Source of the DNA: Flexistipes sp.
GTDB lineage: Bacteria; Chrysiogenota; Deferribacteres; Deferribacterales; Flexistipitaceae
Direction: 5' to 3'
DNA length: 64,000 nucleotides
NCBI RefSeq assembly: GCF_036172515.1
Contig: NZ_JAXKVW010000004.1
Span: 100,010-164,009 of the forward strand
Positions 1 to 64,000 of the stretch are shown here, one piece after another. The number at the start of each line of letters is the position of its first letter. The first letter of the stretch is position 1. Position numbers and translations under genes: made by a program. Below the pieces are notes generated by a model. The model had not been told where the DNA came from. It worked only from the letters and a program-made list of their open reading frames with translations, and did no database searches.

Positions 1-215
1 TCATAACCATACTCTTTGTTATATCTTAGAGTTGTTGAATTTTTCCATGTAGAAGCTATTTTTTTCCAGTTATTGCAATCTTTTGGTAATGTTTTTGGAA
101 AATTTCTAAGATTAAGGTTATCCAAAGCATTAATTTTGTTACAAAACTTTTGATTTTCTGCAAAAACAACTGTTGCCAAACTTAAAACCATTAAAACAAA
201 AACTAACTTTTTCAT
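1..215 (-). CDS. Small secreted protein, truncated by window edge
   Basis: An ATG at 213-215 is preceded by GGAGGT and opens a frame that runs off the left edge. The first ~19 residues (MKKLVFVLMVLSLATVVFA) are a typical Sec signal peptide; the visible mature part carries two cysteines, so a periplasmic fate is likely. It follows traD by 13 nt in the same operon. Its ribosome site and first codons closely match the start of traG. Function unknown; only 71 codons are visible. Confidence 0.7.
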   Translation of the reverse strand, partial: MKKLVFVLMVLSLATVVFAENQKFCNKINALDNLNLRNFPKTLPKDCNNWKKIASTWKNSTTLRYNKEYGY

Positions 216-228
216 AAAACACCTCCGT

Positions 229-1953
229 TTAAATTATTTTTCTCTTATTATCCGTTATTACTTCCTTCATAAAGGACTTCTCAATATTATCAGTGATTAT
301 AGGAAGTCTGAGTTTGTAAGGGTTCTCCCCCTGTGTATACATAAAAGCATGCCCGACAGGCAGTGACGTTATGTAGCTTTTGTCAATTAATGGAACAGGC
401 TTGTTAATCAATCTTTCCCCGGAACTTCCCCCATACAGAATACCGTCCTCTTTAGCATCTGGAGAATAACTGATTGTTTTCATTCTTTCTTTTATAATTG
501 TTTCTCCGTATAAATCTTGGAACAGCTCTGCTATTTCTTTTTCCGGAGTCCTCAAAAATATCTTGTTATTTGTGTTTGCGAGTATTTGAGATGCTTTTGC
601 ACGGTCAACAACAGCTTCTATGTCTTTTGATGTCTGCATACCAAGTGTAGCTCTGACACCAGCTCCCCTGGACTTATTCAAAAGGTCAACATAACCGTCA
701 AACATAACGTTGTAAAACTCGTCAACAAACAGATTTATTGGCCGTCTGTCTTTATCTTCCTGAAAAGCATAGATATTACCTACATAATATAAGAAATCTT
801 GCAAGGCTAAACGCCCCACGTTTTTAGCAACGGTAGCATCAAGCATACTTCCAAGATAAAAGTAAACAACACGATTTTTATTAATTACTTTTTCCCATGT
901 GATGTCTGAAGGTATGCTTGAAAGAAGTGTGCCGATTTCACCATATGTCAAAGAACTTAAAACTGGTGCAAGATTAGAGCGAACCTTGATAAAGAAATCT
1001 CCGGGATATTCCATAAGATTAGATAATGACTTATAGGCATCTTCAAGCATTTTATTTTTTTCAGTATCTTTATTTTTTACCTCGTCATAAGCCTGCTTTA
1101 CTCTTTTAAAAAGGTCTTTTGTCTCCCCAAGAGCATACTTGTCTATATTATCAAGCGTTATAGCTTCACCGAGTGACATTAATCCTTTACAGACACCTAA
1201 AATCACATTCCAAACGAAATCGGCGTAAAAAGGGTCATTGCCGACTTCCATAATAGACCGCATTCTTGAAGCTAAATCGGTAGGTTTTGCAAAATTATCC
1301 ATAGGGTTGTAGCTTAAGCTATACTTGGGGTGAGCGAGAGAAAAAAACTGAAAGTCGTCCTCTCTGCCTGTACGCCTGCACACATCATACATTCTGTCTA
1401 CAAGCTCATTATCGCCCTTTGGATCAAAGATAATAACAGGTTCTTTTCTAAGTATTCCTTGGGTTGCAAGTGATTCGAGAAGTCTTGTTTTTCCGCTTCC
1501 TGTGCCCCCCACAACGGCGGTCTGCAAAGCAAGTACTTTATTAGGTAGCGAAATGGTCTTTTCATCAGAATAACCGACACCGTGAATAGCCGGATTGCCG
1601 CCGGTTTTGCTCATATCAAAATATTTAAGCAAAGTTTCCTGCTGTAACAGATCATACATCCTTTGAACATGCTTATTTTGCCATACAAAACCTTTGCCAA
1701 TAAAAGTTTTGTCTTTATTCGGCTTCGCCTTAACAACGCTGTAAGTTACAGGTTTGGAAAGTGCCAAAGATTTAACTTCAGCCGAACGCATCATCAGTTT
1801 GTAAAAACGATGGATAGCTAATATGAGGATTCCCATACCTAAACCTGTGCTGATAGAGCTGGGAAGTTGTAAATATTGTCCGTAAAACATAACCCCTAAG
1901 GCAAGCAAGAATTCTATAATAAAGGGTTTTATGTAGTAATTTTTCAAAAACAT
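229..1953 (-). CDS. traD: TraD/VirD4-type conjugative coupling ATPase
   Basis: This 574-residue protein is the coupling protein that links the relaxosome to the type IV secretion channel at the inner membrane. Two hydrophobic segments lie at residues ~9-45. Walker A is GGTGSGKT (~residue 149), followed by IIFDPKGD; Walker B is INLFVDEFYNVM (~residue 402), typical of the TraD/TraG/VirD4 family. It is short compared with F TraD and lacks its long C-terminal tail, closer to coupling proteins of integrative elements. The start (ATG, ribosome site GAGGGG) lies just after the stop of the upstream dsb-like gene, so the two are coupled. No relaxase is visible in the window; it may lie further left. 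Confidence 0.9.
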   Translation of the reverse strand: MFLKNYYIKPFIIEFLLALGVMFYGQYLQLPSSISTGLGMGILILAIHRFYKLMMRSAEVKSLALSKPVTYSVVKAKPNKDKTFIGKGFVWQNKHVQRMYDLLQQETLLKYFDMSKTGGNPAIHGVGYSDEKTISLPNKVLALQTAVVGGTGSGKTRLLESLATQGILRKEPVIIFDPKGDNELVDRMYDVCRRTGREDDFQFFSLAHPKYSLSYNPMDNFAKPTDLASRMRSIMEVGNDPFYADFVWNVILGVCKGLMSLGEAITLDNIDKYALGETKDLFKRVKQAYDEVKNKDTEKNKMLEDAYKSLSNLMEYPGDFFIKVRSNLAPVLSSLTYGEIGTLLSSIPSDITWEKVINKNRVVYFYLGSMLDATVAKNVGRLALQDFLYYVGNIYAFQEDKDRRPINLFVDEFYNVMFDGYVDLLNKSRGAGVRATLGMQTSKDIEAVVDRAKASQILANTNNKIFLRTPEKEIAELFQDLYGETIIKERMKTISYSPDAKEDGILYGGSSGERLINKPVPLIDKSYITSLPVGHAFMYTQGENPYKLRLPIITDNIEKSFMKEVITDNKRKII

Positions 1954-1964
1954 CTATCACCCCT

Positions 1965-2819
1965 CTATTTCTTTAATTCCTTTATAATAAGATTTTTAAT
2001 CAACTCAGGCTGATAGCCATTTATAGGATGACCGTTGACAAGAAGGTATGGAGTTCCTCTTACACCAATTTCTTTGCCTTGTTTTATATTTTTTTTAATT
2101 TTTTGTGTGATGTCAGGGGAATTCAGTATTTTGTAAAACTTGCCTATATCATCATTCTCAAGCTTCTTCTCAAAAATACCTGTTATCTCTTCGTATGATT
2201 TGTTTTTATAGCTGTATTGATACATATTCCAGTTATAGCCTAATTGTTTTCCTGCCTCGTAGATTTTTGCAAGCAGTTTTGCATTTTTGTGGAAGGATAG
2301 GGGGAAATGTTTGTAGTATATTACTATGTCATTTTTATGCTTATTGAAAAAAGATCCAAGCTCATTTGACATCTTTCTGCAGTAAGGGCATTCAAAGTCT
2401 GAAAATACCACAATTTTTACTTTAGCTGTTTCTGGATTACCGAAATAAACCTCATTTTCTGATACTTCTATATCAACGCTCTTTGAAATACTTTCATAAT
2501 ATTTTGCAAGGTTTTTGCCAGTTTCAAGATCAATCAAAGCATTAGTAATATATTTACCGTTTGTTATAAACGACAACTCTTTTGATTTGTCCCCCAAGCT
2601 GAAATCCAATAGTACATAATAAAAATCAGAATCTGGTATATCTATTTCTTTTTTCACATTTATATCCGCTTTGCCCTGGGACTTTTTATTAAGATATTCG
2701 ATGATATTCTTTGTAGCTTCTGAAAGATCTTCTGTTTGGGCAAATAAGAAGTATGACTGTGAAAGAAAAATTATCACAAAAAAAGTGCAAATGATTTTAA
2801 AAAAATTTGATTGTTTCAT
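1965..2819 (-). CDS. DsbA/DsbC-like periplasmic thiol-disulfide oxidoreductase
   Basis: 284 residues with an N-terminal signal/anchor segment (residues ~8-27), an N-terminal region of ~100 residues and then a thioredoxin fold: VVFSDFECPYCRKM holds the CPYC active site and VRGTPYLLVNG holds the cis-proline. This is the Thioredoxin_4/DsbA-like class that forms or isomerises disulfides in the periplasm. It heads the operon with traD. Its clients are plausibly the cysteine-rich TraN and TraU of this element (inference). An ACCACA-box promoter lies upstream. Confidence 0.85.
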   Translation of the reverse strand: MKQSNFFKIICTFFVIIFLSQSYFLFAQTEDLSEATKNIIEYLNKKSQGKADINVKKEIDIPDSDFYYVLLDFSLGDKSKELSFITNGKYITNALIDLETGKNLAKYYESISKSVDIEVSENEVYFGNPETAKVKIVVFSDFECPYCRKMSNELGSFFNKHKNDIVIYYKHFPLSFHKNAKLLAKIYEAGKQLGYNWNMYQYSYKNKSYEEITGIFEKKLENDDIGKFYKILNSPDITQKIKKNIKQGKEIGVRGTPYLLVNGHPINGYQPELIKNLIIKELKK

Positions 2820-2855
2820 ATGGCTATCTCCTATACCGTTTTTTTATCACTAAAA

Positions 2856-2887
2856 AATATAAGAATTACCTGATAAAAAATTGTGGT
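2856..2887 (-). promoter_or_regulatory. ACCACA-box promoter of dsb-traD operon
   Basis: On the minus strand ACCACA (2887-2882) is followed after 20 nt by TATATT (2861-2856), ~37 nt upstream of the gene start. The same box and spacing recur at seven other sites in the window. Confidence 0.55.
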
Positions 2888-2954
2888 ATTTTCAGAAGAT
2901 TTGGAAAATGTTTTTGAAATTATTGTATTTCAATAATTGTAGGTATATAATTGC

Positions 2955-3650
2955 TTATTCTTTTAACAAATTCTTGCCTTTACCAAGATCACTCACTAAG
3001 CTTATTTTTTCTCCATCCCAATAATAACTTAGGATTTTGTGTATCTTAGCTGGGGGAATAATAGCCTTTGGTCTCAAAACTGCCACATTAGTGCCGGCGG
3101 TATAACGTATGCTTTTGTATATTATACCGTCTCGGTTTTGTTTTTTTGCAAGTATACCTAATTTTTGAGAATCGAGATAATTATCCGGATTATAATATTT
3201 TTTGTACACATTCTGATCTTGAATATTATAAAAATTGTTTCCCTTTATCCGGGCATTGTAGACCCTCATGTGGTAATGTCCGGCAGGGGCTTTGTTGTCA
3301 CTATAAAATCTTTCTCTATGATAAACAGTTTCATATATTGCTGTTTTTAACTCTTTACTTGCATAGTATGCACCAAAATAGTCAGTAGTGAATCTGGAAG
3401 CTTTGACATGAGTGAAAGCTGCCATTATTGGAGTTGAGCCCTCGCCAAGTACCCACTCATCTTTTGGTACTTTGCTTGTGTCACCTATTTCATCGCTAAT
3501 TCGCTCGTTAGTCAAACTTTCTATATAATAAACATACTCAAGCTCATCCCCTGAACACACTTCATCAAAAAGAGTTCTTTCCGGAAACAAAGTTGGTATG
3601 ATCCTATAACTTGTCTCCCATTCCAAAGTCAAAACCGGGACATCACTCAT
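2955..3650 (-). CDS. RES-domain toxin (NAD+-degrading family)
   Basis: A RES-domain protein of ~231 residues. Family signatures are visible: Arg in SYRIIP near the N-terminus, Glu in KELKTAIYETVYH mid-protein, and Ser in GIIYKSIRYTAGTNVAVLRP near the C-terminus. RES toxins consume NAD+ and arrest growth. The upstream gene is the cognate Xre/MbcA/ParS-type antitoxin and overlaps it by 8 nt, the usual antitoxin-toxin order. The ATG at 3650 has GCGGGG upstream and is preferred; in-frame TTG/ATG at 3674/3671 are possible. It sits between two tra operons and likely stabilises the element. Confidence 0.85.
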   Translation of the reverse strand: MSDVPVLTLEWETSYRIIPTLFPERTLFDEVCSGDELEYVYYIESLTNERISDEIGDTSKVPKDEWVLGEGSTPIMAAFTHVKASRFTTDYFGAYYASKELKTAIYETVYHRERFYSDNKAPAGHYHMRVYNARIKGNNFYNIQDQNVYKKYYNPDNYLDSQKLGILAKKQNRDGIIYKSIRYTAGTNVAVLRPKAIIPPAKIHKILSYYWDGEKISLVSDLGKGKNLLKE

Positions 3651-4047
3651 ACAAACTGCCCCGCTCAGCATCAAGATAATTCCTGATAATGAATAAGTCG
3701 GCTACATTTCCGTGCAACATTACTTTTAGCGGTGATGTGTTATCAAATACGGGGTTTTTGGTTTTGACCCAGTTTTTTGCTGAGTAGGGAAGTAAAATTT
3801 GCAAAGCCTTGTATATACCCATTATATAAGAAATTCTTTCCAAAGTATCTTTGCTAAGTTTACCGTTTAGATTGTTTTTCCATTTATAAAATGTGGATTC
3901 AGAAGATAAGCCAAGAAGTATCATCTGGTCTTTGTAGTTATCAATACCCCATTGTTTGCAGATATTAAAAAAAGTTTTTAGAGCCACACGGTTTAGCTTG
4001 TCTTTGTCAATATTATCAGGAAAATTTTCCTTTTCGTTTGCTAACAT
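3643..4047 (-). CDS. Xre/MbcA/ParS-family antitoxin of RES module
   Basis: 134 residues. The N-terminal half contains a helix-turn-helix-like segment (LGLSSESTFYKWKNNLNG); the C-terminal half (GIYKALQILLPYSAKNWVKTKNP, LKVMLHGNVADLFIIRNYLD, both quoted in part) fits the toxin-binding DUF2384 domain. The ATG at 4047 is chosen because AAGGAG lies 7 nt upstream; the ATG at 4053 is too close to that site. Two copies of a palindromic operator upstream suggest autorepression. Confidence 0.8.
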   Translation of the reverse strand: MLANEKENFPDNIDKDKLNRVALKTFFNICKQWGIDNYKDQMILLGLSSESTFYKWKNNLNGKLSKDTLERISYIMGIYKALQILLPYSAKNWVKTKNPVFDNTSPLKVMLHGNVADLFIIRNYLDAERGSLYE

Positions 4048-4075
4048 AAGCATTCTCCTTATATCATATATTATG

Positions 4076-4117
4076 TTCCATATATGGAAAAATCAAGTTA
4101 ATATTCCAAATATGTAA
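4076..4117. promoter_or_regulatory. Twin palindromic operator of the RES/Xre operon
   Basis: TTCCATATATGGAA (4076-4089) is a perfect 14-bp palindrome. TTCCAAATATGTAA (4104-4117) matches it at 12 of 14 positions, start-to-start 28 bp. The position just upstream of the antitoxin fits an autoregulatory operator. Confidence 0.6.
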
Positions 4118-4197
4118 GAAAAATGTTGAAAAATATTTGCAGTGTTTTATCTTGTTTTATATAGTTGGGGTGGGAATAAATAAGAGAGGGTAGTGTT

Positions 4198-4509
4198 ATG
4201 ATAGAGTTTTTTTTAGGTATCTTCATTATTTTATTTGCTAGTTTGCTTGGATTATTGTCGGGTAAAAAAAATAACTCAAGTTCATCCTCTGAGTACGCTT
4301 CAAACGATGAAGAGTATATGGACCCTATTACTAAAGGTCGCTTTGAAAAACTCCAGAGAGAAAACGCAAAGTTGAGAGAAAAAGCTGGTTATACAAGACA
4401 TAGCAGTGCTGTTGACACTGCTGCAAAAATTTATGTGTTTAAGTTTAAAGCTGCTATTATTGCAGGAATTATCATACCTATATTATTGTATATTATCGAA
4501 TTTTTATAA
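4198..4509 (+). CDS. Small membrane protein with charged central helix
   Basis: 103 residues with hydrophobic segments at ~2-22 and ~83-102, separated by a serine-rich stretch and a helix rich in Lys/Glu (FEKLQRENAKLREKAG), plausibly a short coiled coil. It is alone on the plus strand between minus-strand operons and is followed at once by a terminator. No family recognised. Confidence 0.65.
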   Translation: MIEFFLGIFIILFASLLGLLSGKKNNSSSSSEYASNDEEYMDPITKGRFEKLQRENAKLREKAGYTRHSSAVDTAAKIYVFKFKAAIIAGIIIPILLYIIEFL

Positions 4510-4510
4510 A

Positions 4511-4541
4511 AATAAGCCCTCTAAAAGAGGGCTTATTTCTT
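4511..4541. terminator. Bidirectional rho-independent terminator
   Basis: AATAAGCCCTCT (4511-4522) and AGAGGGCTTATT (4526-4537) form a 12-bp stem with an AAA loop and A/T tracts on both sides. It serves the small membrane gene and the convergent traG operon. Confidence 0.85.
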
Positions 4542-4580
4542 GTTTATTTAATTTCTTATAATTTTGGACTAAAAGTCAAC

Positions 4581-7500
4581 TCAAAGTCCAAGTTTCCAAG
4601 GCACATTGTTTGTTTGATACTGACTCAAAGGATTTTTATTAGTACGAGAGTTAACTTCTAAATATCTTTGATGGTTTGGATTATTTTCGTCAAGACTTTG
4701 TCCAGGCAAACTTTCTTTAGTTTTATCGACTGTATTGCTCGGAGTTATTTTAAGCCCATCAAAACCATTTTCTTTAAAACGATTAATTTCACTTTTAATA
4801 TCATTTTGGAGTTGTTGCACATCCTGTTTGAAATCATGCGTTGCCACAAATTTAGCAGCATTCTTCACATGATCACCAACTCCATCACTAATAGTAGCAC
4901 CAATTGAATTCCCTGACATAAAACTCAAATCACCTCGACTACCCCCAGCAAGTGAGGCACCGATTCTTCCCATGCCAGTAAGTTTTAATTCTTCAGCAGC
5001 TTGGCTTGGTGTTATTTCTCCACTTCTAACTCTATCGTATAAGTTACCCGCATACCCACTAATAGCAGTGAGTTCTGGGTCAGAACCTCGCAAGGCTGCC
5101 TCGCTCATACCAAGTACTCTTGCCATGTCCTGTATCAATGCATTCTTTCCTTCATTGTATTCCATCTGGAATATTTCTTCATTGGCCATGATTCCACCAA
5201 GTCTTTCAGCACTCAAGCCACGCTCTTCTGCTACTTCTGCAAAAGCTTTCTCTGCTTCAAATCTCTGCCCATATTTCATATTGAGAGCTTCCATAGCCTT
5301 ATTTGGATCATCCTCAAAAGTATCCCAGAATTGCTGTGCTTCTGATTTATCCATGTAAGTGGACATAGCAGCGAATCGTTGAATACCTTGCTCTGCCTCA
5401 GGGCTGTCTATTTTGCCGTCACCATCAGTATCCCAACCTTCAATTTGTCCTGCAAGTTTGCTTTCTGCAAGTATGCCGGCACTGTATTTAGCTCTTTCAA
5501 TATTATCGTAGCTTCCCCATTTATCAAGCATAGCATCGGCTCTTGCTTGAGTTTCGGCAGCGTTAGCTGAACCTATATTAATAGCATCTGAATAATCTTT
5601 AGAAGCATATTCGGCACTTGTTTCAAGTGCTTGTCTAAGACCACCAGATGACTGCATACTCGCCATCAACATTGCTTGTGCACTGGGGTTATCAAATTCC
5701 TCTGCTCCCTGCATAAAACCGAGTGATTCAGTATTACTCCTTGTCTGATTAAAGGTAGCAATATCGTTCTTCATTTCCTGTATCATATCAGAATCCACTT
5801 TGCCGTCTTGATTAGCGTCATATTTTGAAATTTGGCTATTAAGCATATCTCCCATTCGATCATATTTTGCAGCTAAATCAACATTGCCTTGATTAGCTGC
5901 CTCAGCTTCATATGTAGATAATGTATTTCTTGCTTCATACATAGCACCTAAAGTTTTTTGCGGGCTTTCAAGCTCTGCTGTCATATTGGCGACATTACCC
6001 ATTGACCTTGCCTGAGCGGCAGGTAATACACCGCCCCACATGCCACCACCTGAACTCATTTCTTTCATTGTCATTTCCTGAGAAGTCAAATCCTGCATAC
6101 GTTGTGCTTGGCTTACTTCAGACTGCCAATTAAAAAACTGTTGTTGTCCCTGCGAACCTGTATATCCCATTTTACCCATGGCTCTTGTTGTAGCCCAGGC
6201 TTGTGAGGACTCCTGCATGTATTGTTGTCCGAAACCTGCTTGCCTATTCATCTGCATACCGATGCGGTCGATGCCACTTTCATTCCATTTTACCATTTGT
6301 TCAGACATTGCCCCTTGTCGCTGAATTTGCTCCATTCCTTGCGGACTTGCTCCCTGAGCTGCCGCACCATATGCACTTAGAGCTATTCCATGAGCCAATG
6401 CTCCTGTGGCCCAACGTCCGCCCATGAGAACAACAGTAGCCAAAGCGGGCATACTGAGCATCAAATATCCCGCAACTGCAATGTAGCTGTCTATAAAATC
6501 GGTATAATAAGCAAAATTGCCTATTGTTAATCCCTGATTGCTAATTCCTGCCATTTGGTTTGCAATCTGATTTTGCCAGATTCCTGCCATGACAAGCACA
6601 TAATTTATAATAGATAATATAGGATTCCAAAGCTGTATCCATATTAACGATTGAAAATAATTTGAAACAAGTTTCCACCCATTAGGCAGAATAAAAAATA
6701 GAAGTATTATGGGTAATACGCCTATCATTAAAACTTCCATAACATTCTTAAAGATTGGCATAACCTGCATCCCGAATCTTGCTAAAATATTGCCTTTCTG
6801 CTGATACTGTTCGATGCCCATCTCTGCTATAAACTGATTATAAGCATCCCTGTCGTTTGCAAAAGTACCGTTGGCAAGTCCTTTTACCGTTGTTTTTATC
6901 AAAGCTGATTGCACCATTGCGTTGTAAGTGTCGTAACTTTTGTTTGTAAAAAATGCGAGTGACTGTGACAGAGAATCCATATATGGGTTGAGTTTTGTTT
7001 CTGAATAAAGGTTGCCAATTAAATTATTAGTATGTTCTGTTATTCTTGTTTCAAGATATACTGGAAAATACATCGAACAAGTTGTTGATGTGCCGCCAAT
7101 GTTTACAGGTACATCATACCTCGATCTGAAACCTTCCGGGAACAACTCGTTTTTCATAAGATTATCGTTGTTCATAAGTTTTTTCATTTCATAGTTTTTA
7201 AGTCCCATAGCGTCCCAAACTAAACATTTGCTTACATATTCATTAATATCAGATTTTAACTCGGCATCTTTAAGCTCAAAAGAACTTAAACTTTTCATAG
7301 ATTTAAAAGGACCCGCAAAACCCACTTTGCTAAAGCTCAGTTCTGCAGGAATGGCGTTGTTTTTGCCAAAAAGAACCTCAGTCGTAGGTACACTGAAGGC
7401 TGTGTCAGTGAAATCTGTTATAAAGTGCCCGAATCCGGAAATAAGTTCTCCTACAATAGCATATCCGTATGGCACATCATCCACAACATAGGTTTGATCC

Positions 7501-7805
7501 AATGTTACATCTTCAATAACAAGCGTAGTTCTGTCCCAAAAGAAAAATGTTAGAATGAAAATAGAGAGAAACATATATTTTAAAAACTCAAAACGTCTTG
7601 AAAAAACACTCATATAGACAGAAGCTGCAAAGCTTAATACAAAGATTACTTCTACAGCTCTGGCAAAACTTGAGCTGTTAAACATCATGGCTATCGCATT
7701 AAAAGCTCCGTGTATCATGGGTGCATTGCCGTAAGTGTAATAAATACTTTCAGCAAAAACCGGCACAGGTAATATGATAAACAAAGCTAATACTAACTTT
7801 TTCAC
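4581..7805 (-). CDS. traG: TraG-like mating-pair stabilisation / entry-exclusion target protein
   Basis: 1074 residues. A signal-like first helix (~1-18), several membrane helices in the first ~480 residues (e.g. ~46-95, ~350-480), then a long Gln/Met/Ala-rich helical domain to the C-terminus: the architecture of F TraG, which assembles the pilus via its N-terminus and stabilises mating pairs via its periplasmic C-terminus. The start is GTG with GGAGGT upstream and overlaps the preceding gene by 4 nt. Odd: two EF-hand-like Ca2+ loops occur in the C-terminal part (DANQDGKVDSD near residue 660; DTDGDGKIDSPE near residue 795). It is last in its operon, ending at a bidirectional terminator. Confidence 0.88.
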   Translation of the reverse strand: MKKLVLALFIILPVPVFAESIYYTYGNAPMIHGAFNAIAMMFNSSSFARAVEVIFVLSFAASVYMSVFSRRFEFLKYMFLSIFILTFFFWDRTTLVIEDVTLDQTYVVDDVPYGYAIVGELISGFGHFITDFTDTAFSVPTTEVLFGKNNAIPAELSFSKVGFAGPFKSMKSLSSFELKDAELKSDINEYVSKCLVWDAMGLKNYEMKKLMNNDNLMKNELFPEGFRSRYDVPVNIGGTSTTCSMYFPVYLETRITEHTNNLIGNLYSETKLNPYMDSLSQSLAFFTNKSYDTYNAMVQSALIKTTVKGLANGTFANDRDAYNQFIAEMGIEQYQQKGNILARFGMQVMPIFKNVMEVLMIGVLPIILLFFILPNGWKLVSNYFQSLIWIQLWNPILSIINYVLVMAGIWQNQIANQMAGISNQGLTIGNFAYYTDFIDSYIAVAGYLMLSMPALATVVLMGGRWATGALAHGIALSAYGAAAQGASPQGMEQIQRQGAMSEQMVKWNESGIDRIGMQMNRQAGFGQQYMQESSQAWATTRAMGKMGYTGSQGQQQFFNWQSEVSQAQRMQDLTSQEMTMKEMSSGGGMWGGVLPAAQARSMGNVANMTAELESPQKTLGAMYEARNTLSTYEAEAANQGNVDLAAKYDRMGDMLNSQISKYDANQDGKVDSDMIQEMKNDIATFNQTRSNTESLGFMQGAEEFDNPSAQAMLMASMQSSGGLRQALETSAEYASKDYSDAINIGSANAAETQARADAMLDKWGSYDNIERAKYSAGILAESKLAGQIEGWDTDGDGKIDSPEAEQGIQRFAAMSTYMDKSEAQQFWDTFEDDPNKAMEALNMKYGQRFEAEKAFAEVAEERGLSAERLGGIMANEEIFQMEYNEGKNALIQDMARVLGMSEAALRGSDPELTAISGYAGNLYDRVRSGEITPSQAAEELKLTGMGRIGASLAGGSRGDLSFMSGNSIGATISDGVGDHVKNAAKFVATHDFKQDVQQLQNDIKSEINRFKENGFDGLKITPSNTVDKTKESLPGQSLDENNPNHQRYLEVNSRTNKNPLSQYQTNNVPWKLGL

Positions 7806-8185
7806 AAGACACCTCCATTTAAGGCAGAATGCCTCAGCAATAATGCTATTAAAGTAGTGGCAAACAACATTGTTGAGAAAAAGATTAATTGTGTGGTAAT
7901 TGCTTTGAATTTACTGGATAATTTCAAACAAATTCCTGCTATAATCATGCATATAGATAGCAAACAGAGTTGCTGAGTATATTCGTATGTAATTAAATAA
8001 AAAATAAACAGTAAATTTGTAAAAACACCAAAAACCGTAATTGACAATGTTTTGAAAGCAATTTTAGTTTTACCAGTTATCTTTCCACTGTTATTATTCT
8101 TTTCCAGTTTTTTAAGCGGTATATTTATAATTACTATACAAGCAATTAAATAAATTCCTGCTAGAGCATATCCTAAGTATTGCAT
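7802..8185 (-). CDS. Four-helix membrane protein in tra operon
   Basis: 127 residues with about four hydrophobic segments (~5-24, ~49-68, ~72-91, ~99-119) and a basic loop after the first. It lies between traH and traG, overlapping traG by 4 nt, so it is part of the mating-pair operon. I do not recognise it as a known Tra protein; the position suggests an inner-membrane accessory of TraG/TraH. Confidence 0.65.
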   Translation of the reverse strand: MQYLGYALAGIYLIACIVIINIPLKKLEKNNNSGKITGKTKIAFKTLSITVFGVFTNLLFIFYLITYEYTQQLCLLSICMIIAGICLKLSSKFKAITTQLIFFSTMLFATTLIALLLRHSALNGGVL

Positions 8186-8194
8186 TATTCCCCC

Positions 8195-9658
8195 CTATTT
8201 ACTCATTCCAGACAAACTGCCACCAAGATTGATTGTCCCCATATTAGCGATGATGTTTTTACCTTTTAGTATCGACATACCGGCTAATTGTTGAGAAAGA
8301 GATATTTCTTTAATAAACCTCTCTCTCGCCTCTCTAAAAACCTTATTAATATCCACGCTTGCTTTGCGGTATGTTGCATAAAAATCTTCAATTTCATCTG
8401 TAAGTCTTGAAGGTACTTCTTTTGATGACAATAAAATCGGTTTACTTTTGTGGATAGCATTGTTTACGTATGACAGCATATATTCTAACATCCAGTATGA
8501 GTAATATTCGGAAATAGCCTGTAAATCTGCTAATATCGGCTTATTTTGACGGTATTGAGTAGTAAGGTAAAGAATCATATCCGTAAAATTGGGCATAACT
8601 GGGGCATTAATATATTGCTGTTCCATTGTGGTAAGCCCCTCACCATCTGCAAGATGCTCAATTGCAGAATATAGGGTATCATATATTTCCTCTCTGAAGC
8701 CGTTTATATGAATTGTTGTTGGAGCTAACGCAGTACAGGATGTGCTTAAAATACCCAAAGCGGCACAATGAGCTGAGCAACTATATGTGTCAATTTCACC
8801 TCCATTCACAAAAGCTTCTATGATGTCACTTGTTTTTGTTGACATTGCGGGCGTATAAACACGATGGATTATATTTACTTCTTCGGGGTTATCGGGGCTA
8901 CAGTCACCTGATTTATCAGTTTGAGGAAACCACTCGATTGTTCCAAATATGCCCATTGCAGCTTTTATTGTTTCATCATCCATAATACCTAAATCAGCAA
9001 GTGCATCATAAACAAGATTGCCTCTTGAGCTTCTTGCAAATTTACTTGGGCTGTCCCAAATATCAGCTTGAGCTTCCATTGTAGTACCAGCAGAACCGCT
9101 TGCTACTGCTTCCGACTTCTGTTTAGACTGAAAACTTTCTCTTATGGCTCCTCCAAGTGAAGCTCCAAGATTTTTGCCAATTTGACATGCATTACCTTGC
9201 AACTGTTGTAACCAACGAGTATATTTCTGTATTTTTTCAAAAACGTTTGAAACTGTGGGAAGAGAATAGGCTAATCCTATCAAAAGACCCCAAGCTAATG
9301 AAGTCCCACCCTGTTCAAGTAAATTTTGTATCATATCCAAGTTAAGAACAGAGATAAGACCAGCATTAAAATCCAAACCTGAACATGAAATACGAAGCGA
9401 CGGTGGCTGAAATGTCATAATTGGAGGTGTAGATGTGTCTATTCTCATACTCATTGAGCCGCCGGAATATATATTTCTACCTCCGGCTTCAAAAGCTCCT
9501 GGCATTTGTATATTTGACATAACATTCATTTCATCAAGAAAACCTTCCATATCACTTTCTATACCTGCGTTTGCAACTCCTATAAAAGGTGAAGAAGGAA
9601 TGGAGGTTACAGATAGAACAACAATAATCATAAAAATTGAAACAATTTTATTGAACAT
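8195..9658 (-). CDS. traH: TraH, F-type pilus assembly protein
   Basis: 487 residues with an N-terminal signal region and the family's early glycine-rich segment (EAGGRNIYSGGSMSMR), then PPSLRISCSGLDFNAG, both characteristic of TraH. TraH is a periplasmic/outer-membrane partner of TraF, TraU, TraW and TrbC in F-pilus extension. Several conserved cysteines fit the Dsb-type proteins nearby. It overlaps the end of traF by 11 nt. Confidence 0.9.
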   Translation of the reverse strand: MFNKIVSIFMIIVVLSVTSIPSSPFIGVANAGIESDMEGFLDEMNVMSNIQMPGAFEAGGRNIYSGGSMSMRIDTSTPPIMTFQPPSLRISCSGLDFNAGLISVLNLDMIQNLLEQGGTSLAWGLLIGLAYSLPTVSNVFEKIQKYTRWLQQLQGNACQIGKNLGASLGGAIRESFQSKQKSEAVASGSAGTTMEAQADIWDSPSKFARSSRGNLVYDALADLGIMDDETIKAAMGIFGTIEWFPQTDKSGDCSPDNPEEVNIIHRVYTPAMSTKTSDIIEAFVNGGEIDTYSCSAHCAALGILSTSCTALAPTTIHINGFREEIYDTLYSAIEHLADGEGLTTMEQQYINAPVMPNFTDMILYLTTQYRQNKPILADLQAISEYYSYWMLEYMLSYVNNAIHKSKPILLSSKEVPSRLTDEIEDFYATYRKASVDINKVFREARERFIKEISLSQQLAGMSILKGKNIIANMGTINLGGSLSGMSK

Positions 9659-10631
9659 AGCTCAAACCCCCTGCAAGACCTTGTATATTCAAATTGCTTG
9701 GACTTTTTATCTGCTGTGGCATAACACCTCGTTTATTCAGCACTTTGTTTAATACAAGCGTATCCTCAGCTCTCCAAAGGTTAATAAATTTTTCTTTGGT
9801 AATAAGATTATGTTTGAGCAGAAATGCTCTTAAATTTAATTCTATTTGAGAGGTTGGAGTATATCCTTTTGCGATAACCTGCATATCATTCTCCTTTGAA
9901 TAAAAAGCGGCAATAGTAGGTACAGATGTGATTTCATATTTAAAAAAGACTCCGGGGGATACTTTTGTTTTGAAAGGCAAGCCTTTGATTACGTATTTTG
10001 GCGACGACACAACTCCCAATACGTTGAAATCATATTTTTTAATAAAATTATTGAGTGGCCTGATCTCAGCTTCGCAAAATTCGCATCCTTTTTTGTAGAA
10101 AAAGAATATACCGACTTCATCAGCAACAGAATTAAAAACTTTTTTATAAACTTCATCTTCTTTTCTGCTGGCAATAGCAGAGCCTACAGGCTGTTCAGGC
10201 ATACCTTCCAATCGGTAGACTTTATCTCCATGATCCAAATAAGCATTTCTTAAACTTCTGGATATTCTACCGTTATGTTCAAAATATTTTGCTTGCCATG
10301 CAAGCCATTTTACAGCATTTTCTTCAGTAGGGTTTCTCAGCCAGTTTGCCAAAACCGGTATTCTTTTTGCTTCTTCTGTTAGCGGAAACTTAAAGTTCTT
10401 AACGGAAGTGTTGTATTGTTTTTTTGAAGCATTTTGAGTTTTTTTCTTTTTTGATTCTGGTGGTTTTATTTGTTTCATCGTTGTTTTGGGCTCGGGTTTC
10501 TTTTCTTGTTTTGTTTCATGTTTTTTTTCTTTTATTGGTTCTTCATACCAATGCCACCCTGATGTTGGATCATTGGCAAAAACTTGTGTGGTAACAAACA
10601 AGATAAGTGCTAAAATCATAGGGATACGCAT
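9648..10631 (-). CDS. traF: TraF, thioredoxin-like pilus assembly protein
   Basis: 327 residues: signal peptide (~1-20), a Lys/Glu/Pro-rich linker (~30-75), then the TraF fold with a C-terminal thioredoxin-like domain. FFYKKGCEFCEAEIRPLNNF retains a CxxC motif (CEFC), which is lost in F TraF but kept in many homologues, so redox activity is plausible. A cis-Pro-like SVPTIAAF follows. First gene of the traF-traH-orf-traG operon; an ACCACA-box promoter lies upstream. Confidence 0.9.
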   Translation of the reverse strand: MRIPMILALILFVTTQVFANDPTSGWHWYEEPIKEKKHETKQEKKPEPKTTMKQIKPPESKKKKTQNASKKQYNTSVKNFKFPLTEEAKRIPVLANWLRNPTEENAVKWLAWQAKYFEHNGRISRSLRNAYLDHGDKVYRLEGMPEQPVGSAIASRKEDEVYKKVFNSVADEVGIFFFYKKGCEFCEAEIRPLNNFIKKYDFNVLGVVSSPKYVIKGLPFKTKVSPGVFFKYEITSVPTIAAFYSKENDMQVIAKGYTPTSQIELNLRAFLLKHNLITKEKFINLWRAEDTLVLNKVLNKRGVMPQQIKSPSNLNIQGLAGGLSYVQ

Positions 10632-10668
10632 AAGACAAACCTCATCAAAAAATTATTTTCCAGTTTTA

Positions 10669-10700
10669 ATGGTAAGAAATTTTTGATAAAAAATTGTGGT
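10669..10700 (-). promoter_or_regulatory. ACCACA-box promoter of traF operon
   Basis: Minus-strand ACCACA (10700-10695), then 20 nt, then TACCAT (10674-10669), ~38 nt upstream of traF. The box and the following ATTTTTTATC are identical to those before the dsb-traD operon. Confidence 0.55.
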
Positions 10701-10800
10701 ATTTATCGGAAATTGAATTTTTTTTTAATAGCACTAATAATTGATTTTTATTGACAAGCGTGAAATATTAAGTATTACATAAATCCGAATTAAACTATTA

Positions 10801-10845
10801 GCGGGAGACACCCGCAGGTGAATATTGGGGAGACCCCCCATAGTA
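10801..10845. other. Two adjacent G/C hairpins between trbC and traF
   Basis: GCGGGAGACACCCGC (10801-10815) and TGGGGAGACCCCCCA (10826-10840) each form a short strong hairpin with an AGA-type loop. They lie in the gap downstream of trbC and upstream of the traF promoter; function unknown. Confidence 0.5.
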
Positions 10846-10874
10846 ATTAAAAGAGGAGCTTTTTAGCTCCTCTT
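10841..10874 (-). terminator. Terminator after trbC
   Basis: AAGAGGAGCT (10851-10860) pairs with AGCTCCTCTT (10865-10874) around a 4-nt loop; on the minus strand a T-rich tract follows. It closes the trbI-to-trbC operon 2 nt after the trbC stop. Confidence 0.85.
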
Positions 10875-10875
10875 A

Positions 10876-11442
10876 TTATATTTGCCCCTCCAGCTCTTTT
10901 AAAACTTGCCCTACTAATTGGTTTCCGGATGCATTATAGATTTGCTCAACAAGGTATGAGAGTTTGCTGTCGCCGTAAATTATATACTTATAATCACATT
11001 TTGTAGGGTAGGTAGTACATTTTGCATAAACAAGAGCGGGTACTCTCTTTACCTTCAAATCCTTAAAAAAGAACGGGTCCATTCTGACAGGTATATTATC
11101 AATCTTTGCTTTTTTTACTTGTTTTCTCATGTATTTTTTCAAATCCGCTGAAGTTTTGCCGATAAAGCCTCGCACACATCCTGTAAACTTGATTGATTTA
11201 ATTTTTTTGGCATCTTTAAAAATGCTCCGCAAGGTACTTGCCGGCATACTGTCTGAATATAAATATACAAGCTGTGGCTGTTTTTTTCGCCCATTCTTTT
11301 TATACTCATTTTGGAATCTTTTCATTTGTTTCAAGACGTTTTCCATATCATATTTAATTTCCGGTTGGGGATAATCGTATTGTCCTGCAATAACTAGGCT
11401 TACTGAAACTAATATAAAAACTATAATTAGAAATTTTCTCAC
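10876..11442 (-). CDS. trbC: TrbC, F-type pilus assembly protein
   Basis: 188 residues from a GTG at 11442 with AGGAGGT six nt upstream. This start gives a clean signal peptide (residues ~1-19) and avoids the 62-nt overlap with traN that a longer frame would imply. The body has the TrbC/thioredoxin-like pattern (LVYLYSDSMPASTLRSIFKD early, RMDPFFFKDLKVKRVPALVY later; quoted in part). TrbC works with TraW and TraF in the periplasm. Last gene of its operon. Confidence 0.85.
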   Translation of the reverse strand: MRKFLIIVFILVSVSLVIAGQYDYPQPEIKYDMENVLKQMKRFQNEYKKNGRKKQPQLVYLYSDSMPASTLRSIFKDAKKIKSIKFTGCVRGFIGKTSADLKKYMRKQVKKAKIDNIPVRMDPFFFKDLKVKRVPALVYAKCTTYPTKCDYKYIIYGDSKLSYLVEQIYNASGNQLVGQVLKELEGQI

Positions 11443-11455
11443 TATATACCTCCTT

Positions 11456-13747
11456 CTACTTATTATCAGGGTCTTGAGGATGAGCTCCCTGGGCATCCAT
11501 TTGACTTGTGAAATCATTGTAATAATTTTCTATTCTACTTTTTATCGTGCTATCAATTTTATTGGTTCTTGAGTCAATTTTAGACTTTATATCTGCTTCT
11601 ATTTCTGAAAAATCCATTTTGCTAAAATCAAGTTCATTCAAATCATCTACAGTTAAGCCGTTGCATCCACTGCTCCAGCTTTTGCCTAACTGTTGATAAG
11701 CCTGCTCAACAATAACTCTGGCGAGCTTAGAGTCGTAACAGCAGTATTTTCTCGTATGCTCTATACAGATTTCATCAAAACCAAGATCAATCTCATTGGT
11801 GCAATCTGTCTCAAGATAATGGCACAAGCCTTTTTCGTTCATTTCATAAGCTTTTTGCTGTTCAGGCTTTTTCTTAAAACAAAGGAATCCGCCTTCACCT
11901 TCGCAGTTGTCACAATAAACTCCGGCATATCCGTTCACAAAATAACCGTATGAACAATATTGATATTCACCACTCCAGATCGAATTGATATCATCCAACA
12001 TCCCTAATATTCCTAAAGATTCTGCAAATCCGGTCATGTTATCATTTCTCATTTGCACATTAGGCAGAGATATTGCTTGGTCTTGGCAAATAATTTCTTC
12101 TTTGTAGTCAACGCATTTATTTTCGGTGACTTTCTGCTCACACTCATAATAAAATTCCGCTTTGGAGCATACTGCTTTGGTTTCATCAACAATATCTTTT
12201 TGCCAATAGCGGCACAAAGGCTCTCCCTGCCCAGTACAGCTATCATCTATGTTTGAAGTATCGTAGTTTTCATAGCAGTTATAAGTCCTTTGCGTACCTG
12301 TCTTCAATTCAAAAAAAGCATACCCCTCCCCTCCGTCAGCCACTGAAATCCTTATCTTAAGAACATTCACACCATTTTTTAAGTAGGGAAGAATGTCAAC
12401 ATTTGGGTTAACTGTCCAACTTGTAGAAGGGTCCCAACATCCATTAGGGTTTTCTGGTGGAAATTGTCCTTGAACACTACTATATGTGCCATCATAAACC
12501 AAATTGTTGTTAACATATATTTCAATGAAATCATCCCATTTGGCAGTAGTAAGTTTTGCAGAGATGATCCTATCTATATCTGTTATTTCAATTTTGTATT
12601 CTCTTTCATATATACTGCACCATCCTGACCAGTAATTATCTCCTATTTTACCTAAAGTAACTATTACTTTACCGCCTCCCCCTGTGCTTAAGTTGCCTGT
12701 TCCACCTATCATATTAATAGGTGGAGATGAGCTGGATTGTATAGCCACACACCTCTCGTCATTTGCATAAACATTACAGCCATTATTTTCTACAATACAG
12801 GTCTCTGAAGTATAATCTCTTGTAAGAGTGTAAGATTGTTCAACAGTCTCGGTAATTGTAGTTTCTTGCCTTTCAAGGCAAGTTTTTTTACTTTGACAAA
12901 GTGTTTCTGAACCGTCTGGACATACCATTTTGTATTGTTTATCTTGGCAATTTCTAACATCTGTGCTTTCACACTGATATTTTTCTATTTTAACATCATA
13001 AAGCCTATCTTTATCTGTCAGATTGGCAATTTTATTAGGGTCATCCGTGCATATAGCACCACCGGTTCCAGGGTTATATATCCATACACAATCAGTTGAT
13101 AAAACATCAGGCTCATTTCCATACTCCGTTGTTCCTAAATCATCTACTCTTGTGCATCTGGGATTTTTTGCTAAATCAGCACATTCGTTGACATAACACT
13201 TTGAAGGTCTTTCACCATTGGATAGTCTTTCAGCACAAGAAGGGGCTTGTCTGGGACTATAATACTTTTGACAAGTAACACCACCACCTTGCAGTGTCAT
13301 AGCTGAGCCACCAGCAAAATGCCCGTACTCAAATTTTTGAACAGTCATAGTACCTTGTTGTCCATACTGTGCACAGTCTCTTTGCTCAACATTTCCTGTA
13401 TTTCTAAGATCATACCCGGAAGGGCAGGTATCTATATAATGTCCGGGATAACATCCTGAGCCTCTTTCGCATGTACCTACAACACTAATAGGGTCGTTGC
13501 ACTTAATAACAACATTGCAATGTTCCTGATTAATCATTTCCATAATATTAGAAAGATCACAACCGGCTGAATATTGCTTAACCTTTCTTGTATATTTTTT
13601 ACATACATCATATTTCCACTCAACGCAGTCATCGTCTATCGAATGTACGCAAACATCTCCATGTTCAATGCACTGCCATTCGTCATTTGCATAGACATTA
13701 GCTCCTGCAACAAAAAATAATATTAGAGCATATACAATATATTTCAT
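11456..13747 (-). CDS. traN: TraN, cysteine-rich outer-membrane mating-pair stabilisation protein
   Basis: 763 residues with a signal peptide (~1-20) and a very high cysteine content throughout, the hallmark of TraN, the outer-membrane protein that contacts the recipient surface. A Gly-rich central region (~345-480) is less conserved-looking and is a candidate receptor-binding domain. The C-terminal block HTRKYCCYDSKLARVIVEQA followed by SGCNGLTVDDL is the family signature. Many disulfides are expected, consistent with Dsb-like proteins encoded nearby. Confidence 0.9.
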   Translation of the reverse strand: MKYIVYALILFFVAGANVYANDEWQCIEHGDVCVHSIDDDCVEWKYDVCKKYTRKVKQYSAGCDLSNIMEMINQEHCNVVIKCNDPISVVGTCERGSGCYPGHYIDTCPSGYDLRNTGNVEQRDCAQYGQQGTMTVQKFEYGHFAGGSAMTLQGGGVTCQKYYSPRQAPSCAERLSNGERPSKCYVNECADLAKNPRCTRVDDLGTTEYGNEPDVLSTDCVWIYNPGTGGAICTDDPNKIANLTDKDRLYDVKIEKYQCESTDVRNCQDKQYKMVCPDGSETLCQSKKTCLERQETTITETVEQSYTLTRDYTSETCIVENNGCNVYANDERCVAIQSSSSPPINMIGGTGNLSTGGGGKVIVTLGKIGDNYWSGWCSIYEREYKIEITDIDRIISAKLTTAKWDDFIEIYVNNNLVYDGTYSSVQGQFPPENPNGCWDPSTSWTVNPNVDILPYLKNGVNVLKIRISVADGGEGYAFFELKTGTQRTYNCYENYDTSNIDDSCTGQGEPLCRYWQKDIVDETKAVCSKAEFYYECEQKVTENKCVDYKEEIICQDQAISLPNVQMRNDNMTGFAESLGILGMLDDINSIWSGEYQYCSYGYFVNGYAGVYCDNCEGEGGFLCFKKKPEQQKAYEMNEKGLCHYLETDCTNEIDLGFDEICIEHTRKYCCYDSKLARVIVEQAYQQLGKSWSSGCNGLTVDDLNELDFSKMDFSEIEADIKSKIDSRTNKIDSTIKSRIENYYNDFTSQMDAQGAHPQDPDNK

Positions 13748-13761
13748 AACTTAACCTCTTA

Positions 13762-14490
13762 TTAGTTAATTGCTTCCGAGCTGATATTATAAGAACAGTC
13801 TTTGTATACATGATTTTGTATGTTTATCTTTAACCAACCACCTGCTTGATTATCAAAATCATCACGATATCTGATACGCTCATCCTTAATTTCTATACCC
13901 GTATCTCCTGCTGCCGCTAAACCACCATTCTTAAATGAAATCCAACCACTATAATCAGCACCGTCATAAACCCTTATTTTCTCATTGCTTATTTGAATAC
14001 CGTCATTTGAACCGCTTCTACCTGAACCTGTTAAACTAACCCAAGAACCTGTGCCGTAATCATCGTCGTAAAATCTTATTTTTCCGTCTTGAATCTGAAT
14101 ACCATCAAGACCCTCTCCGCTTAGGATTTCTGATTTACCATTACTGAAATCATAAGTTATGTCCTCTTCTTCTTTGCATTCATATGTTTTTTCCTGTTCG
14201 TAGAGCTGTACCGTGCATGAGTCTGTTAGTTCCGTTCCATAGTCCATAAATCTGTTTGCACTTTCCTGATCTTTAGCATCCTGATAATTAGCTTTATTTT
14301 CATCATACTGGGGAGCAGTGTTTTTAATTTCATTGATTTTATTTTCGCTTTTATAGCTTTCACTGTCATTGTGAAAATCATTGTATAAACTATCATATTG
14401 CCCACTATGTACAGTGCTTGTTATAAATATGTCTAATAACAAGAAGGTTAAAATTATCAGTTTTTTCTTTCTTTTTATAATAGACAGCAT
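13762..14490 (-). CDS. Secreted protein with three beta-type repeats
   Basis: 242 residues from the ATG at 14490 (GGAGGA upstream; an ATG at 14505 overlaps that site). A basic N-terminus and hydrophobic helix (~8-25) suggest export. After an acidic, Asn/Lys-rich region come three ~32-residue repeats beginning GLDGIQIQDGKIRFYDDD, NDGIQISNEKIRVYDGADY and DTGIEIKDERIRYRDDF, each ending in a Trp-containing strand (SWVSL, GWISF, GWLKI). It overlaps traU by 16 nt and precedes traN. No known Tra protein matches; surface display or TraN partnership is possible. Confidence 0.7.
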   Translation of the reverse strand: MLSIIKRKKKLIILTFLLLDIFITSTVHSGQYDSLYNDFHNDSESYKSENKINEIKNTAPQYDENKANYQDAKDQESANRFMDYGTELTDSCTVQLYEQEKTYECKEEEDITYDFSNGKSEILSGEGLDGIQIQDGKIRFYDDDYGTGSWVSLTGSGRSGSNDGIQISNEKIRVYDGADYSGWISFKNGGLAAAGDTGIEIKDERIRYRDDFDNQAGGWLKINIQNHVYKDCSYNISSEAIN

Positions 14491-15431
14491 ACTCTTTTCC
14501 TCCATAAGACATGAACGTAATCCTCATAGCCCGGAGATTTTGCAAAAGCTTCAAAAACGGGTGGTATAGTACCTATTGCATATGCATTTCGTGTTACAGG
14601 ACATGCGGGCTGTAGCCAGTATTGAGTCTTTATTATCCTGGGAAAAGGCATAGGCTGGCATATTGAATCAGGTATTTCAGACAAGCCAACTGTTTCACCG
14701 GGACTAGTAGCCCACAATAAAAAAGCATTGTGCATTTTATCAATTATTCTTGTTGCTATAAGATTAGATTGCACTATGTCGTTCTGCTTTTGTTCCTGAA
14801 CATTGCCACTATCTGGAAATATACCGCCCCAACAGCCTGCACACCAAAACATTAGGTTAAGAGGTTTTTGAAATGTAGAAGCTGCACAATCTGCCAAACA
14901 TGCTGACTGAGCAATAGGGTTGGCAAATAATAGTTTCTCCGGCTGTATGAAGTGATTTAATTCATCATATGTCCAAGTCGGGTCAACTTCGGACAAATAA
15001 CCGAAGTCAATAGAGGTGGGATCAGCCTGCATACATAGAACATCAGATAATATATTTAAGACCCAGAACACCGGATACCATACAAAATGCGAATTTACTG
15101 AACTTCCACTGTCGCCCATCTGACTTCCAACCTTATAAAGGCCTGAAGCCATACCTAAATCAATATTAAACGAAGGGAAGAAAAAAGGCTTCTGAGTTGT
15201 TTCAATTAACGCTATTGGCTCTGCATATTGTATCTTTAAGCCTACTCTTGGTACAGGATCACCACAAGCACAAATACCTAAAAATCTAAACTCCCTAACA
15301 AACATACTCCAATCAACATTTGAGATAGGGTTAAACATAGGCACACATCCGGCGGAATGGGATTTACGAGGCATGGAAATAAAAACAGATAAAATAATTG
15401 CAATTATGATAATTTTCTTACTCTTGTGCAT
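14475..15431 (-). CDS. traU: TraU, pilus assembly / DNA transfer protein
   Basis: 318 residues with a signal peptide (~1-26, ending SHSAG) and the highly conserved TraU blocks FRFLGICACGDPVPRVGLKI, SHFVWYPVFWVLNILSD and FWCAGCWGGIFPDSGNV. TraU is periplasmic and needed mainly for DNA transfer. Its start overlaps the end of traW by 14 nt. Confidence 0.93.
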   Translation of the reverse strand: MHKSKKIIIIAIILSVFISMPRKSHSAGCVPMFNPISNVDWSMFVREFRFLGICACGDPVPRVGLKIQYAEPIALIETTQKPFFFPSFNIDLGMASGLYKVGSQMGDSGSSVNSHFVWYPVFWVLNILSDVLCMQADPTSIDFGYLSEVDPTWTYDELNHFIQPEKLLFANPIAQSACLADCAASTFQKPLNLMFWCAGCWGGIFPDSGNVQEQKQNDIVQSNLIATRIIDKMHNAFLLWATSPGETVGLSEIPDSICQPMPFPRIIKTQYWLQPACPVTRNAYAIGTIPPVFEAFAKSPGYEDYVHVLWRKRVCCLL

Positions 15432-16077
15432 TTTTCTCCCCCTTTAAACCGTACTCCCGAACCTTTAAAATCTTGCCGGATTGATATGCCAATGCCGGTA
15501 CACATTTTATATTCATTTTTTCAATTATTCTTTTGTTGGGTTTACCTGCTGGGATAGGTATATTTAGTGATTTTGCTTTTTGATAATACCTCTGCAGATT
15601 TCCACTTACAGCCAATGGCTGTATGGGTTTATCAGAGGAAGCTAATAATTTTTTATAGAGCCGAATTTGTGTTGAATTATCCACATCGAGAAAGAAATAC
15701 TTTCTTTTAAAACTGATATAATCGAATGGGTTTACAACAGTACCTTTTGAATAAAGAATGTTTCCGTTTGAATCGGTTATGTTGTGATCGAGGATATAGG
15801 TAGGATCAACGGTTTTAGTTTTATTTTCAGTGCAATTGCGTATATCAAAATCTTTAACTTGCATTTTCTTTGCAAGTTTTTTGCTGAGGGTATGCTCATT
15901 TATACTGGGTACTTTATTTTTCTGAGAACGGATTCTATCCATCAGCCAAGTATAAAAATTGTTTTCTATAATTGGATATGTTTTCCCATGAGTTCCTAAG
16001 TTTACAACTCCGCCTGCTGATGTATAGGCATTGAATGCTACCAAGGTTATCAAAATCACCATAAGGACAGTCCGCAT
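15418..16077 (-). CDS. traW: TraW, periplasmic pilus assembly protein
   Basis: 219 residues with a signal peptide (~1-21) and the family's N-terminal block NLGTHGKTYPIIENNFYTWL. The C-terminal part (FFLDVDNSTQIRLYKKLL ... KCVPALAYQSGKILKVREY) matches TraW. It lies between trbI and traU as in F-like systems. Confidence 0.9.
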   Translation of the reverse strand: MRTVLMVILITLVAFNAYTSAGGVVNLGTHGKTYPIIENNFYTWLMDRIRSQKNKVPSINEHTLSKKLAKKMQVKDFDIRNCTENKTKTVDPTYILDHNITDSNGNILYSKGTVVNPFDYISFKRKYFFLDVDNSTQIRLYKKLLASSDKPIQPLAVSGNLQRYYQKAKSLNIPIPAGKPNKRIIEKMNIKCVPALAYQSGKILKVREYGLKGEKNAQE

Positions 16078-16080
16078 AAA

Positions 16081-16533
16081 TCACTCCTCTAAAAACTCAT
16101 ATCCTCTGTCTACCATTCTTTTCCTAAGTTCCGGCGTTAAGTCGACGAAGCCTTTGCTTATAACTGCACCTTTTTCAAGCAAAACAACTCCATACTTCTT
16201 AGACATACCGTCAACGATTTCCTGCATGTCATTTAGATAATTTTTTAACTCGTTTTTAGAGATGCTTGTTTGCTTGTTTTGCTTTAGCGATTCAACTGAA
16301 TTAAGCCTAAACTCCTGAATGAGAGCGGTAGTGTTAACCGTTGCGATGTTTTGATGAATGTCCTTTTTGAAATAAAACATACGATATTGGGTGATGCCGA
16401 CTGCAACGATTAGAGCTGAAGCGATCACAGCGAAAATATAAAAAGTTATTCCAACCCCTTTCTTGTTACTGTCTTTGCTGCTATTTTTTTTACCGTTTTC
16501 CGACGGTTTTGATTTGATATTTTCTTCCGCCAT
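16081..16533 (-). CDS. trbI: TrbI-like (F-type) inner-membrane protein
   Basis: 150 residues from the ATG at 16533, which has AAGGAGG six nt upstream; the ATG at 16560 lies upstream of that site and is rejected. A Lys/Ser-rich cytoplasmic tail is followed by one membrane helix (~31-53) and a periplasmic helical domain. Size, topology and position directly before traW fit TrbI, which modulates pilus retraction. First gene of its operon. Confidence 0.75.
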   Translation of the reverse strand: MAEENIKSKPSENGKKNSSKDSNKKGVGITFYIFAVIASALIVAVGITQYRMFYFKKDIHQNIATVNTTALIQEFRLNSVESLKQNKQTSISKNELKNYLNDMQEIVDGMSKKYGVVLLEKGAVISKGFVDLTPELRKRMVDRGYEFLEE

Positions 16534-16565
16534 TTCTGCCTCCTTCAAAGTTTTGTTCATGTTAG

Positions 16566-16598
16566 AAAATAATAATAAAACAGAGAAGAAATTGTGGT
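16566..16598 (-). promoter_or_regulatory. ACCACA-box promoter of trbI-trbC operon
   Basis: Minus-strand ACCACA (16598-16593), then TATTTT 27 nt after the box start, ~33 nt before the trbI start. It faces a second, plus-strand copy 14 bp away. Confidence 0.5.
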
Positions 16599-16611
16599 AT
16601 TTGAATGAAAA

Positions 16612-16643
16612 ACCACATTTATTTTGTCTTTAAATGCTATCTT
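16612..16643 (+). promoter_or_regulatory. ACCACA-box promoter facing right
   Basis: ACCACA (16612-16617), then 20 nt, then TATCTT (16638-16643), ~28 nt upstream of the 140-residue gene. With the minus-strand copy it makes a divergent control region. Confidence 0.5.
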
Positions 16644-16671
16644 ATGAGTAAAATGGCATTGAGGTGATAGT

Positions 16672-17094
16672 GTGATTGAATACGAAAAAGACAGATTAAA
16701 AGCTTTGCTTGATGACTTATTCGACAAGTTCGAAGAAGTGAAAAAAGAAATGGAGCATAAGGTTAAAAATCAAAAAAAGTATTATGAAAGAAACTCAATT
16801 TATATGACACTAAAGCATTGTTATAATGACGACTGTATTTTTTGTCCTCACTCATATGAGTGGAAAATCTCCTATAAGCTTAATACGAAAGAAGGCAAAA
16901 AATGGTATGGTAAAAGAATCGGACGCAGAATTACTCATAAAGTTTTAAAACAATATGGTAAAGATAATATGTATCCTATGTTGAAAGAATTAGAAAATGA
17001 AATGCGTGAATTGCAAGAGAAAAGAGATTTTTATGCAAAAAAAATTCAAAAAATTAGGCGGATATATAGAGAAAGTCAAAAAGTGTGGGATTAA
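16672..17094 (+). CDS. Coiled-coil protein with cysteine knuckle
   Basis: 140 residues. Charged helices (~3-40 and ~105-135) flank a compact centre with HCYNDDCIFCPHSYEW, a CX4CX2C plus His pattern that could bind zinc, followed by a basic GKKWYGKRIGRRI. Divergent from the trbI operon and sharing its control region. The arrangement resembles small plasmid proteins with a C-rich turn of unknown role; not identified. Confidence 0.6.
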   Translation: MIEYEKDRLKALLDDLFDKFEEVKKEMEHKVKNQKKYYERNSIYMTLKHCYNDDCIFCPHSYEWKISYKLNTKEGKKWYGKRIGRRITHKVLKQYGKDNMYPMLKELENEMRELQEKRDFYAKKIQKIRRIYRESQKVWD

Positions 17095-17815
17095 TAAGTC
17101 ATATCAATTAGGGCTCATATGTAAGTATCCAAATATAGATTCTAATGTATTTTCTATTAATTTCACAAATATGTCTTTTATATTAGAAGCACACATAGAG
17201 GCAACTTTTATAAAAAGCCAGAAAAAATATATTTTTATGGCAATGGGTGAAATTGGAAGTAATAAAAAACAAAGTGATTGTGAAAATTTGAATAATCGCT
17301 AATGGATATTTATGATAATTATCCAACTCATTACAGGAATATTATAAGGGAATGAAATATCCAGTGGCAAACAGGCGTTTTGTTTAAATATGTCTTTCAC
17401 CACTTGTAGATAACTGCCTATATATTTTTATATTCTGCTATAATTTTTTATGATTTTCCGGTCATATTCTGATGAGTTATAAAGTCAAATTAATGTGTTG
17501 AACTTAATTTGTTGGATTTAATGAAACGGTTGTATGCAAATGATAAGCATCTATATGTTGAGCATATGTATCGGATTTATTGAGACAGATATATATATCT
17601 GATAATAAACATATTTACTTCTCATTTCCTTTGTGATGCAAGATAGTCCTTTTGAGTATACTGACCTACCTTTTTGTCTAAAACTCAAAAATTAGAGGTA
17701 ATTTTTGCTGAATAAGAGGATAAATAATATCCACCAGAATCTTCCGGAGGTATTGTATTGATAAATTCACCTGCTTATTGTACAAATTCATCAATCAAAA
17801 TTAAGGTACGTATTA
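17095..17815. other. Gene-poor AT-rich region
   Basis: No convincing gene. An open frame in another phase runs to 17302 but has no ribosome site and overlaps the upstream gene. Imperfect repeats are visible: GGATTTAATGAAAC and GGATTTATTGAGAC (17515-17590), each followed by an AT-rich half palindrome. It may hold the promoter of the next gene. Confidence 0.4.
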
Positions 17816-19096
17816 ATGCGGGAAAAACGTAACAAGAAAAAGAGAACAGATACATCCCTGAATAAAGTATCCATACTGATGGACAGCTATAAAGGCAGGG
17901 ATAATGACAAGTTTGACGGTGCCTATCCTGAGAAGCAGGATATTTTTAAGACTGTATCCACAGAGAATAATAAAAATCTTTTTAATAAGTGCGTGGAATT
18001 CGATTTTGAATATCTGCTGTCCCGGAAATTTTTATTAGGCAGTCAGCATCTTGAGAATGTCCTTGTCCAATCTGTTCTGGGCAGGGCATTAAACGGTCAC
18101 GGCTGGTTTATCGATGATGACGGGATACCTTTAAAATTTAAGGATGCCACTTTTGACAAGGTCTGCACTGTTCTTGAAAGGATGTACCCTCATCTTAACA
18201 ATCTGGATGTCCGCAGATTCCGGAATCGTGAAATCGAAAAATTAACCAATCATATTTTTGCATATATAGATCAGGATAATATCCCTCTGTATACGGATAC
18301 AGGGGGATTGTTTGGCGTAAAATTTCTTGAAGGCAAATCCGCAGAAACACTCCCCTTTTTAAAAGGTATGGTTCTGGCAGGCTATATGGACAGCTACGGA
18401 TACCGGAGAAAGACCATAGGTCGGTATAAAAAGGATTTCGGCGGTAATGATCTCAATATAGGTGGCGGCAGTATTTATGTGGTAAACAGGCGGCAATTCA
18501 AGGACATTAATCTCGGGGATACGGGCAGAGGTGAGTTTACATCCGCAAACATACGATATCTTATTGAGTTGGGTGTTATAAAAAAAGAAAGCAGATTATA
18601 CAAATACCCGAAATATGACCAGGCGTTTTTCAGACTGAGGGATGGCGAGGGAGTATCCGATGATCTTGCCATGATGTATATATGCAGTAAATACGGTTTT
18701 GACGGGATGCTTGGTGCATTTGCAATGGATGCGGTGGATACATATGATAAATTTTTGATGGAATTCAGACCGGGCGGCATGGACGGCTATTTAGCGGATA
18801 GTCTGCAGAAGTATTTTATTCAGGAAAAGGGTGCGCCCCTTGTATCCAATGATGAAATAATGGAATTGATATATTTTGCGTGCAAGCTGAATGTACCATC
18901 TGTAAATCTGAGTTCTTCCCACAGACGCTTTGTGCAGGTGGAAAACGGTGCTGTCAAGCCGACACTTCTTATGCACAGGGATTTTTTAAAGGGCAGGGAG
19001 ATGCCGGAATTTAAACTGGGATTTAACAGGGTGAACAGCCGTAATTTTTATAACGATACCGCTGACCGGTTTTCATTTATATCGCAAGTTGATTAG
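17816..19096 (+). CDS. Unknown 426-residue cytoplasmic protein
   Basis: Basic N-terminus (MREKRNKKKRTD), no signal peptide or membrane segment. Base composition and codon use are visibly more G/C-rich than the flanking genes, suggesting separate acquisition. I see no motif that assigns a function. It is not obviously in an operon: the next gene is convergent. Confidence 0.65.
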   Translation: MREKRNKKKRTDTSLNKVSILMDSYKGRDNDKFDGAYPEKQDIFKTVSTENNKNLFNKCVEFDFEYLLSRKFLLGSQHLENVLVQSVLGRALNGHGWFIDDDGIPLKFKDATFDKVCTVLERMYPHLNNLDVRRFRNREIEKLTNHIFAYIDQDNIPLYTDTGGLFGVKFLEGKSAETLPFLKGMVLAGYMDSYGYRRKTIGRYKKDFGGNDLNIGGGSIYVVNRRQFKDINLGDTGRGEFTSANIRYLIELGVIKKESRLYKYPKYDQAFFRLRDGEGVSDDLAMMYICSKYGFDGMLGAFAMDAVDTYDKFLMEFRPGGMDGYLADSLQKYFIQEKGAPLVSNDEIMELIYFACKLNVPSVNLSSSHRRFVQVENGAVKPTLLMHRDFLKGREMPEFKLGFNRVNSRNFYNDTADRFSFISQVD

Positions 19097-19274
19097 TTTA
19101 TTGGTGTATTTGTGTATTTGTGTATTGGTTGAGTGGGAATACAGCGTCGAACCTTGAACTCATAAGGCGGGTTTTGATTTTCAAACAGACATTGTTTCCG
19201 GGCGGGGCTGAAGCCCCGCTTCCGGGAAGTGTATCAAGAAAGCCTATTAAGAAGAAAAGTGCTAAAGAATTATT

Positions 19275-20687
19275 TTAAAAATAATATCTTTTATTATAGT
19301 ATCTTGGCGGCCCTCTTATTTGTGGTAAGATATAGTCTCCATTTTTAGGTGTTATTATTTCCTCTAATTTATTCCACATTAAATCTGAATTATCTCCTCC
19401 ATATTCTTTTTTTTCTGTATTGCCATTGTTATAACCATAAGTGTAGTCGTAATTTATTACGTTCATAGTTATGTTCCAACTTGCCCAAAGTTTTCTCATA
19501 TAGTCGTCGCCGGAATTTCCGAGTTGGTTGATTTTGGGGAGTATAATGTTTTTGATCATGGCCTCTCGGCCGTTGATATCTTTTGACTGGTATTCTTTTG
19601 CGAGTTTCTCGCCTATCTCTTTCTGTTTTACTCTTTTTTCATAATATCCTAATTTATCGTAATCAGTTATTTTGTCTTCATATTTGAAAGATGTGAATAA
19701 TCCTTTTAAAAAGTGTAATTCCATCTCTTTACATTGTTTAAAAGTAGCTCCTTTTGTTTTACCTCTCTTATTTTTTATCCAATATGTACCAAAGTCTTCC
19801 ATACCTCTTGCAAAATAATATACTGATGGGCTTAGCTCGTCAAATCTCTCATCTTTTTGTAGGTCGTTTAAATTATAGTGCATATCTGCACCACCAGTTT
19901 TTTTATTTATTAGTCCAAAAGTTAGCCAAAACCCAGGTTCTCTCATTTGGACATCAGAAGCAAGATGTTCTAATCCATTTATTTGTCTTAAATCAGCATC
20001 GTAACTTTGGTGTTTTTTGAATGCTTTTATTATATATTTGTTTCCTTCTCTGTTGAGCATTTCCCATATGCCCGGAGGTAGATTCTGATCTTTCATTCTG
20101 TTTCTGTCCCATTCAGAATAACCAAATTTAGGTGTTCCATCTGGTGTTACAAAGTTATAATCTAATGTTGTAGGATAAACTCCTTTTTGGTTTTTACTTA
20201 AAGCATCTCCCAGAGAAGCGGCATTGGATAATAAGGGTGAAAGGACTGCAAATATGCCCGCAGCAGCAGCTGTTTTGAGGATATGTCTTCTGGTGAGTGT
20301 TTTTTCTGTATTCTTAACGGAATTGCAGGCTGTACCTGAAATATCAGGCGGATCACGGCCGGAACCACCGGATGCTGAAATATTTTTCACCGGTTTCACT
20401 GCAAACCCGAGGTAGGGTATTATTTCAGAACCGCCTTCACCAATCAGTTCGGGATTATCTATTATAAACTGCATCTCCTCACGGGTGATTACGGATCTGC
20501 TGTATAATTCCTCAGCTTTGGCCTTTATTTCGGATAGTTCTTTTATTCCTCTGAAATGTTCCCTTATACTGCGTTTTACACTGTTGATTGAATGTTTGTC
20601 CGTTTTTGATATTTTATTAGGGATATCACGGATTGATTTTGCCACGAGTGACATATTAAACAGCTGATGATTCCATCCGCTTGGCAT
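19275..20687 (-). CDS. Unknown protein with internal twin-arginine signal-like segment
   Basis: 470 residues. Residues ~1-125 look cytoplasmic and helical. Then LTRRHILKTAAAAGIFAVLS (~residue 129) looks exactly like a Tat signal peptide, followed by a ~310-residue hydrophilic domain rich in Tyr/Lys/Asp. Either the true start is internal or this is a fusion placing a Tat-type helix in mid-protein. Convergent with the preceding gene. No family recognised. Confidence 0.6.
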   Translation of the reverse strand: MPSGWNHQLFNMSLVAKSIRDIPNKISKTDKHSINSVKRSIREHFRGIKELSEIKAKAEELYSRSVITREEMQFIIDNPELIGEGGSEIIPYLGFAVKPVKNISASGGSGRDPPDISGTACNSVKNTEKTLTRRHILKTAAAAGIFAVLSPLLSNAASLGDALSKNQKGVYPTTLDYNFVTPDGTPKFGYSEWDRNRMKDQNLPPGIWEMLNREGNKYIIKAFKKHQSYDADLRQINGLEHLASDVQMREPGFWLTFGLINKKTGGADMHYNLNDLQKDERFDELSPSVYYFARGMEDFGTYWIKNKRGKTKGATFKQCKEMELHFLKGLFTSFKYEDKITDYDKLGYYEKRVKQKEIGEKLAKEYQSKDINGREAMIKNIILPKINQLGNSGDDYMRKLWASWNITMNVINYDYTYGYNNGNTEKKEYGGDNSDLMWNKLEEIITPKNGDYILPQIRGPPRYYNKRYYF

Positions 20688-20807
20688 AGGCAGTACCCTC
20701 CGGGTTATTTATCTTATTTTAGCATACTGTTTTACCATTTCAAGAAAGATTTCAGACTTTTTTGAAAGATATATAATTAATAATATGGGAAAAAAGATGG
20801 AATATAG

Positions 20808-20829
20808 GGAGGTGGGAGGGATCGAACCC
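20808..20829 (-). other. tRNA/tmRNA 3'-end fragment, possible att site
   Basis: Read on the minus strand, the 22 nt contain GGGTTCGATCCC followed by TCCCACCTCC, i.e. a T-loop (TTCGATC), 3' half of a T-stem and a 7-nt acceptor strand CACCTCC that would pair with a GGAGGTG 5' end, as in many tmRNA genes. The 5' T-stem bases no longer pair and no D or anticodon arm is present, so it is a fragment of the sort left at attachment sites. Confidence 0.4.
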
Positions 20830-20856
20830 GATTCTCCACATTTTATATACATAAAC

Positions 20857-21174
20857 GAGACTTTTGAATAACTCTATTTGTCATGCTGTAACATCCGCCC
20901 ATGGAGGGTAAATTTGCCATAGGCAATCATTTATTTCAGCATCTCGTATCATCAATAAGTTATGAGACCCTGTAGCACCAACCTAATAGGTTGGTAAATA
21001 TGTTGTATACACAAATTGATTGACTTCGTCTATCACCAGGCTTTCAGGCTGGTAAATATGTTGTAAAACATTCAATTTAGCTATTTACATAGCTGCTAAT
21101 CGGTCTTTGATCGATGCTAGTGGAACACATTAAACAAGTTCAGGGTGACAATATACCAATTATTCAAAAGTCTC
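20857..21174. mobile_element. MITE-like element with IS5-type terminal inverted repeats
   Basis: GAGACTTTTGAATA (20857-20870) and its exact complement TATTCAAAAGTCTC (21161-21174) bound 318 bp with no gene. The ends match the right end of the IS at 60407-61741 (GAGACCTTTGAATC) at 12 of 14 positions, so it could be a non-autonomous derivative. Inside are two hairpins, each followed by GGTAAATATGTTGTA (20991-21007 and 21051-21065). No clear target duplication. Confidence 0.6.
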
Positions 21175-21225
21175 TATACCCTAATACCACAAAAATGGGT
21201 CGTCTTACTTCCTATACTTCCACTC

Positions 21226-21672
21226 ATGAAGATGGGTTCCCACAAAGCAATTAACGGTTCACTTTCAGTATTTCTCGGTTTTGATATAGCCGGTATAGCC
21301 TTAACGGTACTCGGTGGAATATTACCTGATTTGCTGGACAGGATAATAGCCGGAAATAACGAGTGGACATTTCTCAGAGTACATCGGACAATTACGCATT
21401 GGTGGCTATTGTGGGCTGTAATCTTGTTTCTGTGCTATAGTCAGGTATTTCCTGTTATTTTCCAAATAAACACATCTGAGATCATCTGGTATCTTTCATT
21501 CGGCAGTTTGCTCCATATCGCTTTTGACAGCTTCACAAAAAGCGGAGTGCCTTTTCTCAATCCTTTCAAACAATCAATAGGTTTTCACTTGTTCTTAGTA
21601 GGTTCAGCTGCAGAATATGCACTTGTTGCCATATTGTCTGCAACCTTCTTATATTTTGGGGTAGGGCGATGA
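21226..21672 (+). CDS. YdjM/DUF457-family membrane-bound metal-dependent hydrolase
   Basis: 148 residues from the ATG at 21226. Family motifs in order: SHKAING, GGILPDLLDR, HRTITHW and GSLLHIAFDSFTKSG, with hydrophobic helices between; the His/Asp residues are predicted metal ligands. A longer frame from a GTG at 21145 would begin inside the MITE-like inverted repeat, so the shorter start is preferred, although no good ribosome site is visible. Its stop overlaps the next start by 4 nt. Confidence 0.75.
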   Translation: MKMGSHKAINGSLSVFLGFDIAGIALTVLGGILPDLLDRIIAGNNEWTFLRVHRTITHWWLLWAVILFLCYSQVFPVIFQINTSEIIWYLSFGSLLHIAFDSFTKSGVPFLNPFKQSIGFHLFLVGSAAEYALVAILSATFLYFGVGR

Positions 21673-22175
21673 GATTAATTGTATTGGTATTTCTTCTGCT
21701 TTTTGCAAACATAGCCCATGCGGAAGCAAGGAAGTCAGAGCCTTCTTTAAGTAGTAAAATTGATTCCTGCATATCCGATGCGGCTTACAAATATAACATA
21801 GCTCCTGAAATAATCAGGGCGATAATAGAGACTGAGAGTAACGGTAATCCTTTCGCAATAAATGTATCCGGTAAAAGTTACTATCCTGAAAGCCCTGAGA
21901 AAGCTCTTAAAATCATTAACAAAAATAAGTCAGAGAGCTTTGATGTAGGGATTATGCAGATTAATAAATGGTGGTTTGACAGGTTTAATTACGATTATTC
22001 TTACGGACTCGACCCCTGTTTCAACGTACATCTGGGAAGTTGGATTTTGGCTTATGAGATCAGCCGTCACGGATACAATTGGGAAGCAATCGGGCGTTAT
22101 CACTCACATACTGAAAAATATAAAAGAAAATATATAAATAAGATTACCGGTTTGTTGGCAAGCAAAACCAAGTGA
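21669..22175 (+). CDS. Lytic transglycosylase (VirB1-like)
   Basis: 168 residues: signal peptide (~1-18), then an SLT/lysozyme-like domain with the catalytic Glu in AIIETESNGNP (Glu56), GIMQINKWWF and LGSWILAYEISRHGYNWEAI. Such enzymes open peptidoglycan for the conjugation channel. ATGA overlap with the DUF457 gene; a terminator follows. Confidence 0.9.
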   Translation: MRLIVLVFLLLFANIAHAEARKSEPSLSSKIDSCISDAAYKYNIAPEIIRAIIETESNGNPFAINVSGKSYYPESPEKALKIINKNKSESFDVGIMQINKWWFDRFNYDYSYGLDPCFNVHLGSWILAYEISRHGYNWEAIGRYHSHTEKYKRKYINKITGLLASKTK

Positions 22176-22188
22176 TGAAAAAACAAAC

Positions 22189-22215
22189 CGTCACCCGGTT
22201 TATTGTCGGGTGACG
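22189..22215 (+). terminator. Hairpin terminator after lytic transglycosylase
   Basis: CGTCACCCG (22189-22197) pairs with CGGGTGACG (22207-22215); AATAATTTG follows. Reasonable intrinsic terminator with a weak T-tract. Confidence 0.6.
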
Positions 22216-22230
22216 AATAATTTGACACTC

Positions 22231-22325
22231 CACACGGCTAAAGCCGTGGGATTCTTGGGGGCACTCCCGTACCCGGGAGTTCTGCCTTGCGGCACCAAGC
22301 GAGCCCCCGTGTGTCCCACGGGTAA
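22231..22325. mobile_element. IS200/IS605-like end, possibly a solitary guide-RNA-like scaffold
   Basis: CACGGCTAAAGCCGTG (22233-22248), ACTCCC/GGGAGT (22263-22280) and TGCC/GGCA (22283-22294) hairpins nest inside long-range pairings GGGGGC/GCCCCC and CCGTGGG/CCCACGG. The opening hairpin followed by GGGATTCTTGGGG is typical of IS200/IS605 ends. No tnpA or tnpB is near. Confidence 0.55.
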
Positions 22326-23840
22326 TTAACAACCGCCCTGAACAGCCTTGAGCAGTTGATTATTTTTCATATAGAACAAATAAGATTTACAATAATTATC
22401 GGCTTTCCTGCCTATGACAGTAATTCCAGAATAAGAATCAACATACACTAAACTTCCTGTATCCTGAACTTGTTTCATGAAAGAGTCTTGTTTATTTCTT
22501 AAGTTATCAGGCAATAGAACCGGCAAGTTAGTATTCTGTAATCTTTTTACTCGTCCGTTACATTTTAGGTAATTTTTTATCTCTGCAGTATCGTTACTAT
22601 ATTTGTATGTTTTTACAATAGAGATATTCTCACAATTGCCATTTTGCCTTATCCAGTATATATCAAGCACATAATTCGGATTGTCCATAACAGCATGTGG
22701 AGTCCTGAAATTTACAGTAGTAACAAGCTGTGATGAACTTCCGTTAATATTAGTATTTACAGAAGAGTCCATTTTCTTGGCGAGCTTTTCTTTAAGCATT
22801 GCTTTTAGCCCTTGTTCAGACAGTGAGTTTTGCATATCATGGCCCATGTTAGTTTTGTCTGCATTTTTTTGCTTAACATTAGTCAAAGTTCCTCTTCTGA
22901 TTACAATTTTATATGGTCTTTCGTATGCGAGTTTTGTGTACTTGAATTTAAAATAAAAAGGTGTGTCTGGAGAGTTGCACTGATAATTTACAGTGTTTGA
23001 AATTTTCTTTCCAAACTCTGCAAACATATTTACTCTGCTATTTGTAATAGGCTTCAAATAACCGTCATGGTATGAACAGAAAGCGTTTAAATCCGAAATA
23101 ATTCCATAATCACGAACAGGGTCTACAACTGAACGGTCAGGGTCATATGTAAATGTTTGTTCATATGAGCCATCATCAAGTTTTTTCAAACCACCTAAGC
23201 CAATCTTATCATGTGATAAAGCAATTCCATTACCCAATGCAGTCATCATGCTAAATTTACTGTCTAACAGCTCTGTCAAGGTAATATCTTCTTTGCCAGA
23301 AACAAATGTATTATACTGCATATAAGACATTTGAGGTTTTTCGGGTTTTTCAGTTATGATAACAGTGAAACCTAATGGGTAATACTCACCATTTGGGTCA
23401 AGCCTACGCATCAAAGAGAAACTCTGTGCAACAGTAAAATTATTAACTTCATTGATACATCTGAAATAATTAGATTTAGCGTTAGCTTTTGATTCTTTGA
23501 TAGACTTTTGATTTGTAAAGGAATCAATAACAACAGTTTCTTCAATAGCAGAACCGTTCAAATCTTCGCATATTTGCAGCAATTTAGAGTTAAGCTTGTC
23601 AACTAAATGCCCGCCAACCGGAACAAGAAAGGTTCTTTCATCTACATTGTAAATGTGTATGGGGTGTTCAGCATACAAATATCTAATGCTATTCAGTGAC
23701 GCTACTTTTCCCCTAATTGTGGTGTTATCAATCTGGTGATTCTTCTTTGTCTCACCACTTAAGACTGCCAAATGAGTTCCTGAAGTGTAGGCACAACCCA
23801 CAAAAAGCAAAGCAACCGCCACCAAAAAAACTCTTTTCAT
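22326..23840 (-). CDS. Large lipoprotein of unknown function
   Basis: 504 residues with a lipoprotein signal (AVALLFVGCAYTSG; Cys16 the lipidation site). The body is soluble with scattered cysteines and no motif I recognise. Single gene, convergent with the transglycosylase. Within a conjugative element, a surface or entry-exclusion role is conceivable but unproven. Confidence 0.75.
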   Translation of the reverse strand: MKRVFLVAVALLFVGCAYTSGTHLAVLSGETKKNHQIDNTTIRGKVASLNSIRYLYAEHPIHIYNVDERTFLVPVGGHLVDKLNSKLLQICEDLNGSAIEETVVIDSFTNQKSIKESKANAKSNYFRCINEVNNFTVAQSFSLMRRLDPNGEYYPLGFTVIITEKPEKPQMSYMQYNTFVSGKEDITLTELLDSKFSMMTALGNGIALSHDKIGLGGLKKLDDGSYEQTFTYDPDRSVVDPVRDYGIISDLNAFCSYHDGYLKPITNSRVNMFAEFGKKISNTVNYQCNSPDTPFYFKFKYTKLAYERPYKIVIRRGTLTNVKQKNADKTNMGHDMQNSLSEQGLKAMLKEKLAKKMDSSVNTNINGSSSQLVTTVNFRTPHAVMDNPNYVLDIYWIRQNGNCENISIVKTYKYSNDTAEIKNYLKCNGRVKRLQNTNLPVLLPDNLRNKQDSFMKQVQDTGSLVYVDSYSGITVIGRKADNYCKSYLFYMKNNQLLKAVQGGC

Positions 23841-23950
23841 AAAACTAACCTCCTATAAAGTATTTAAGGATTAAAATAGATTAAAAAGGGTAAAATTCGT
23901 AGCATTTAGCAAGAAAGAAATATTGATTTTCTACACCACCTCCTTACTCC

Positions 23951-25048
23951 TTAGTCTTTCAAAATTTCCTGCATTTCTTCAATACTGACTTCAAGCATTT
24001 CAGCTCCCCTGCTGAGAGATATTTTGTCATTTTCCACAGCCTCTCTCACAAGGCGGCTGAAACGATCCTCATAAAAGTCAAATCGTTGCATACCAAAGGG
24101 TTCGGCACCTGATATACTTTCCGGTTCTTCTTTAAAAGGGAGTTTGCGGTTATAACGTTTCTGAAAAGCAAAATTAAATTTTTTCCATATAGAATTATCA
24201 GCTTTTCCATGCTCTATAAGTCTTGAAAGAATAGCTTTATAACTAACACGAAAAATACGCTTGATTTTTAAAACCCGGTCCACAAAGTGTAAACCTAAAG
24301 CCTCTTTCCATTCTTTCAAAAACCCTTTATCCGGCATAAGAAAATGGCTGGCAAACATATTGGCTTCTTTTTCCTCTTTCTCATCATCTTTTACCAAATT
24401 AACGTCATATGCATCAGGATGCAGTATAAGGTGACCAACTTCATGCGCGGCACTAAAAATCCATCTTTCTACAGAAATCCTATCCCATACGTTAACCACG
24501 ACAGCAGGACCACCATCATCCTCACCAATCGAGAGACCAAAAAAACTATCTGATGACAATGGAATAGGGAAGACTTTTACGCCTGCATCCTCCAGTAAGC
24601 CGCAGATATCATGGATTGGTTCAGTATCTTTAAGTCCCAGTTTCTTTCTGCAAAGTTGTGCAGCTTCAACAGGAGAGATTTGTGAATATTCATTTCTTAT
24701 GGAGTTAAGTGAAAACTGTTTCTTTTTACTTAAAGTTTTTTCCAAGTAATTGAAGTCGTCAATTCGCCTTGCAATATAGGAAAGAATATTTTCACGATTT
24801 TGCATACGTTTTGCTGAACGAAATCTGACAGTAGTTAGCTCCCTCGCAGGCTGGAAAAGCTCGTGAAGTTTTACTCCAAGAGCCTTGGCTATTGCCTGTA
24901 AAGTAGCTACTCTTGGCTCACTTTTTTTATTTTCAAGGTTTTTGATCGCCGGTAAAGAAATACCGGCTATCTCAGCTAAATCCTGCTGACTCAACCGTTT
25001 GGCATTCCTCAGTTGTTTAACATTTTTAGAGAGTTCATGTATATTCAT
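23951..25048 (-). CDS. Xre-ImmA/IrrE fused regulator-protease
   Basis: 365 residues from the ATG at 25048 (GGGGG upstream). N-terminal helix-turn-helix (residues ~5-60: LSQQDLAEIAGISLPAIKNL), then an ImmA/IrrE-type zinc metalloprotease domain with HEVGHLILH (~residue 200) and a downstream Glu-rich EEKEANMFASHFLMP. Such proteins cleave or bind repressors to derepress mobile elements or stress genes. A palindrome upstream suggests autoregulation; a second Xre regulator lies immediately upstream. Confidence 0.88.
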   Translation of the reverse strand: MNIHELSKNVKQLRNAKRLSQQDLAEIAGISLPAIKNLENKKSEPRVATLQAIAKALGVKLHELFQPARELTTVRFRSAKRMQNRENILSYIARRIDDFNYLEKTLSKKKQFSLNSIRNEYSQISPVEAAQLCRKKLGLKDTEPIHDICGLLEDAGVKVFPIPLSSDSFFGLSIGEDDGGPAVVVNVWDRISVERWIFSAAHEVGHLILHPDAYDVNLVKDDEKEEKEANMFASHFLMPDKGFLKEWKEALGLHFVDRVLKIKRIFRVSYKAILSRLIEHGKADNSIWKKFNFAFQKRYNRKLPFKEEPESISGAEPFGMQRFDFYEDRFSRLVREAVENDKISLSRGAEMLEVSIEEMQEILKD

Positions 25049-25084
25049 GGCTACCCCCTTTCTTTTAATTAAATATACTATATT

Positions 25085-25096
25085 ACAATATATTGT
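25085..25096. promoter_or_regulatory. Palindromic operator upstream of Xre-ImmA gene
   Basis: ACAATATATTGT is a perfect 12-bp palindrome, ~37 bp upstream of the gene, in an AT-rich promoter region. Confidence 0.45.
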
Positions 25097-25159
25097 CAAA
25101 TGGTATATATATGTAGGATATTATTGAAGTAGGAAATTATAACTGTGAAGTTAGAAGCC

Positions 25160-25190
25160 AACGACTTTAGTCGTGGGAAGTTCATTGCTC
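25160..25190. mobile_element. Second IS200/IS605-like end hairpin
   Basis: ACGACTTTAGTCGT (25161-25174) followed by GGGAAGTTCATT is the second typical IS200/IS605-style end in 3 kb. No transposase gene lies between it and the relic at 22231. Confidence 0.45.
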
Positions 25191-25202
25191 ACTTTCTTTT
25201 TT

Positions 25203-25622
25203 TTACCGTTTACTACCTTCTTTTTCACTAAAAAAGGTCTTGCCACCTCTAAGTAACTCTAACATAAAATAAAAAAAGTTTAGATTTGGCTCTTTGCTTC
25301 TAAACCTTAAGGAGAGCAAATCTTTGAGCTCATCATCTGTTACAGGTGGATCAATGGATTTATCTTCAAAAACTTCTAAAACTAACTCTCTGTGTGGCTG
25401 TGGTGCGACAATATCTTCAATATCGACATTTAATAACTGAGCAATTTTGCTTAAATATTCCAAAGAGGGGTTAGCTTCACCATTTTCAATTTTTGATATG
25501 TACGATCTGTTTAAACCTATTTTTTTCCCGATATACTCTTGTTTCAAACCTCGAATATTCCTCCAGAACCTAAGATTACTTCCAATAATTGATTTGTACT
25601 CATTGGTCTTGATATCAGACAT
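25203..25622 (-). CDS. Xre-family transcriptional repressor
   Basis: 139 residues; N-terminal helix-turn-helix (~12-66: LKQEYIGKKIGLNRSYISKI, with SLEYLSKIAQLLNV following) and a C-terminal region without a recognised fold. Divergent from the replication gene with a 560-bp control region between them, so it is a candidate repressor of replication or transfer. Confidence 0.85.
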   Translation of the reverse strand: MSDIKTNEYKSIIGSNLRFWRNIRGLKQEYIGKKIGLNRSYISKIENGEANPSLEYLSKIAQLLNVDIEDIVAPQPHRELVLEVFEDKSIDPPVTDDELKDLLSLRFRSKEPNLNFFYFMLELLRGGKTFFSEKEGSKR

Positions 25623-26186
25623 ATAACAATCCTCTATACACTATAACATATTATTTGGGTATTTTTATCTTATAATACTTATTATATTAAAATAAACAAG
25701 CAATAATGAGCACATGAGTATGTGAATAGGTAACTTGTTAATAATAAACTATATAAGATTAGTGTAGATTAATAATTTAGCCAATTTGTTAATTATAATT
25801 CACAAAAATGGTTGAAATTATATATTGAAAACAATATATTTGTATATTAATGGAACACATTCTATTAGGTAAATAATCGACCCGATAAGAATAATGTGAT
25901 TTTAAAAAGATAGTTCAGATCAAATGTCAGAGGTGTGACATTGAGATGTCACAGGGGTGACAGAGCTCTTGTTTAACAATGCTTTATGAGTCTCACTGTT
26001 TTGCACCGATAACAGAATAAATGTTTACGTGAATTAACTTTTATCAGAAGCTTAAAAAACCACATTTGCTATAACAGCATAAAGATAGAAATACTAATCA
26101 CTGAATAGTTTAAAAAATTGTACTCGAAAAAATTGACGCTTATCTGGATGTAAAAGTGACGGAAAACAAAAATTTTGGAGAAATGA
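25623..26186. promoter_or_regulatory. Divergent AT-rich control region, candidate origin/operator sites
   Basis: No gene. Two dyads, TGTCAGAGGTGTGACA (25925-25940) and TGTCACAGGGGTGACA (25947-25962), share TGTCA-N6-TGACA and lie 22 bp apart, two helical turns on the same face. AT-rich stretches surround them. GGAACACATT (25852-25861), a motif seen elsewhere in the window, occurs upstream. Confidence 0.5.
26059..26091 (+). promoter_or_regulatory. ACCACA box upstream of replication gene
   Basis: ACCACA (26059-26064) with TAGAAA 27 nt after the box start; the weakest -10 of the set. Confidence 0.35.
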
Positions 26187-27431
26187 ATGTCCGAAGTAAC
26201 TTTAGATGCAACAGATAAGGTTTTGGAAATAACTAAACTAAACCTTGATGGCAACATAATACCTCACAATTGGTATTCACAAATAACCAGACCAAACGGC
26301 AAGCCGGATATAAACGCAATCATAATACTTGCAGAAATATTGTACTGGTATCGTGGAACAGCGGTAAAAGAAGAAACTACTGGCAAGTTTACTGGGTACA
26401 AGAAGAAATTTAAAGATGATATGCTGCAACGTTCATACAAGTCTTTTGAAATTCAATTTGGATTTTCAAAAAAACAAATCCGAACAGCTTTGATTCAGTT
26501 AGAAAACTTGGGTTTAATAAAAAGGGTTTTCAAAAACATAGAACTTGAGAACAAATCTATCATAACTAACGTAATGTATATTGATATTAATCCCAAAAGA
26601 ATTGAAGAGATTACTATTAACTTAAAAGAAAGCACCTCTTTCCCTGAAAGTAAACAGGTCTTTCCCGAAAAATCGGCTCAGGTAAATACCTATTTCCCTA
26701 AAAGTAAAGAGGTAGTTACAAAAAAGGAAAGAGGGTGTTTCCCTAAAAGTAAAGAGGGTATTTCCCTAAAAGGAAATACATATACAGAGACTATTATTAC
26801 GGAGACTACAAATACAGAGAATACTACAGGCGGTGCAAAAAAAGATTTTGCACCTGAGGATGATTTAAAAGCAACCGCTGAGAAGATCTATGAGCAATAT
26901 GCAAACTATAACAAGGAAAGTGATAAACGCAGGAATAAAGAGCGAGCAATACAAAATATATCAAAACTTCTAAACGAATATTCTGAGCAAGAGCTGAAAG
27001 CTGCCGCAAAGAACTATTCAGAATACAGGACAACTAAGCATATTCATGAACATCGCTATATTAAAGACCCTTCAAATTTTTATGGCCAAAGAAAAGACAA
27101 CCGTTATTTTGAAGATTTTTTGCCAGATAGATACCAGCATATAAAAGTAAAAGAAAATAGGCGTGAGCGTATTAAGCACACAGCAGATTTATCATGCAAA
27201 TACTGCAATGGAACCGGCAAAGTAAGTTATGAAAGATACATCGAAAAGGAAGATATTTACGTTAATTACGCCTGTAACTGTATCTGCGTTAACCATAGTG
27301 AAGCTGTACCTGATATAGAAAAAATAGGGCTTAAAGAAGAAATAGATTCCGGTGAAATGATTTTAGACGTTGATAGGACTTATAGGAGATCTGAAAGGTT
27401 GAAGCTTGTAATTACTGGAGAAAGAAAGTGA
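26187..27431 (+). CDS. Putative replication initiator / replisome organiser
   Basis: 414 residues. The N-terminal ~110 residues form a winged-helix-like domain (IQFGFSKKQIRTALIQLENL, GLIKRVF). A low-complexity linker follows with repeated FPKSKE units. The rest has charged helices and a DnaJ-like zinc motif (CKYCNGTGKV, later ACNCICVNH). This helix-turn-helix plus linker layout is seen in phage/plasmid replication organisers (DnaD/O-like). Its place between candidate origin repeats and parB supports that role; assignment is inference. Confidence 0.6.
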   Translation: MSEVTLDATDKVLEITKLNLDGNIIPHNWYSQITRPNGKPDINAIIILAEILYWYRGTAVKEETTGKFTGYKKKFKDDMLQRSYKSFEIQFGFSKKQIRTALIQLENLGLIKRVFKNIELENKSIITNVMYIDINPKRIEEITINLKESTSFPESKQVFPEKSAQVNTYFPKSKEVVTKKERGCFPKSKEGISLKGNTYTETIITETTNTENTTGGAKKDFAPEDDLKATAEKIYEQYANYNKESDKRRNKERAIQNISKLLNEYSEQELKAAAKNYSEYRTTKHIHEHRYIKDPSNFYGQRKDNRYFEDFLPDRYQHIKVKENRRERIKHTADLSCKYCNGTGKVSYERYIEKEDIYVNYACNCICVNHSEAVPDIEKIGLKEEIDSGEMILDVDRTYRRSERLKLVITGERK

Positions 27432-27529
27432 GAATATCAATCCGGGGAAAAAAGATTATAAATGCCACAATAGATCGGACAAATACGTCGGATAATGTAA
27501 TTATAGATGATTTTTTTGAAGACCAATAA
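27428..27529 (+). CDS. 33-residue small protein
   Basis: GTG start overlapping the upstream stop by 4 nt, with GGAGA six nt upstream; reads VRISIRGKKIINATIDRTN and ends in an acidic DDFFEDQ. Translationally coupled position is the main support. Confidence 0.4.
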   Translation: MRISIRGKKIINATIDRTNTSDNVIIDDFFEDQ

Positions 27530-27546
27530 ATTAGGAGGGCTGGCAT

Positions 27547-27795
27547 ATGAGCGATTTGGACAGAAATCTTTATAATGTTATTTGCGAATATCTCAATAGT
27601 ACAGATTGGGATAAAATAGGAGAAGAGAGAGCCTGGAATATAGAAAGGGTTACGGAACACACGGGCTATAGCAAAAAATATCTTTACAATCTGATAAATG
27701 CTGGGCGTCTGAAATATCATAAAAAACATGGGATGGTATATATACCTTACCCAGAGGTGAAAAAGTTAATAATTCAGTCAAAAAAGATTGCTTGA
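27547..27795 (+). CDS. Excisionase-like helix-turn-helix protein
   Basis: 82 residues with a MerR/Xis-type fold: WNIERVTEHTGYSKKYLYNL, LINAGRLKYHKKHGMVYIP. AGGAGG upstream. Small proteins of this type act as excisionases or local repressors; here probably control of replication/partition. Confidence 0.75.
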   Translation: MSDLDRNLYNVICEYLNSTDWDKIGEERAWNIERVTEHTGYSKKYLYNLINAGRLKYHKKHGMVYIPYPEVKKLIIQSKKIA

Positions 27796-27814
27796 GCAAA
27801 ATTATAATATAGAA

Positions 27815-27868
27815 ATGGCATAAAAGTATGCCACTTCACATTTTGTGAAATGGTATAAAAGTATGCCA
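27815..27868. promoter_or_regulatory. Repeated dyads, candidate parS/operator
   Basis: ATGGCATAAAAGTATGCCA (27815-27833) and ATGGTATAAAAGTATGCCA (27850-27868) are near-identical interrupted palindromes 35 bp apart, with TTCACA-TTT-TGTGAA (27835-27849) between them. Position upstream of parB suits a centromere or ParB/Xis operator. Confidence 0.6.
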
Positions 27869-27883
27869 AATGTTAAGCATAAA

Positions 27884-27922
27884 GCACCAGCCTCAAAGGC
27901 AGGTAAACAAGTGAAACACATC
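27884..27922 (+). other. Hairpin element B upstream of parB
   Basis: CACCAGCCTCAAAGGCAGGT hairpin then AAAC and GAAACACAT. Related copies occur at 20976, 21034 and 37322. Confidence 0.45.
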
Positions 27923-27939
27923 AAAAAGGAGGTTTTATA

Positions 27940-28938
27940 GTGCAATTGATAGAAATTGAAAAGCTGTCGGAGCACAAAGAAAACAAAGACTATTTTGATG
28001 ATATAATAGGGGTAGAATTTGAAGAGTTGAAAGATAGTATCGCAGAACTGGGAATCATCGATCCATTAACTGTGAAAGAAACCGGAAAAAATAAATATAC
28101 AATAATTTCCGGCAACCAGCGGTTCAGAGCTGCAAAAGAACTTGGCTTAAAAGAACTGCCATGCATTGTAAAAAAGTTTAGAAATAAAGAAGAAGAATAT
28201 CTTTGCATGGTGGACGCCAATATCCGCAGAAGGCAATTAACTACATCCCAAAAGGCGAAAGCTTTATATATGCTCTATAAAAAAACTTCCGGTAAAAATA
28301 AAAAAGAGAAAGTAAAAAAGATAAGCAGGGTGTCTGAGTATGGGCAAAATAATACAGCCTCTCTTATCAGTATCGAGGAAAAAATGATTCCGGAATTAAA
28401 ACCAATAATCGATAAGGGTAATGTAAGCATCAAGAAAGCAGGCAGTATTGCCAGTGCTTCACCAGAGATACAATATTTTATTTATGAACAACTGAAAGAT
28501 GTAGCTGCAGAAGATGTGAAAGACGAACTCAAAAGGTTATACGAGGAAAAAGATGCATTATCTAAAAAAGCAAAAAAGGCAGAAAAGAAATATTATGATC
28601 TGAAAAACGAAATGGCAAGATTAACTGTAAGAGGTAATTCACCCCTGTCAGAAAGTGACGCCGGCTTAAAAGATATTGCCCTGGACATTGCCAAAATAAA
28701 TGCATCGATACTTGATCTTGTAAAAAAGTGCAAACAGTACAATATGTCATTAAAAGAATTGAAAATGGCTGATTATAAAGAAGTGGAGTGCAATCTGTTT
28801 GATAATTATTATCCTCCTGCAGCTCCTTTATTTCGATTAATTGATAAGGAAGATTTGCAGGAATTTATAGAAAACTCTAAAGATGCGGAAAAAGTAGAAG
28901 AAATGTATAAAGAGCAAGTTTTAAATTTTCTGGAGTAA
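27940..28938 (+). CDS. parB: ParB/Spo0J-family partition protein
   Basis: 332 residues, GTG start with AAGGAGG. The N-terminal ParB/sulfiredoxin-like domain is clear (ELGIIDPLTVKETGKNKYTI, ISGNQRFRAAKELGLKELPC, DANIRRRQLTTSQKAKALY), followed by an HTH region and a coiled coil (~180-215). The GNQRFRAA block is the CTPase box (GxRRxxA-like). No ParA ATPase is adjacent; a ParM-type system lies 10 kb away. Confidence 0.88.
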   Translation: MQLIEIEKLSEHKENKDYFDDIIGVEFEELKDSIAELGIIDPLTVKETGKNKYTIISGNQRFRAAKELGLKELPCIVKKFRNKEEEYLCMVDANIRRRQLTTSQKAKALYMLYKKTSGKNKKEKVKKISRVSEYGQNNTASLISIEEKMIPELKPIIDKGNVSIKKAGSIASASPEIQYFIYEQLKDVAAEDVKDELKRLYEEKDALSKKAKKAEKKYYDLKNEMARLTVRGNSPLSESDAGLKDIALDIAKINASILDLVKKCKQYNMSLKELKMADYKEVECNLFDNYYPPAAPLFRLIDKEDLQEFIENSKDAEKVEEMYKEQVLNFLE

Positions 28939-28940
28939 AA

Positions 28941-29690
28941 ATGTATAAATACTGTGATGATATAAAAAGGCTTATCGATATGGGGTTAAATCCTGAGTAT
29001 ATCTCAGAACTGTCAAACTGTAGAGTGCAGTATTTAAGGAAAAATTATCAGTACAGTAAAAAAGTCTGTGTAAAAATAAATTTAGGCAAACGCAAGCCAA
29101 GTATTAAGGATGTCACTATTGCTCATAAACTCCTTAAAAGGGGACATTCAATAACATCAGTTTTGAGTAAATTTGCAGGAAGATACGATGTTAACTATAT
29201 TTACGAATCGCTAAAAGATAAATTCGGTTATTCACCAGAGCCTGATATAGAAACTCAGTTTTTTGAAGACTGTGTTATGCTGCTGAAATCCGGCCTTAGC
29301 CTGAGAAACTGTGCTAAATTGTTTGAAGAAGCAAATGAGGGTTTTACACCAGATCATTCCAGCTTAAGAAAAAGACTCATAAAAGTAGGTAAATACGTAT
29401 GCCCCGAAGATTATACTTCTGATAAGAGGTTGATGGGGAGAAAAGAAAAAATCTTATGCTTAAAAATTATAAAAAAATACAATTTAGCACCTACACTTGA
29501 AGATTTTATCAGCCTTTACTTTAAATATTTTACAGAGTTTAAGCCCAACGATGTCTTTAAAATCCTGATTAATTCCGCCCAGTTAGAAGTAAGAAAATGC
29601 AACATCTGTCTCAAAGAAATTATAGCTGAGAGATATGAGAGAGTATGCAAATCTTGTAAAAGAAAAAACAAATACAAAGAAGCTGTCTAA
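28941..29690 (+). CDS. Unknown protein with C-terminal zinc knuckle
   Basis: 249 residues starting 2 nt after parB, clearly co-expressed. Mostly helical and basic; the C-terminus carries CNICLKEI...CKSCKRK, a CX2C...CX2C zinc site. Plausibly a DNA-binding partner of ParB. Confidence 0.65.
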   Translation: MYKYCDDIKRLIDMGLNPEYISELSNCRVQYLRKNYQYSKKVCVKINLGKRKPSIKDVTIAHKLLKRGHSITSVLSKFAGRYDVNYIYESLKDKFGYSPEPDIETQFFEDCVMLLKSGLSLRNCAKLFEEANEGFTPDHSSLRKRLIKVGKYVCPEDYTSDKRLMGRKEKILCLKIIKKYNLAPTLEDFISLYFKYFTEFKPNDVFKILINSAQLEVRKCNICLKEIIAERYERVCKSCKRKNKYKEAV

Positions 29691-29866
29691 TTTGGTTTCT
29701 TTATTAATCTTAATTTGTTTTCTAAGAAAAAATGATCGGTCGTTTTTAATTCAATATATTTAATAAACCAGCATTTTTCGCATTTAAGCATAAGTGTGAC
29801 TTTTCCTTTTTCATGTTTTTCTTTAGTTGCGAGCATTTCTTCTCCGCATGAAGGACACTTTATCAT
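29687..29866 (-). CDS. Small zinc-ribbon protein
   Basis: 59 residues from the ATG at 29866 (an upstream in-frame GTG is less likely): MIKCPSCGEEML ... LKCEKCWF gives two CX2C pairs. Its stop overlaps the convergent upstream gene by 4 nt. It has its own ACCACA-box promoter, so it belongs to the transfer regulon and might be its regulator. Confidence 0.65.
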   Translation of the reverse strand: MIKCPSCGEEMLATKEKHEKGKVTLMLKCEKCWFIKYIELKTTDHFFLENKLRLIKKPN

Positions 29867-29913
29867 AAAAATCCTCACTTATCAGTATTTTTCCCTCACC
29901 TATAGCACAATTC

Positions 29914-29946
29914 AGAATAGGAAAATTTTGAAAAAATGGATGTGGT
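29914..29946 (-). promoter_or_regulatory. ACCACA-box promoter of zinc-ribbon gene
   Basis: Minus-strand ACCACA (29946-29941), TATTCT 27 nt after the box start (29919-29914). Confidence 0.5.
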
Positions 29947-29980
29947 ATCTCAAACAATGATTTTCGAGAAAGTTTGAGAA

Positions 29981-30013
29981 ACCACAATCACTACTCTTTT
30001 TTAGCCCTACTGT
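29981..30013 (+). promoter_or_regulatory. ACCACA-box promoter of pilin/tra operon
   Basis: ACCACA (29981-29986), TACTGT 27 nt after the box start (30008-30013), ~36 nt upstream of the OmpA-like gene. A long inverted repeat (TCTCAAAC/GTTTGAGA, 29948-29979) separates it from the minus-strand box. Confidence 0.55.
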
Positions 30014-30049
30014 ATATATGCAACAAATTCATCGGATAAGGAGAGTTTT

Positions 30050-30658
30050 ATGGATGCTGCGATAATTCATAAGCAGGTAGATGATTATATATATAAAGGC
30101 ACAACCTTCTTAAAAAGCAATCAATACGTAATCGCAGAGAGAGTGGAAAGTCAAGGCAGTGACATACAGAACCCTTTTGCTTTGATGAAAGCAGAGGTGA
30201 CTCCTCAAAAAAGGGGAACAGAGAAAGCTAAGAAACATGGTACAGATAAAGATTTGTCTAAAAACGAAGCTGTGAAAGCGGATAATAAAACTTTGGCTGA
30301 TGAACAGAAAAATTTACTGGCAACCGTCTATTTCGCTTTCGATGAGTATAACATATCTCCTGAAGGTTATGAAAAGCTCAAAGGAATTGTTCTAAAGTAT
30401 AAGGATAAAAATAAACCGACCTTAAAAATAACCGGATATACGGACTGTGTAGGTTCGAAAGAATACAACAACATGCTTGCACTTAAAAGAGCGATGACAG
30501 TTGCCGGTTATTTCAAGACTAAAGGCTTTGACACAACCGTTGAAGGCAAGGGGGACTGTTGTTTCAAGCGGACAGAGGGACTTTCAAGACGTGCTGAAGT
30601 TGAAATATTAACAAAAAAAGCAGTGGAAGACGCAGTGCGTGAGGTAAAGAGTGAGTGA
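30050..30658 (+). CDS. OmpA-like peptidoglycan-binding domain protein lacking a signal peptide
   Basis: 202 residues. The C-terminal OmpA domain (~95-195) is clear: VYFAFDEYNISPEGYEKLKG, LKITGYTDCVGSKEYNNMLA, LSRRAEVEI. No signal peptide, lipobox or membrane helix is visible at the N-terminus, which is odd for a peptidoglycan binder. First gene of the pilin operon; may anchor the transfer apparatus to the cell wall. Confidence 0.8.
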   Translation: MDAAIIHKQVDDYIYKGTTFLKSNQYVIAERVESQGSDIQNPFALMKAEVTPQKRGTEKAKKHGTDKDLSKNEAVKADNKTLADEQKNLLATVYFAFDEYNISPEGYEKLKGIVLKYKDKNKPTLKITGYTDCVGSKEYNNMLALKRAMTVAGYFKTKGFDTTVEGKGDCCFKRTEGLSRRAEVEILTKKAVEDAVREVKSE

Positions 30659-30764
30659 ACTATTCATAGCGTTGGCGGGAGCAATAACCTTTTGTGGGTT
30701 ATTGATAGTTATTAAATTTCCGGAGTGGAAAAAACATAGAGGAGGTTTTAGAAATGAGAATTAA
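30651..30764 (+). CDS. 37-residue single-span membrane protein
   Basis: GTG start overlapping the OmpA-like stop, AGGT upstream; VSELFIALAGAITFCGLLIV then a basic end. Overlaps the pilin start by 11 nt. Size and topology fit a coupled pilin-operon accessory. Confidence 0.5.
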   Translation: MSELFIALAGAITFCGLLIVIKFPEWKKHRGGFRNEN

Positions 30765-31098
30765 GAAATTTAAGATGCAGTACCTTAGTACCATGCACAA
30801 TCCTGAAATTTTGAAATTAGGATTGTTTGTATGTGTAGCAGTAATTGCAGTTTCCACAAACGCAATGGCAGCCGATCCCTTCGAACAGACTTACAATACT
30901 CTTGGAGATTGGATCTCCGGTAATCTCGGTCTTTTGATGGCACTGGTAACTTTTATTATTGCTGCAGGTATTTCCATTGCAACAAAAAGTTTGTCTGCAC
31001 TCGGCTGGGGAATCGTACTTGCTTTTGTAATCGGTGGTCTTGGCGGTATAGCAACAAGTTTCTTTGATCTTGGACAAGCAGCTTTTGGAACAAGCTAA
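30754..31098 (+). CDS. traA: TraA-like F-type pilin precursor
   Basis: 114 residues: a 39-residue leader ending STNAMA, signal-peptidase cleavage before ADPFEQTY, and a mature ~75-residue protein with two hydrophobic helices (~LLMALVTFIIAAGISIA and GWGIVLAFVIGGLGGIA) around a short KSLS turn. Size and helix-turn-helix topology match F pilins. AGGAGG lies upstream; traL follows. Confidence 0.85.
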   Translation: MRIKKFKMQYLSTMHNPEILKLGLFVCVAVIAVSTNAMAADPFEQTYNTLGDWISGNLGLLMALVTFIIAAGISIATKSLSALGWGIVLAFVIGGLGGIATSFFDLGQAAFGTS

Positions 31099-31134
31099 AA
31101 TGACAGAGGGGTTGCTCCCGCCCCTCTGTCATTT
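31098..31134 (+). terminator. Strong hairpin after pilin gene
   Basis: A 14-bp perfect stem (31098-31111 with 31121-31134) with a 9-nt loop. With no long T-tract it may attenuate read-through to traL or protect pilin mRNA, giving extra pilin. Confidence 0.65.
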
Positions 31135-31192
31135 AGCATCGGTTAGAAGCCGATTAGCAGTTTTCCGCTCCGCATTTGTCAAGGAGGCAGTT
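31133..31192 (+). promoter_or_regulatory. traL leader with AAGGAGGCAGTT ribosome site
   Basis: Contains TTAGCATCGGTTAGAAGCCG hairpin (also found at 43573) and GCTCCGC upstream of AAGGAGGCAGTT, the ribosome site shared with the 43-57 kb array. Confidence 0.45.
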
Positions 31193-31477
31193 ATGCAAGA
31201 CAATAGAAATTACCAAATACCTAAAGATTTAGATCAATTACCGGTCGTTCTTTTTTGGGAAATTGATGAATTTGGCATCTTAGTTGCAAGCATGTTCATC
31301 GGATTGATTATAAGGCATGCAATTATAACGGTAGGTTTAGCTTTTATTTTAGTCATGTACTACCGCCGTCTTAAAAAAACAAAACACAAAGGCTTTATTA
31401 TGCACTTTTTATATAAGATAGGCGTAATGACGCCAAACAATATTCCACCATACCATGTAAGAGAATTCACTGATTAG
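31193..31477 (+). CDS. traL: TraL, pilus assembly protein
   Basis: 94 residues from the ATG at 31193; a longer frame lacks a ribosome site. IPKDLDQLPVVLFWEIDEFG at the N-terminus is the TraL signature, then two membrane helices (~30-65) and a basic tail. TraL is a small inner-membrane component before traE. Confidence 0.9.
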   Translation: MQDNRNYQIPKDLDQLPVVLFWEIDEFGILVASMFIGLIIRHAIITVGLAFILVMYYRRLKKTKHKGFIMHFLYKIGVMTPNNIPPYHVREFTD

Positions 31478-31486
31478 GGGGAATTA

Positions 31487-32056
31487 ATGGCATTTGTAGA
31501 AAAATGGAAAAACGTAGAAAATAAAGCCAAAAAGTATTCACATTTCACTATAATATTGGCGGTATTAAATGTGTTTTTGATGATTTTGACTGCCTATTCT
31601 TTCACTCACCAAAAAGTAGTTATCCAGCTTCCGCCTACGAGACTTACCGAGTCCATAGTTTATTCATCGAACGAGGTTAGCAGAAGTCTTTTTGAGATGT
31701 GGGGCAAGTATATAGTAGCGACAGTCGGGAATTACTCGTCTGAGAATATAGATGATAATACATACATCCTTCTTAGCATGACACACCCGGAGAATATAAA
31801 AGATATCAAGCCCGAATTAGTGGAACTTGAAAAGCATGTGAAAGAAAACAGGGTTAGGCAGGCTTTTTATCCTGAATGGGAAGATATGAAACTTCAGATT
31901 AAAGGAAATTATGCTCAAATGATTATTCCTGGCGAAGCTTTCAGAGAAGTGGGGACAAACATAAATGAATATGACGTTAAGTACACCATAAGAATGGCTG
32001 TTATAAACGGCCATATGTATCTGACATATTTAAGCAAGGAGGTTGATAAAAGATGA
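31487..32056 (+). CDS. traE: TraE, pilus assembly protein (VirB8-like)
   Basis: 189 residues with one N-terminal helix (~20-42) and a periplasmic VirB8-like domain ending NEYDVKYTIRMAVINGHMYL. Follows traL by 9 nt and overlaps traK by 4 nt. Confidence 0.9.
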   Translation: MAFVEKWKNVENKAKKYSHFTIILAVLNVFLMILTAYSFTHQKVVIQLPPTRLTESIVYSSNEVSRSLFEMWGKYIVATVGNYSSENIDDNTYILLSMTHPENIKDIKPELVELEKHVKENRVRQAFYPEWEDMKLQIKGNYAQMIIPGEAFREVGTNINEYDVKYTIRMAVINGHMYLTYLSKEVDKR

Positions 32057-32769
32057 AGCGTATAATGTTACCGGTTTTTCTGCTTTTTTTATTTTGTTTG
32101 ACAGTAACAACAAATCTTAAAGCTGAAGTAGTCAAAGATATTAGAGAGCTTTTCGGGGAGAACCGATTCATTGAGGTATCTTTGCAGGAAATAAATCATA
32201 TTAAACTGCCCTATCAAATCAAAGAGGTAAAAACGTCTAAAAAAATGACTCTCAATATTGAGAACAAAAGCCTATTTGTAAGACTTAACAAAAATGAGCC
32301 GGCAGAGCTTTTTATTATACTAAATGATGAAGAACACAGCGTAATTAATATAATCCTCATTCCTCAGAGTATTCCAGCTCAAACAGTAGAAATAATTGAT
32401 CCTACAAAAAAGAATGAAAAGATTAGAAGAGCTGAGAAATCGCTTCCGTATGAAGTTGTCATCCGAAATATGATTATATCTGCTAAAAACAGCGGGAATA
32501 TTGACGGTTACTTTAAGAAAGATTTTTCAGATGAGAATATTTATTTCAGTACAGATCAGCTTTATCTGCAAAAATTGAAAGAACTTAAAGGTTACAGATA
32601 CAAGCTTGAGATATGGCAAGTGACAAACATCTCCGGGGATTCTCTATATTTAAAAGAACGTGATTTTTACACACAAGGGATGAGAGCAATCTCTTTAGAT
32701 AAACATGAATTGTCCGATAACGGGACTACTAAAGCTTACATAGTATATCCAGTTACGGTGGAGGGCTAA
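32053..32769 (+). CDS. traK: TraK, secretin-like core-complex protein (VirB9-like)
   Basis: 238 residues, signal peptide (~1-24), beta-rich. Order L-E-K-B-V-C is the canonical F-type gene order. Forms the outer-membrane core with TraB and TraV. Confidence 0.88.
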   Translation: MKRIMLPVFLLFLFCLTVTTNLKAEVVKDIRELFGENRFIEVSLQEINHIKLPYQIKEVKTSKKMTLNIENKSLFVRLNKNEPAELFIILNDEEHSVINIILIPQSIPAQTVEIIDPTKKNEKIRRAEKSLPYEVVIRNMIISAKNSGNIDGYFKKDFSDENIYFSTDQLYLQKLKELKGYRYKLEIWQVTNISGDSLYLKERDFYTQGMRAISLDKHELSDNGTTKAYIVYPVTVEG

Positions 32770-32770
32770 G

Positions 32771-34135
32771 ATGCTGGATAAGCTGAAAAACGTATTTAAC
32801 AAAGACGGAATACAGACAGATGACGATATTATCAAAAAGAAACGTTTTATGGCATTTGGTGTACTGCTTTTATTTATAATCGGCATACTTGTCTTTTCAT
32901 ACTGGTCTTTTGTGCAGAAACAGCAAAAGCTACATGCAGGTAAAAAGATTGAAAGAGAAGGCTTACTCAGCAAATCAGAAAAACAAGTTGACTGGAAGTC
33001 AAGGATAGAGGCTGATTTTAGCGAGCTCAAACAACAGAATAAAGAGCTACGCACCCAGATAAACTCACTTGTTCAACAGCTCAAAAAAGAAAAGAAAGAG
33101 AACGAAATCACAAAGCAGGAAATTACGGAAATGCTTAAACAGAAAATAAATCAGGAGAAACAAATTATAGAGAAAACAACAACAGAAAAGACAACAACAG
33201 AGGAAAACAAAGATGCTGAAAATAAATTATCAAAAGATAATAAAAGTACAGAGGAAGAAGCTAAAACTGTAAATATGGATATTCTTCCTCCGCCACCTAA
33301 ACCCTATGAAAACAATAAAGAACAGGAAGGATACAAGCAATATTATAACAAGAACAGTAATTACATGAAACAACCTGTTACAAATCCAGAAAGTACAACA
33401 GGAGAAGAAGAAAAAAGCATATATGTCTATGAAGCAGACAAAGCTTCTCTAACAAAAGATAATGCCTCGCAGGAGAGTTTCTATATACCGAGCGGCTCTT
33501 TCGTTAGAGGAGTGCTTCTAACAGGTGTGGATGCACCTACAATGCAGGTAGGCGAGCAACAGCCTCAGCCTGTTTTGATAAATCTTAACGAAAACACAAT
33601 TTTGCCTAACCGTTACAGGTCCAACATGATTGATTGTATAGGCATTGGCTCAGCAAGAGGCGACTTATCAAGCGAGCGTGCATATATACGCATGGTAAAA
33701 CTTTCCTGCATTGAGGAAGGTTATGAGAAAAAGGTTGTAGATACAAATATTCAGGGCTGGATCATGGGTGAAGACGGCAAGGTAGGACTAAGAGGCAGGC
33801 TTGTATCAAAGCAGGGCACTATCCTTGCAAAAGCTCTTGTCGCAGGTTTTGCAGAAGGTGTTGCTAATGCTTTCACTCAAGCGGCGAGTGATATATCGGT
33901 AACTCCTGAAGGCTCTACAAAATCTATTGATCCAGATAAAGCCTTCCAAGCGGCAGGTCTTGAAGGAGTGGGTAATGCCATGAGCAAATTGGCAGAGTTT
34001 TATATGAAAATGGCTGAATCCATGTTTCCTGTAATAGAAGTGGGAGCAGGAAGAAATGTCACTATGGTACTAAAAGACGGAAAAGAATTTGTATTAATGA
34101 ATAAAGATATAGAAAAAACACCACTGAAAAATTGA
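32771..34135 (+). CDS. traB: TraB, core-complex scaffold (VirB10-like)
   Basis: 454 residues: one inner-membrane helix (~28-48), coiled coil (~70-125), Thr/Lys/Glu-rich and proline (ILPPPPKPYE) linker, and a C-terminal VirB10-like beta-barrel (IPSGSFVRGVLLTGVDAPT, then RVNMIDCIG-like core at ~280). It spans both membranes. Confidence 0.92.
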   Translation: MLDKLKNVFNKDGIQTDDDIIKKKRFMAFGVLLLFIIGILVFSYWSFVQKQQKLHAGKKIEREGLLSKSEKQVDWKSRIEADFSELKQQNKELRTQINSLVQQLKKEKKENEITKQEITEMLKQKINQEKQIIEKTTTEKTTTEENKDAENKLSKDNKSTEEEAKTVNMDILPPPPKPYENNKEQEGYKQYYNKNSNYMKQPVTNPESTTGEEEKSIYVYEADKASLTKDNASQESFYIPSGSFVRGVLLTGVDAPTMQVGEQQPQPVLINLNENTILPNRYRSNMIDCIGIGSARGDLSSERAYIRMVKLSCIEEGYEKKVVDTNIQGWIMGEDGKVGLRGRLVSKQGTILAKALVAGFAEGVANAFTQAASDISVTPEGSTKSIDPDKAFQAAGLEGVGNAMSKLAEFYMKMAESMFPVIEVGAGRNVTMVLKDGKEFVLMNKDIEKTPLKN

Positions 34136-34165
34136 AAGGAGCCCAACAGCAAAGGAGGTATTTTA

Positions 34166-34789
34166 ATGAAAATTTGTTTTAGTTCCCAATTCCGGAATAT
34201 AAAGGTTTTTATCATATTGCTGATCTCAGCTTTAACATTCAGTGGCTGTGCTAAGGCACTTAATCCCGCTGGGGCATCAGAGTTCAGTTGCCCGAATCCT
34301 GATAACGGAGTTTGTGCGAGTGTGCAGGATGTATACAGCAACAGACAGGATATACAAGGTTTTAAAGAGGATCGTGCATATAAGAACATGCCTGATAAGG
34401 AAGAATATATAGAAAAGCAGTGCGGAGTAGAGAAATTTCTTGAGGATAAAACTGCATATAGAATGTGCAAAAGAGATGCGGAAAAAAGATATGAAAAATT
34501 GGTTAAACAATCACATAACAACAACATGAAAGAAGTGCAATCACCATTGAAGGGCGGAGAATTCTTAAAAGGTGTTGTTAAAGCTAAAGAAGGTATTCCG
34601 ATCAGACAGCCGGAAAAGGTTACAAGAATATGGATTGCTCCGTATGAAAACGATATGGGTGATCTTGTATTTTCTCACTTCATATATGTTGTTGAAGATC
34701 GTTCGGACTGGATTTTTACAACCGAAGATGATGCAAGAAGTATAAGGAATAATGCAAATCCTGTAAGCATTCTAAACGGAGGCAATTAA
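34166..34789 (+). CDS. traV: TraV, outer-membrane lipoprotein (VirB7-like)
   Basis: 207 residues, lipobox LTFSGC with Cys ~29, FSCPNPDNGVCASVQDVYS typical of TraV. The C-terminus has a conserved RIWIAPYENDMGDLVFSHFI block. AGGAGG upstream. Confidence 0.9.
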   Translation: MKICFSSQFRNIKVFIILLISALTFSGCAKALNPAGASEFSCPNPDNGVCASVQDVYSNRQDIQGFKEDRAYKNMPDKEEYIEKQCGVEKFLEDKTAYRMCKRDAEKRYEKLVKQSHNNNMKEVQSPLKGGEFLKGVVKAKEGIPIRQPEKVTRIWIAPYENDMGDLVFSHFIYVVEDRSDWIFTTEDDARSIRNNANPVSILNGGN

Positions 34790-34791
34790 AT

Positions 34792-37257
34792 ATGGGACTT
34801 GCTGTTAAGAACATTGAAGCAATTATGCAGAGGGGCAGGATTGCCGACTATCTTACCCCCTATGGATACGAGGATGGAATATATATTCTGAGAAGTGGCT
34901 GGGGGATACTGTTTGAGTGCAACCCTATACCTTATGCCGGAACAAGTGCATCAAACGCTCTGGAGTCCCTTTTTACAGCCCCCAGACACAGCGATGATTG
35001 GTATATATCTCTGATGTTATATGCATCTCCCAACATAAATAGACAGGTTGATGAGTATTACGATAGGAAAGCTAATAACAAAACAAACATAGACGATGAG
35101 GCAATAAGAGAGCTGTTTGCCCAGAGAAAAGATTTTTACCTAAAGCATACAGAAAAAAGTTTTTTTGACTCTTTCGACTTAAGAGTTCGGGATTTCAGAC
35201 TTTATTTTTCGGTGATAATCCCTTTTAAATCCTTATCAGGCAATACTGATGTAGACAATGAAATTATGAGTGCCAAGAAAGCGTTGAGCAGTTATAAAGG
35301 AACGTTAGAGTCCAATGGTTTCGGACCTGTAGCCTGCCCGCCGGAAAGGTTTATTGAGACTATGCGAGAAATACTCAATATCGATGTTCCAGAGAATATA
35401 ACCTATAATCCTTCTAAGGAGTTGAGGGAACACGTTGTTTATCCAAGTACAAAAATAAAAGTACAGGATAACGGAGACATATCTATCAATGACAAACCTC
35501 ACCGGGTATACTCCGTAAAAGATTTCCCTGCAGAAATGAATCTATTTGAATTCGGGGAGTTATTCGGCTCATTTACCGACAATATGAAACAGATACCAAC
35601 ACCTTTTGCTGTGACTCTGAACTTAAGACTTCCGAACTCTATGAAAGCTAAAGAGCGTTTTCAAGTAAAATCTCATTGGACTACACAACAAGCAGATGGT
35701 AATCCGGTTGCTAAATATATGCCTACCCTTTGGAAAAGGTATCAGAATTTTCAGACGGGAATGGAGCTGTATGAAGAAGGCAAAGTACAGACACCTATGC
35801 AGTTAAGCCTTTGGGTACAGGGTGATGATGATGATCATATTGAATATTTGGGGCAGTTTATAAGGACATTATGGTTGCAAAAAAATTTTACAATAATCCC
35901 TGAAAACCCGGAGACGGCCTTTCCTGTTTTTTTATCAACACTACCTCTGCAGTATGACGGATATTACGAAAAATTCTTAAAGAGAGCTGAACCCTTATTT
36001 TCTAATAATGCCGCTAATATGGCTCCTGTATCATCTGACTGGAAGGGTGGGAAGAATCCTTATCTGACATTTGTTTCGAGAAGAGGGCAGTTAATGAATT
36101 TTGACCCTTATGATACAGACGGTAACTATAACATATCAGTAGTTGCTGAGTCCGGTAAGGGTAAATCATTTATGACAAATGAAATGGTTTGTTCCTGTCT
36201 GGCAGAAGGCGGGAAAGTTTTTATTGTTGATGTGGGTAGAAGCTATGAAAAATTGGCTGAGCAGATAGGTGGCGAGTTTATAGAGTTTGATCCTGAACTT
36301 GATATAGTTATCAATCCTTTTACTAAAGCAAAAATAGGTACGGATGGCAACATAGCAAGCGATGAATTTGAGTTGCTTGTGCCCCTTGTCGGCTCAATGC
36401 TCGGTATGAGTTTGTACGCATCTCAGGATGAAAAAGATGAGACGAAAAAACTGATTGCTGCCCATATTGAACAGGCTATAAGACAAGCATTCAGAGAAAA
36501 GCAAAATGAAACCTGTTGGGACGATGTTATACAGATACTCGCTAACAAAGATGATAAAAAAGCAAGAGATATTGCAACAGCATTGTTTCCTTTCTCCAAA
36601 CAGGGCAGATATTCCAAATGGGTAAACGGCAAGGATACATTTGAGTATGACAAAGATTTTGTTGTGCTTGAGCTGGATACTCTTGAACAGAAAGAGGATT
36701 TAAAGGGTATCTTTCTTATGATGATGATTTTTAGAATATCTCAGGATATTTTTATGTCATACGATCGCAAAAAGATGATGGTAATAGAGGAAGCATGGGA
36801 TTTGATGAGAAATTCTCTGTCAGCCGCTTTCATAGAAAAATCTTTCAGGCGTTTCAGAAAGCATATGGCATCCGCTGTTGTAGTAACTCAGTCTATAATG
36901 GATTTTTTTATGAACGATACCACCAGAGCGATTTTTACTAACTCAGAATGGAAAATGATGCTTGGGCAGAAAAATGAAATAATAGAGCAGGCGAAGTCAG
37001 AGAAAAAGCTTTCTTTACATGATTACTTTTTCGAGCTTCTAAAGAGTGTGGACACAGTAAAAGGAAAATATTCAGAAGTTATGATCTCCGGTGCCGGCGG
37101 ACTTGGCATCGGTAGGCTTATTACGGATAGATATTCATATTATCTCTATACAACTGATGCTGAAGATAAGAAAAAGATCAAAAATGTACAAAATCAGCTC
37201 GGATGCAGTGTGAGAGATGCAATAAATCATATTATACGAGCTGAAAGAGAAGCTTAA
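34792..37257 (+). CDS. traC: TraC, VirB4-like secretion ATPase
   Basis: 821 residues, the usual TraC length. Walker A is AESGKGKSF (~residue 452), Walker B MMVIEEAWDLM (~residue 661), with the VirB4-type ALPF-like C-terminal domain and FRRFRKHMASAVVVTQS. Drives pilus assembly at the inner membrane; last of the plus-strand tra genes. Confidence 0.94.
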   Translation: MGLAVKNIEAIMQRGRIADYLTPYGYEDGIYILRSGWGILFECNPIPYAGTSASNALESLFTAPRHSDDWYISLMLYASPNINRQVDEYYDRKANNKTNIDDEAIRELFAQRKDFYLKHTEKSFFDSFDLRVRDFRLYFSVIIPFKSLSGNTDVDNEIMSAKKALSSYKGTLESNGFGPVACPPERFIETMREILNIDVPENITYNPSKELREHVVYPSTKIKVQDNGDISINDKPHRVYSVKDFPAEMNLFEFGELFGSFTDNMKQIPTPFAVTLNLRLPNSMKAKERFQVKSHWTTQQADGNPVAKYMPTLWKRYQNFQTGMELYEEGKVQTPMQLSLWVQGDDDDHIEYLGQFIRTLWLQKNFTIIPENPETAFPVFLSTLPLQYDGYYEKFLKRAEPLFSNNAANMAPVSSDWKGGKNPYLTFVSRRGQLMNFDPYDTDGNYNISVVAESGKGKSFMTNEMVCSCLAEGGKVFIVDVGRSYEKLAEQIGGEFIEFDPELDIVINPFTKAKIGTDGNIASDEFELLVPLVGSMLGMSLYASQDEKDETKKLIAAHIEQAIRQAFREKQNETCWDDVIQILANKDDKKARDIATALFPFSKQGRYSKWVNGKDTFEYDKDFVVLELDTLEQKEDLKGIFLMMMIFRISQDIFMSYDRKKMMVIEEAWDLMRNSLSAAFIEKSFRRFRKHMASAVVVTQSIMDFFMNDTTRAIFTNSEWKMMLGQKNEIIEQAKSEKKLSLHDYFFELLKSVDTVKGKYSEVMISGAGGLGIGRLITDRYSYYLYTTDAEDKKKIKNVQNQLGCSVRDAINHIIRAEREA

Positions 37258-37278
37258 ATTGACCAAACTGGCTGAGAA

Positions 37279-37311
37279 ACCACAAAATCCTATCAATTAA
37301 TAGGGCATATT
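37279..37311 (+). promoter_or_regulatory. ACCACA-box promoter of parM operon
   Basis: ACCACA (37279-37284), CATATT 27 nt after the box start (37306-37311), ~70 nt before parM. Confidence 0.45.
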
Positions 37312-37321
37312 AGTTCCATTA

Positions 37322-37360
37322 ACACCAACCTGAAAGGGCTGGTAAAACGGAACACATTAA
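37322..37360 (+). other. Hairpin element B upstream of parM
   Basis: CACCAACCTGAAAGGGCTGGT hairpin (quoted as 37324-37344) then AAAC and GGAACACATTAA, as upstream of parB. Confidence 0.45.
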
Positions 37361-37380
37361 TACTATTACGGAGGCAGAAT

Positions 37381-38340
37381 ATGGTTTTAGCTGTTGATGT
37401 AGGTTATGGCAGAACAAAAATAGCTACAGATACAAAAAGAGATTATTTCAATTCTTACCTTGTCAGATACAGACGCAACAATCTTGATTTCATGAAAAAG
37501 TCTGACCGAATAGAAGTTGACGGACAGAAATATTACGTTGGTGATAAAGCTTTAAGTGAAGGAACTCCGATATCTTTAATAGGTGATAGTTTTCATGGAA
37601 GCAGTAAATGGAAGGCTTTACTTGGATACGCTTTATATAAACTTAGGGATGAGTTGAACGAAAATATCGACACAATGGTGCTCGGTCTACCCTTATCTCA
37701 ATATAACGAGGAAAGAAAAGCCCAGTTAAAAAGTATAAGCGATTTTAAATTTAGCGTAAATGGTGAGGAGTTTCTTTACAGTACAGACAAAGTAATTGTT
37801 CTGCCACAGGGTGCAGGAGCAATACTGGAGTATATGAAAAAAGAAGAGGGCACAGCTATTGTTGATATAGGTTACTATACCCTTGATTTGGCATATTTTC
37901 GGGAAGGTGGATTTAATGTCGGTCAGTCACTTTCAAAAAATTACGGTATACAGAAATTATATGTAGACTTAGCTAACGAAATAAATAGAAGATTCAATAT
38001 TAGCCCTGATATAAAAAGAATAGAAAGCATAGTAGGGACGAATAAGTTGCTGTATGAGGGCAAGGAATATGATCTTAGCGAAATGATAAGCGAGTTTAAG
38101 ATAGCTTATTGCCAGGATTTAGTAGGTATCTTAAACGAAAACTGGGCAGAGGTTTTAAAAGAAGTAAACAGAGTTGTATTTATTGGCGGCGGCACAGAAG
38201 TTATCAAAGAGATAATCCCCGATCAAGCAAACTTTTATATCCCTGAAAATCCCTCTATGGCTAATGTTCTTGGTTTTTACAAGTACGGAGAAAAGTTTGG
38301 TCGGAAGGCGGCAGGAGAGGTGGAGAATGAGCAAAAGTAA
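37381..38340 (+). CDS. parM: ParM/StbA-like actin-family partition protein
   Basis: 319 residues with actin-fold ATP motifs: AVDVGYGRTK (phosphate 1), AIVDIGYYTLDLAYF (phosphate 2) and VVFIGGGTE (adenosine). Forms filaments that segregate plasmid copies. Ribosome site CGGAGGCAGAAT belongs to the GGAGGCAG class. Overlaps the next gene by 14 nt. Confidence 0.85.
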   Translation: MVLAVDVGYGRTKIATDTKRDYFNSYLVRYRRNNLDFMKKSDRIEVDGQKYYVGDKALSEGTPISLIGDSFHGSSKWKALLGYALYKLRDELNENIDTMVLGLPLSQYNEERKAQLKSISDFKFSVNGEEFLYSTDKVIVLPQGAGAILEYMKKEEGTAIVDIGYYTLDLAYFREGGFNVGQSLSKNYGIQKLYVDLANEINRRFNISPDIKRIESIVGTNKLLYEGKEYDLSEMISEFKIAYCQDLVGILNENWAEVLKEVNRVVFIGGGTEVIKEIIPDQANFYIPENPSMANVLGFYKYGEKFGRKAAGEVENEQK

Positions 38341-38695
38341 AGGACGCAGGCAATTTACTTTCACTCTCTATGAAAATAATAAAAAAGATAGCGTTGTAAT
38401 AAAGTTGCTTGAAAAAATTCCTCAGTCTGCAAGAGGGAAAGTAGTTCGGGGCATTGTTTTAGATGCTTTTGCAGACCTGTCTTACGGACGGGAGCAAGAG
38501 GAATTGGCTGTGTTAGAAGCTAAAGAAATCAGTAAATCAGATGAGGGTGCATCTAATAAATCAAAAAAGCACGTCCCACAAAAAACTACTCTGCAAGAAT
38601 CAGAGGAATCTGAAAAAGTTAATAAATCTAATGACAACAATGATTGGGCAGAGGGAACGGACGACATAAATCCATTTAATGGTTTAAATGTTTAA
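38327..38695 (+). CDS. ParR-like adaptor
   Basis: 122 residues from the ATG at 38327. N-terminal ribbon-helix-helix-like segment (RRQFTFTLYENNKKDSVVIK, LLEKIPQSARGKVVRGIV) and a disordered acidic/Lys C-terminus. Type II (ParM-ParR) partition cassettes have just this small basic partner after the actin. Confidence 0.7.
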   Translation: MSKSKGRRQFTFTLYENNKKDSVVIKLLEKIPQSARGKVVRGIVLDAFADLSYGREQEELAVLEAKEISKSDEGASNKSKKHVPQKTTLQESEESEKVNKSNDNNDWAEGTDDINPFNGLNV

Positions 38696-38715
38696 AAAAT
38701 ATAGGAGGTGCAGTA

Positions 38716-39168
38716 ATGGCTGCAAAGTATATTGATAATTTGGCAAGTTTATCAGGAGTTGCCAAAGCGGATGTGAAAAAGGTATTTGAGGCTTTGGCTC
38801 AGGACACACACTCATTGAATGTTTTAGCAGAAAATATTAAAGGTTATATTATTTTTCCAAACAATCCTCCGGTAAAAAAGATGATAAGTGAAGCTAAAAG
38901 AACAGATTCACTTTTAAATTCAATAGTACGTTTACGTTTACGTGGAAAGCTTGACGCAAAAATTTTTAACAACTCAATAGACAAGTACGCTGAACTTGTA
39001 ACAAAAGTTACTGAGTATAATAATGAGCTTAAGCAAGAACTATACGGCTCTGGCGGTAACAAAAAAGAGAATCCCGCTTCAAAAGAAAAGAAAAGTAAGA
39101 CTAACAAAAAAGTCTCAGAATCGAAAACTAAAAAAGGAGCAGTTGTCGGAGATCCCTTGAGTACTTGA
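38716..39168 (+). CDS. Unknown partition-operon protein
   Basis: 150 residues; helical with a strongly basic Lys-rich tail (KEKKSKTNKKVSESKTKKG), suggesting nucleic acid contact. AGGAGG upstream, 20 nt after the ParR-like gene. Confidence 0.6.
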   Translation: MAAKYIDNLASLSGVAKADVKKVFEALAQDTHSLNVLAENIKGYIIFPNNPPVKKMISEAKRTDSLLNSIVRLRLRGKLDAKIFNNSIDKYAELVTKVTEYNNELKQELYGSGGNKKENPASKEKKSKTNKKVSESKTKKGAVVGDPLST

Positions 39169-39232
39169 TTTAAGGCTTGATAAAGCAGTACAGAGGATGT
39201 TATAGAGAAGATATTATATCTTGGAGGTAGTC

Positions 39233-39505
39233 ATGACAAAAACAGATCTAGTGGCAAAAATGGCTGAAAAAAGCGGACTTAGCAAAACCGCCACAGAGAA
39301 AGCGTTAAATGCATTTCAGGAAACGGTTGTTGATGCTGTAAAAAAAGATGACAAGGTAACTTTAGTTGGTTTTGGAAGTTTTGAGCAAGCTCAGAGAAAT
39401 GCCAGAGAAGGGCGTAACCCTCAAACTGGTGAAAAAATTAAAATTCCAGCTACTAAAGTTCCAAAGTTTTCAGCAGGGAAAGTTTTTAAAGAAGCTGTAA
39501 AATAA
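39233..39505 (+). CDS. hup: HU-family DNA-binding protein
   Basis: 90 residues, a full-length HU: KTDLVAKMAEKSGLSKTATE, VTLVGFGSFEQAQRNAREGR, NPQTGEKIKIPATKVPKFSA, GKVFKEAVK. Start set at 39233 (GGAGGTAGTC upstream); a TTG in frame four codons earlier is rejected. A terminator follows. Confidence 0.95.
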   Translation: MTKTDLVAKMAEKSGLSKTATEKALNAFQETVVDAVKKDDKVTLVGFGSFEQAQRNAREGRNPQTGEKIKIPATKVPKFSAGKVFKEAVK

Positions 39506-39518
39506 ATCATCAATGCAG

Positions 39519-39558
39519 AAGGGCTGTTATTATAAGTAAAAGACAGCCCTTTTAATTC
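39519..39558 (+). terminator. Terminator after hup
   Basis: AAGGGCTGT (39519-39527) / ACAGCCCTT (39543-39551) then TTTAATT. Confidence 0.85.
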
Positions 39559-39721
39559 ATAATTTCCTTAACTTTTTTAATTATCATCTTGTTTAATCAT
39601 TCCAAATAATTTGTATAATATTCTAAACACTGAGTAAAATATGCACAATAATTATATCTAGACAGTTAGTTATCACAAGAAAGATTTAATCATAACAAAC
39701 AAATAGCAGGTTTTTGATTGT

Positions 39722-39737
39722 TGGCATGTTTTTTGGT
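39722..39737 (+). promoter_or_regulatory. Weak sigma54-like promoter
   Basis: TGGCATG-N4-TTGGT resembles a sigma54 -24/-12 element (one base off the GC of the -12), 35 nt upstream of the next gene. Confidence 0.3.
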
Positions 39738-39771
39738 AATCAAGCATTAAACTATAAAAAAGGATTGAATT

Positions 39772-40197
39772 ATGAAAAAATTTAAAAAAATCTTTTCCGG
39801 AGTATTGTTAGTATTCTTTTTAATTTCGTTACTATACAGCTATACTCATGCTAAAGAAAATACAAAGAATATAACAGGTAGTTTGAATTCTATAGTAAAC
39901 GAAATCGACGGTATTTCAATTGTTGCTAAACCTGTTAATCTCTCTTCTTCGGAGATAGTTTTTGAAATAGCTATAAACACGCATTCCGGATCATTGGATT
40001 TTGATATGAGTCAAATATCGGAGCTTGTCATAAATAACAAAAAAGTTATGAAGCCTATTAAATGGAATGGATCTGCTCCTGGTGGTCATCATAGGTATGG
40101 CAAAATTATTTTTCCCGGTTATGATAAGGCAATTAATAAGCTAAAACTCACTATAAAAACTAATGATAGCTTAAGAATTTTTGAATGGAGTCTTTAA
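39772..40197 (+). CDS. Small secreted/anchored protein
   Basis: 141 residues, signal/anchor (~7-27), then a beta-rich domain with GGHHRYGKIIF (possible metal-binding His pair). TAATG overlap with the membrane protein downstream suggests they act together. Not identified. Confidence 0.65.
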   Translation: MKKFKKIFSGVLLVFFLISLLYSYTHAKENTKNITGSLNSIVNEIDGISIVAKPVNLSSSEIVFEIAINTHSGSLDFDMSQISELVINNKKVMKPIKWNGSAPGGHHRYGKIIFPGYDKAINKLKLTIKTNDSLRIFEWSL

Positions 40198-40769
40198 TGG
40201 CTTCATTCAAAGGTGCCAAAAAGATACCTTTACCTTTACGGGCAGGTCTTACAGCTTCTTTAATACTTCTGTTTTTGTTTTTTACTTTATTGGCTTTATT
40301 GAATTCATTGGATGCTGCATTAGAAAGATTTGCGTTCAGATGGTATTTTTATTTGCCTATAGCAGCAGGTTTTGGCTTGCAGGTAGGGTTATTTACTCTT
40401 ATGAGAAAGAGCCTGAAAGAAAATAAAGCTCCAACTTCGACTTTAGTAGCAACTGGCGGTGTTTCTTCCGGCACAATGGCTTTGTGCTGTACCCATTATA
40501 TTGCTAACCTGATACCCTTCATGGCAGTTTCAGGTATTTCTATATTTTTTACAAAGTATGAAGTACCATTTTTGATTATGGGGATTTTTTCAAATGTGAT
40601 AGGGATCAGTTTTATTCTTTTCTATATTCAGAAATACAATGTTCTGATAAAAAATAGATTAATGGGGCAGGTTATGAGACTGAATATGCTTAAAGTCAGA
40701 AGAACGGTGGTATCCTTATCTGCTTTTATTATTTTAGCGTTTTTTCTTTATTATTCGATGATTTTTTGA
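40197..40769 (+). CDS. Membrane protein with conserved-looking Cys-Cys-His motif
   Basis: 190 residues, ~five membrane helices. One helix boundary carries ATGGVSSGTMALCCTHYIAN, whose CCxH could bind a metal or thiol. Coupled with the small periplasmic protein upstream. A metal or redox membrane role is inference. Confidence 0.65.
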   Translation: MASFKGAKKIPLPLRAGLTASLILLFLFFTLLALLNSLDAALERFAFRWYFYLPIAAGFGLQVGLFTLMRKSLKENKAPTSTLVATGGVSSGTMALCCTHYIANLIPFMAVSGISIFFTKYEVPFLIMGIFSNVIGISFILFYIQKYNVLIKNRLMGQVMRLNMLKVRRTVVSLSAFIILAFFLYYSMIF

Positions 40770-43058
40770 TCACAGTATTTCTTTTAACTTGTTTCCTATT
40801 GAATTAATGTTAAAAGGTTTTTGAAGAAAAAATATGTTATCTGACTTGGTTACTTCTTCTGTTATGTGACTTTCCGGGTAGCCGGAAATAAATAAAGTTT
40901 TTATTTCAGGATATAACTTTTGCATTTGATGAAAAAGCTCTTTACCATTCATTTCAGGCATTACAACGTCAGTAATTAATAAATCTATATGTTTGTCCTT
41001 TTCTTTATATTCATCAGCTATCTTCATAGCTTCATTAGCAGAAAGCCTGGAAATTACATTATAGTTTAATTTTTGGAGCATTTTATTACTTGCAGCAAGG
41101 AGAGAAGGCTCGTCTTCAACTAATAATATTGTTTCGCCATTGCCCTTTAAAATATTTGTTCTTTCTTCATCACCGGCAGTTTTTTCTCCTTTATATTTTG
41201 GCAAATAAACTTTAAAAGTTGTACCAACATCTATTTTGCTCTGGACATCTATAAATCCGCCGTTTTGTTTAACAATACCGTATAGTGTAGCCAAACCTAT
41301 TCCGGTTCCGTGGCCTTCTTTTTTCGTTGTAAAAAACGGTTCAAAAATCTTTTCCTGTATTTCTTTGCTTATGCCCATACCGTTATCTCTGACGGAAAGG
41401 ACTGCATATTCACCCGGATAACAATCTCCAGCAGAAACATAATACTGTTTATCTAATGTCACATTTGAGGTTTTAATATATATTTCCCCTTTGTCTTTTA
41501 TTGCATCCCGTGCATTTACGCAAAGATTAGTTAATATTTGACTCACTTGGGAGGGATCTATTTTTACGGGCCATAAATTGCTGCTTAACTCACAGTTTAG
41601 CTCAATATTTTTACCCACAACTTTGCTTAGCATTTTTTTCATGTCTTTAACTGATTCGTTAAGATTTAATATTCTTGGCGATATCGGTTTTTCTCTGGCA
41701 AAATTTAATAGCTGATCAGTTATTTCTGCGGATTTGTGTGCTGCTTTGCCAATTTCCTCAAAGTACTCGTGAAATTGATCTGCTCGATTAGATTTTAATA
41801 AACCCATTTCCGAATAACTGAGAATAACACTCAGCATATTATTAAAGTCGTGCGCAATCCCTCCGGCCATCCTGCCTATTGCCTCAAGTTTACTGCTTTG
41901 GTTAAGTTTGGCATTAAGAATTTCTTTTTCTTTTTCAGCTTTCTTTCGTTCAGTTATATCTTTTGCAAAACATCCGTGGTAATATTCACCTGCATAATTT
42001 ATTTTCCTGATTGATATCTCAACAGGTATGATAGTGCCGTCTTTTTTCTGATGCCTGCTTTCAATTGAAACACTTTTATTTATGCGTATATTGTCCCATA
42101 AATCCTTTCGTTTTTCTTCACTAATATCCACATCAATATCAAATACTGACATTTGAGATAACTCATCAATATGATACCCCAGTATTTGAGCAGCTGTGTT
42201 ATTAACAAAGGCAAATTTTCCATTTTGACGAACCCAGTATACTGCTTCTGGAGCATTATCAACAAAGTCTTTTATCGTATGAAGTTCATCAAAGTAACTT
42301 TTGGATTCAGTGATATCGGTAATATAGCCTTCAAGAATATCAATTCCGTTTTCATTTTTGCCAACTTTTACTCCTTGTTCCCACACCCATTTTGTTTTAC
42401 CATTTTTGGTAATTATCCTATAAGTGCTCATAAAACTTTCATTGTTTTCAATAGACTTTTGAACATTTTCCCATTCCTTTTCACGATCAGCAGGATGGAT
42501 TACAGCACTATAAGGTATATCTTTATTAAATATCAATTCTTCAACATGATATCCTGTTAAATCCAGACACCCTTCACTTACAAACAGCATAGTCCAGTCG
42601 GGATCATTCAGACATTGATAAACCATCCCGGGCAGATTAGACATCAGTGTTTCTAATCTCCGTTGCTTTTCAGTAATTTCTTTTTCGGCGTTGACTCTGT
42701 CAGTTACATCGAGAATTGTGCCTACAAGTCCTGAAACTTTACCGGTTTCATCAAAAAAAGTTGCTTTGTTAAAAACTACTTCATGGATATTGCCTTGATT
42801 GTCCTTGACCTGAGTTTCATAGATTTGTACACCGGGATTGCCATAAAGTTCTTTATCTTTTTTAAAATAAACGTCTGCATATTCTTTATCGATTATATCG
42901 TAAACACCTTTGCCTATAAGATTTTCTCTGCTTGCTCCGAAAAAATCCTCAAAAGCTTTGTTCATACCCAGATATTTACCGTCTGTACCTTTGTAGAATA
43001 TAGGCACGGGAATGGAATCCAGCAGATTTTGATAGCTAAGCTTTTGGCTGTTATTCAT
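40770..43058 (-). CDS. PAS-rich hybrid histidine kinase with receiver
   Basis: 762 residues: three PAS/PAC units (~8-125, ~135-255, ~262-380), HisKA with the phospho-His in GGIAHDFNNMLSVI (~residue 402), HATPase (N-box LTNLCVNARDAI, DNGMGISKE, GTGIGLATLYGIV) and a C-terminal receiver (ILLVEDEPSLL, phospho-Asp in LLITDVVMPEMNG ~residue 694). Cytoplasmic; no membrane helix. Signals unknown. Confidence 0.93.
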   Translation of the reverse strand: MNNSQKLSYQNLLDSIPVPIFYKGTDGKYLGMNKAFEDFFGASRENLIGKGVYDIIDKEYADVYFKKDKELYGNPGVQIYETQVKDNQGNIHEVVFNKATFFDETGKVSGLVGTILDVTDRVNAEKEITEKQRRLETLMSNLPGMVYQCLNDPDWTMLFVSEGCLDLTGYHVEELIFNKDIPYSAVIHPADREKEWENVQKSIENNESFMSTYRIITKNGKTKWVWEQGVKVGKNENGIDILEGYITDITESKSYFDELHTIKDFVDNAPEAVYWVRQNGKFAFVNNTAAQILGYHIDELSQMSVFDIDVDISEEKRKDLWDNIRINKSVSIESRHQKKDGTIIPVEISIRKINYAGEYYHGCFAKDITERKKAEKEKEILNAKLNQSSKLEAIGRMAGGIAHDFNNMLSVILSYSEMGLLKSNRADQFHEYFEEIGKAAHKSAEITDQLLNFAREKPISPRILNLNESVKDMKKMLSKVVGKNIELNCELSSNLWPVKIDPSQVSQILTNLCVNARDAIKDKGEIYIKTSNVTLDKQYYVSAGDCYPGEYAVLSVRDNGMGISKEIQEKIFEPFFTTKKEGHGTGIGLATLYGIVKQNGGFIDVQSKIDVGTTFKVYLPKYKGEKTAGDEERTNILKGNGETILLVEDEPSLLAASNKMLQKLNYNVISRLSANEAMKIADEYKEKDKHIDLLITDVVMPEMNGKELFHQMQKLYPEIKTLFISGYPESHITEEVTKSDNIFFLQKPFNINSIGNKLKEIL

Positions 43059-43123
43059 AAATATTATTATATCAGTTTAACAAGTTGATATGCAACATTT
43101 TTTAAAAGATTTTAGATATATAC

Positions 43124-43152
43124 TTGAAATATTACATTTATTTTTGTATAAT
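43124..43152 (+). promoter_or_regulatory. Sigma70 promoter of the 43-57 kb array
   Basis: TTGAAA (43124-43129), 17-bp spacer, TATAAT (43147-43152). Predicted start near 43159, immediately before the structured leader. No other promoter of this quality was found up to 57.4 kb. Confidence 0.65.
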
Positions 43153-43159
43153 TTTATTA

Positions 43160-43947
43160 GTTGTTTGAAAACAAAATATCAAGTAAACCCCGGTGTGGAT
43201 TGCTATAACCGTGGCGGGTTATAGTGAACCAGTGGCAGGGGGAATTACGCCCAATGATTTCATTATGGAGTTGCGGGAATTAAAGCCTATATATCAGGAA
43301 TCCATAATGAAATAAAATGAGTACCGCATCCCTTCTTTTCATCTCAAATATTAAATCTCCTTTATTTAGGAGCTGTTCTGAGGATATTATCCAGAGGAGC
43401 AGAAAAATATAATAAATCAATTACAAACCAAAGATTAATATCTATAAAATCACAAATCCTTTCTATGCAAGTGTCTTGCAAAAAAATCAAAAAATAAGTG
43501 AAGAAAAAGAAAATCTAAAAGCAAAACAACAGGAGAAGTATATCCTGCCAAATCTGCTATATCAAACGACAGTTAGCATCGGCTGAAAGCCGAAAGTTTG
43601 TGTATACAATACAAGTGCGTTAGGATTGCAGGATATTTGTATGCAAAGGGTTTTGCCCATTTGGGCACATTGCACTTACTTGACTTGTGTTTAATCAGGT
43701 CATGTTAGTAGGTGTAATGAAAGACACCGGAGGAAACTTGCTATATACGATGTCGGACTTACTTCTAAAGAGAGGTAGGTTTACAGGCAATATTTGTATG
43801 GCAGGTTAAACCAAAGGTGTCGAAAAGAAGGGAACTCGTCAAAATTAAAAAACAACAAGCCCAATGGGGGCAGTTATTATTGTCCCCTTGGGGCTATAAC
43901 TGTCTCTGTTGGGTAAAATAAAAAACCTAACAAAGAAGGAGGCAGTT
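43160..43947 (+). ncRNA. ~790-nt structured noncoding leader (candidate ncRNA or oriT)
   Basis: No gene. Structure: CTATAACC/GGTTATAG (43203-43210/43217-43224) inside CCCC (43188-43191)/GGGG (43238-43242); ATTTCATTATGGA/TCCATAATGAAAT (43257-43269/43301-43313), a perfect 13-bp stem; ATATCCTGC/GCAGGATAT (43540-43548/43628-43636) enclosing an AGCATCGGCTGAAAGCCG hairpin; GCCCA/TGGGC (43664-43676 region); GACACC/GGTGTC (43723-43728/43816-43821). It ends in the first array leader. It could be a long RNA, a riboregulator or a transfer origin. Confidence 0.5.
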
Positions 43948-43949
43948 AT
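43858..43949 (+). promoter_or_regulatory. Array leader L1
   Basis: Stem 43858-43869/43884-43892; loop strand GCAGTTAT (43870-43877); middle strand ATAACTGTCTC (43896-43906); ribosome site GGAGGCAGTTAT (43938-43949). The middle strand can pair with either of the other two. Confidence 0.7.
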
Positions 43950-44232
43950 GTTCAAAACAATTTCCAAAAAAGGGAAAAAAGAAAAACAGGAAAAAGAGTA
44001 TCTTGAAGCTCTTTCCGAATTTAGGTCAAATTTTCCGGTCTCAGAAGGCTGGGAAATTAACACATTTAAGGCAAAGGACGGGTATATTACTACCAAAGTC
44101 CAGAAAAAGGGGAACGTGTATTCCCAAGCTTCAGTTGAGCGAGAAGATGAAACGCATACTGAGGCAGAAAGAAGGTCAATTGTAGAGGCTCTTATACGTT
44201 TCGGGATTATACCTGAAAAAGAGGCCGCATAA
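43948..44232 (+). CDS. Unknown 94-residue protein, first of array
   Basis: Lys-rich N-terminus then a small alpha/beta domain (GWEINTFKAKDGYITTKVQK) and acidic C-terminus. Start fixed by AAGGAGGCAGTT. Not identified. Confidence 0.65.
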   Translation: MFKTISKKGKKEKQEKEYLEALSEFRSNFPVSEGWEINTFKAKDGYITTKVQKKGNVYSQASVEREDETHTEAERRSIVEALIRFGIIPEKEAA

Positions 44233-44246
44233 AAAAACTAAAAAAA

Positions 44247-44319
44247 CCCCGACGGGGAGACAGATTACTCCCTGTTGGGGGATAACTGTCTCCTCGTCAA
44301 AACAAAAGGAGGCAGTTAT
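44247..44319 (+). promoter_or_regulatory. Array leader L2
   Basis: 11-bp stem CCCCGACGGGG/CCCTGTTGGGG (44247-44257/44270-44280); loop GAGACAG; middle ATAACTGTCTCC (44282-44293); ribosome site GGAGGCAGTTAT (44308-44319). Confidence 0.75.
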
Positions 44320-44452
44320 GAGAAACAAAAATTTAGTATTAACAACAAAAGGCAACAAGCTCTATGTGGATAACGCCACATTGAGAAGAATGCAGCGTAA
44401 AAGAACAATTGTCTGTGTATACCAATATGCAGATGATGATTTAGCTGCATAA
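44318..44452 (+). CDS. 44-residue small protein
   Basis: MRNKNLVLTTKGNKLYVDNA, basic middle (RRMQRKRT), acidic end. Supported by the array leader and its ribosome site. Confidence 0.6.
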   Translation: MRNKNLVLTTKGNKLYVDNATLRRMQRKRTIVCVYQYADDDLAA

Positions 44453-44476
44453 ACAAAACAAAAAAGATGATTAATG

Positions 44477-44553
44477 CCCCCACAGGGGAAGGTTGTTTAA
44501 ACTTCCCTTGTGAGGGAGTGAAACGCCTTCCTGCTTGTTGGGGCGGGGAGGTG
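44477..44553 (+). promoter_or_regulatory. Array leader L3 (variant)
   Basis: 14-bp stem with one mismatch (44477-44491/44502-44516). Middle strand CGCCTTCC (44524-44531) pairs with ribosome site GGGGAGGTG (44545-44553), both changed relative to the consensus yet still complementary. Confidence 0.65.
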
Positions 44554-44557
44554 TAAT

Positions 44558-44746
44558 ATGAAATATTTTCTCAAAGCGTTGTTTAGAATCACTCACTTAG
44601 CATCAAAAGACTTGATGCTTGCAGCTCTTGTTGCAATTGCCCTCGATAAAAAATTCGATGGCATAACTCTTAAGATCGCATTTTTTGCGTTCCTGTTGAC
44701 TTTTGTGATGGAGCTAATTATCTTATTAATTGATGATAAGGAGTGA
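44558..44746 (+). CDS. 62-residue two-span membrane protein
   Basis: Two hydrophobic helices (~18-35 and ~39-58), basic N-terminus, acidic end. Unknown; coupled with the next small membrane protein. Confidence 0.6.
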   Translation: MKYFLKALFRITHLASKDLMLAALVAIALDKKFDGITLKIAFFAFLLTFVMELIILLIDDKE

Positions 44747-44749
44747 ACA

Positions 44750-44866
44750 ATGCTTGAACTATTCTCACATCCATTGTTTCTTTTTCTTTTAGTGATAGCA
44801 CCATTAGGTATATTTAGTGGGGTAGCACTAATAATCATGGAAAAGAAACAAAAAAAAAGTAATTAA
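44750..44866 (+). CDS. 38-residue single-span membrane protein
   Basis: AAGGAG upstream; HPLFLFLLVIAPLGIFSGVA then a Lys-rich tail. Three nt after the previous stop. Confidence 0.55.
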   Translation: MLELFSHPLFLFLLVIAPLGIFSGVALIIMEKKQKKSN

Positions 44867-44872
44867 TTAAAA

Positions 44873-45108
44873 CCCCCATTGCAGGGGACGGTTGATCTCC
44901 TGCGAGGGGATAATTGTCTCCTGTATGGTAACTTTCAAGCCATAGGGTGAGTCCGCACCCTCGAAAGAAAACCCCTTCCAAAAATGAAACCGGTTACTTG
45001 TAACAATAATATTGTTGCGTACTGGTGAAGTATTCCCTGCTGACGGATTAGAGCAGGCCGGTGAAAACCCGGATAATGGGATTTTAAAAATTTTCAGGAG
45101 GCAGTAAT
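44873..45108 (+). promoter_or_regulatory. Array leader L4 with inserted second domain (ssb leader)
   Basis: Stem 44873-44887/44897-44909; loop GGGGACGGTT (44884-44893); middle AATTGTCTCCTG (44912-44923); ribosome site CAGGAGGCAGT (45095-45105). Between middle strand and ribosome site ~170 nt are inserted with GTAACAAT/ATTGTTGC and CCTGCT/AGCAGG hairpins, unlike the other leaders. Confidence 0.65.
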
Positions 45109-45501
45109 ATGTATCTAAACAATGTAGTTATTAGCGGAAACCTGACAAAAAATCCCGAAGTGAGAGTATTGTCAGATAGGGAAAAGCCGGTTACTGTTAC
45201 CAATTTTATTTTGGCTAACAACGAGCCGAAGAAAGACGGCAAAACAGCCTTTGTAAAGGTTACTGCTTTTGGCAGAACCGCAGAGGTAGTCGGTGAGTAC
45301 CTTGCAAAGGGACAGCCTGTAATAGTTGTTGGCTCTTTGAAGCAAAATAGTTTTGAAAATGCTGAGGGTCAGAAAGTCAATTACAGCTATATCCAGGCTG
45401 ATAACGTGCAAATGTTTCCGAAAAAAAATGGTAGTAGCCAGCAACAAGAGCCTGTTGTTGATACTGCTAATTATGTGGATGAAAACGACATCCCTTTCTA
45501 A
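45109..45501 (+). CDS. ssb: Single-stranded DNA-binding protein
   Basis: 130 residues: OB-fold (VVISGNLTKNPEVRVLSDR, FVKVTAFGRTAEVVGEYLAK) and the conserved acidic tail DENDIPF that recruits partners. Consistent with protecting entering single strands or supporting Bet-mediated annealing. Its leader is the longest of the array. Confidence 0.95.
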   Translation: MYLNNVVISGNLTKNPEVRVLSDREKPVTVTNFILANNEPKKDGKTAFVKVTAFGRTAEVVGEYLAKGQPVIVVGSLKQNSFENAEGQKVNYSYIQADNVQMFPKKNGSSQQQEPVVDTANYVDENDIPF

Positions 45502-45535
45502 AAGGGAAGTTTTTGTAAAATAATAACTCAAAATA

Positions 45536-45654
45536 TCCCCTGTCCGGGGTTGCTCAGTCAATCCCGGTGGGGGATTGGACTGTCTCCTATTAAGGAGAGT
45601 ACCCCTGTGGCGGGTGTAGCAACCGGCAGGGGGAAATAAAATAAGGAGGCAGTT
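45536..45654 (+). promoter_or_regulatory. Array leader L5 with second hairpin domain
   Basis: Stem 45536-45548/45563-45574; loop CAGTCAAT (45555-45562) pairs with ATTGGACTG at the start of the middle strand (45574-45587); GACTGTCTCC also pairs with GGAGGCAGTT (45645-45654). A second domain CCCCTG/CAGGGG (45602-45632) is shared with 43188-43242. Confidence 0.7.
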
Positions 45655-46533
45655 ATGCAAAACGTGGCAAGAATTCAAGAAAAACAAACATTGCAGAAGA
45701 AAAGCGGGTTTAGCTCACTGAGTGAAAGAGAATTGCAAGTGATTAAAAAGCAATTCTTTCCTCATGGAGCGGATAATGAAGAGATAAGCTATTGTATCAG
45801 TGTAGCAAAACAGCTTGATCTCAATCCGCTGATGAAAGAAGTAATGTTTGTACCCCGCAGGCAAAAAATTAATGGCAAATGGGTCGAAAAATATGAGCCA
45901 CTTGTCGGTCGTGACGGTTTTTTGAGTATAGCTCATAAGACCGGACAGTTTGCGGGCATAAAAACTGAATCTTTTCTAAAAGAAATCCCTGTCCTTAACA
46001 AAAACGGATGGGAATATAAAAATGAGCTTGTAGCACGGTGTACCGTGTACCGTAAAGACACAAATCAACCTTTTATAGTTGAGGTCTCGTTTAATGAGTA
46101 CGCTCAACGGACAAAAGAAGGCTTTTTGACGGCATTTTGGCGGGATAAACCTGACACTATGCTGAAAAAGGTGGCTGAATCACAGTGCTTGCGGAAAGCA
46201 TTTAATATAAACGGCATCTACGGTGCAGAGGAAATAGGTTATGGCACATATGATGCTGAGGGAATGGTGATCCGTGATCCTGAAACAGTTGTTAATGAAG
46301 GAGAGATTGAAACGGAAACACCGCCCTCGAAAGAAAATCCTATAAATGATGAGCAGGCAAAGAAGCAACTGTTAGAGTTTTTGGCAAATTTGGGCTTTAC
46401 AATAGCCCAAGGCAAAGAGAACTCCAACACATACTATGTGAAAGGTTCTCCATATGGCAAGCCAAAGGCGAAAGAGTTGCTTGAGAGATATTTCATCCAA
46501 GTAAAAGAGGATGTTTATCAATTGTCTGCTTAG
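45655..46533 (+). CDS. bet: Bet/RecT-family single-strand annealing recombinase
   Basis: 292 residues. LSERELQVIKKQFFPHGADN, LDLNPLMKEVMFVPRRQK and VGRDGFLSIAHKTGQFAGIK are the lambda Bet/RecT signature. Pairs with the exonuclease two genes on and SSB before it: a phage-type annealing module. Confidence 0.92.
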   Translation: MQNVARIQEKQTLQKKSGFSSLSERELQVIKKQFFPHGADNEEISYCISVAKQLDLNPLMKEVMFVPRRQKINGKWVEKYEPLVGRDGFLSIAHKTGQFAGIKTESFLKEIPVLNKNGWEYKNELVARCTVYRKDTNQPFIVEVSFNEYAQRTKEGFLTAFWRDKPDTMLKKVAESQCLRKAFNINGIYGAEEIGYGTYDAEGMVIRDPETVVNEGEIETETPPSKENPINDEQAKKQLLEFLANLGFTIAQGKENSNTYYVKGSPYGKPKAKELLERYFIQVKEDVYQLSA

Positions 46534-46552
46534 GAGAAAAGGAGAAAGTCAA

Positions 46553-46657
46553 ATGATGGAGAATGACATGATAGTATGGATTGCATTATATGCAATGATA
46601 GGAATAATTGTAATTGCTCTGTTTATAGGAATACATTATGAAAAAAATAAAGGATAA
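46553..46657 (+). CDS. 34-residue single-span membrane protein
   Basis: MMENDMIVWIALYAMIGIIV and a short basic tail; AAAGGAG upstream, 19 nt after bet. Confidence 0.5.
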   Translation: MMENDMIVWIALYAMIGIIVIALFIGIHYEKNKG

Positions 46658-46697
46658 AAGGAATTGATGTACTTTTTATCCTAATATAAAATAATAT

Positions 46698-46772
46698 CCC
46701 CACCGTGGGAGGCTTAGTTTCGTCTCCCACGGGGGGACGACTGCCTCCTGCGGTGGAAACTAAAGGAGGCAG
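46698..46772 (+). promoter_or_regulatory. Array leader L6
   Basis: 13-bp stem with one bulge (46698-46711/46724-46736); middle CTGCCTCCT (46741-46749) perfectly pairs with AGGAGGCAG (46764-46772). Loop TAGTTTC also pairs with GAAACTA (46756-46762). Confidence 0.75.
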
Positions 46773-46777
46773 AGAAG

Positions 46778-47743
46778 ATGCTATCAGAAATAATTGAAAA
46801 AACACTCCCAAAAATAAATAAAGAACAGTCAAATAAGGAATTAGGCGACCGTACTAAATATATCGGCTCGTCTGATGTGTCTGGTTGTCCTCGTAAGGCG
46901 GTATTGTCAAAACTTTCTCCGCCTGAGCATGACATTGAAACGCTTATAAGCTTTGAGCGTGGACATTTGGCTGAAAAGATTCTTTTAAAAATTTTTGGGA
47001 GAACAAACTATAAATACTCCACACAAGAAGAGCTGATTCATCCAGAATATCCTCATTTTAAGGCACACGTGGATTTCTTCTTTTACTCAAAAGATATGAA
47101 ATCTATAGGAATTTGCGAAGTTAAAACGACTTCCGGAATCCCTGATAAGCCTTATGAGGGCTGGGTGTCTCAACTATATTGGCAAATGGGATTGGCAAAG
47201 CTAATATACCCTGATGCCAAAATCAAGGGTGCTATATTTGCTCTTGATCTGAACACAGGAGAAAGAAAAGAGTTCAATTCATATGAACCCTTTGACCTGA
47301 TATTTGAACAGCTTGTCGAAAAGGCACAAAACATTTGGAGTGCCGTTAATGGTGATGTAAAGCCTGAGTGTGAACCTTCACTATTATGCGGGCATTGCGA
47401 ATATCAGATAGATTGTCCTGTTTATGATCGGGGCAAGCTTCCGGAAGATGTGTGGAATTTGGCTCTTTCTTATGCTGATAAAAAGGCACAGGAAAAAGAG
47501 CTGAAAAACAAATTAGACAAAATAAGAGACGACATCCTCAAATATACCGGTGATGAAAAATTATCGGCAACAAATGAGGACCTTATGCTGTCCGTCAGTG
47601 TGACGGCTCCGAGAACATCGGAATTTGTTAAGGGTGCTGATCTTAAAGAAAAGTACCCTGAGATATTTGAGGAGTGCAAGGAGACGAGAGAGTTTCCGGC
47701 ATCACTTAAAGTTTTTAAGAAAAAGAAAAGAGTAAAAAAATAA
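46778..47743 (+). CDS. Cas4/RecB-like PD-(D/E)XK exonuclease with Fe-S cysteines
   Basis: 321 residues. Nuclease motifs: FERGHLAEKILL, AHVDFFF, GICEVKTTSG (D...ExK), QLYWQMGLA. One Cys near the N-terminus (VSGCPRKAVL) and CGHCEYQIDCP later match the four-cysteine 4Fe-4S site of Cas4/AddB-type nucleases. Likely the 5'-3' resection partner of Bet. C-terminal coiled coil and Lys tail. Confidence 0.85.
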   Translation: MLSEIIEKTLPKINKEQSNKELGDRTKYIGSSDVSGCPRKAVLSKLSPPEHDIETLISFERGHLAEKILLKIFGRTNYKYSTQEELIHPEYPHFKAHVDFFFYSKDMKSIGICEVKTTSGIPDKPYEGWVSQLYWQMGLAKLIYPDAKIKGAIFALDLNTGERKEFNSYEPFDLIFEQLVEKAQNIWSAVNGDVKPECEPSLLCGHCEYQIDCPVYDRGKLPEDVWNLALSYADKKAQEKELKNKLDKIRDDILKYTGDEKLSATNEDLMLSVSVTAPRTSEFVKGADLKEKYPEIFEECKETREFPASLKVFKKKKRVKK

Positions 47744-47753
47744 ATAAAACCCA

Positions 47754-47824
47754 CCCCTAACGGGGGCAGTTGTCCCCGTTAGGGGGATAACTGTCTCCGT
47801 TACTATACTGAAGGAGGCAGTTAT
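47754..47824 (+). promoter_or_regulatory. Array leader L7 (cleanest copy)
   Basis: Perfect 12-bp stem CCCCTAACGGGG/CCCCGTTAGGGG (47754-47765/47774-47785), 8-nt loop GCAGTTGT, middle ATAACTGTCTCC (47787-47798), ribosome site GGAGGCAGTTAT (47813-47824). Confidence 0.8.
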
Positions 47825-47897
47825 GGTTGAATTAGTAAATATGACATTAATCGGAATGGCAGTTACAATAGCTGCTATTATAGGGGGTGCAATATGA
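47823..47897 (+). CDS. 24-residue hydrophobic peptide
   Basis: MVELVNMTLIGMAVTIAAII then GGAI; ATGA overlap with the next gene. May be a coupled leader peptide or tiny membrane protein. Confidence 0.5.
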   Translation: MVELVNMTLIGMAVTIAAIIGGAI

Positions 47898-48160
47898 TAG
47901 ACATTGCATCCCAAGAATTGTCAGTTAAAAAAATCGGTAAATTTCTTGATAAATGGGGTTTTAGTCTGCAAATAAGCAGAACTCCATATTCAGATCAAAG
48001 CACCTATAAAATTGTCGATAAAGACACAATGCAGGTGATATTTATCGGCAATTACAAACATTTCCTTAAAATCCTCAGCAGTTTGACAATCATCTATGAA
48101 AAGATGCTTGAGTTGGTTGTTGAGGAGGAAATCGAAAGAAGAAACAGAGGTGCTGCATGA
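47894..48160 (+). CDS. Unknown 88-residue protein
   Basis: Small alpha/beta protein with a helical acidic end (KMLELVVEEEIERRNRG). ATGA overlaps at both ends show tight coupling. Not identified. Confidence 0.6.
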   Translation: MIDIASQELSVKKIGKFLDKWGFSLQISRTPYSDQSTYKIVDKDTMQVIFIGNYKHFLKILSSLTIIYEKMLELVVEEEIERRNRGAA

Positions 48161-48318
48161 CTTATTGCCTGAAAATTGGAGAAAGATACTACTTGTTTTT
48201 AGCTTCTTCAAAGCAGGAAGCTGAAAATATAGCTTATAAAATTAATAAAATAGAAAAGGGGATAAATGTGAGCCATTTATGCTCACCACCCAAAGAAGCT
48301 TTAGATAGACTGAATTAA
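48157..48318 (+). CDS. 53-residue small protein
   Basis: MTYCLKIGERYYLFLASSKQ, basic and soluble; coupled by ATGA. Supported by position only. Confidence 0.55.
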   Translation: MTYCLKIGERYYLFLASSKQEAENIAYKINKIEKGINVSHLCSPPKEALDRLN

Positions 48319-48326
48319 TTGTGTAA

Positions 48327-48423
48327 CCCCAGCAGGGGGTACTAATCCCCTGTTGGGGATTATAGTGCCTCCTGTCCTTATTTTTAGGTGGGCAATCCTA
48401 AAAAAAATTTAAAAAACAGGAGG
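48327..48423 (+). promoter_or_regulatory. Array leader L8 (variant)
   Basis: 12-bp stem (48327-48338/48347-48358); loop GTACTAAT pairs, with a 2-nt bulge, with ATTATAGTGC; the same strand's GCCTCCTGT (48367-48375) pairs with ACAGGAGG (48416-48423). Loop and middle strand have changed together. Confidence 0.75.
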
Positions 48424-48429
48424 TAGATT

Positions 48430-48711
48430 ATGAGCACAAGAGTTCAGATTATGACAGAAAAAGGTAAAGTTTTTACTTATCCCAATATGGAGATAGCATT
48501 GTCGCTTCTCCAAAAAGTTGTGGAGAGATTTGGCAGTATAAAACAGATCACTCCTATTGAAAAATATTCTGATAACACTCCCAGGGCTTCTGTTACTAAA
48601 GTAGCTCAAAAACCTGTTGGTATGGGAGCTTGCCCGGAATGTGGCAGTCCGATTGCAATCGAAGAAGGTTGCAGAAAATGCCACAGTTGCGGTTATTCCG
48701 CTTGCGGGTAA
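48430..48711 (+). CDS. Zinc-ribbon protein
   Basis: 93 residues; N-terminal alpha/beta region and a C-terminal ribbon CPECGSPIAIEEGCRKCHSC, GYSACG, similar to zinc tails of ribonucleotide reductases and nucleic-acid proteins. Confidence 0.7.
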   Translation: MSTRVQIMTEKGKVFTYPNMEIALSLLQKVVERFGSIKQITPIEKYSDNTPRASVTKVAQKPVGMGACPECGSPIAIEEGCRKCHSCGYSACG

Positions 48712-48725
48712 AAAGGGGGTGTATC

Positions 48726-49067
48726 ATGCTAAATATCGAAAAAATAATAAAAAAGCCTGATCCGGAAATTATTGATGCTTATATAGAGCAAAATGAGATT
48801 AGGGATTACATGGTAGAAAACGGACGAGAAATAGCTCCGTTCTTTTATCAAGTTGAATGCCAGTACGGACGTTTCCAGACAGTAAAGGATTACACTGACT
48901 CAGTTGGTGTCAAGGACCCCCAATGCTGGGGATGTCCAATAAGTAGGAATCGAACACTGAAAAAGTGTTTTGGTATTCTTACTGGTAGGGATATTGAAAG
49001 ACATTATAGAGAAGGATTTCTACCACCTTTTGTGGAAGGTAGGAAAAAAATAAAATCTGTATCATAA
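48726..49067 (+). CDS. Unknown 113-residue protein with CX2C
   Basis: Start at 48726 (GGGGG upstream); a longer frame runs into the previous gene. Contains ECQYGRF and QCWGCPISRNRTLKKC, a possible metal site. Not identified. Confidence 0.6.
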   Translation: MLNIEKIIKKPDPEIIDAYIEQNEIRDYMVENGREIAPFFYQVECQYGRFQTVKDYTDSVGVKDPQCWGCPISRNRTLKKCFGILTGRDIERHYREGFLPPFVEGRKKIKSVS

Positions 49068-49077
49068 AAAAAATAAT

Positions 49078-49139
49078 CCCGAACAGGGGTACTATCCCCT
49101 GTTCGGGGGATAGGTGCCTCTGTTCTCAGCAAGGAGGCA
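49078..49139 (+). promoter_or_regulatory. Array leader L9 (variant)
   Basis: Perfect 12-bp stem CCCGAACAGGGG/CCCCTGTTCGGG (49078-49089/49096-49107); loop TACTAT with preceding GG pairs with ATAGGTGCC; TGCCTC pairs with GAGGCA (49134-49139). Confidence 0.75.
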
Positions 49140-49142
49140 AAT

Positions 49143-50219
49143 ATGAGTCGTTTAGCATCTCAAGCTAAAATGGGGCATTATCCCACGCCCCCCGAAGTTA
49201 TAGAGCAAATAAAGGAACTCTTTAGTTTCTCATCTGGTAGCAGATGTATTGATACCTGCTGTGGTCAAGGCGATGCTCTTGCCGGTTTAACTGAGCAAGC
49301 TCCTGTAGAAACATATGGCATTGAGCTTGATAAGGACAGAGCAAGACAAGCAAAAGGAAGGTTAGGCAAAGTGTTGAACTGTGATGCGATTTATGAAACA
49401 CGCATAACAAATAATGCTTTCGACCTTTTGTTTCTTAATCCGACTTATGATTGGGAAACTAAAGAGCGTGAAGAATCAGATACCGAGAGAACGGAAAAAA
49501 AATTTCTTCAGTTTCATCTGCGGTATCTGAATACCAAAGGTGTTTTAGTGTATGTAATACCTTTTGCATCGCTAAAACACACATATCGTCTATTCCTCAG
49601 ATTAAAGGACTTACGGGTTCTTGCTTTTCCTAAAGAACTGTATAAACAGTTCAAGCAGGTAGTTGTAATTGGCAAATCTTCTGCTTTTTCAGGAAAATCG
49701 GAAATAGATGCAAAGCGTGCTATGATGAAAAATATCATCAAATATGTTGAACCGGAAACGGCTTATGAGTCGCTCTGGACAACAGAAAGCATCTTACGTG
49801 CGGGTGATTATCGTCCTCTTTATGAGGTTGAAAGAAACAATGTGGAGTTGAAAAACTTCACATCAACCCGCATAGACCCTGATGAAGTCCTCCCTTTTGT
49901 TAAGTCATCCCAAGTATATGCCGAGTATGATCGCCGGATATCAGTTGATAAAGTCGAAGAAATACAGCCTTTATCAATGCTGAGAAATGGACATTTGGCA
50001 ATGTTGCTCGCATCAGGGATGATGAATGGAAGGCTAAAAAACGACAAGTATGATTTAGTCGTTAAGGGAAACATAAAGTCTTTCATGCAACAAAATGGCG
50101 AGGAAGAAGACGAATTACTTAATGGTAGTGAGAAAACAACCGTTAAGAGTACAAAAAAGTATCAGGTTCAAGTCAGAGCTTTGGACCTGAATTCTTTGCA
50201 GTTTATAAATATAGAATAG
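49143..50219 (+). CDS. Class I SAM-dependent (adenine-type) methyltransferase, DUF6094-like
   Basis: 358 residues. KMGHYPTPPEV, then the SAM loop CIDTCCGQGDALAGL, acidic YGIELDKDRA and motif IV FLNPTYDW (an NPPY-type catalytic motif). Resembles the DUF6094 proteins that accompany SNF2 helicases in mobile elements. May mark DNA against restriction after transfer (inference). Confidence 0.8.
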   Translation: MSRLASQAKMGHYPTPPEVIEQIKELFSFSSGSRCIDTCCGQGDALAGLTEQAPVETYGIELDKDRARQAKGRLGKVLNCDAIYETRITNNAFDLLFLNPTYDWETKEREESDTERTEKKFLQFHLRYLNTKGVLVYVIPFASLKHTYRLFLRLKDLRVLAFPKELYKQFKQVVVIGKSSAFSGKSEIDAKRAMMKNIIKYVEPETAYESLWTTESILRAGDYRPLYEVERNNVELKNFTSTRIDPDEVLPFVKSSQVYAEYDRRISVDKVEEIQPLSMLRNGHLAMLLASGMMNGRLKNDKYDLVVKGNIKSFMQQNGEEEDELLNGSEKTTVKSTKKYQVQVRALDLNSLQFINIE

Positions 50220-50229
50220 GGGGTGCTGA

Positions 50230-50772
50230 ATGTATAGAAAGATAGATTATATGGGGAATATCGCTTATTCGGACAGATACGTTCAAATGGGTGGTATAGT
50301 ATATATGATTTCATTATTCGGTACTCCCGATCTTGTCAAAGCGATTTCCAGTGCTTTAATTAACAAGCAGGAAATCAGGATAGAGGAAGAAAACGAAACC
50401 TTTGCTCCTATGGCAAGGTCATTAACCAATAATTATACAGTAATGCAGAAAAAGATTGCTCATGGAGTGAATCACTGCATTATCTATCTGAAAGATATTC
50501 TAAATATACAGGATATTCAGAGTGTGGCGGTTATCATAGAGCCCACACCGGACAAACTGTACGATCTTCTTGATGCAAAATATCCGACACCGTTGTTGCC
50601 GGAGTGGAAAGATGAGCTTTATGCAAAGTTTGTCACAAACTCACCTAACACAATGCAATTGCGGACTTTCGGATATGAATCGGCTGTTGAAATAGAACTG
50701 CCGAGTCAGGAAGAATTAGAGACAAAGGTTCTTGATATTGTTTCATCAGAACCTTTAGCAAAAGCATCATAA
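50230..50772 (+). CDS. Unknown 180-residue partner of methyltransferase
   Basis: No leader of its own; GGGGGTG ribosome site 10 nt after the methyltransferase. Soluble alpha/beta protein, no motif recognised. Confidence 0.65.
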   Translation: MYRKIDYMGNIAYSDRYVQMGGIVYMISLFGTPDLVKAISSALINKQEIRIEEENETFAPMARSLTNNYTVMQKKIAHGVNHCIIYLKDILNIQDIQSVAVIIEPTPDKLYDLLDAKYPTPLLPEWKDELYAKFVTNSPNTMQLRTFGYESAVEIELPSQEELETKVLDIVSSEPLAKAS

Positions 50773-50776
50773 AAAA

Positions 50777-50855
50777 CCCCAAAGCAGGGGGCGTAACGTT
50801 CCCTGCTGGGTATAATAGCGTTCGTCTCCTGCTGTATTGACAAAGGAGGCGAAGC
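50777..50855 (+). promoter_or_regulatory. Array leader L10 (key covariation copy)
   Basis: Stem 50777-50790/50801-50810. Loop GGCGTAACGTT (50790-50800) pairs with AGCGTTCGTC of the middle strand (50817-50829), which also pairs with ribosome site GGAGGCGAAGC (50845-50855). All three strands differ from consensus and remain complementary. Confidence 0.8.
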
Positions 50856-51329
50856 ATGAAAAATAACATAAAAAACATTTCTCTCACCAAGAGAGAGAAG
50901 GAGTATATTTTGCAAAACGAAAACAAAAATAAAGTAGAGGAAAGTATCGAAAGATACGAAACTATATCAGATCTCGTTGAGGGTGACGATATAGGTGAAA
51001 ATCTTTTAGGCAACCTGATTGAAAAGGCATCTGAGTATGTAAAAGTGATTTGCAGAAATGATGTTATAGGTAACACTCAGGCAAAAAGGCTTGAGGGTGA
51101 AAAGTTCAGAGAATTGATGATGGAGCTGGATAGACGAAGAACATCAGCCCATGAAGCTTTAATCTCGGCTCTTCATGCTTTAAACAGATATTGCCTAAAA
51201 GAATATGAAGGTGAATGTCCCAAAGGCGGGATATATTCACTCGATCCCTCTACTATCCGTAACAGGGTAGCGGTCGGCGATTGGGCCGGACAACTTATTT
51301 ACGGAATTTTTGTTAAAAGAAAAAAATAA
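50856..51329 (+). CDS. DUF3232-like protein
   Basis: 157 residues; ELMMELDRRRTSAHEALISA, LHALNRYCLKEY and NRVAVGDWAGQLIYG resemble the DUF3232 family of mobile-element proteins. Function unknown. Confidence 0.55.
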   Translation: MKNNIKNISLTKREKEYILQNENKNKVEESIERYETISDLVEGDDIGENLLGNLIEKASEYVKVICRNDVIGNTQAKRLEGEKFRELMMELDRRRTSAHEALISALHALNRYCLKEYEGECPKGGIYSLDPSTIRNRVAVGDWAGQLIYGIFVKRKK

Positions 51330-51347
51330 TAAATCTCATTTAAACAT

Positions 51348-51425
51348 CCCCGGACGGGGGGCGACTTGTCTCCCGTTCGGGGGATAAGTCTGTCCTTTCT
51401 TTCCGTCCGGGAAGGAGGCAGATCA
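51348..51425 (+). promoter_or_regulatory. Array leader L11
   Basis: 11-bp stem CCCCGGACGGG/CCCGTTCGGGG (51348-51358/51372-51382); loop GACTT pairs with AAGTC; TCTGTC of the same strand (51386-51394) can pair with GGCAGA (51417-51422). Confidence 0.65.
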
Positions 51426-54035
51426 ATGGATTATCTTGAAAAAAACAAAATCAACTTCTTTTTCTACAACGGTCAGCTCGACTGGTACTGGTTTCCTACT
51501 GATTATGTCAGGCAAGGTGATACACCTTTCGGATATGTTGTAGGTCAGTTCAGCGAGTTTGGTCATTTCTCACTGAATGAAATATTTTCAGTTGGAATGA
51601 CAGTCGGGGGAGTCTATAAGACTCCAAGATCACTAAAAGAAGTAGTGAATATTGTCGAAAACGGTGGCATCCTTGAAGGTGCTGCTGATATAAGTTTAGA
51701 AAAATTTAGGGAAGTTACAAAGAGTAAGAAAACTCTTCAAAACTTTTTAGACTCACTGCCCGAAGATCCAGACGATCCTAACGGTTCTGGTCCGGGCGGT
51801 GGTGAACCTGAAAAGAAAGAAGATGACAATCTTACTTTAACTGACTTCCTGAACGAGTTTGGAGACACTCTTAAAGAGAAGGCTGTGAGCAAGCTCAAGC
51901 CTGTTTATAATCCCGCTCAAATCGGTGAGTGGGAAAAACAAGAGAACTCCAAGCTCAATAAATTAATTAGAAAACCTTTTAATAGCCAGCGTCATGCAAT
52001 CCTGGCACTGGCTAAAGGGTTTTACAAAGAAAAAAAGAAATCTTTAATCCTTACAGCGGAAATGGGGACTGGCAAGACGATAATGTCAGTTTGTGTGGCA
52101 TATCTTAATCCACGCCAAAACAAGAGGACACTTGTTGTTTGTCCACCCCATTTGGCAAGAAAATGGGTTAGAGAGATTAAAGAGACAATTCCAGGGGCAA
52201 AAGTAAAAACATTGGATAAAGTATCCGATGTTGATACTGATAAGCCCCAAGGTATGGAGTTTTGGGTATTAAAAAATACTAAGGCGAAGCTCCATTATAA
52301 AGAAAAATCGCTTGTAAAGTGGGATGAAGAAACACTCAGAGCAAAGAAATGTCCTGATTGTGGAGTTCTGCTCGCAAGCGAAAATATAGAAGATGAAAAA
52401 AATAATTCTGCAACCTGCACTAACTGTGGTACACCTCTTTATCAAGCAGATAGAGAAGGTTTTCGCAGATACGGCCTTGCAGAATATATAAAAAGGCAGA
52501 AAGTCAAAGTAGATTTCCTTATCCTCGATGAAGTCCATGAGTTAAAAGGCGGTGATACCGCTGTTGGGCAGGCTATGGCAAATCTTGTTAGCTGTGCTGA
52601 CAAAACTCTTGCTATGACTGGTACACTCATGGGCGGGTATGCAAAGAACCTTTTTTATATCCTCTTTCGTATGTTTACAAAGAGATTTATTGAAAAAGGT
52701 TATGCCCATAACTCCGTAACGTCTTTTGAAAGAAATTACGGAGTAATCGAGGAAACCCGGATATATGTAAGAGAGTCCGGAAGAAATTCTTCCATAGGCA
52801 AAAAGCTGAAGTCAGTCAGAATTCACAGTAAACCGGGTATGTCACCGGCTTTACTTCCTGAGTTTATCCTCGACTCAACATATTTTATGAAGCTTTCCGA
52901 TGTTTCAGATCAGCTTCCGAAATATAATGAGGATATAATTTCAGTTCCTATGGAAAATACTCAAAAGGAAATCTACAAAGAATTTGAGAATGAGCTGACA
53001 TCTGAAGTTAAACAAGCTTTAGCGAGAGGTTCAAATAAGCTTTTGGGAGCTTTGGTAAATTCGCTGTATTCCTTGCCTGATGGGGCGAGAAGAGGTGAGA
53101 TTGTATATGATCCATATACATACAATCCGCAGACCCAAGAAGGTGAGGTCATAGCATATGCAGAACCTTATGATCAATATATGCTCCCTAAAGAGCGGAA
53201 ATTAATAGACAAAATTCTTGAGGAAAAGCAGGAGAACCGCAAGTGTGCTGTATTTTTAGAGCATACAGGTACAAGAAACTTAGTTCCTGATCTTGTTGAA
53301 AGACTTGAAGCACAAGGAATTAACGCACTTGTACTAAAAACCGGCTCACCTGCGACCGACAAGCGGGAAGCATGGATAAAGAAAAAATTGAAGGAAAATC
53401 CGGATACAGATGTTCTCATTTGTAATCCGAATCTTGTTAAAACGGGTTTGGATTTACTGGATTTTCCGACAATTATCTTCTTCCAGACGGGCTATAATAT
53501 TTATACGCTTCGTCAGGCATCCCGCAGGTCTTGGAGAATTGGACAGGATAAGCCTGTTAGAGTTTACTATATGGCTTATGCTGAGACAATGCAGGAACAG
53601 GCAATGAAGTTAATAGCATCAAAACTTGAGACTTCATTGGCTGTTGAGGGTGATCTTTCCGACCAAGGCTTATCTTCTATGTCTGAGGGTGAATCAATGG
53701 CTATTCAGATGGCCAAAGAACTGGTTGGAGATAAAAAGACAGAAGATCGCAGTCTGGGAGATGTGTTTTCTTCCTACAGGGAGAAAGACGCTGTGGCCGA
53801 TTTTGACCTTGATGAAACCTTTGAAATTGCTGATCTCACTGAGACAGCTACAGAGGTTAAAGAAATCAAGACATCAAAAGGCAGAACCCGGACAATCGAA
53901 TCTACTGTCCACAAGATCATCACAAATCTTGAACCTAAAAAGCATACTGTCGGCAAAGGCAAAAAGAAGGGCGAAGTCGAAATGGTTTCGGTTTTCGATA
54001 TGCTTGAAGCTTTAGACAGTGAAGATGCTGCATAA
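51426..54035 (+). CDS. SNF2-family DEAD/DEAH helicase
   Basis: 869 residues from the ATG at 51426 (AAGGAGGCAGATCA). N-terminal domain (~1-180), Walker A AEMGTGKTIM (~212), a four-Cys zinc insert (CPDCGVLL ... CTNCG, ~308-333), DEVH box (~367), motif III TGTLMGG, and motif VI RQASRRSWRIGQ (~700). A translocase on double-stranded DNA. Expected partner of the methyltransferase two genes upstream. Confidence 0.93.
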   Translation: MDYLEKNKINFFFYNGQLDWYWFPTDYVRQGDTPFGYVVGQFSEFGHFSLNEIFSVGMTVGGVYKTPRSLKEVVNIVENGGILEGAADISLEKFREVTKSKKTLQNFLDSLPEDPDDPNGSGPGGGEPEKKEDDNLTLTDFLNEFGDTLKEKAVSKLKPVYNPAQIGEWEKQENSKLNKLIRKPFNSQRHAILALAKGFYKEKKKSLILTAEMGTGKTIMSVCVAYLNPRQNKRTLVVCPPHLARKWVREIKETIPGAKVKTLDKVSDVDTDKPQGMEFWVLKNTKAKLHYKEKSLVKWDEETLRAKKCPDCGVLLASENIEDEKNNSATCTNCGTPLYQADREGFRRYGLAEYIKRQKVKVDFLILDEVHELKGGDTAVGQAMANLVSCADKTLAMTGTLMGGYAKNLFYILFRMFTKRFIEKGYAHNSVTSFERNYGVIEETRIYVRESGRNSSIGKKLKSVRIHSKPGMSPALLPEFILDSTYFMKLSDVSDQLPKYNEDIISVPMENTQKEIYKEFENELTSEVKQALARGSNKLLGALVNSLYSLPDGARRGEIVYDPYTYNPQTQEGEVIAYAEPYDQYMLPKERKLIDKILEEKQENRKCAVFLEHTGTRNLVPDLVERLEAQGINALVLKTGSPATDKREAWIKKKLKENPDTDVLICNPNLVKTGLDLLDFPTIIFFQTGYNIYTLRQASRRSWRIGQDKPVRVYYMAYAETMQEQAMKLIASKLETSLAVEGDLSDQGLSSMSEGESMAIQMAKELVGDKKTEDRSLGDVFSSYREKDAVADFDLDETFEIADLTETATEVKEIKTSKGRTRTIESTVHKIITNLEPKKHTVGKGKKKGEVEMVSVFDMLEALDSEDAA

Positions 54036-54039
54036 ATAA

Positions 54040-54107
54040 CCCTGCGGGGGGACATTTGTTCTCCTCGTGGGGACAAATGCCCCCCTTAAATAATATTTTA
54101 GGAGGCA
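54040..54107 (+). promoter_or_regulatory. Array leader L12 (variant)
   Basis: 11-bp stem, several G-U pairs (54040-54050/54062-54072); loop CATTTGT (54053-54059) and ACAAATG (54073-54079) are perfectly complementary; TGCC then pairs with GGCA of the ribosome site (54101-54107). Confidence 0.7.
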
Positions 54108-54110
54108 GTT

Positions 54111-54356
54111 ATGATTAAAATCTTAGAAGAAGGTATTAAGTGCCAAAATTGCAACGAAGAAATAGACATAGTTGCAAAAAGTTTCTCTGAGCAAGTAAGC
54201 TCAAAAACTTTTTTAAAGTGTGTAAAAGAAGAGGACTTTTCAGATATGCTGATTACCTCTGAAACAATTTTGGAAATATCCTGTCCTTGTATGGATACAG
54301 AGCTATCTGAAGAGGATAGTGAGTTCATTAGGGGATATTTCCCATACGAATTATAA
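54111..54356 (+). CDS. Unknown 81-residue Cys-containing protein
   Basis: IKCQNCNEEID (CX2C) and SCPCMDTELSEEDSE; acidic. Possible zinc protein. Confidence 0.6.
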   Translation: MIKILEEGIKCQNCNEEIDIVAKSFSEQVSSKTFLKCVKEEDFSDMLITSETILEISCPCMDTELSEEDSEFIRGYFPYEL

Positions 54357-54361
54357 AATAA

Positions 54362-54422
54362 CCCCACGGGGGTGGTTTACTGCCCTCGTGGTGGTGAACT
54401 GCCCTCAAATAAAGGAGGCAGT
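54362..54422 (+). promoter_or_regulatory. Array leader L13 (variant)
   Basis: Stem 54362-54372/54383-54394; loop TGGTTTAC (54373-54380) pairs with GTGAACTG (54394-54401); ACTGCC pairs with GGCAGT (54417-54422). Confidence 0.7.
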
Positions 54423-54423
54423 C

Positions 54424-55104
54424 ATGATAAGAAATACTAAATATCTTCCACAAGATGTTCTCATACTTTTTGAGGACAGAATATGCCAGCTAAAGCAGTA
54501 TAGAGAAAAATTTGGCTACTTTAAGTCGCAGTGGTACACAAGAGAAACTGCTGGCCGTGCAAATGTTTCAGCTCAAATAAGTATGCTTGAAACAAAGCTA
54601 AATATTTTAGCAACACAAGTAAAATATTTAGTAACCGACCACAAAAGATTCTCTTTAAAAAGACTTAATGAAGCCTGTAATTTTCTATATGGCATACGGT
54701 TCGTTGAGGTTTCTGAGACTATCGAGGGTATTAGGAAAAACCTCAGAGAACTCCGGGAAGATGTAGAAAAATATAAAGCTGAAAAAAAGAAAAAAGAAGA
54801 AAGAAAAAACGACTTCTTTCAGATGTTCTACTCGATAGCAAGAGTTGATGTTTTCAATCTCAGAAGATGTCAGATGAAAGCTGCGGTAAAAATTGTTCAA
54901 GAAGTCAGAATTTACAAAACTTTTGGGTATCCTCAAGTTCAAACTCCCGACTTCTCGGCGGCTGAGTGGAACATTTATAATAGGGTAATCCGTGCAGCTA
55001 AATCGATGGCAAATCGTATGCAAACTGAGCGGGTTGCTGAAAAGAGATATAGAGAAACCGACCTCCGAGAACAGTCCATTGAGGACTTCATGGAGGTTGT
55101 ATGA
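54424..55104 (+). CDS. Unknown helical protein
   Basis: 226 residues from the ATG at 54424. Long charged helices with a Lys/Glu-rich coiled coil (~100-130). Four-nt overlap with the next gene. Not identified. Confidence 0.65.
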   Translation: MIRNTKYLPQDVLILFEDRICQLKQYREKFGYFKSQWYTRETAGRANVSAQISMLETKLNILATQVKYLVTDHKRFSLKRLNEACNFLYGIRFVEVSETIEGIRKNLRELREDVEKYKAEKKKKEERKNDFFQMFYSIARVDVFNLRRCQMKAAVKIVQEVRIYKTFGYPQVQTPDFSAAEWNIYNRVIRAAKSMANRMQTERVAEKRYRETDLREQSIEDFMEVV

Positions 55105-55430
55105 TGAAAAAAGTTGAATACATTTGTGAATACACAACAGACTCTGGAGATCGCATGATGAAAAAAGTTGAGTACATTTGTGAAAACACAATAGACTCTA
55201 TCAGCCATAAGATTGACTATATGATTATTAGAAACTTCAACGCAAAAACAAGAGTTAAAGGGATACTTGTAGTCAATGTACTGATAGACCAATTAAGAGA
55301 AGTTATAAAAGAAGAAACCTCAAAAAAGACTTATAAACAAAATGAGGTTAACAAGCTTAAAAGAAAAATAAGCCAACTTGAAGCAGAAGGGTATGATAAC
55401 TTAAACTACTTCTGCGAAAAAGGTTGGTAA
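55101..55430 (+). CDS. Unknown protein with duplicated N-terminus
   Basis: 109 residues. The first 18 codons (starting MMKKVEYICEYT) are repeated in tandem at codons 19-36 (MMKKVEYICENT), giving two alternative starts, each ATGATG. The rest is basic and helical. Confidence 0.6.
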   Translation: MMKKVEYICEYTTDSGDRMMKKVEYICENTIDSISHKIDYMIIRNFNAKTRVKGILVVNVLIDQLREVIKEETSKKTYKQNEVNKLKRKISQLEAEGYDNLNYFCEKGW

Positions 55431-55438
55431 AAAACAAA

Positions 55439-55508
55439 CCCCGGACGGGGACATTGTTCTCCGTTTGGGGGATAATTGTCTCCGTCTATAATAAAAAATA
55501 GGAGGCAG
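55439..55508 (+). promoter_or_regulatory. Array leader L14
   Basis: 10-bp stem CCCCGGACGG/CCGTTTGGGG (55439-55448/55461-55470); loop GGGGACA pairs with TGTCTCC of middle strand ATAATTGTCTCC (55472-55483), which also pairs with GGAGGCAG (55501-55508). Confidence 0.75.
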
Positions 55509-55510
55509 AT

Positions 55511-55720
55511 ATGGCATATTTTGAAGAGAATATCCAAATCCCGGTTAATTCAGATTGCTTTGAGTCCTATGTAGGCCGTCCGCCGAAATCAGAAGATGAG
55601 TTTTACGATTTTGTTCGTCTTGTAGAAAAAGGCTTAGACGGACAAGTTGATTACGAAATTCTTTACAAGTGTACGGCCGAAAACTTTTCATCGGAACTTG
55701 ATGAAGATGAGGAGGATTAG
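55511..55720 (+). CDS. Acidic 69-residue protein
   Basis: Very acidic, ending SSELDEDEED; a DNA-mimic-like charge, unknown role. Followed at once by the next start. Confidence 0.6.
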   Translation: MAYFEENIQIPVNSDCFESYVGRPPKSEDEFYDFVRLVEKGLDGQVDYEILYKCTAENFSSELDEDEED

Positions 55721-55966
55721 ATGGGGCTCGGTAGGGATGCAAGAGATGCACAAGCAATTTACTGGGAATTTGGTGAAGAAGGTTCTCAATATCAGCCATC
55801 CGGTCGAAAAGAAAGAAATGACGCAGAGCATACGACCAAAGAAGGCGAAGTTATAAAAGTCAAGGACATGGAAGATAGTCATTTGTACTATTCCTACCTT
55901 TGCCTTGGCGACAATAAATACCTCAAAGAGATGGTTCTCCGTCTCTTTGAAGAACGATTAATATAA
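55721..55966 (+). CDS. Unknown 81-residue protein
   Basis: ATG directly after the upstream stop (TAGATG); GATGAGGAGG upstream. Soluble, mixed charge; not identified. Confidence 0.6.
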   Translation: MGLGRDARDAQAIYWEFGEEGSQYQPSGRKERNDAEHTTKEGEVIKVKDMEDSHLYYSYLCLGDNKYLKEMVLRLFEERLI

Positions 55967-55970
55967 AAAA

Positions 55971-56040
55971 CCCCACCTACCGGGGGCAGTTATTCCCCCG
56001 GTGAGGGGAACTGCCTCTGGTGTTGAAGAAACAGGAGGCA
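55971..56040 (+). promoter_or_regulatory. Array leader L15
   Basis: Stem 55971-55986/55995-56008 with an internal loop; loop GCAGTT (55986-55991) pairs with AACTGC; AACTGCCTC (56009-56017) also faces GAGGCA (56035-56040). Confidence 0.7.
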
Positions 56041-56043
56041 AAA

Positions 56044-56235
56044 ATGCAAAACTATAAAATTGAAATTAAAGAAATTTCAGCAAAAATCGTGAGTGTCAAA
56101 GCTCCCTCTGAGATTGAAGCCTTAGATAGGGTCAAAAAGCAGTACCGAAGTGGAGACATCGTCCTTGAGTATGACAGCTTTGTTGATGTTGAATTTTCTG
56201 TCTTCGAAAGCGGGAAGGAGGACACTCATGGCTAA
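56044..56235 (+). CDS. DpnD/PcfM-like protein
   Basis: 63 residues: YKIEIKEISAKIVSVKAPSE, IEALDRVKKQYRSGDIVLEY, matching the DpnD-PcfM pattern seen in conjugative elements and restriction loci. Overlaps the next gene by 8 nt. Confidence 0.65.
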   Translation: MQNYKIEIKEISAKIVSVKAPSEIEALDRVKKQYRSGDIVLEYDSFVDVEFSVFESGKEDTHG

Positions 56236-57181
56236 GAAAACTAAAAAATCCGTCTATGATATAATCACTGAAAAAATCATAGAACAGATAGAGTCTGGCA
56301 CTCCGCCTTGGAAAGCCGGATGGATGAGAAAACATTTTAACGGATTTGCAAAAAGAGAATACCAGGGGCTTAACCAACTATTGCTCTCTTGGGATATGCA
56401 GGTGATGGAATATACATCATCGGTATGGTTCTCTTTTAAGCAGGTCCAACAATTGGGCGGTAGCATCAAAAAAGGTGCAAAAAGCTCAATGGTGATTTTT
56501 AACAAAAAAATTACTGCTCAAAATAACGACAAAGACGAGGAAAAAGAGGACAAAAAAGACGATATTGAAGTCTTTGACGAAAGTGAGCAGGAGAAAGATA
56601 AACAGGAGGATAAGAAGCCTAAAACTTTCTTCCTGATGCGATATTACAGGGTTTTTAACCTTGATGATGTTGAAGGGATTGACAAGAGTAAATATGTTAA
56701 TCTTGCAAACTCTAAACAAGAAAAGCCCGAAAATATCGTAAAAGGTATGCAGAACGATGGCTTAAATATTCAGTATACCGGGGTTCAACCTTGTTATATC
56801 CCCTCGTGGGATACGGTACAAATCCCGGATATTGGTAATTTTGAGTCAACGGATAGTTATTACTCTTCTCTCTTTCACGAAATCGCTCATTCCACAGGGC
56901 ATGAGTCAAGACTTAAAAGAGCGGGAGTGTCAAATATAGATACTGGCGACAAGCATCAATACTCTTATGAGGAGCTTGTTGCAGAGATCGGTGCAGCTTT
57001 TTTAATGGCTGAAACCGGAATGAGAATAAATTATGAAAACTCCAGTGCGTATGTGAAAGGTTGGAGTAAATTCATAAAAGAAAACAAAAAGGCTATCTTT
57101 CAAGCTTCTGCGGAAGCAAGGAAGGCTGTTCAGTATGTAGTTGAAAAAGCTGAACGGGCTTCTAATAGCAAAGTGGCTTAG
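56228..57181 (+). CDS. ArdC-like antirestriction protein (ssDNA-binding domain plus zincin)
   Basis: 317 residues from the ATG at 56228 (GGGAAGGAGG upstream). N-terminal domain (~5-100: VYDIITEKIIEQIESGTPPW) is the ArdC/DUF1738 type that binds single strands; an acidic low-complexity insert (~98-140); then a metallopeptidase domain with HEIAHSTGH (~residue 217) and EELVAEIGAAFL. ArdC proteins protect incoming plasmid DNA. Confidence 0.88.
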   Translation: MAKKTKKSVYDIITEKIIEQIESGTPPWKAGWMRKHFNGFAKREYQGLNQLLLSWDMQVMEYTSSVWFSFKQVQQLGGSIKKGAKSSMVIFNKKITAQNNDKDEEKEDKKDDIEVFDESEQEKDKQEDKKPKTFFLMRYYRVFNLDDVEGIDKSKYVNLANSKQEKPENIVKGMQNDGLNIQYTGVQPCYIPSWDTVQIPDIGNFESTDSYYSSLFHEIAHSTGHESRLKRAGVSNIDTGDKHQYSYEELVAEIGAAFLMAETGMRINYENSSAYVKGWSKFIKENKKAIFQASAEARKAVQYVVEKAERASNSKVA

Positions 57182-57198
57182 TCAGATTGTCAGAGTAT

Positions 57199-57216
57199 GA
57201 GGGGTTTTTACCCCTC
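57199..57216 (+). other. Hairpin after ArdC-like gene
   Basis: GAGGGGT/ACCCCTC around a 4-nt loop, no T-tract; likely not a full stop for transcription because the operon continues. Confidence 0.5.
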
Positions 57217-57239
57217 TGCTTATATCAATAAATAACTTT

Positions 57240-57387
57240 CTATCCTTGAGGGTCGGGCATTCCCAAAGAGGGCATGACATCCGTAGTGGTTGGGGTTGCC
57301 ATTGGGAGTACCTTTCAACTGCCTCCGTACTCCCTGTCATGCCTTTCTTGGGTTTGCCCACCCAAAAATTAGGATAGGAGGTTCACT
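57240..57387 (+). ncRNA. Long multi-stem leader exposing an anti-Shine-Dalgarno loop
   Basis: CTATCCT/AGGATAG (57240-57246/57371-57377), GGGCA/TGCCC (57255-57259/57355-57359), CCCAA/TTGGG and GGCATGACA/TGTCATGCC (57262-57279/57335-57352), and GGGAGTAC/GTACTCCC (57304-57311/57327-57334). The apical 15-nt loop holds AACTGCCTCC (57317-57326), complementary to GGAGGCAGTT. Cis target GGAGG lies at 57377-57381. Confidence 0.65.
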
Positions 57388-57543
57388 ATGGTAAGATTCA
57401 CATTAGTTACTGGTAAAATTTACGAGGTATCAACAGAAGAATGGCAGAAACTAAGCAAGTATCTTAAAGACATCGCACAGATTGTTATTGAAGAAGATAG
57501 CTGTTTTTGTCATCATATTAGCGTTTCAGAAGCTGGCACTTAA
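57388..57543 (+). CDS. 51-residue protein, last of array
   Basis: MVRFTLVTGKIYEVSTEEWQ, ends with CFCHH (possible metal site). AGGAGG upstream. Unknown. Confidence 0.6.
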   Translation: MVRFTLVTGKIYEVSTEEWQKLSKYLKDIAQIVIEEDSCFCHHISVSEAGT

Positions 57544-57589
57544 GAATGATTTATGTTACCCGAGCCGGTTATACCGGAGACGAGTTCCA

Positions 57590-57630
57590 AAGCCTCTTAT
57601 CGCCTTGAGCGGTAGGAGGCTTTTTTTATA
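57590..57630 (+). terminator. Terminator of the array
   Basis: AAGCCTC-TATCGC pairs with GCGGTA-GAGGCTT (57590-57603/57610-57622), then a run of seven T. Strong intrinsic terminator closing the 43-57 kb unit. A preceding 20-codon frame (57546-57608) is probably not a gene. Confidence 0.85.
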
Positions 57631-57711
57631 ATTTATTATAAAAAATATTTTAATGTTTTTCTATTGAAATACATTAAAAATAATGTATTATTACTCGCAG
57701 AGGTGTTAATA

Positions 57712-58425
57712 ATGAGCAGCATAGTTAAATCTATTGAAAATATAAACGAAGGGAAAATTTTTACCCTAAAAGATTTGAAATGGGATAATGCAAATAGTGC
57801 TGTAAGTTCGATTAGCAGGCTTGTGAAATTAGGAAGGATAAAAAGATATTCAAAAGGCAAATACTATAAGCCTAAAAAAGATATTTTTGGGACACGGCCA
57901 TTAAGTTATAAGGATGTTGCAAAGTTTTATTTAGGAGACAAGACAATTAGCGGATATTACTCCGGTATATATCTATATAATTATATGGGATTAACCAGCC
58001 AAGTTCCAACAGTAATTGAAATTTGTACAAATAAAGTAAAGTTTCCGGAAAAGAAAAACGCAGGAAAAATGACAATTTATCTTAAGCCATTAGAAGTAAA
58101 CATTTCAAGCAAATCAGATGTCATTCTTTTGCAATACTTGGATTTGGTGAAAAATATAAAAAGAGCTCCTGACGTTGAACCGGACAAAGTTGTTGATTAT
58201 TTAAAACAGAAGCTTTTGAGAAAAAATATCAATTTTCAAAACTTTATAAACTTTGCATCTGGGTATCAGCCATTTGTTAGAGCTACTATTGGAAGTATTT
58301 TGGAAGTTATTGGTTATAAAAAGTATTCAAATATATTAGCTTGTAGCTTAAATCCACTCACAAAATATAATCTTAATATATCATCAGAAGCTTTGCCAAA
58401 TAAATTTGATTGGAATATTGTATGA
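57712..58425 (+). CDS. AbiEi/DUF6088-like antitoxin
   Basis: 237 residues from the ATG at 57712 (AGAGGTG upstream). N-terminal winged helix (FTLKDLKWDNANSAVSSISR, LVKLGRIKRYSKGKYY) and an AbiEi-like C-terminal domain. Type IV toxin-antitoxin antitoxins of this class precede an AbiEii toxin, here truncated. Confidence 0.75.
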   Translation: MSSIVKSIENINEGKIFTLKDLKWDNANSAVSSISRLVKLGRIKRYSKGKYYKPKKDIFGTRPLSYKDVAKFYLGDKTISGYYSGIYLYNYMGLTSQVPTVIEICTNKVKFPEKKNAGKMTIYLKPLEVNISSKSDVILLQYLDLVKNIKRAPDVEPDKVVDYLKQKLLRKNINFQNFINFASGYQPFVRATIGSILEVIGYKKYSNILACSLNPLTKYNLNISSEALPNKFDWNIV

Positions 58426-58556
58426 AGCTTCATGAAAATTATGATATTTTTGAAGCAACAATTTTAAATGACAATGATAAAGTGTTTTCATTAACAAGCA
58501 ATTTTCATTTTTCAGTCAGTTTTATAAAAAAGGTGCTGCGTTTGTGTATTTTATGA
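58422..58556 (+). pseudogene. Truncated AbiEii-like toxin remnant
   Basis: ATGA overlap with the antitoxin, start MKLHENYDIFEATILNDNDK like nucleotidyltransferase toxins, but stops after 44 codons in the start of the EAL gene. No catalytic GS/DxD motif remains. Confidence 0.55.
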
Positions 58557-60208
58557 AAATTTTCGATTGGCTTGAAGACCATATAAAATTTATTAAACTT
58601 ATAAGTATACCTTTAATTTTACTTCTTATAACATTAATTGCCCTGATGGTGCATCTTACTGAAGGTCATTGGTTGCACTTGATGTATATACCGGTGATTT
58701 TAGGCGGAATTATTTATGGTTCCTGGGGAGGTCTGATTTCCGGGGTTATAGGCAGCATTGCAATCAGCCCTTTGATTCATTCACATATTGATGCTCAAGG
58801 TTTCAAAGCTTTTACCGGCTGGATTGAGCATGCAAGTTCTTTTTCATTTATAGGATTGTTTATAGGTGCTTTTGCCGGCAATGCACGCAAATATATGCTC
58901 CGGACAAAATGGGAGGCTGTACATGATAAGATAACAGGTCTTCCAAACAGACTTTCTCTTGAAAAAGAAGTAGAGGATCTTTCAGCCGCGGAAAAAGCGG
59001 GTAAACATCATTACATGATCACAGCTATAATAAAAAACTCGAGAGAATTGGAAAGTGCATTCGGGCCGGAAGTTATAAACAATATGATAGGGCAGCTGGC
59101 AGACCGCCTGAGCACAGTTTCAAAAGAAAGCATAAAAGTTTACCGCACCCATTTTGACCAAGTGGGTATTCTTGTGAAAAACTATCATGAAAATAAAATA
59201 GAAGAACTGCTTAAAAAACTGGAAAGTCGCTTTTATGACGCATTTGAATTTGAGGACATAAGACTGCATGGCGATATTTTCATGGGCATTTTTAAATTCG
59301 ATAAAATAAATAATATATCTTCATATTATTTGCAAAAAGCTTCTTCAGCAGCGGTCAAAGCAATCAAATCAAATAAAAGATATTTTATTATGACAATGAG
59401 TGAGGCACTTCAAACTTCTGTTGAAAATCTGAAGTTAATGGGTGATATAAAAGAGGCATTGGATAAGGAACAAATATATTTTCATTTTCAACCTAAAATC
59501 AACTTAAGTACAGGCAAATTGCATGGCTTTGAAGCACTTATGAGATGGGATCATCCAGTATATGGTTATATTCCACCGGGTAAATTTATTCCCAGAGCTG
59601 AAGAGAGTACGCTTATACACTGGCTTACATTTTATACCATAGATAAAGGGCTTGCTCAGCTTTTGAAGTGGAACGATAAAGGGATTAGAGATATTAGGCT
59701 GGCTGTAAACATATCAACTCAAAATTTAGCTGATTCTGACTTCACTCAGAAAATTATTCATTTGCTTGACCGGTATGGCATTGAAGGGAAATATCTTGAG
59801 CTGGAAATTACGGAAAATTCGTTTATGGATAATATAGAACAATCCATCCCTATGCTAAAAAGTTTAAGTGATGCCGGCATAATTCTTTCCATAGATGACT
59901 TTGGCACCGGTTATTCCTCTCTCTTATATTTGAAACAACTGCCTGTTTCAGCAGTAAAAATAGATCAGGCTTTTGTAAAACATTTACCTGAGGATAATGA
60001 TTCGGTTCATATTGTAAGAGAGGCTATAAGGCTCGCACATATACTGGATATGGAAGTTGTTGCTGAGGGCGTTGAGACACAGGAATCACTGGAATTTCTA
60101 AAACAGGAAAAATGTGACTTAGCCCAGGGCTATTATATTTGCCATCCTCTGCCGGCGGCTGAAATTGAAGAAATTTACAACAAGACAAATGGCAAGTTTG
60201 TTGAATAA
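58553..60208 (+). CDS. Membrane EAL-domain c-di-GMP phosphodiesterase with degenerate GGDEF
   Basis: 551 residues. Several membrane helices (~15-120). The diguanylate cyclase-like middle lacks a GGDEF signature (THFDQVG in its place), so it is likely inactive or regulatory. EAL domain (~305-545) is intact: FEALMRWDHP, NIS, EITEN, IDDFGTGYSSL, KIDQAFVKHL, AEGVET. Start overlaps the toxin remnant. Confidence 0.9.
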   Translation: MKIFDWLEDHIKFIKLISIPLILLLITLIALMVHLTEGHWLHLMYIPVILGGIIYGSWGGLISGVIGSIAISPLIHSHIDAQGFKAFTGWIEHASSFSFIGLFIGAFAGNARKYMLRTKWEAVHDKITGLPNRLSLEKEVEDLSAAEKAGKHHYMITAIIKNSRELESAFGPEVINNMIGQLADRLSTVSKESIKVYRTHFDQVGILVKNYHENKIEELLKKLESRFYDAFEFEDIRLHGDIFMGIFKFDKINNISSYYLQKASSAAVKAIKSNKRYFIMTMSEALQTSVENLKLMGDIKEALDKEQIYFHFQPKINLSTGKLHGFEALMRWDHPVYGYIPPGKFIPRAEESTLIHWLTFYTIDKGLAQLLKWNDKGIRDIRLAVNISTQNLADSDFTQKIIHLLDRYGIEGKYLELEITENSFMDNIEQSIPMLKSLSDAGIILSIDDFGTGYSSLLYLKQLPVSAVKIDQAFVKHLPEDNDSVHIVREAIRLAHILDMEVVAEGVETQESLEFLKQEKCDLAQGYYICHPLPAAEIEEIYNKTNGKFVE

Positions 60209-60406
60209 ATTCTAAAAAATTTCTATTTCTTTCTTATAAAAGCTTTTGTTTAATAGACTCTCAAAAATATTTTTTCTTTTATTTCGTTAATATGCTTGTA
60301 GAAATTATGATAAGTTTGAATGATTTAAAAATAAAGGTTGACAGACAGTCTAATTAGGATGAATTTTATCTTAATTGCAGATTCTTGATTAATTATTTCA
60401 AGACAA

Positions 60407-61741
60407 GAGACCTTTGCACAGGAAATACTATAAAGGTCTTTAGTTAATATATTTTGTCCTTACTGTTATGTATTTATGTGATAAGTTACATGATTAATTA
60501 AAGACAGAGGAGCAATTATGGAAAAGTACATAGAACCCACAGTATTAGATTCAATGTTAGACTTTAAAGCTAATGATTCGACTTATCTTGATAAGATAAA
60601 TTCACTTATAGACTGGAAGAAAGTAAAATCAATCCTTGATAAGAAATACAGATGGACTAAGAACACATCTGGCAGCAGAGCTTATTCCCCGTTACTTTTG
60701 TTTAAAATACTTTTAGTACAATCCTGGGAAAAGCTGAGTGACCATCAGGCTGAATTTGCCTTAAAGGATCGGTTGTCAGTAATAAGATTTGTAGGAGTAA
60801 GTGTATCCGGAGAAGTTCCGGATCACAGTACCATCAGCAGGTTTCGGAGCAGATTACTGGAATTGGAGATATTTGACGAGTTATTTTCAGAGATAAACAG
60901 GCAGTTATCGGAATCAAATTTAATAGTGAAAAGCAGGAAGGAAGCGATAATAGATGCGACATTGGTAGAGTCCTCGTGCCGTCCCCGTAAAGTAGTAAAT
61001 GATATTGCAGAAGATCGGCATGAAGGAGATGATGACAATGATAGTTCCTGTGGTGGTTCCGGAGGGAATAATGAAAGCAACAGAAGTTATTCGAAGGACA
61101 CTGATGCTAGCTGGTTAAAGAAGGGTAATAGAGCGTATTATGGCTACAAACAATTTTTCTGTGTAAATTCGGACGGTTATATATTGTGAGAAATGGTAAA
61201 GAGTGCCAGATAGAGTGAGGTGCGGAATTTGTCACCTTTATTACAAAAGCTTAACTTGCCTAAGGGAACGGCAATATATGCAGATAAAGGCTACAACAGT
61301 GAATATAACCGCAGAGATATCTCAAGTAATTATGTAGATATGATAATGTATAAGGCAGCGCGGAATAAGTCACTTACAGGATTTCAGAAATTTCATAACA
61401 AGGCAGTAAGCAAGGTTCGTTATGTCGTTGAGCAGGCAATTGGATTGATTAAACTTCATTTTGGTTATACTCGTAGCCGGTTTATAGGTATTGATAAGGT
61501 TAGGCTGGAATTGTCTATACATTGTATGGCATATAATCTGAGAAAGGGTGCTTTAAGAATGATTTGACAAGATTTAACAATACAGGTGTGTCCAAAATTA
61601 CCTATTTTGGACAATTTGAGGTAATTTAGACGAAAAAACTAATTTTGTTTTGCTGATAATATCGTTTAAAAAAGTAGAAGTTAACAAATTTGGCGGTAAA
61701 ATTGAAGAAATTTAAAAAAAATGACATGATTCAAAGGTCTC
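60407..61741. mobile_element. Decayed IS5-family insertion sequence
   Basis: Left end GAGACCTTTG (60407-60416) and right end CAAAGGTCTC (61732-61741) are 10-bp inverted repeats enclosing one transposase remnant, ~1335 bp. No clear target duplication. A hairpin TGTCCAAAAT/ATTTTGGACA (61589-61613) lies near the right end. The preceding 60209-60406 holds only AT-rich sequence with a TTGACA at 60338. Confidence 0.75.
60518..61567 (+). pseudogene. IS5-family transposase, interrupted by two stops
   Basis: One frame throughout, with TGA at 61187-61189 and TAG at 61211-61213. N-part has the DDE first Asp in AIIDATLVESS; the C-part has YADKGYNS and VEQAIGLIKLHFG. The region between appears shortened. 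AGAGGAG upstream. Inactive unless stops are suppressed. Confidence 0.85.
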
Positions 61742-61869
61742 AAATTAAGAGTGAAATGATTTATAATTAGAAAAATCTAATCAAGTATTGAAAAATTATG
61801 GTATAATTATTTATAGCTTTCTGATATCTGATACTGTTAAAAAAGAATTTATGCTGCCGGGGTGTTTTG
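61742..61869. other. Gap between IS and kinase
   Basis: AT-rich; no gene. GTATAATTA near 61801 could be a -10 for the kinase. Confidence 0.35.
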
Positions 61870-64000
61870 GTGGATTCTAAAATAAAGACAAATATTTCCC
61901 TTTTCAAAAGGATGTTACAGTATTTTATTATTCTGATTATGCTGGTTGCAACTGTTGTCGTCTGGTATCACTGGAATAATGCCCACAAAAAAGAAAAACA
62001 GGAAAAGTTTAAAAGATATACTGAAAGTATTACATATGAGCTTACTGAAAGATTACATAATTTCAAAATGATCCTGCAGGGAGGGGCCGGTCTATTTTTC
62101 GCTTCCGAAGAGGTAAACAGGGACGAGTGGAGAGCATATTATGAATACAGGATAATGACTCCTCCGTATCCTGATTTCCAGGCTGTGGGTTTTATACAAA
62201 CTATTCGTGCATCACAATTGAAAAATCATATAAGTAAAATAAAAGAAGAAGGATTTTCAGATTACACTGTATGGCCGGATAAAAACAGGGAAGTGTATGC
62301 TCCTATAGTTTTTGTGGAACCGTTTAATAAAGACAACCGGCAGCGGCTGGGTTTTGATACCTTTTCTAATCCAATATTCAGGAAAACTATGGAGCGTGCC
62401 CGGGATACCGGTGAAGCATCCATTTCAGATGCTGTTGAAATGAATATTGAAGGAAAAGAGAACTTTCACAAAGGTTTTTATTTGTTTATTCCCGTTTATA
62501 AGGGGAAAACGGTACCTTTCTCAGTAAAAGATCGTAGAGAAAAGATTGAAGGATATGTATATTGCGCTTTCAGCCTGCCTAATCTTATGAATTACGTTTC
62601 ATTGTATATTTCTGAGAACGCTTTTTTGAAACTATACAGCGGCTCCGGTATTTCTTCCGGAAATCTTTTGTATTCCAAAAGTAAAAATAAATTAAATACA
62701 GATGACGGATTATTTGTAAAAAAAACACTCAATCTGCACGGACAAAAGTGGACATTGGCATTTACACCAACGCCTTCATTTAAAATGGATGAAGAGGACG
62801 TTCTCTCGCGAATGGGTATCCTATTTTCGGGTATCACACTTATTTTGCTTACTATCCTTTTACTAAGGATCCAAATAAAAACAACAAAAAGAGCACAAAG
62901 CATTGCAGATAAAATGACAGCTTCTTTCAGGAAGAGTGAAGAGCGTTTACGAAAAATTTTGGAAGCCGCTCCCAATGCCATAATTGTTTTTGATGAGGAC
63001 GGTGAAATCCTGTTAGCCAATAAACAGGTGAAAGATATTTTCAGATACACAGTGGCTGAAATCAGAGAAAAAAATCTGAATGATTTAATACCCGAACGTT
63101 TTCATGATAAACACGAAGAGCTTTGCAGAGATTATTTGAAAAATCCGGTTTTAAGAGAAATGGGAAAGGGTTTGGAAGTGTTAGCAAGAAGAAAAGACAA
63201 CAGCGAATTTCCTGCTGAGATCAGTCTTAATACGTATTACTCCGAAAATAATGAAACCAGAGTAATCAGTGTTGTGCAGGATATAACTGAGCGCCACCAG
63301 GCTGAAAGGGAAAGAATAAAACGCAAGGCAGCAGAAGATGCCGATCGGGCAAAAAGTGTCTTTGTTTCCAACATGAGCCATGAGATACGTACACCGCTGA
63401 ATGCCATTATGGGGTTTGCCCAGATTCTTGAGAGAGATCCCGCACTTACCGAACGACAATATGAACAGGTGCATACAATTAACCGCAGCGGACGGCACCT
63501 GCTGAATCTGATAAATGATATTCTGGATATTTCCAAAATTGAATCGGGACAGCTCACCCTGCATAAAAATAAATTCTGTCTGCACACACTTCTGGAAGAT
63601 ATTGAAATGATGTTCCGTTCCAGAGCTGATGGCAAAGGGATTCAATTTCTTGTCGACCGGGAGGAAAATGTTCCTCAAAACATTATTGCAGATGAAGGGA
63701 AACTTCGTCAGATACTCGTTAATCTGATCGGAAATGCTGTTAAATTTACCAAATCCGGAGGGGTAAGTCTGAAGGTAAAAGCTGAGGAAAAAGATGAAAC
63801 CGGTCATGAAGAAAGTAAAGCGGTAAATCTAATGTTCGAAGTGGAAGACAGCGGCCCCGGTATACCAGAGGAAGATATGGAAAATATTTTCGATTCGTTC
63901 AGCCAGTCGCAGGCTGGTGTTGAGGCAGGGGGTACCGGCCTGGGGTTACCTATCAGCAAGCGTCTTATTAATCTTATGGGCGGCAGTATAAGTGTTGACA
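61870..64000 (+). CDS. CHASE-PAS hybrid-type sensor histidine kinase, truncated by window edge
   Basis: Open from a GTG at 61870 (GGGGTG upstream) to the edge, 710 codons. TM helix (~15-35), periplasmic CHASE domain (~70-260: YPDFQAVGFIQTI), second TM (~315-338), PAS (~360-480), HisKA with VSNMSHEIRTPLNAIMGFAQ, HATPase (GNAVKFT, DSGPGIPEEDM, GGTGLGLPISKRLI). A receiver may follow outside the window. Confidence 0.9.
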   Translation, partial: MDSKIKTNISLFKRMLQYFIILIMLVATVVVWYHWNNAHKKEKQEKFKRYTESITYELTERLHNFKMILQGGAGLFFASEEVNRDEWRAYYEYRIMTPPYPDFQAVGFIQTIRASQLKNHISKIKEEGFSDYTVWPDKNREVYAPIVFVEPFNKDNRQRLGFDTFSNPIFRKTMERARDTGEASISDAVEMNIEGKENFHKGFYLFIPVYKGKTVPFSVKDRREKIEGYVYCAFSLPNLMNYVSLYISENAFLKLYSGSGISSGNLLYSKSKNKLNTDDGLFVKKTLNLHGQKWTLAFTPTPSFKMDEEDVLSRMGILFSGITLILLTILLLRIQIKTTKRAQSIADKMTASFRKSEERLRKILEAAPNAIIVFDEDGEILLANKQVKDIFRYTVAEIREKNLNDLIPERFHDKHEELCRDYLKNPVLREMGKGLEVLARRKDNSEFPAEISLNTYYSENNETRVISVVQDITERHQAERERIKRKAAEDADRAKSVFVSNMSHEIRTPLNAIMGFAQILERDPALTERQYEQVHTINRSGRHLLNLINDILDISKIESGQLTLHKNKFCLHTLLEDIEMMFRSRADGKGIQFLVDREENVPQNIIADEGKLRQILVNLIGNAVKFTKSGGVSLKVKAEEKDETGHEESKAVNLMFEVEDSGPGIPEEDMENIFDSFSQSQAGVEAGGTGLGLPISKRLINLMGGSISVD

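What the first reader, a model, noticed from the sequence alone, without database searches (positions are those of the whole stretch)
43858..56043. Fifteen repeated leaders with a mutually exclusive loop / anti-SD / ribosome-site pairing
Between almost every cistron group of one 14-kb transcript sits the same architecture: a C-rich/G-rich hairpin of 9-14 bp starting soon after the upstream stop; a loop strand (a); a downstream strand (b), typically ATAACTGTCTCC; and the ribosome site (c), typically GGAGGCAGTTAT, ending at or overlapping the AUG. Strand b is complementary both to a (a pseudoknot with the hairpin loop) and to c (occluding the ribosome site). a:b and b:c exclude each other, which is a translational switch. 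Copies are upstream of genes at 43948, 44318, 44558, 45109, 45655, 46778, 47823, 48430, 49143, 50856, 51426, 54111, 54424, 55511 and 56044; genes without one are coupled by overlaps or short spacing. I know of no described riboregulator repeated in this way in one operon.
Basis: seen in the sequence. Interest (0 to 1): 0.95.

Follow-up and report, generated by a model that had tools for sequence, protein, structure and literature searches.

The report
Repeated strand-swap switch on ribosome sites
In what looks like a conjugative mobile element of a Deferribacterota bacterium, fifteen leaders in one gene cluster are each predicted to fold in two mutually exclusive ways, one burying and one freeing the ribosome site, so each is likely a small RNA switch on translation; related mobile elements in a second phylum, Campylobacterota, carry leaders of the same predicted design in different letters.

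Summary
The a:b "pseudoknot" is part of something larger: the hairpin's 5' arm plus loop (s1+a) is complementary to b plus a further strand d, so b+d can strip s1 from its partner and build one long hairpin that leaves the ribosome site free. This helix is copy-specific (z -12.3, 0 of 10,000 permutations, 26 leaders), and RNAalifold picks it unprompted as consensus. Before the ribosome site is made the long hairpin is favoured in 24 of 26 leaders; afterwards a site-burying fold is favoured in 26 of 26. Swapping downstream halves mostly abolishes the switch: 22 of 26 own, 50 of 300 swapped. The design recurs, with other letters, in further Deferribacterota elements and in Campylobacter/Helicobacter elements sharing recombination genes; two related plasmids lack it. 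No Rfam family matches. What throws the switch is inferred: I favour a ligand-free decision during transcription; coupling to the upstream ribosome is the main rival. A new variant of a known kind (metastable translational switches), novel in being repeated through an operon.

The parts
43858..43950 (+). leader w1 (hairpin H1 to start codon), gene at 43948
   Evidence: R1 38.1 bits, not in R1's training set; s1a:bd 19 bp
44247..44320 (+). leader w2, gene at 44318
   Evidence: s1a:bd 16 bp; in R1's training set
44476..44560 (+). leader w3, gene at 44558; most divergent ribosome site
   Evidence: s1a:bd 21 bp; not listed by R1 at E<=1
44874..45111 (+). leader w4 before the SSB gene (45109), with an extra insert of about 170 nt between b and c
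   Evidence: R1 33.4 bits over 44875-44944, not in training set; spacer 173 nt; SSB Pfam
45535..45657 (+). leader w5 before the RecT/Bet gene (45655), with an extra hairpin insert before c
   Evidence: only its 3' part matched R1 (45601-45657, 24.6 bits); does not favour the long hairpin before c
46697..46780 (+). leader w6 before the nuclease-like gene (46778)
   Evidence: s1a:bd 18 bp; in R1's training set
   Evidence: in R1's training set
47754..47785 (+). w7 hairpin H1: s1 47754-47767, loop a 47768-47771, s1' 47772-47785
47758..47802 (+). w7 long hairpin LH (ribosome-site-free state): 20 bp, s1 top + a + start of s1' paired with end of s1' + b + d
   Evidence: best fold with the ribosome site barred
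47787..47798 (+). w7 strand b (ATAACTGTCTCC), shared by both states; d follows it
47813..47824 (+). w7 strand c, ribosome site GGAGGCAGTTAT
   Evidence: 12-bp b:c helix
48327..48432 (+). leader w8, gene at 48430
   Evidence: R1 35.1 bits, not in training set
49077..49145 (+). leader w9 before the DUF6094 methyltransferase gene (49143)
   Evidence: in R1's training set
50776..50858 (+). leader w10, gene at 50856 (DUF3232)
   Evidence: R1 26.4 bits, not in training set
51348..51428 (+). leader w11 before the SNF2-type helicase gene (51426)
   Evidence: R1 33.1 bits, not in training set
54040..54113 (+). leader w12, gene at 54111; its lowest-energy fold keeps the long hairpin and buries the site another way
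   Evidence: in R1's training set
54360..54426 (+). leader w13, gene at 54424
   Evidence: in R1's training set
55439..55513 (+). leader w14, gene at 55511
   Evidence: in R1's training set
55971..56046 (+). leader w15, gene at 56044 (DpnD/PcfM-like), followed by the ArdC gene
   Evidence: in R1's training set
43124..43152 (+). promoter-like site TTGAAA-17-TATAAT, the best match in the region and a candidate start of the transcript
   Evidence: 36 promoter-like sites found, 36.2 expected by shuffling, so weak evidence
57228..57390 (+). possible sixteenth, differently built leader: one very stable hairpin burying the ribosome site of the small gene at 57388, with CTGCCTCC in or at its loop; a similar one in the relative
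   Evidence: -76.5 kcal/mol here, -85.3 in L012 712-873

Best explanation
Each leader is likely a ligand-free RNA switch on translation in which the hairpin strand s1+a and the ribosome site c compete for one downstream strand, b+d. When b+d pairs with s1+a, a long hairpin forms (s1' folds on itself inside it) and c would be free: ON. When s1 keeps its first partner s1', b pairs with c and the ribosome site would be buried: OFF. Shown by sequence and folding: the two sets of pairings, their mutual exclusion, their copy-specific fit, and that the long hairpin is favoured before c exists (24 of 26) while a site-burying fold is favoured once c is there (26 of 26). Inferred: that the choice is made while the leader is being transcribed. 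Loop a would act as the toehold for strand exchange (median 4 nt), and the long hairpin leaves c no toehold (median 0 free b letters), so a leader that reached the long hairpin before c was made would stay translatable, while one that missed it, or refolded later, would be silent. Freshly made mRNA would then be read in a burst, which would suit an operon of SSB, recombinase, methyltransferase and anti-restriction genes entering a new cell. Polymerase pace, or a ribosome ending at the stop codon upstream, could bias the choice.
For: Copy-specific fit, 26 leaders: s1:s1' z -13.0, s1a:bd z -12.3, b:c z -4.5, loop a:b z -4.8, each 0 of 10,000 permutations; d against the 5' part of s1 alone z -7.8, 0 of 20,000. 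RNAalifold consensus of 16 compact copies is the long hairpin; 91.9% of cells paired and 22 double-change cells against 8.5 in shuffles, 0 of 500. Fold: predicted probability of a wholly free ribosome site at most 0.002 at 37 C in 26 leaders, the site-free fold being 2.7-17.3 kcal/mol weaker; before c the long hairpin is favoured in 24 of 26. Swap control: both halves of the switch in 22 of 26 own pairs, 50 of 300 swapped. Toeholds: a median 4, c median 0, 24 leaders. Recurrence with other letters; none called in two related plasmids with few long gaps (0 of 38, 0 of 56). Loops and b/d letters differ between copies and lineages, and among the pieces held no small gene is shared by all the elements, which speaks against a specific ligand or regulator.
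Against: Nothing was measured; all states are predicted. Barriers by findpath, which allows no pseudoknot, are 13-27 kcal/mol from H1 to the long hairpin in the 24 leaders that favour it, so without the toehold route H1 would be a trap and leaders would go straight to OFF. The two RecT leaders (w5, d4) do not favour the long hairpin before c, and in w1, w5, w8 and d2 the best site-free fold of the whole leader is not the long hairpin. In w12 the lowest-energy fold keeps the long hairpin and buries the site otherwise; at least 5 of the first 6 ribosome-site letters are paired in 24 of 26. b:c does not covary inside A3. Copy-specificity of s1a:bd is not significant in G034 (6 copies, 789 of 10,000) or in the C. 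upsaliensis plasmid (8 copies, 5722 of 20,000, one mis-segmented), though the latter beats shuffles (0 of 1000). The Campylobacterota, G034 and G027 copies were picked by scans that asked for complementarity, so those z-scores are inflated. Upstream-ribosome coupling fits 9 of 14 spacings and is not excluded.
Confidence: 0.5

Rival explanations
1. Ribosome-coupled switch: a ribosome finishing the upstream gene would cover the C-run at the foot of H1, which the long hairpin does not need, so the long hairpin forms and the next gene opens. Each leader would make translation of a gene depend on translation of the one before it.
For: H1 starts 3-10 nt after the upstream stop in 9 of 14 window leaders that have one (w4, w7-w10, w12-w15); the H1 base pairs not used by the long hairpin are the 5' ones, median 4 in 24 leaders.
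Against: The other 5 of 14 lie 14-39 nt away. w1 and its relative d1 have no + strand ORF of 20 aa or more ending in the last 48 and 78 nt before H1.
Confidence: 0.22
2. Trans-acting control: an element-encoded protein (SSB, RecT and the nuclease are the most widely shared) or a small RNA binds H1 or loop a and holds the leaders in one state together, as a translational regulon.
For: Many copies in one operon look like a regulon; SSB, Bet, nuclease and helicase recur in most of the element pieces compared; ssDNA-binding proteins of phages are known translational repressors (recalled).
Against: Loop and b/d letters differ between copies in one operon and between lineages, leaving little beyond a C-run/G-run hairpin in common; the first gene's protein had only 3 database hits, itself included. 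The pieces compared are limited stretches around one gene, so a shared regulator further off would be missed.
Confidence: 0.15
3. One reading: an H-type pseudoknot of loop a with b on an intact hairpin H1 is the ON state.
For: Loop a:b fit is copy-specific (z -4.8, 26 leaders); it may be the transient first contact of strand exchange.
Against: Pairing continues into s1 through d, copy-specifically, which an intact H1 forbids; b follows s1' with few or no spare letters, too short to cross a stem of 12 or more pairs (geometry recalled, not modelled).
Confidence: 0.06
4. Not a switch: H1 and the long hairpin are intercistronic stabilisers, transcription terminators, or single-strand DNA features of an incoming conjugative strand, and b is just a weak ribosome-site mask.
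For: A-rich linker plus H1 reads as a terminator on the minus strand at 8 of 15 leaders; in the C. coli copies the long hairpin is followed by T-runs.
Against: On the + strand only one terminator-like hit overlaps a window leader (51363-51390); copies sit between a stop codon and a start codon, the first copies excepted, and b fits the ribosome site; G-U pairs are frequent (57 of 367 in s1a:bd, 25 of 246 in b:c), which favours RNA over DNA.
Confidence: 0.07

Closest known systems
Phage MS2 maturation-gene leader (kinetic translation window)
   Same: Translation is allowed by a transient structure before a slower, stable fold forms; as summarised in PMC6733600, section 14 (read).
   Different: One copy in an RNA phage; here 15 copies in one DNA-borne operon, with an explicit competitor strand d and a hairpin whose 3' arm refolds on itself.
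Helicobacter pylori aapA3 and E. coli hok toxin mRNAs (metastable hairpins)
   Same: Successive mutually exclusive RNA folds time access to the ribosome site during transcription (PMC6733600, abstract and section 14 read).
   Different: There the transient folds keep a toxin gene off and 3' processing plus an antisense RNA matter; here the transient fold is predicted to be ON, the genes are recombination and establishment genes, and the design is repeated.
Translational riboswitches and attenuators
   Same: Anti-ribosome-site strand shared between two exclusive helices (recalled).
   Different: No conserved ligand-binding core was seen: base-pairing is conserved while most letters vary; no Rfam match to a leader.
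Synthetic toehold riboregulators
   Same: Strand displacement from a short toehold would open a ribosome site (recalled; related papers seen only as a search listing).
   Different: Natural, in cis, no separate trigger RNA found.

Membership tests
Bistable ribosome-site-sequestering RNA switch (general kind) | Two mutually exclusive helices sharing the anti-ribosome-site strand | tested here: met
   Shared b letters median 10 in 24 leaders (0 in w12)
Bistable ribosome-site-sequestering RNA switch (general kind) | Both helices selected (copy-specific fit or covariation) | tested here: met
   s1a:bd strongly; b:c by permutation but not by covariation in A3
Bistable ribosome-site-sequestering RNA switch (general kind) | Measured change of translation | not testable with these tools
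Kinetic (nascent-ON) switch of the MS2 kind | Translatable fold favoured before the full leader exists, silent fold at equilibrium | tested here: met
   24 of 26 and 26 of 26 by predicted energy; both in 22 of 26 under other thresholds
Kinetic (nascent-ON) switch of the MS2 kind | Slow enough refolding for a useful ON time | tested here: inconclusive
   Findpath barriers ON to OFF 0.1-33.3 kcal/mol, no pseudoknots allowed
Metabolite riboswitch | Conserved aptamer core or known family | tested here: not met
   No Rfam match to a leader at gathering thresholds (one tRNA elsewhere in L016); mostly the C-run, G-run, parts of b and the ribosome site keep their letters within Deferribacterota
RNA thermometer | Ribosome site opens at growth-range heat | tested here: not met
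   Predicted probability of a wholly free site at most 0.015 at 50 C in 26 leaders; higher temperatures not tested
Intrinsic terminator/attenuator | Hairpin followed by a T-run on the coding strand | tested here: not met
   One + strand hit overlapping a window leader; differs in C. coli copies, where T-runs follow

The most novel reading that the evidence does not exclude
A class of ligand-free, self-deciding RNA switches repeated through the establishment operon of a family of conjugative elements in two phyla: each gene's ribosome site is won or lost by strand exchange during transcription, so the operon is read in a pulse from fresh RNA when the element arrives in a new cell and falls silent without any regulator protein.
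Probability: 0.3. Interest if true: 0.92.

Novelty: new variant of a known kind. Interest (0 to 1): 0.82.

Why it matters
If true, a mobile element times its own translation gene by gene with RNA alone, which would be a new answer to how conjugative elements get a brief burst of establishment proteins without a dedicated regulator. It also gives many natural, sequence-diverse copies of one strand-exchange device in single operons, a rare natural experiment for testing co-transcriptional folding, and ready-made parts for synthetic biology. Relatives in Campylobacter and Helicobacter make it relevant to how such elements spread, and related plasmids that keep similar genes but in which no leader was called (C. 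iguaniorum, Nitrosophilus) offer a comparison.

Tried and rejected
Led nowhere: DNA similarity of 43800-51000 to plasmids (no match); Rfam; phage records with the nuclease (none). In the 20 mostly Geobacter-like loci (L013-L015, L017-L021, L023, L025-L032, L036, L038, L040) the detector called 15 leaders against 7.6 expected from shuffles, scattered and without the C-run hairpin on inspection; in the 8 viral loci 2 against 1.2. The MAFFT alignment of the Campylobacterota copies (A4) misaligns the b region, and RNAalifold there returns only H1, so it neither supports nor refutes the long hairpin. A first alignment with imprecise coordinates (A2) was dropped for A3.

Considered and rejected: integron-like attC cassettes (orthologous genes keep leaders in the same order in G010; attC core motifs recalled, not searched); RNA thermometer; metabolite riboswitch; terminators on the coding strand; a regulator encoded by the first gene (among the pieces compared found only in the window and G010).

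Limits: of 50 genomes of the phylum, 24 had some R1 match at E<=0.1, mostly single weak ones that I treat as chance; I count only clusters (G000, G010, G034, G036, G027). Outside the operon the own genome's best match was E 0.074, not convincing. In one search, choosing leaders by hairpin strength alone, 11 of 53 had both s1a:bd and b:c at p<0.05; in several of the rest the hairpin finder had picked the long hairpin itself, which voids the test. In one search one G027 copy (7215) was segmented on its long hairpin.


Full report
WHAT WAS CHECKED. I read 42500-64000 of the window and printed the fifteen leaders. Exact ATAACTGTCTCC occurs in two window leaders; the ribosome site is exactly GGAGGCAGTTAT in 5 of 15.

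CONTEXT. Pfam matches place the window in an element with F-type conjugation genes (coupling protein, TraG, TraH, TraN, TraC, TrbI), a ParB-type and an actin-like segregation protein. The operon encodes SSB, RecT, a DUF6094 methyltransferase, a DUF3232 protein, an SNF2-type helicase, a DpnD/PcfM-like protein and ArdC. The gene at 46778 had no Pfam match, but a relative by BLAST matches proteins annotated as PD-(D/E)XK nucleases. The start of the abstract of PMC7213743, seen in a listing only, says ArdC of plasmid R388 is needed in recipient cells, which fits a role on arrival. The nearest named relatives of the Bet and first-gene proteins are Deferribacter and Flexistipes, so the host is likely Deferribacterota.

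THE MISSED HELIX. s1 plus a is complementary to b plus d over 11-21 bp in 24 of 26 leaders (the other two, w5 and d4, do not choose it), for example 18 contiguous pairs in w1, 4 of them G-U. s1' can close on itself, so the whole makes one long hairpin. s1' and d often carry the same or nearly the same letters, since both fit s1. RNAalifold, given 16 compact copies from two genomes, chose this long hairpin as consensus, with 5-6 double changes at each of the three outermost pairs, those with d. Counting gave 91.9% of cells paired and 22 double-change cells against 8.5 by shuffling (0 of 500) and 2-8 on sliding the partner; the number of pairs with a double change, 6, was reached by 85 of 500 shuffles.

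COPY-SPECIFIC FIT. The relative G010 (its contig length equals that of the Deferribacter autotrophicus contig behind P0006, so it is probably that species) has eleven such leaders, several before orthologous genes. I compared each leader's own partner strand with those of other leaders, 10,000 permutations. Window, 15 leaders: s1:s1' z -8.7 (0 permutations as good), s1a:bd z -7.8 (0), b:c z -3.5 (8), loop a:b z -3.7 (2). G010, 11 leaders: z -6.4 (0), -6.4 (0), -2.4 (130), -1.9 (394). All 26: -13.0, -12.3, -4.5, -4.8, all 0. The d strand alone against the 5' part of s1: z -7.8, 0 of 20,000. G010 leaders came from a pattern of hairpin plus ribosome site (nine) and two by eye.

ENERGETICS. In all 26 leaders the predicted chance of a wholly free ribosome site is at most 0.002 at 37 C; the best fold with that site barred is, in most, the long hairpin (not in w1, w5, w8, d2). 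In w12 the lowest-energy fold keeps the long hairpin and buries the site otherwise. With the RNA cut just before c, the long hairpin is favoured in 24 of 26 (not in w5 and d4, both before RecT); with c present a site-burying fold is favoured in 26 of 26, by 2.7-17.3 kcal/mol. With downstream halves exchanged between leaders, both properties held in 50 of 300 combinations against 22 of 26 own ones, while the site was buried in 288 of 300 and 24 of 26 (thresholds differ). So burial is generic, but the competing long hairpin is tuned leader by leader. Loop a offers 2-7 letters (median 4) as first contact for the long hairpin; once that is formed, c finds a median of 0 free b letters (0-5; 24 leaders). 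Direct refolding barriers are high but leave out the toehold route.

RECURRENCE WITH OTHER LETTERS. A covariance model from 16 copies, eight of them from the window, which match by construction (R1), gave weak, clustered matches in two more element groups of the phylum (G034/G036, G027) and five in a Campylobacter coli locus (E 0.05-0.3). On inspection these have the same order of strands with different letters. A letter-blind detector (hairpin; b pairs with the ribosome site; b re-pairs into the hairpin's 5' arm or loop when that site is barred) called 46 of 1429 leaders over 43 sources, against 57 of 7145 dinucleotide shuffles, 11.4 per set; 16 of the 46 are the window and G010, and part of the remaining 30 must be chance. 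A looser scan and inspection gave 32 further copies: 21 in Campylobacter and Helicobacter loci, 6 in G034, 5 in G027. Of these, 28 distinct ones gave s1a:bd z -10.6, but they were picked partly for complementarity, and G034 alone is not significant. Examples: Helicobacter pullorum L033, 17 contiguous pairs between s1a and bd; Campylobacter sp. L016, 12.

LESS BIASED TESTS. In 22 of 23 nuclease loci where a start could be set (not L116), 6 leaders were called (L102, L105, L107, L108, L110, L114); the 22 include one locus cut by a contig end (L104) and several uncalled ones that look alike by eye. In the annotated Campylobacter upsaliensis plasmid NZ_OU701460.1, 5 of 10 gaps of at least 60 nt were called, and 8 after ssb look alike by eye. 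Permutation there is not significant for s1a:bd (5722 of 20,000, one copy mis-segmented) but is for s1:s1' (3) and b:c (17), and shuffles of the downstream strand never reach s1a:bd (0 of 1000). Two related plasmids keep similar genes but have few long gaps (C. iguaniorum 4 of 28, Nitrosophilus 2 of 18, against 8 of 17), and the detector called 0 of 56 and 0 of 38 leaders in them against 4 of 25 in C. upsaliensis, one of those four (9978) not among the leaders seen by eye.

SHARED GENES. Across the leader-bearing pieces the widest-shared proteins are Bet, the nuclease, SSB and the helicase; no small protein is common to all. All four Deferribacterota genomes with DUF6094 above its cut-off (of 50) carry leader clusters.

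MECHANISM. Shown: pairings, exclusion, copy-specific fit, energy order. Inferred: that the choice falls during transcription and that the long-hairpin state is translated. I prefer a ligand-free decision because base-pairing is conserved where letters are not. Upstream-ribosome coupling is the main rival: 9 of 14 spacings are 3-10 nt, 5 are 14-39, and w1 and d1 have no ORF of 20 aa ending just upstream.

KNOWN KINDS. The nearest are metastable translational switches: MS2 maturation leader, hok, aapA3 (PMC6733600: abstract and section 14 read). The listings of ten searches of open-access papers showed no repeated device of this kind (only PMC6733600 was opened). Hence a new variant of a known kind.

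Noticed in passing
57228-57390; L012 712-873: One very stable hairpin (-76.5 and -85.3 kcal/mol) buries the ribosome site of a small gene and shows CTGCCTCC, complementary to the leaders' ribosome sites, in or at its loop.
   Followed up: partly
43155-43860; L011 8868-9345: Long 5' region before the first leader with a hairpin that seems shared between the two elements (loops GTGGC / GTTGGGCA) and large further hairpins; function unknown.
   Followed up: partly
w4, w5, w8; L011 d4, d8: Extra inserts between d and c; those before RecT carry a CCYGTGGCGGG-type hairpin in both elements, and those of w8/d8 share GGTGGGCAATCC / GGGTGGGTAACC.
   Followed up: no
minus strand at 44889, 46710, 47785, 49107, 50792, 54373, 55452, 55987: The A-rich linker plus H1 reads as an intrinsic terminator on the opposite strand at 8 of 15 leaders, perhaps blocking antisense transcription.
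   Followed up: partly
60518-61576: Transposase-like reading frame (label from inspection only, no family search); the ATG ORF ends at 61189 and similar-looking coding sequence seems to follow.
   Followed up: no
L118, L119 (Nitrosophilus and Campylobacter iguaniorum plasmids): Similar gene set without called leaders (0 of 38 and 0 of 56): genes packed tightly, a natural comparison.
   Followed up: partly
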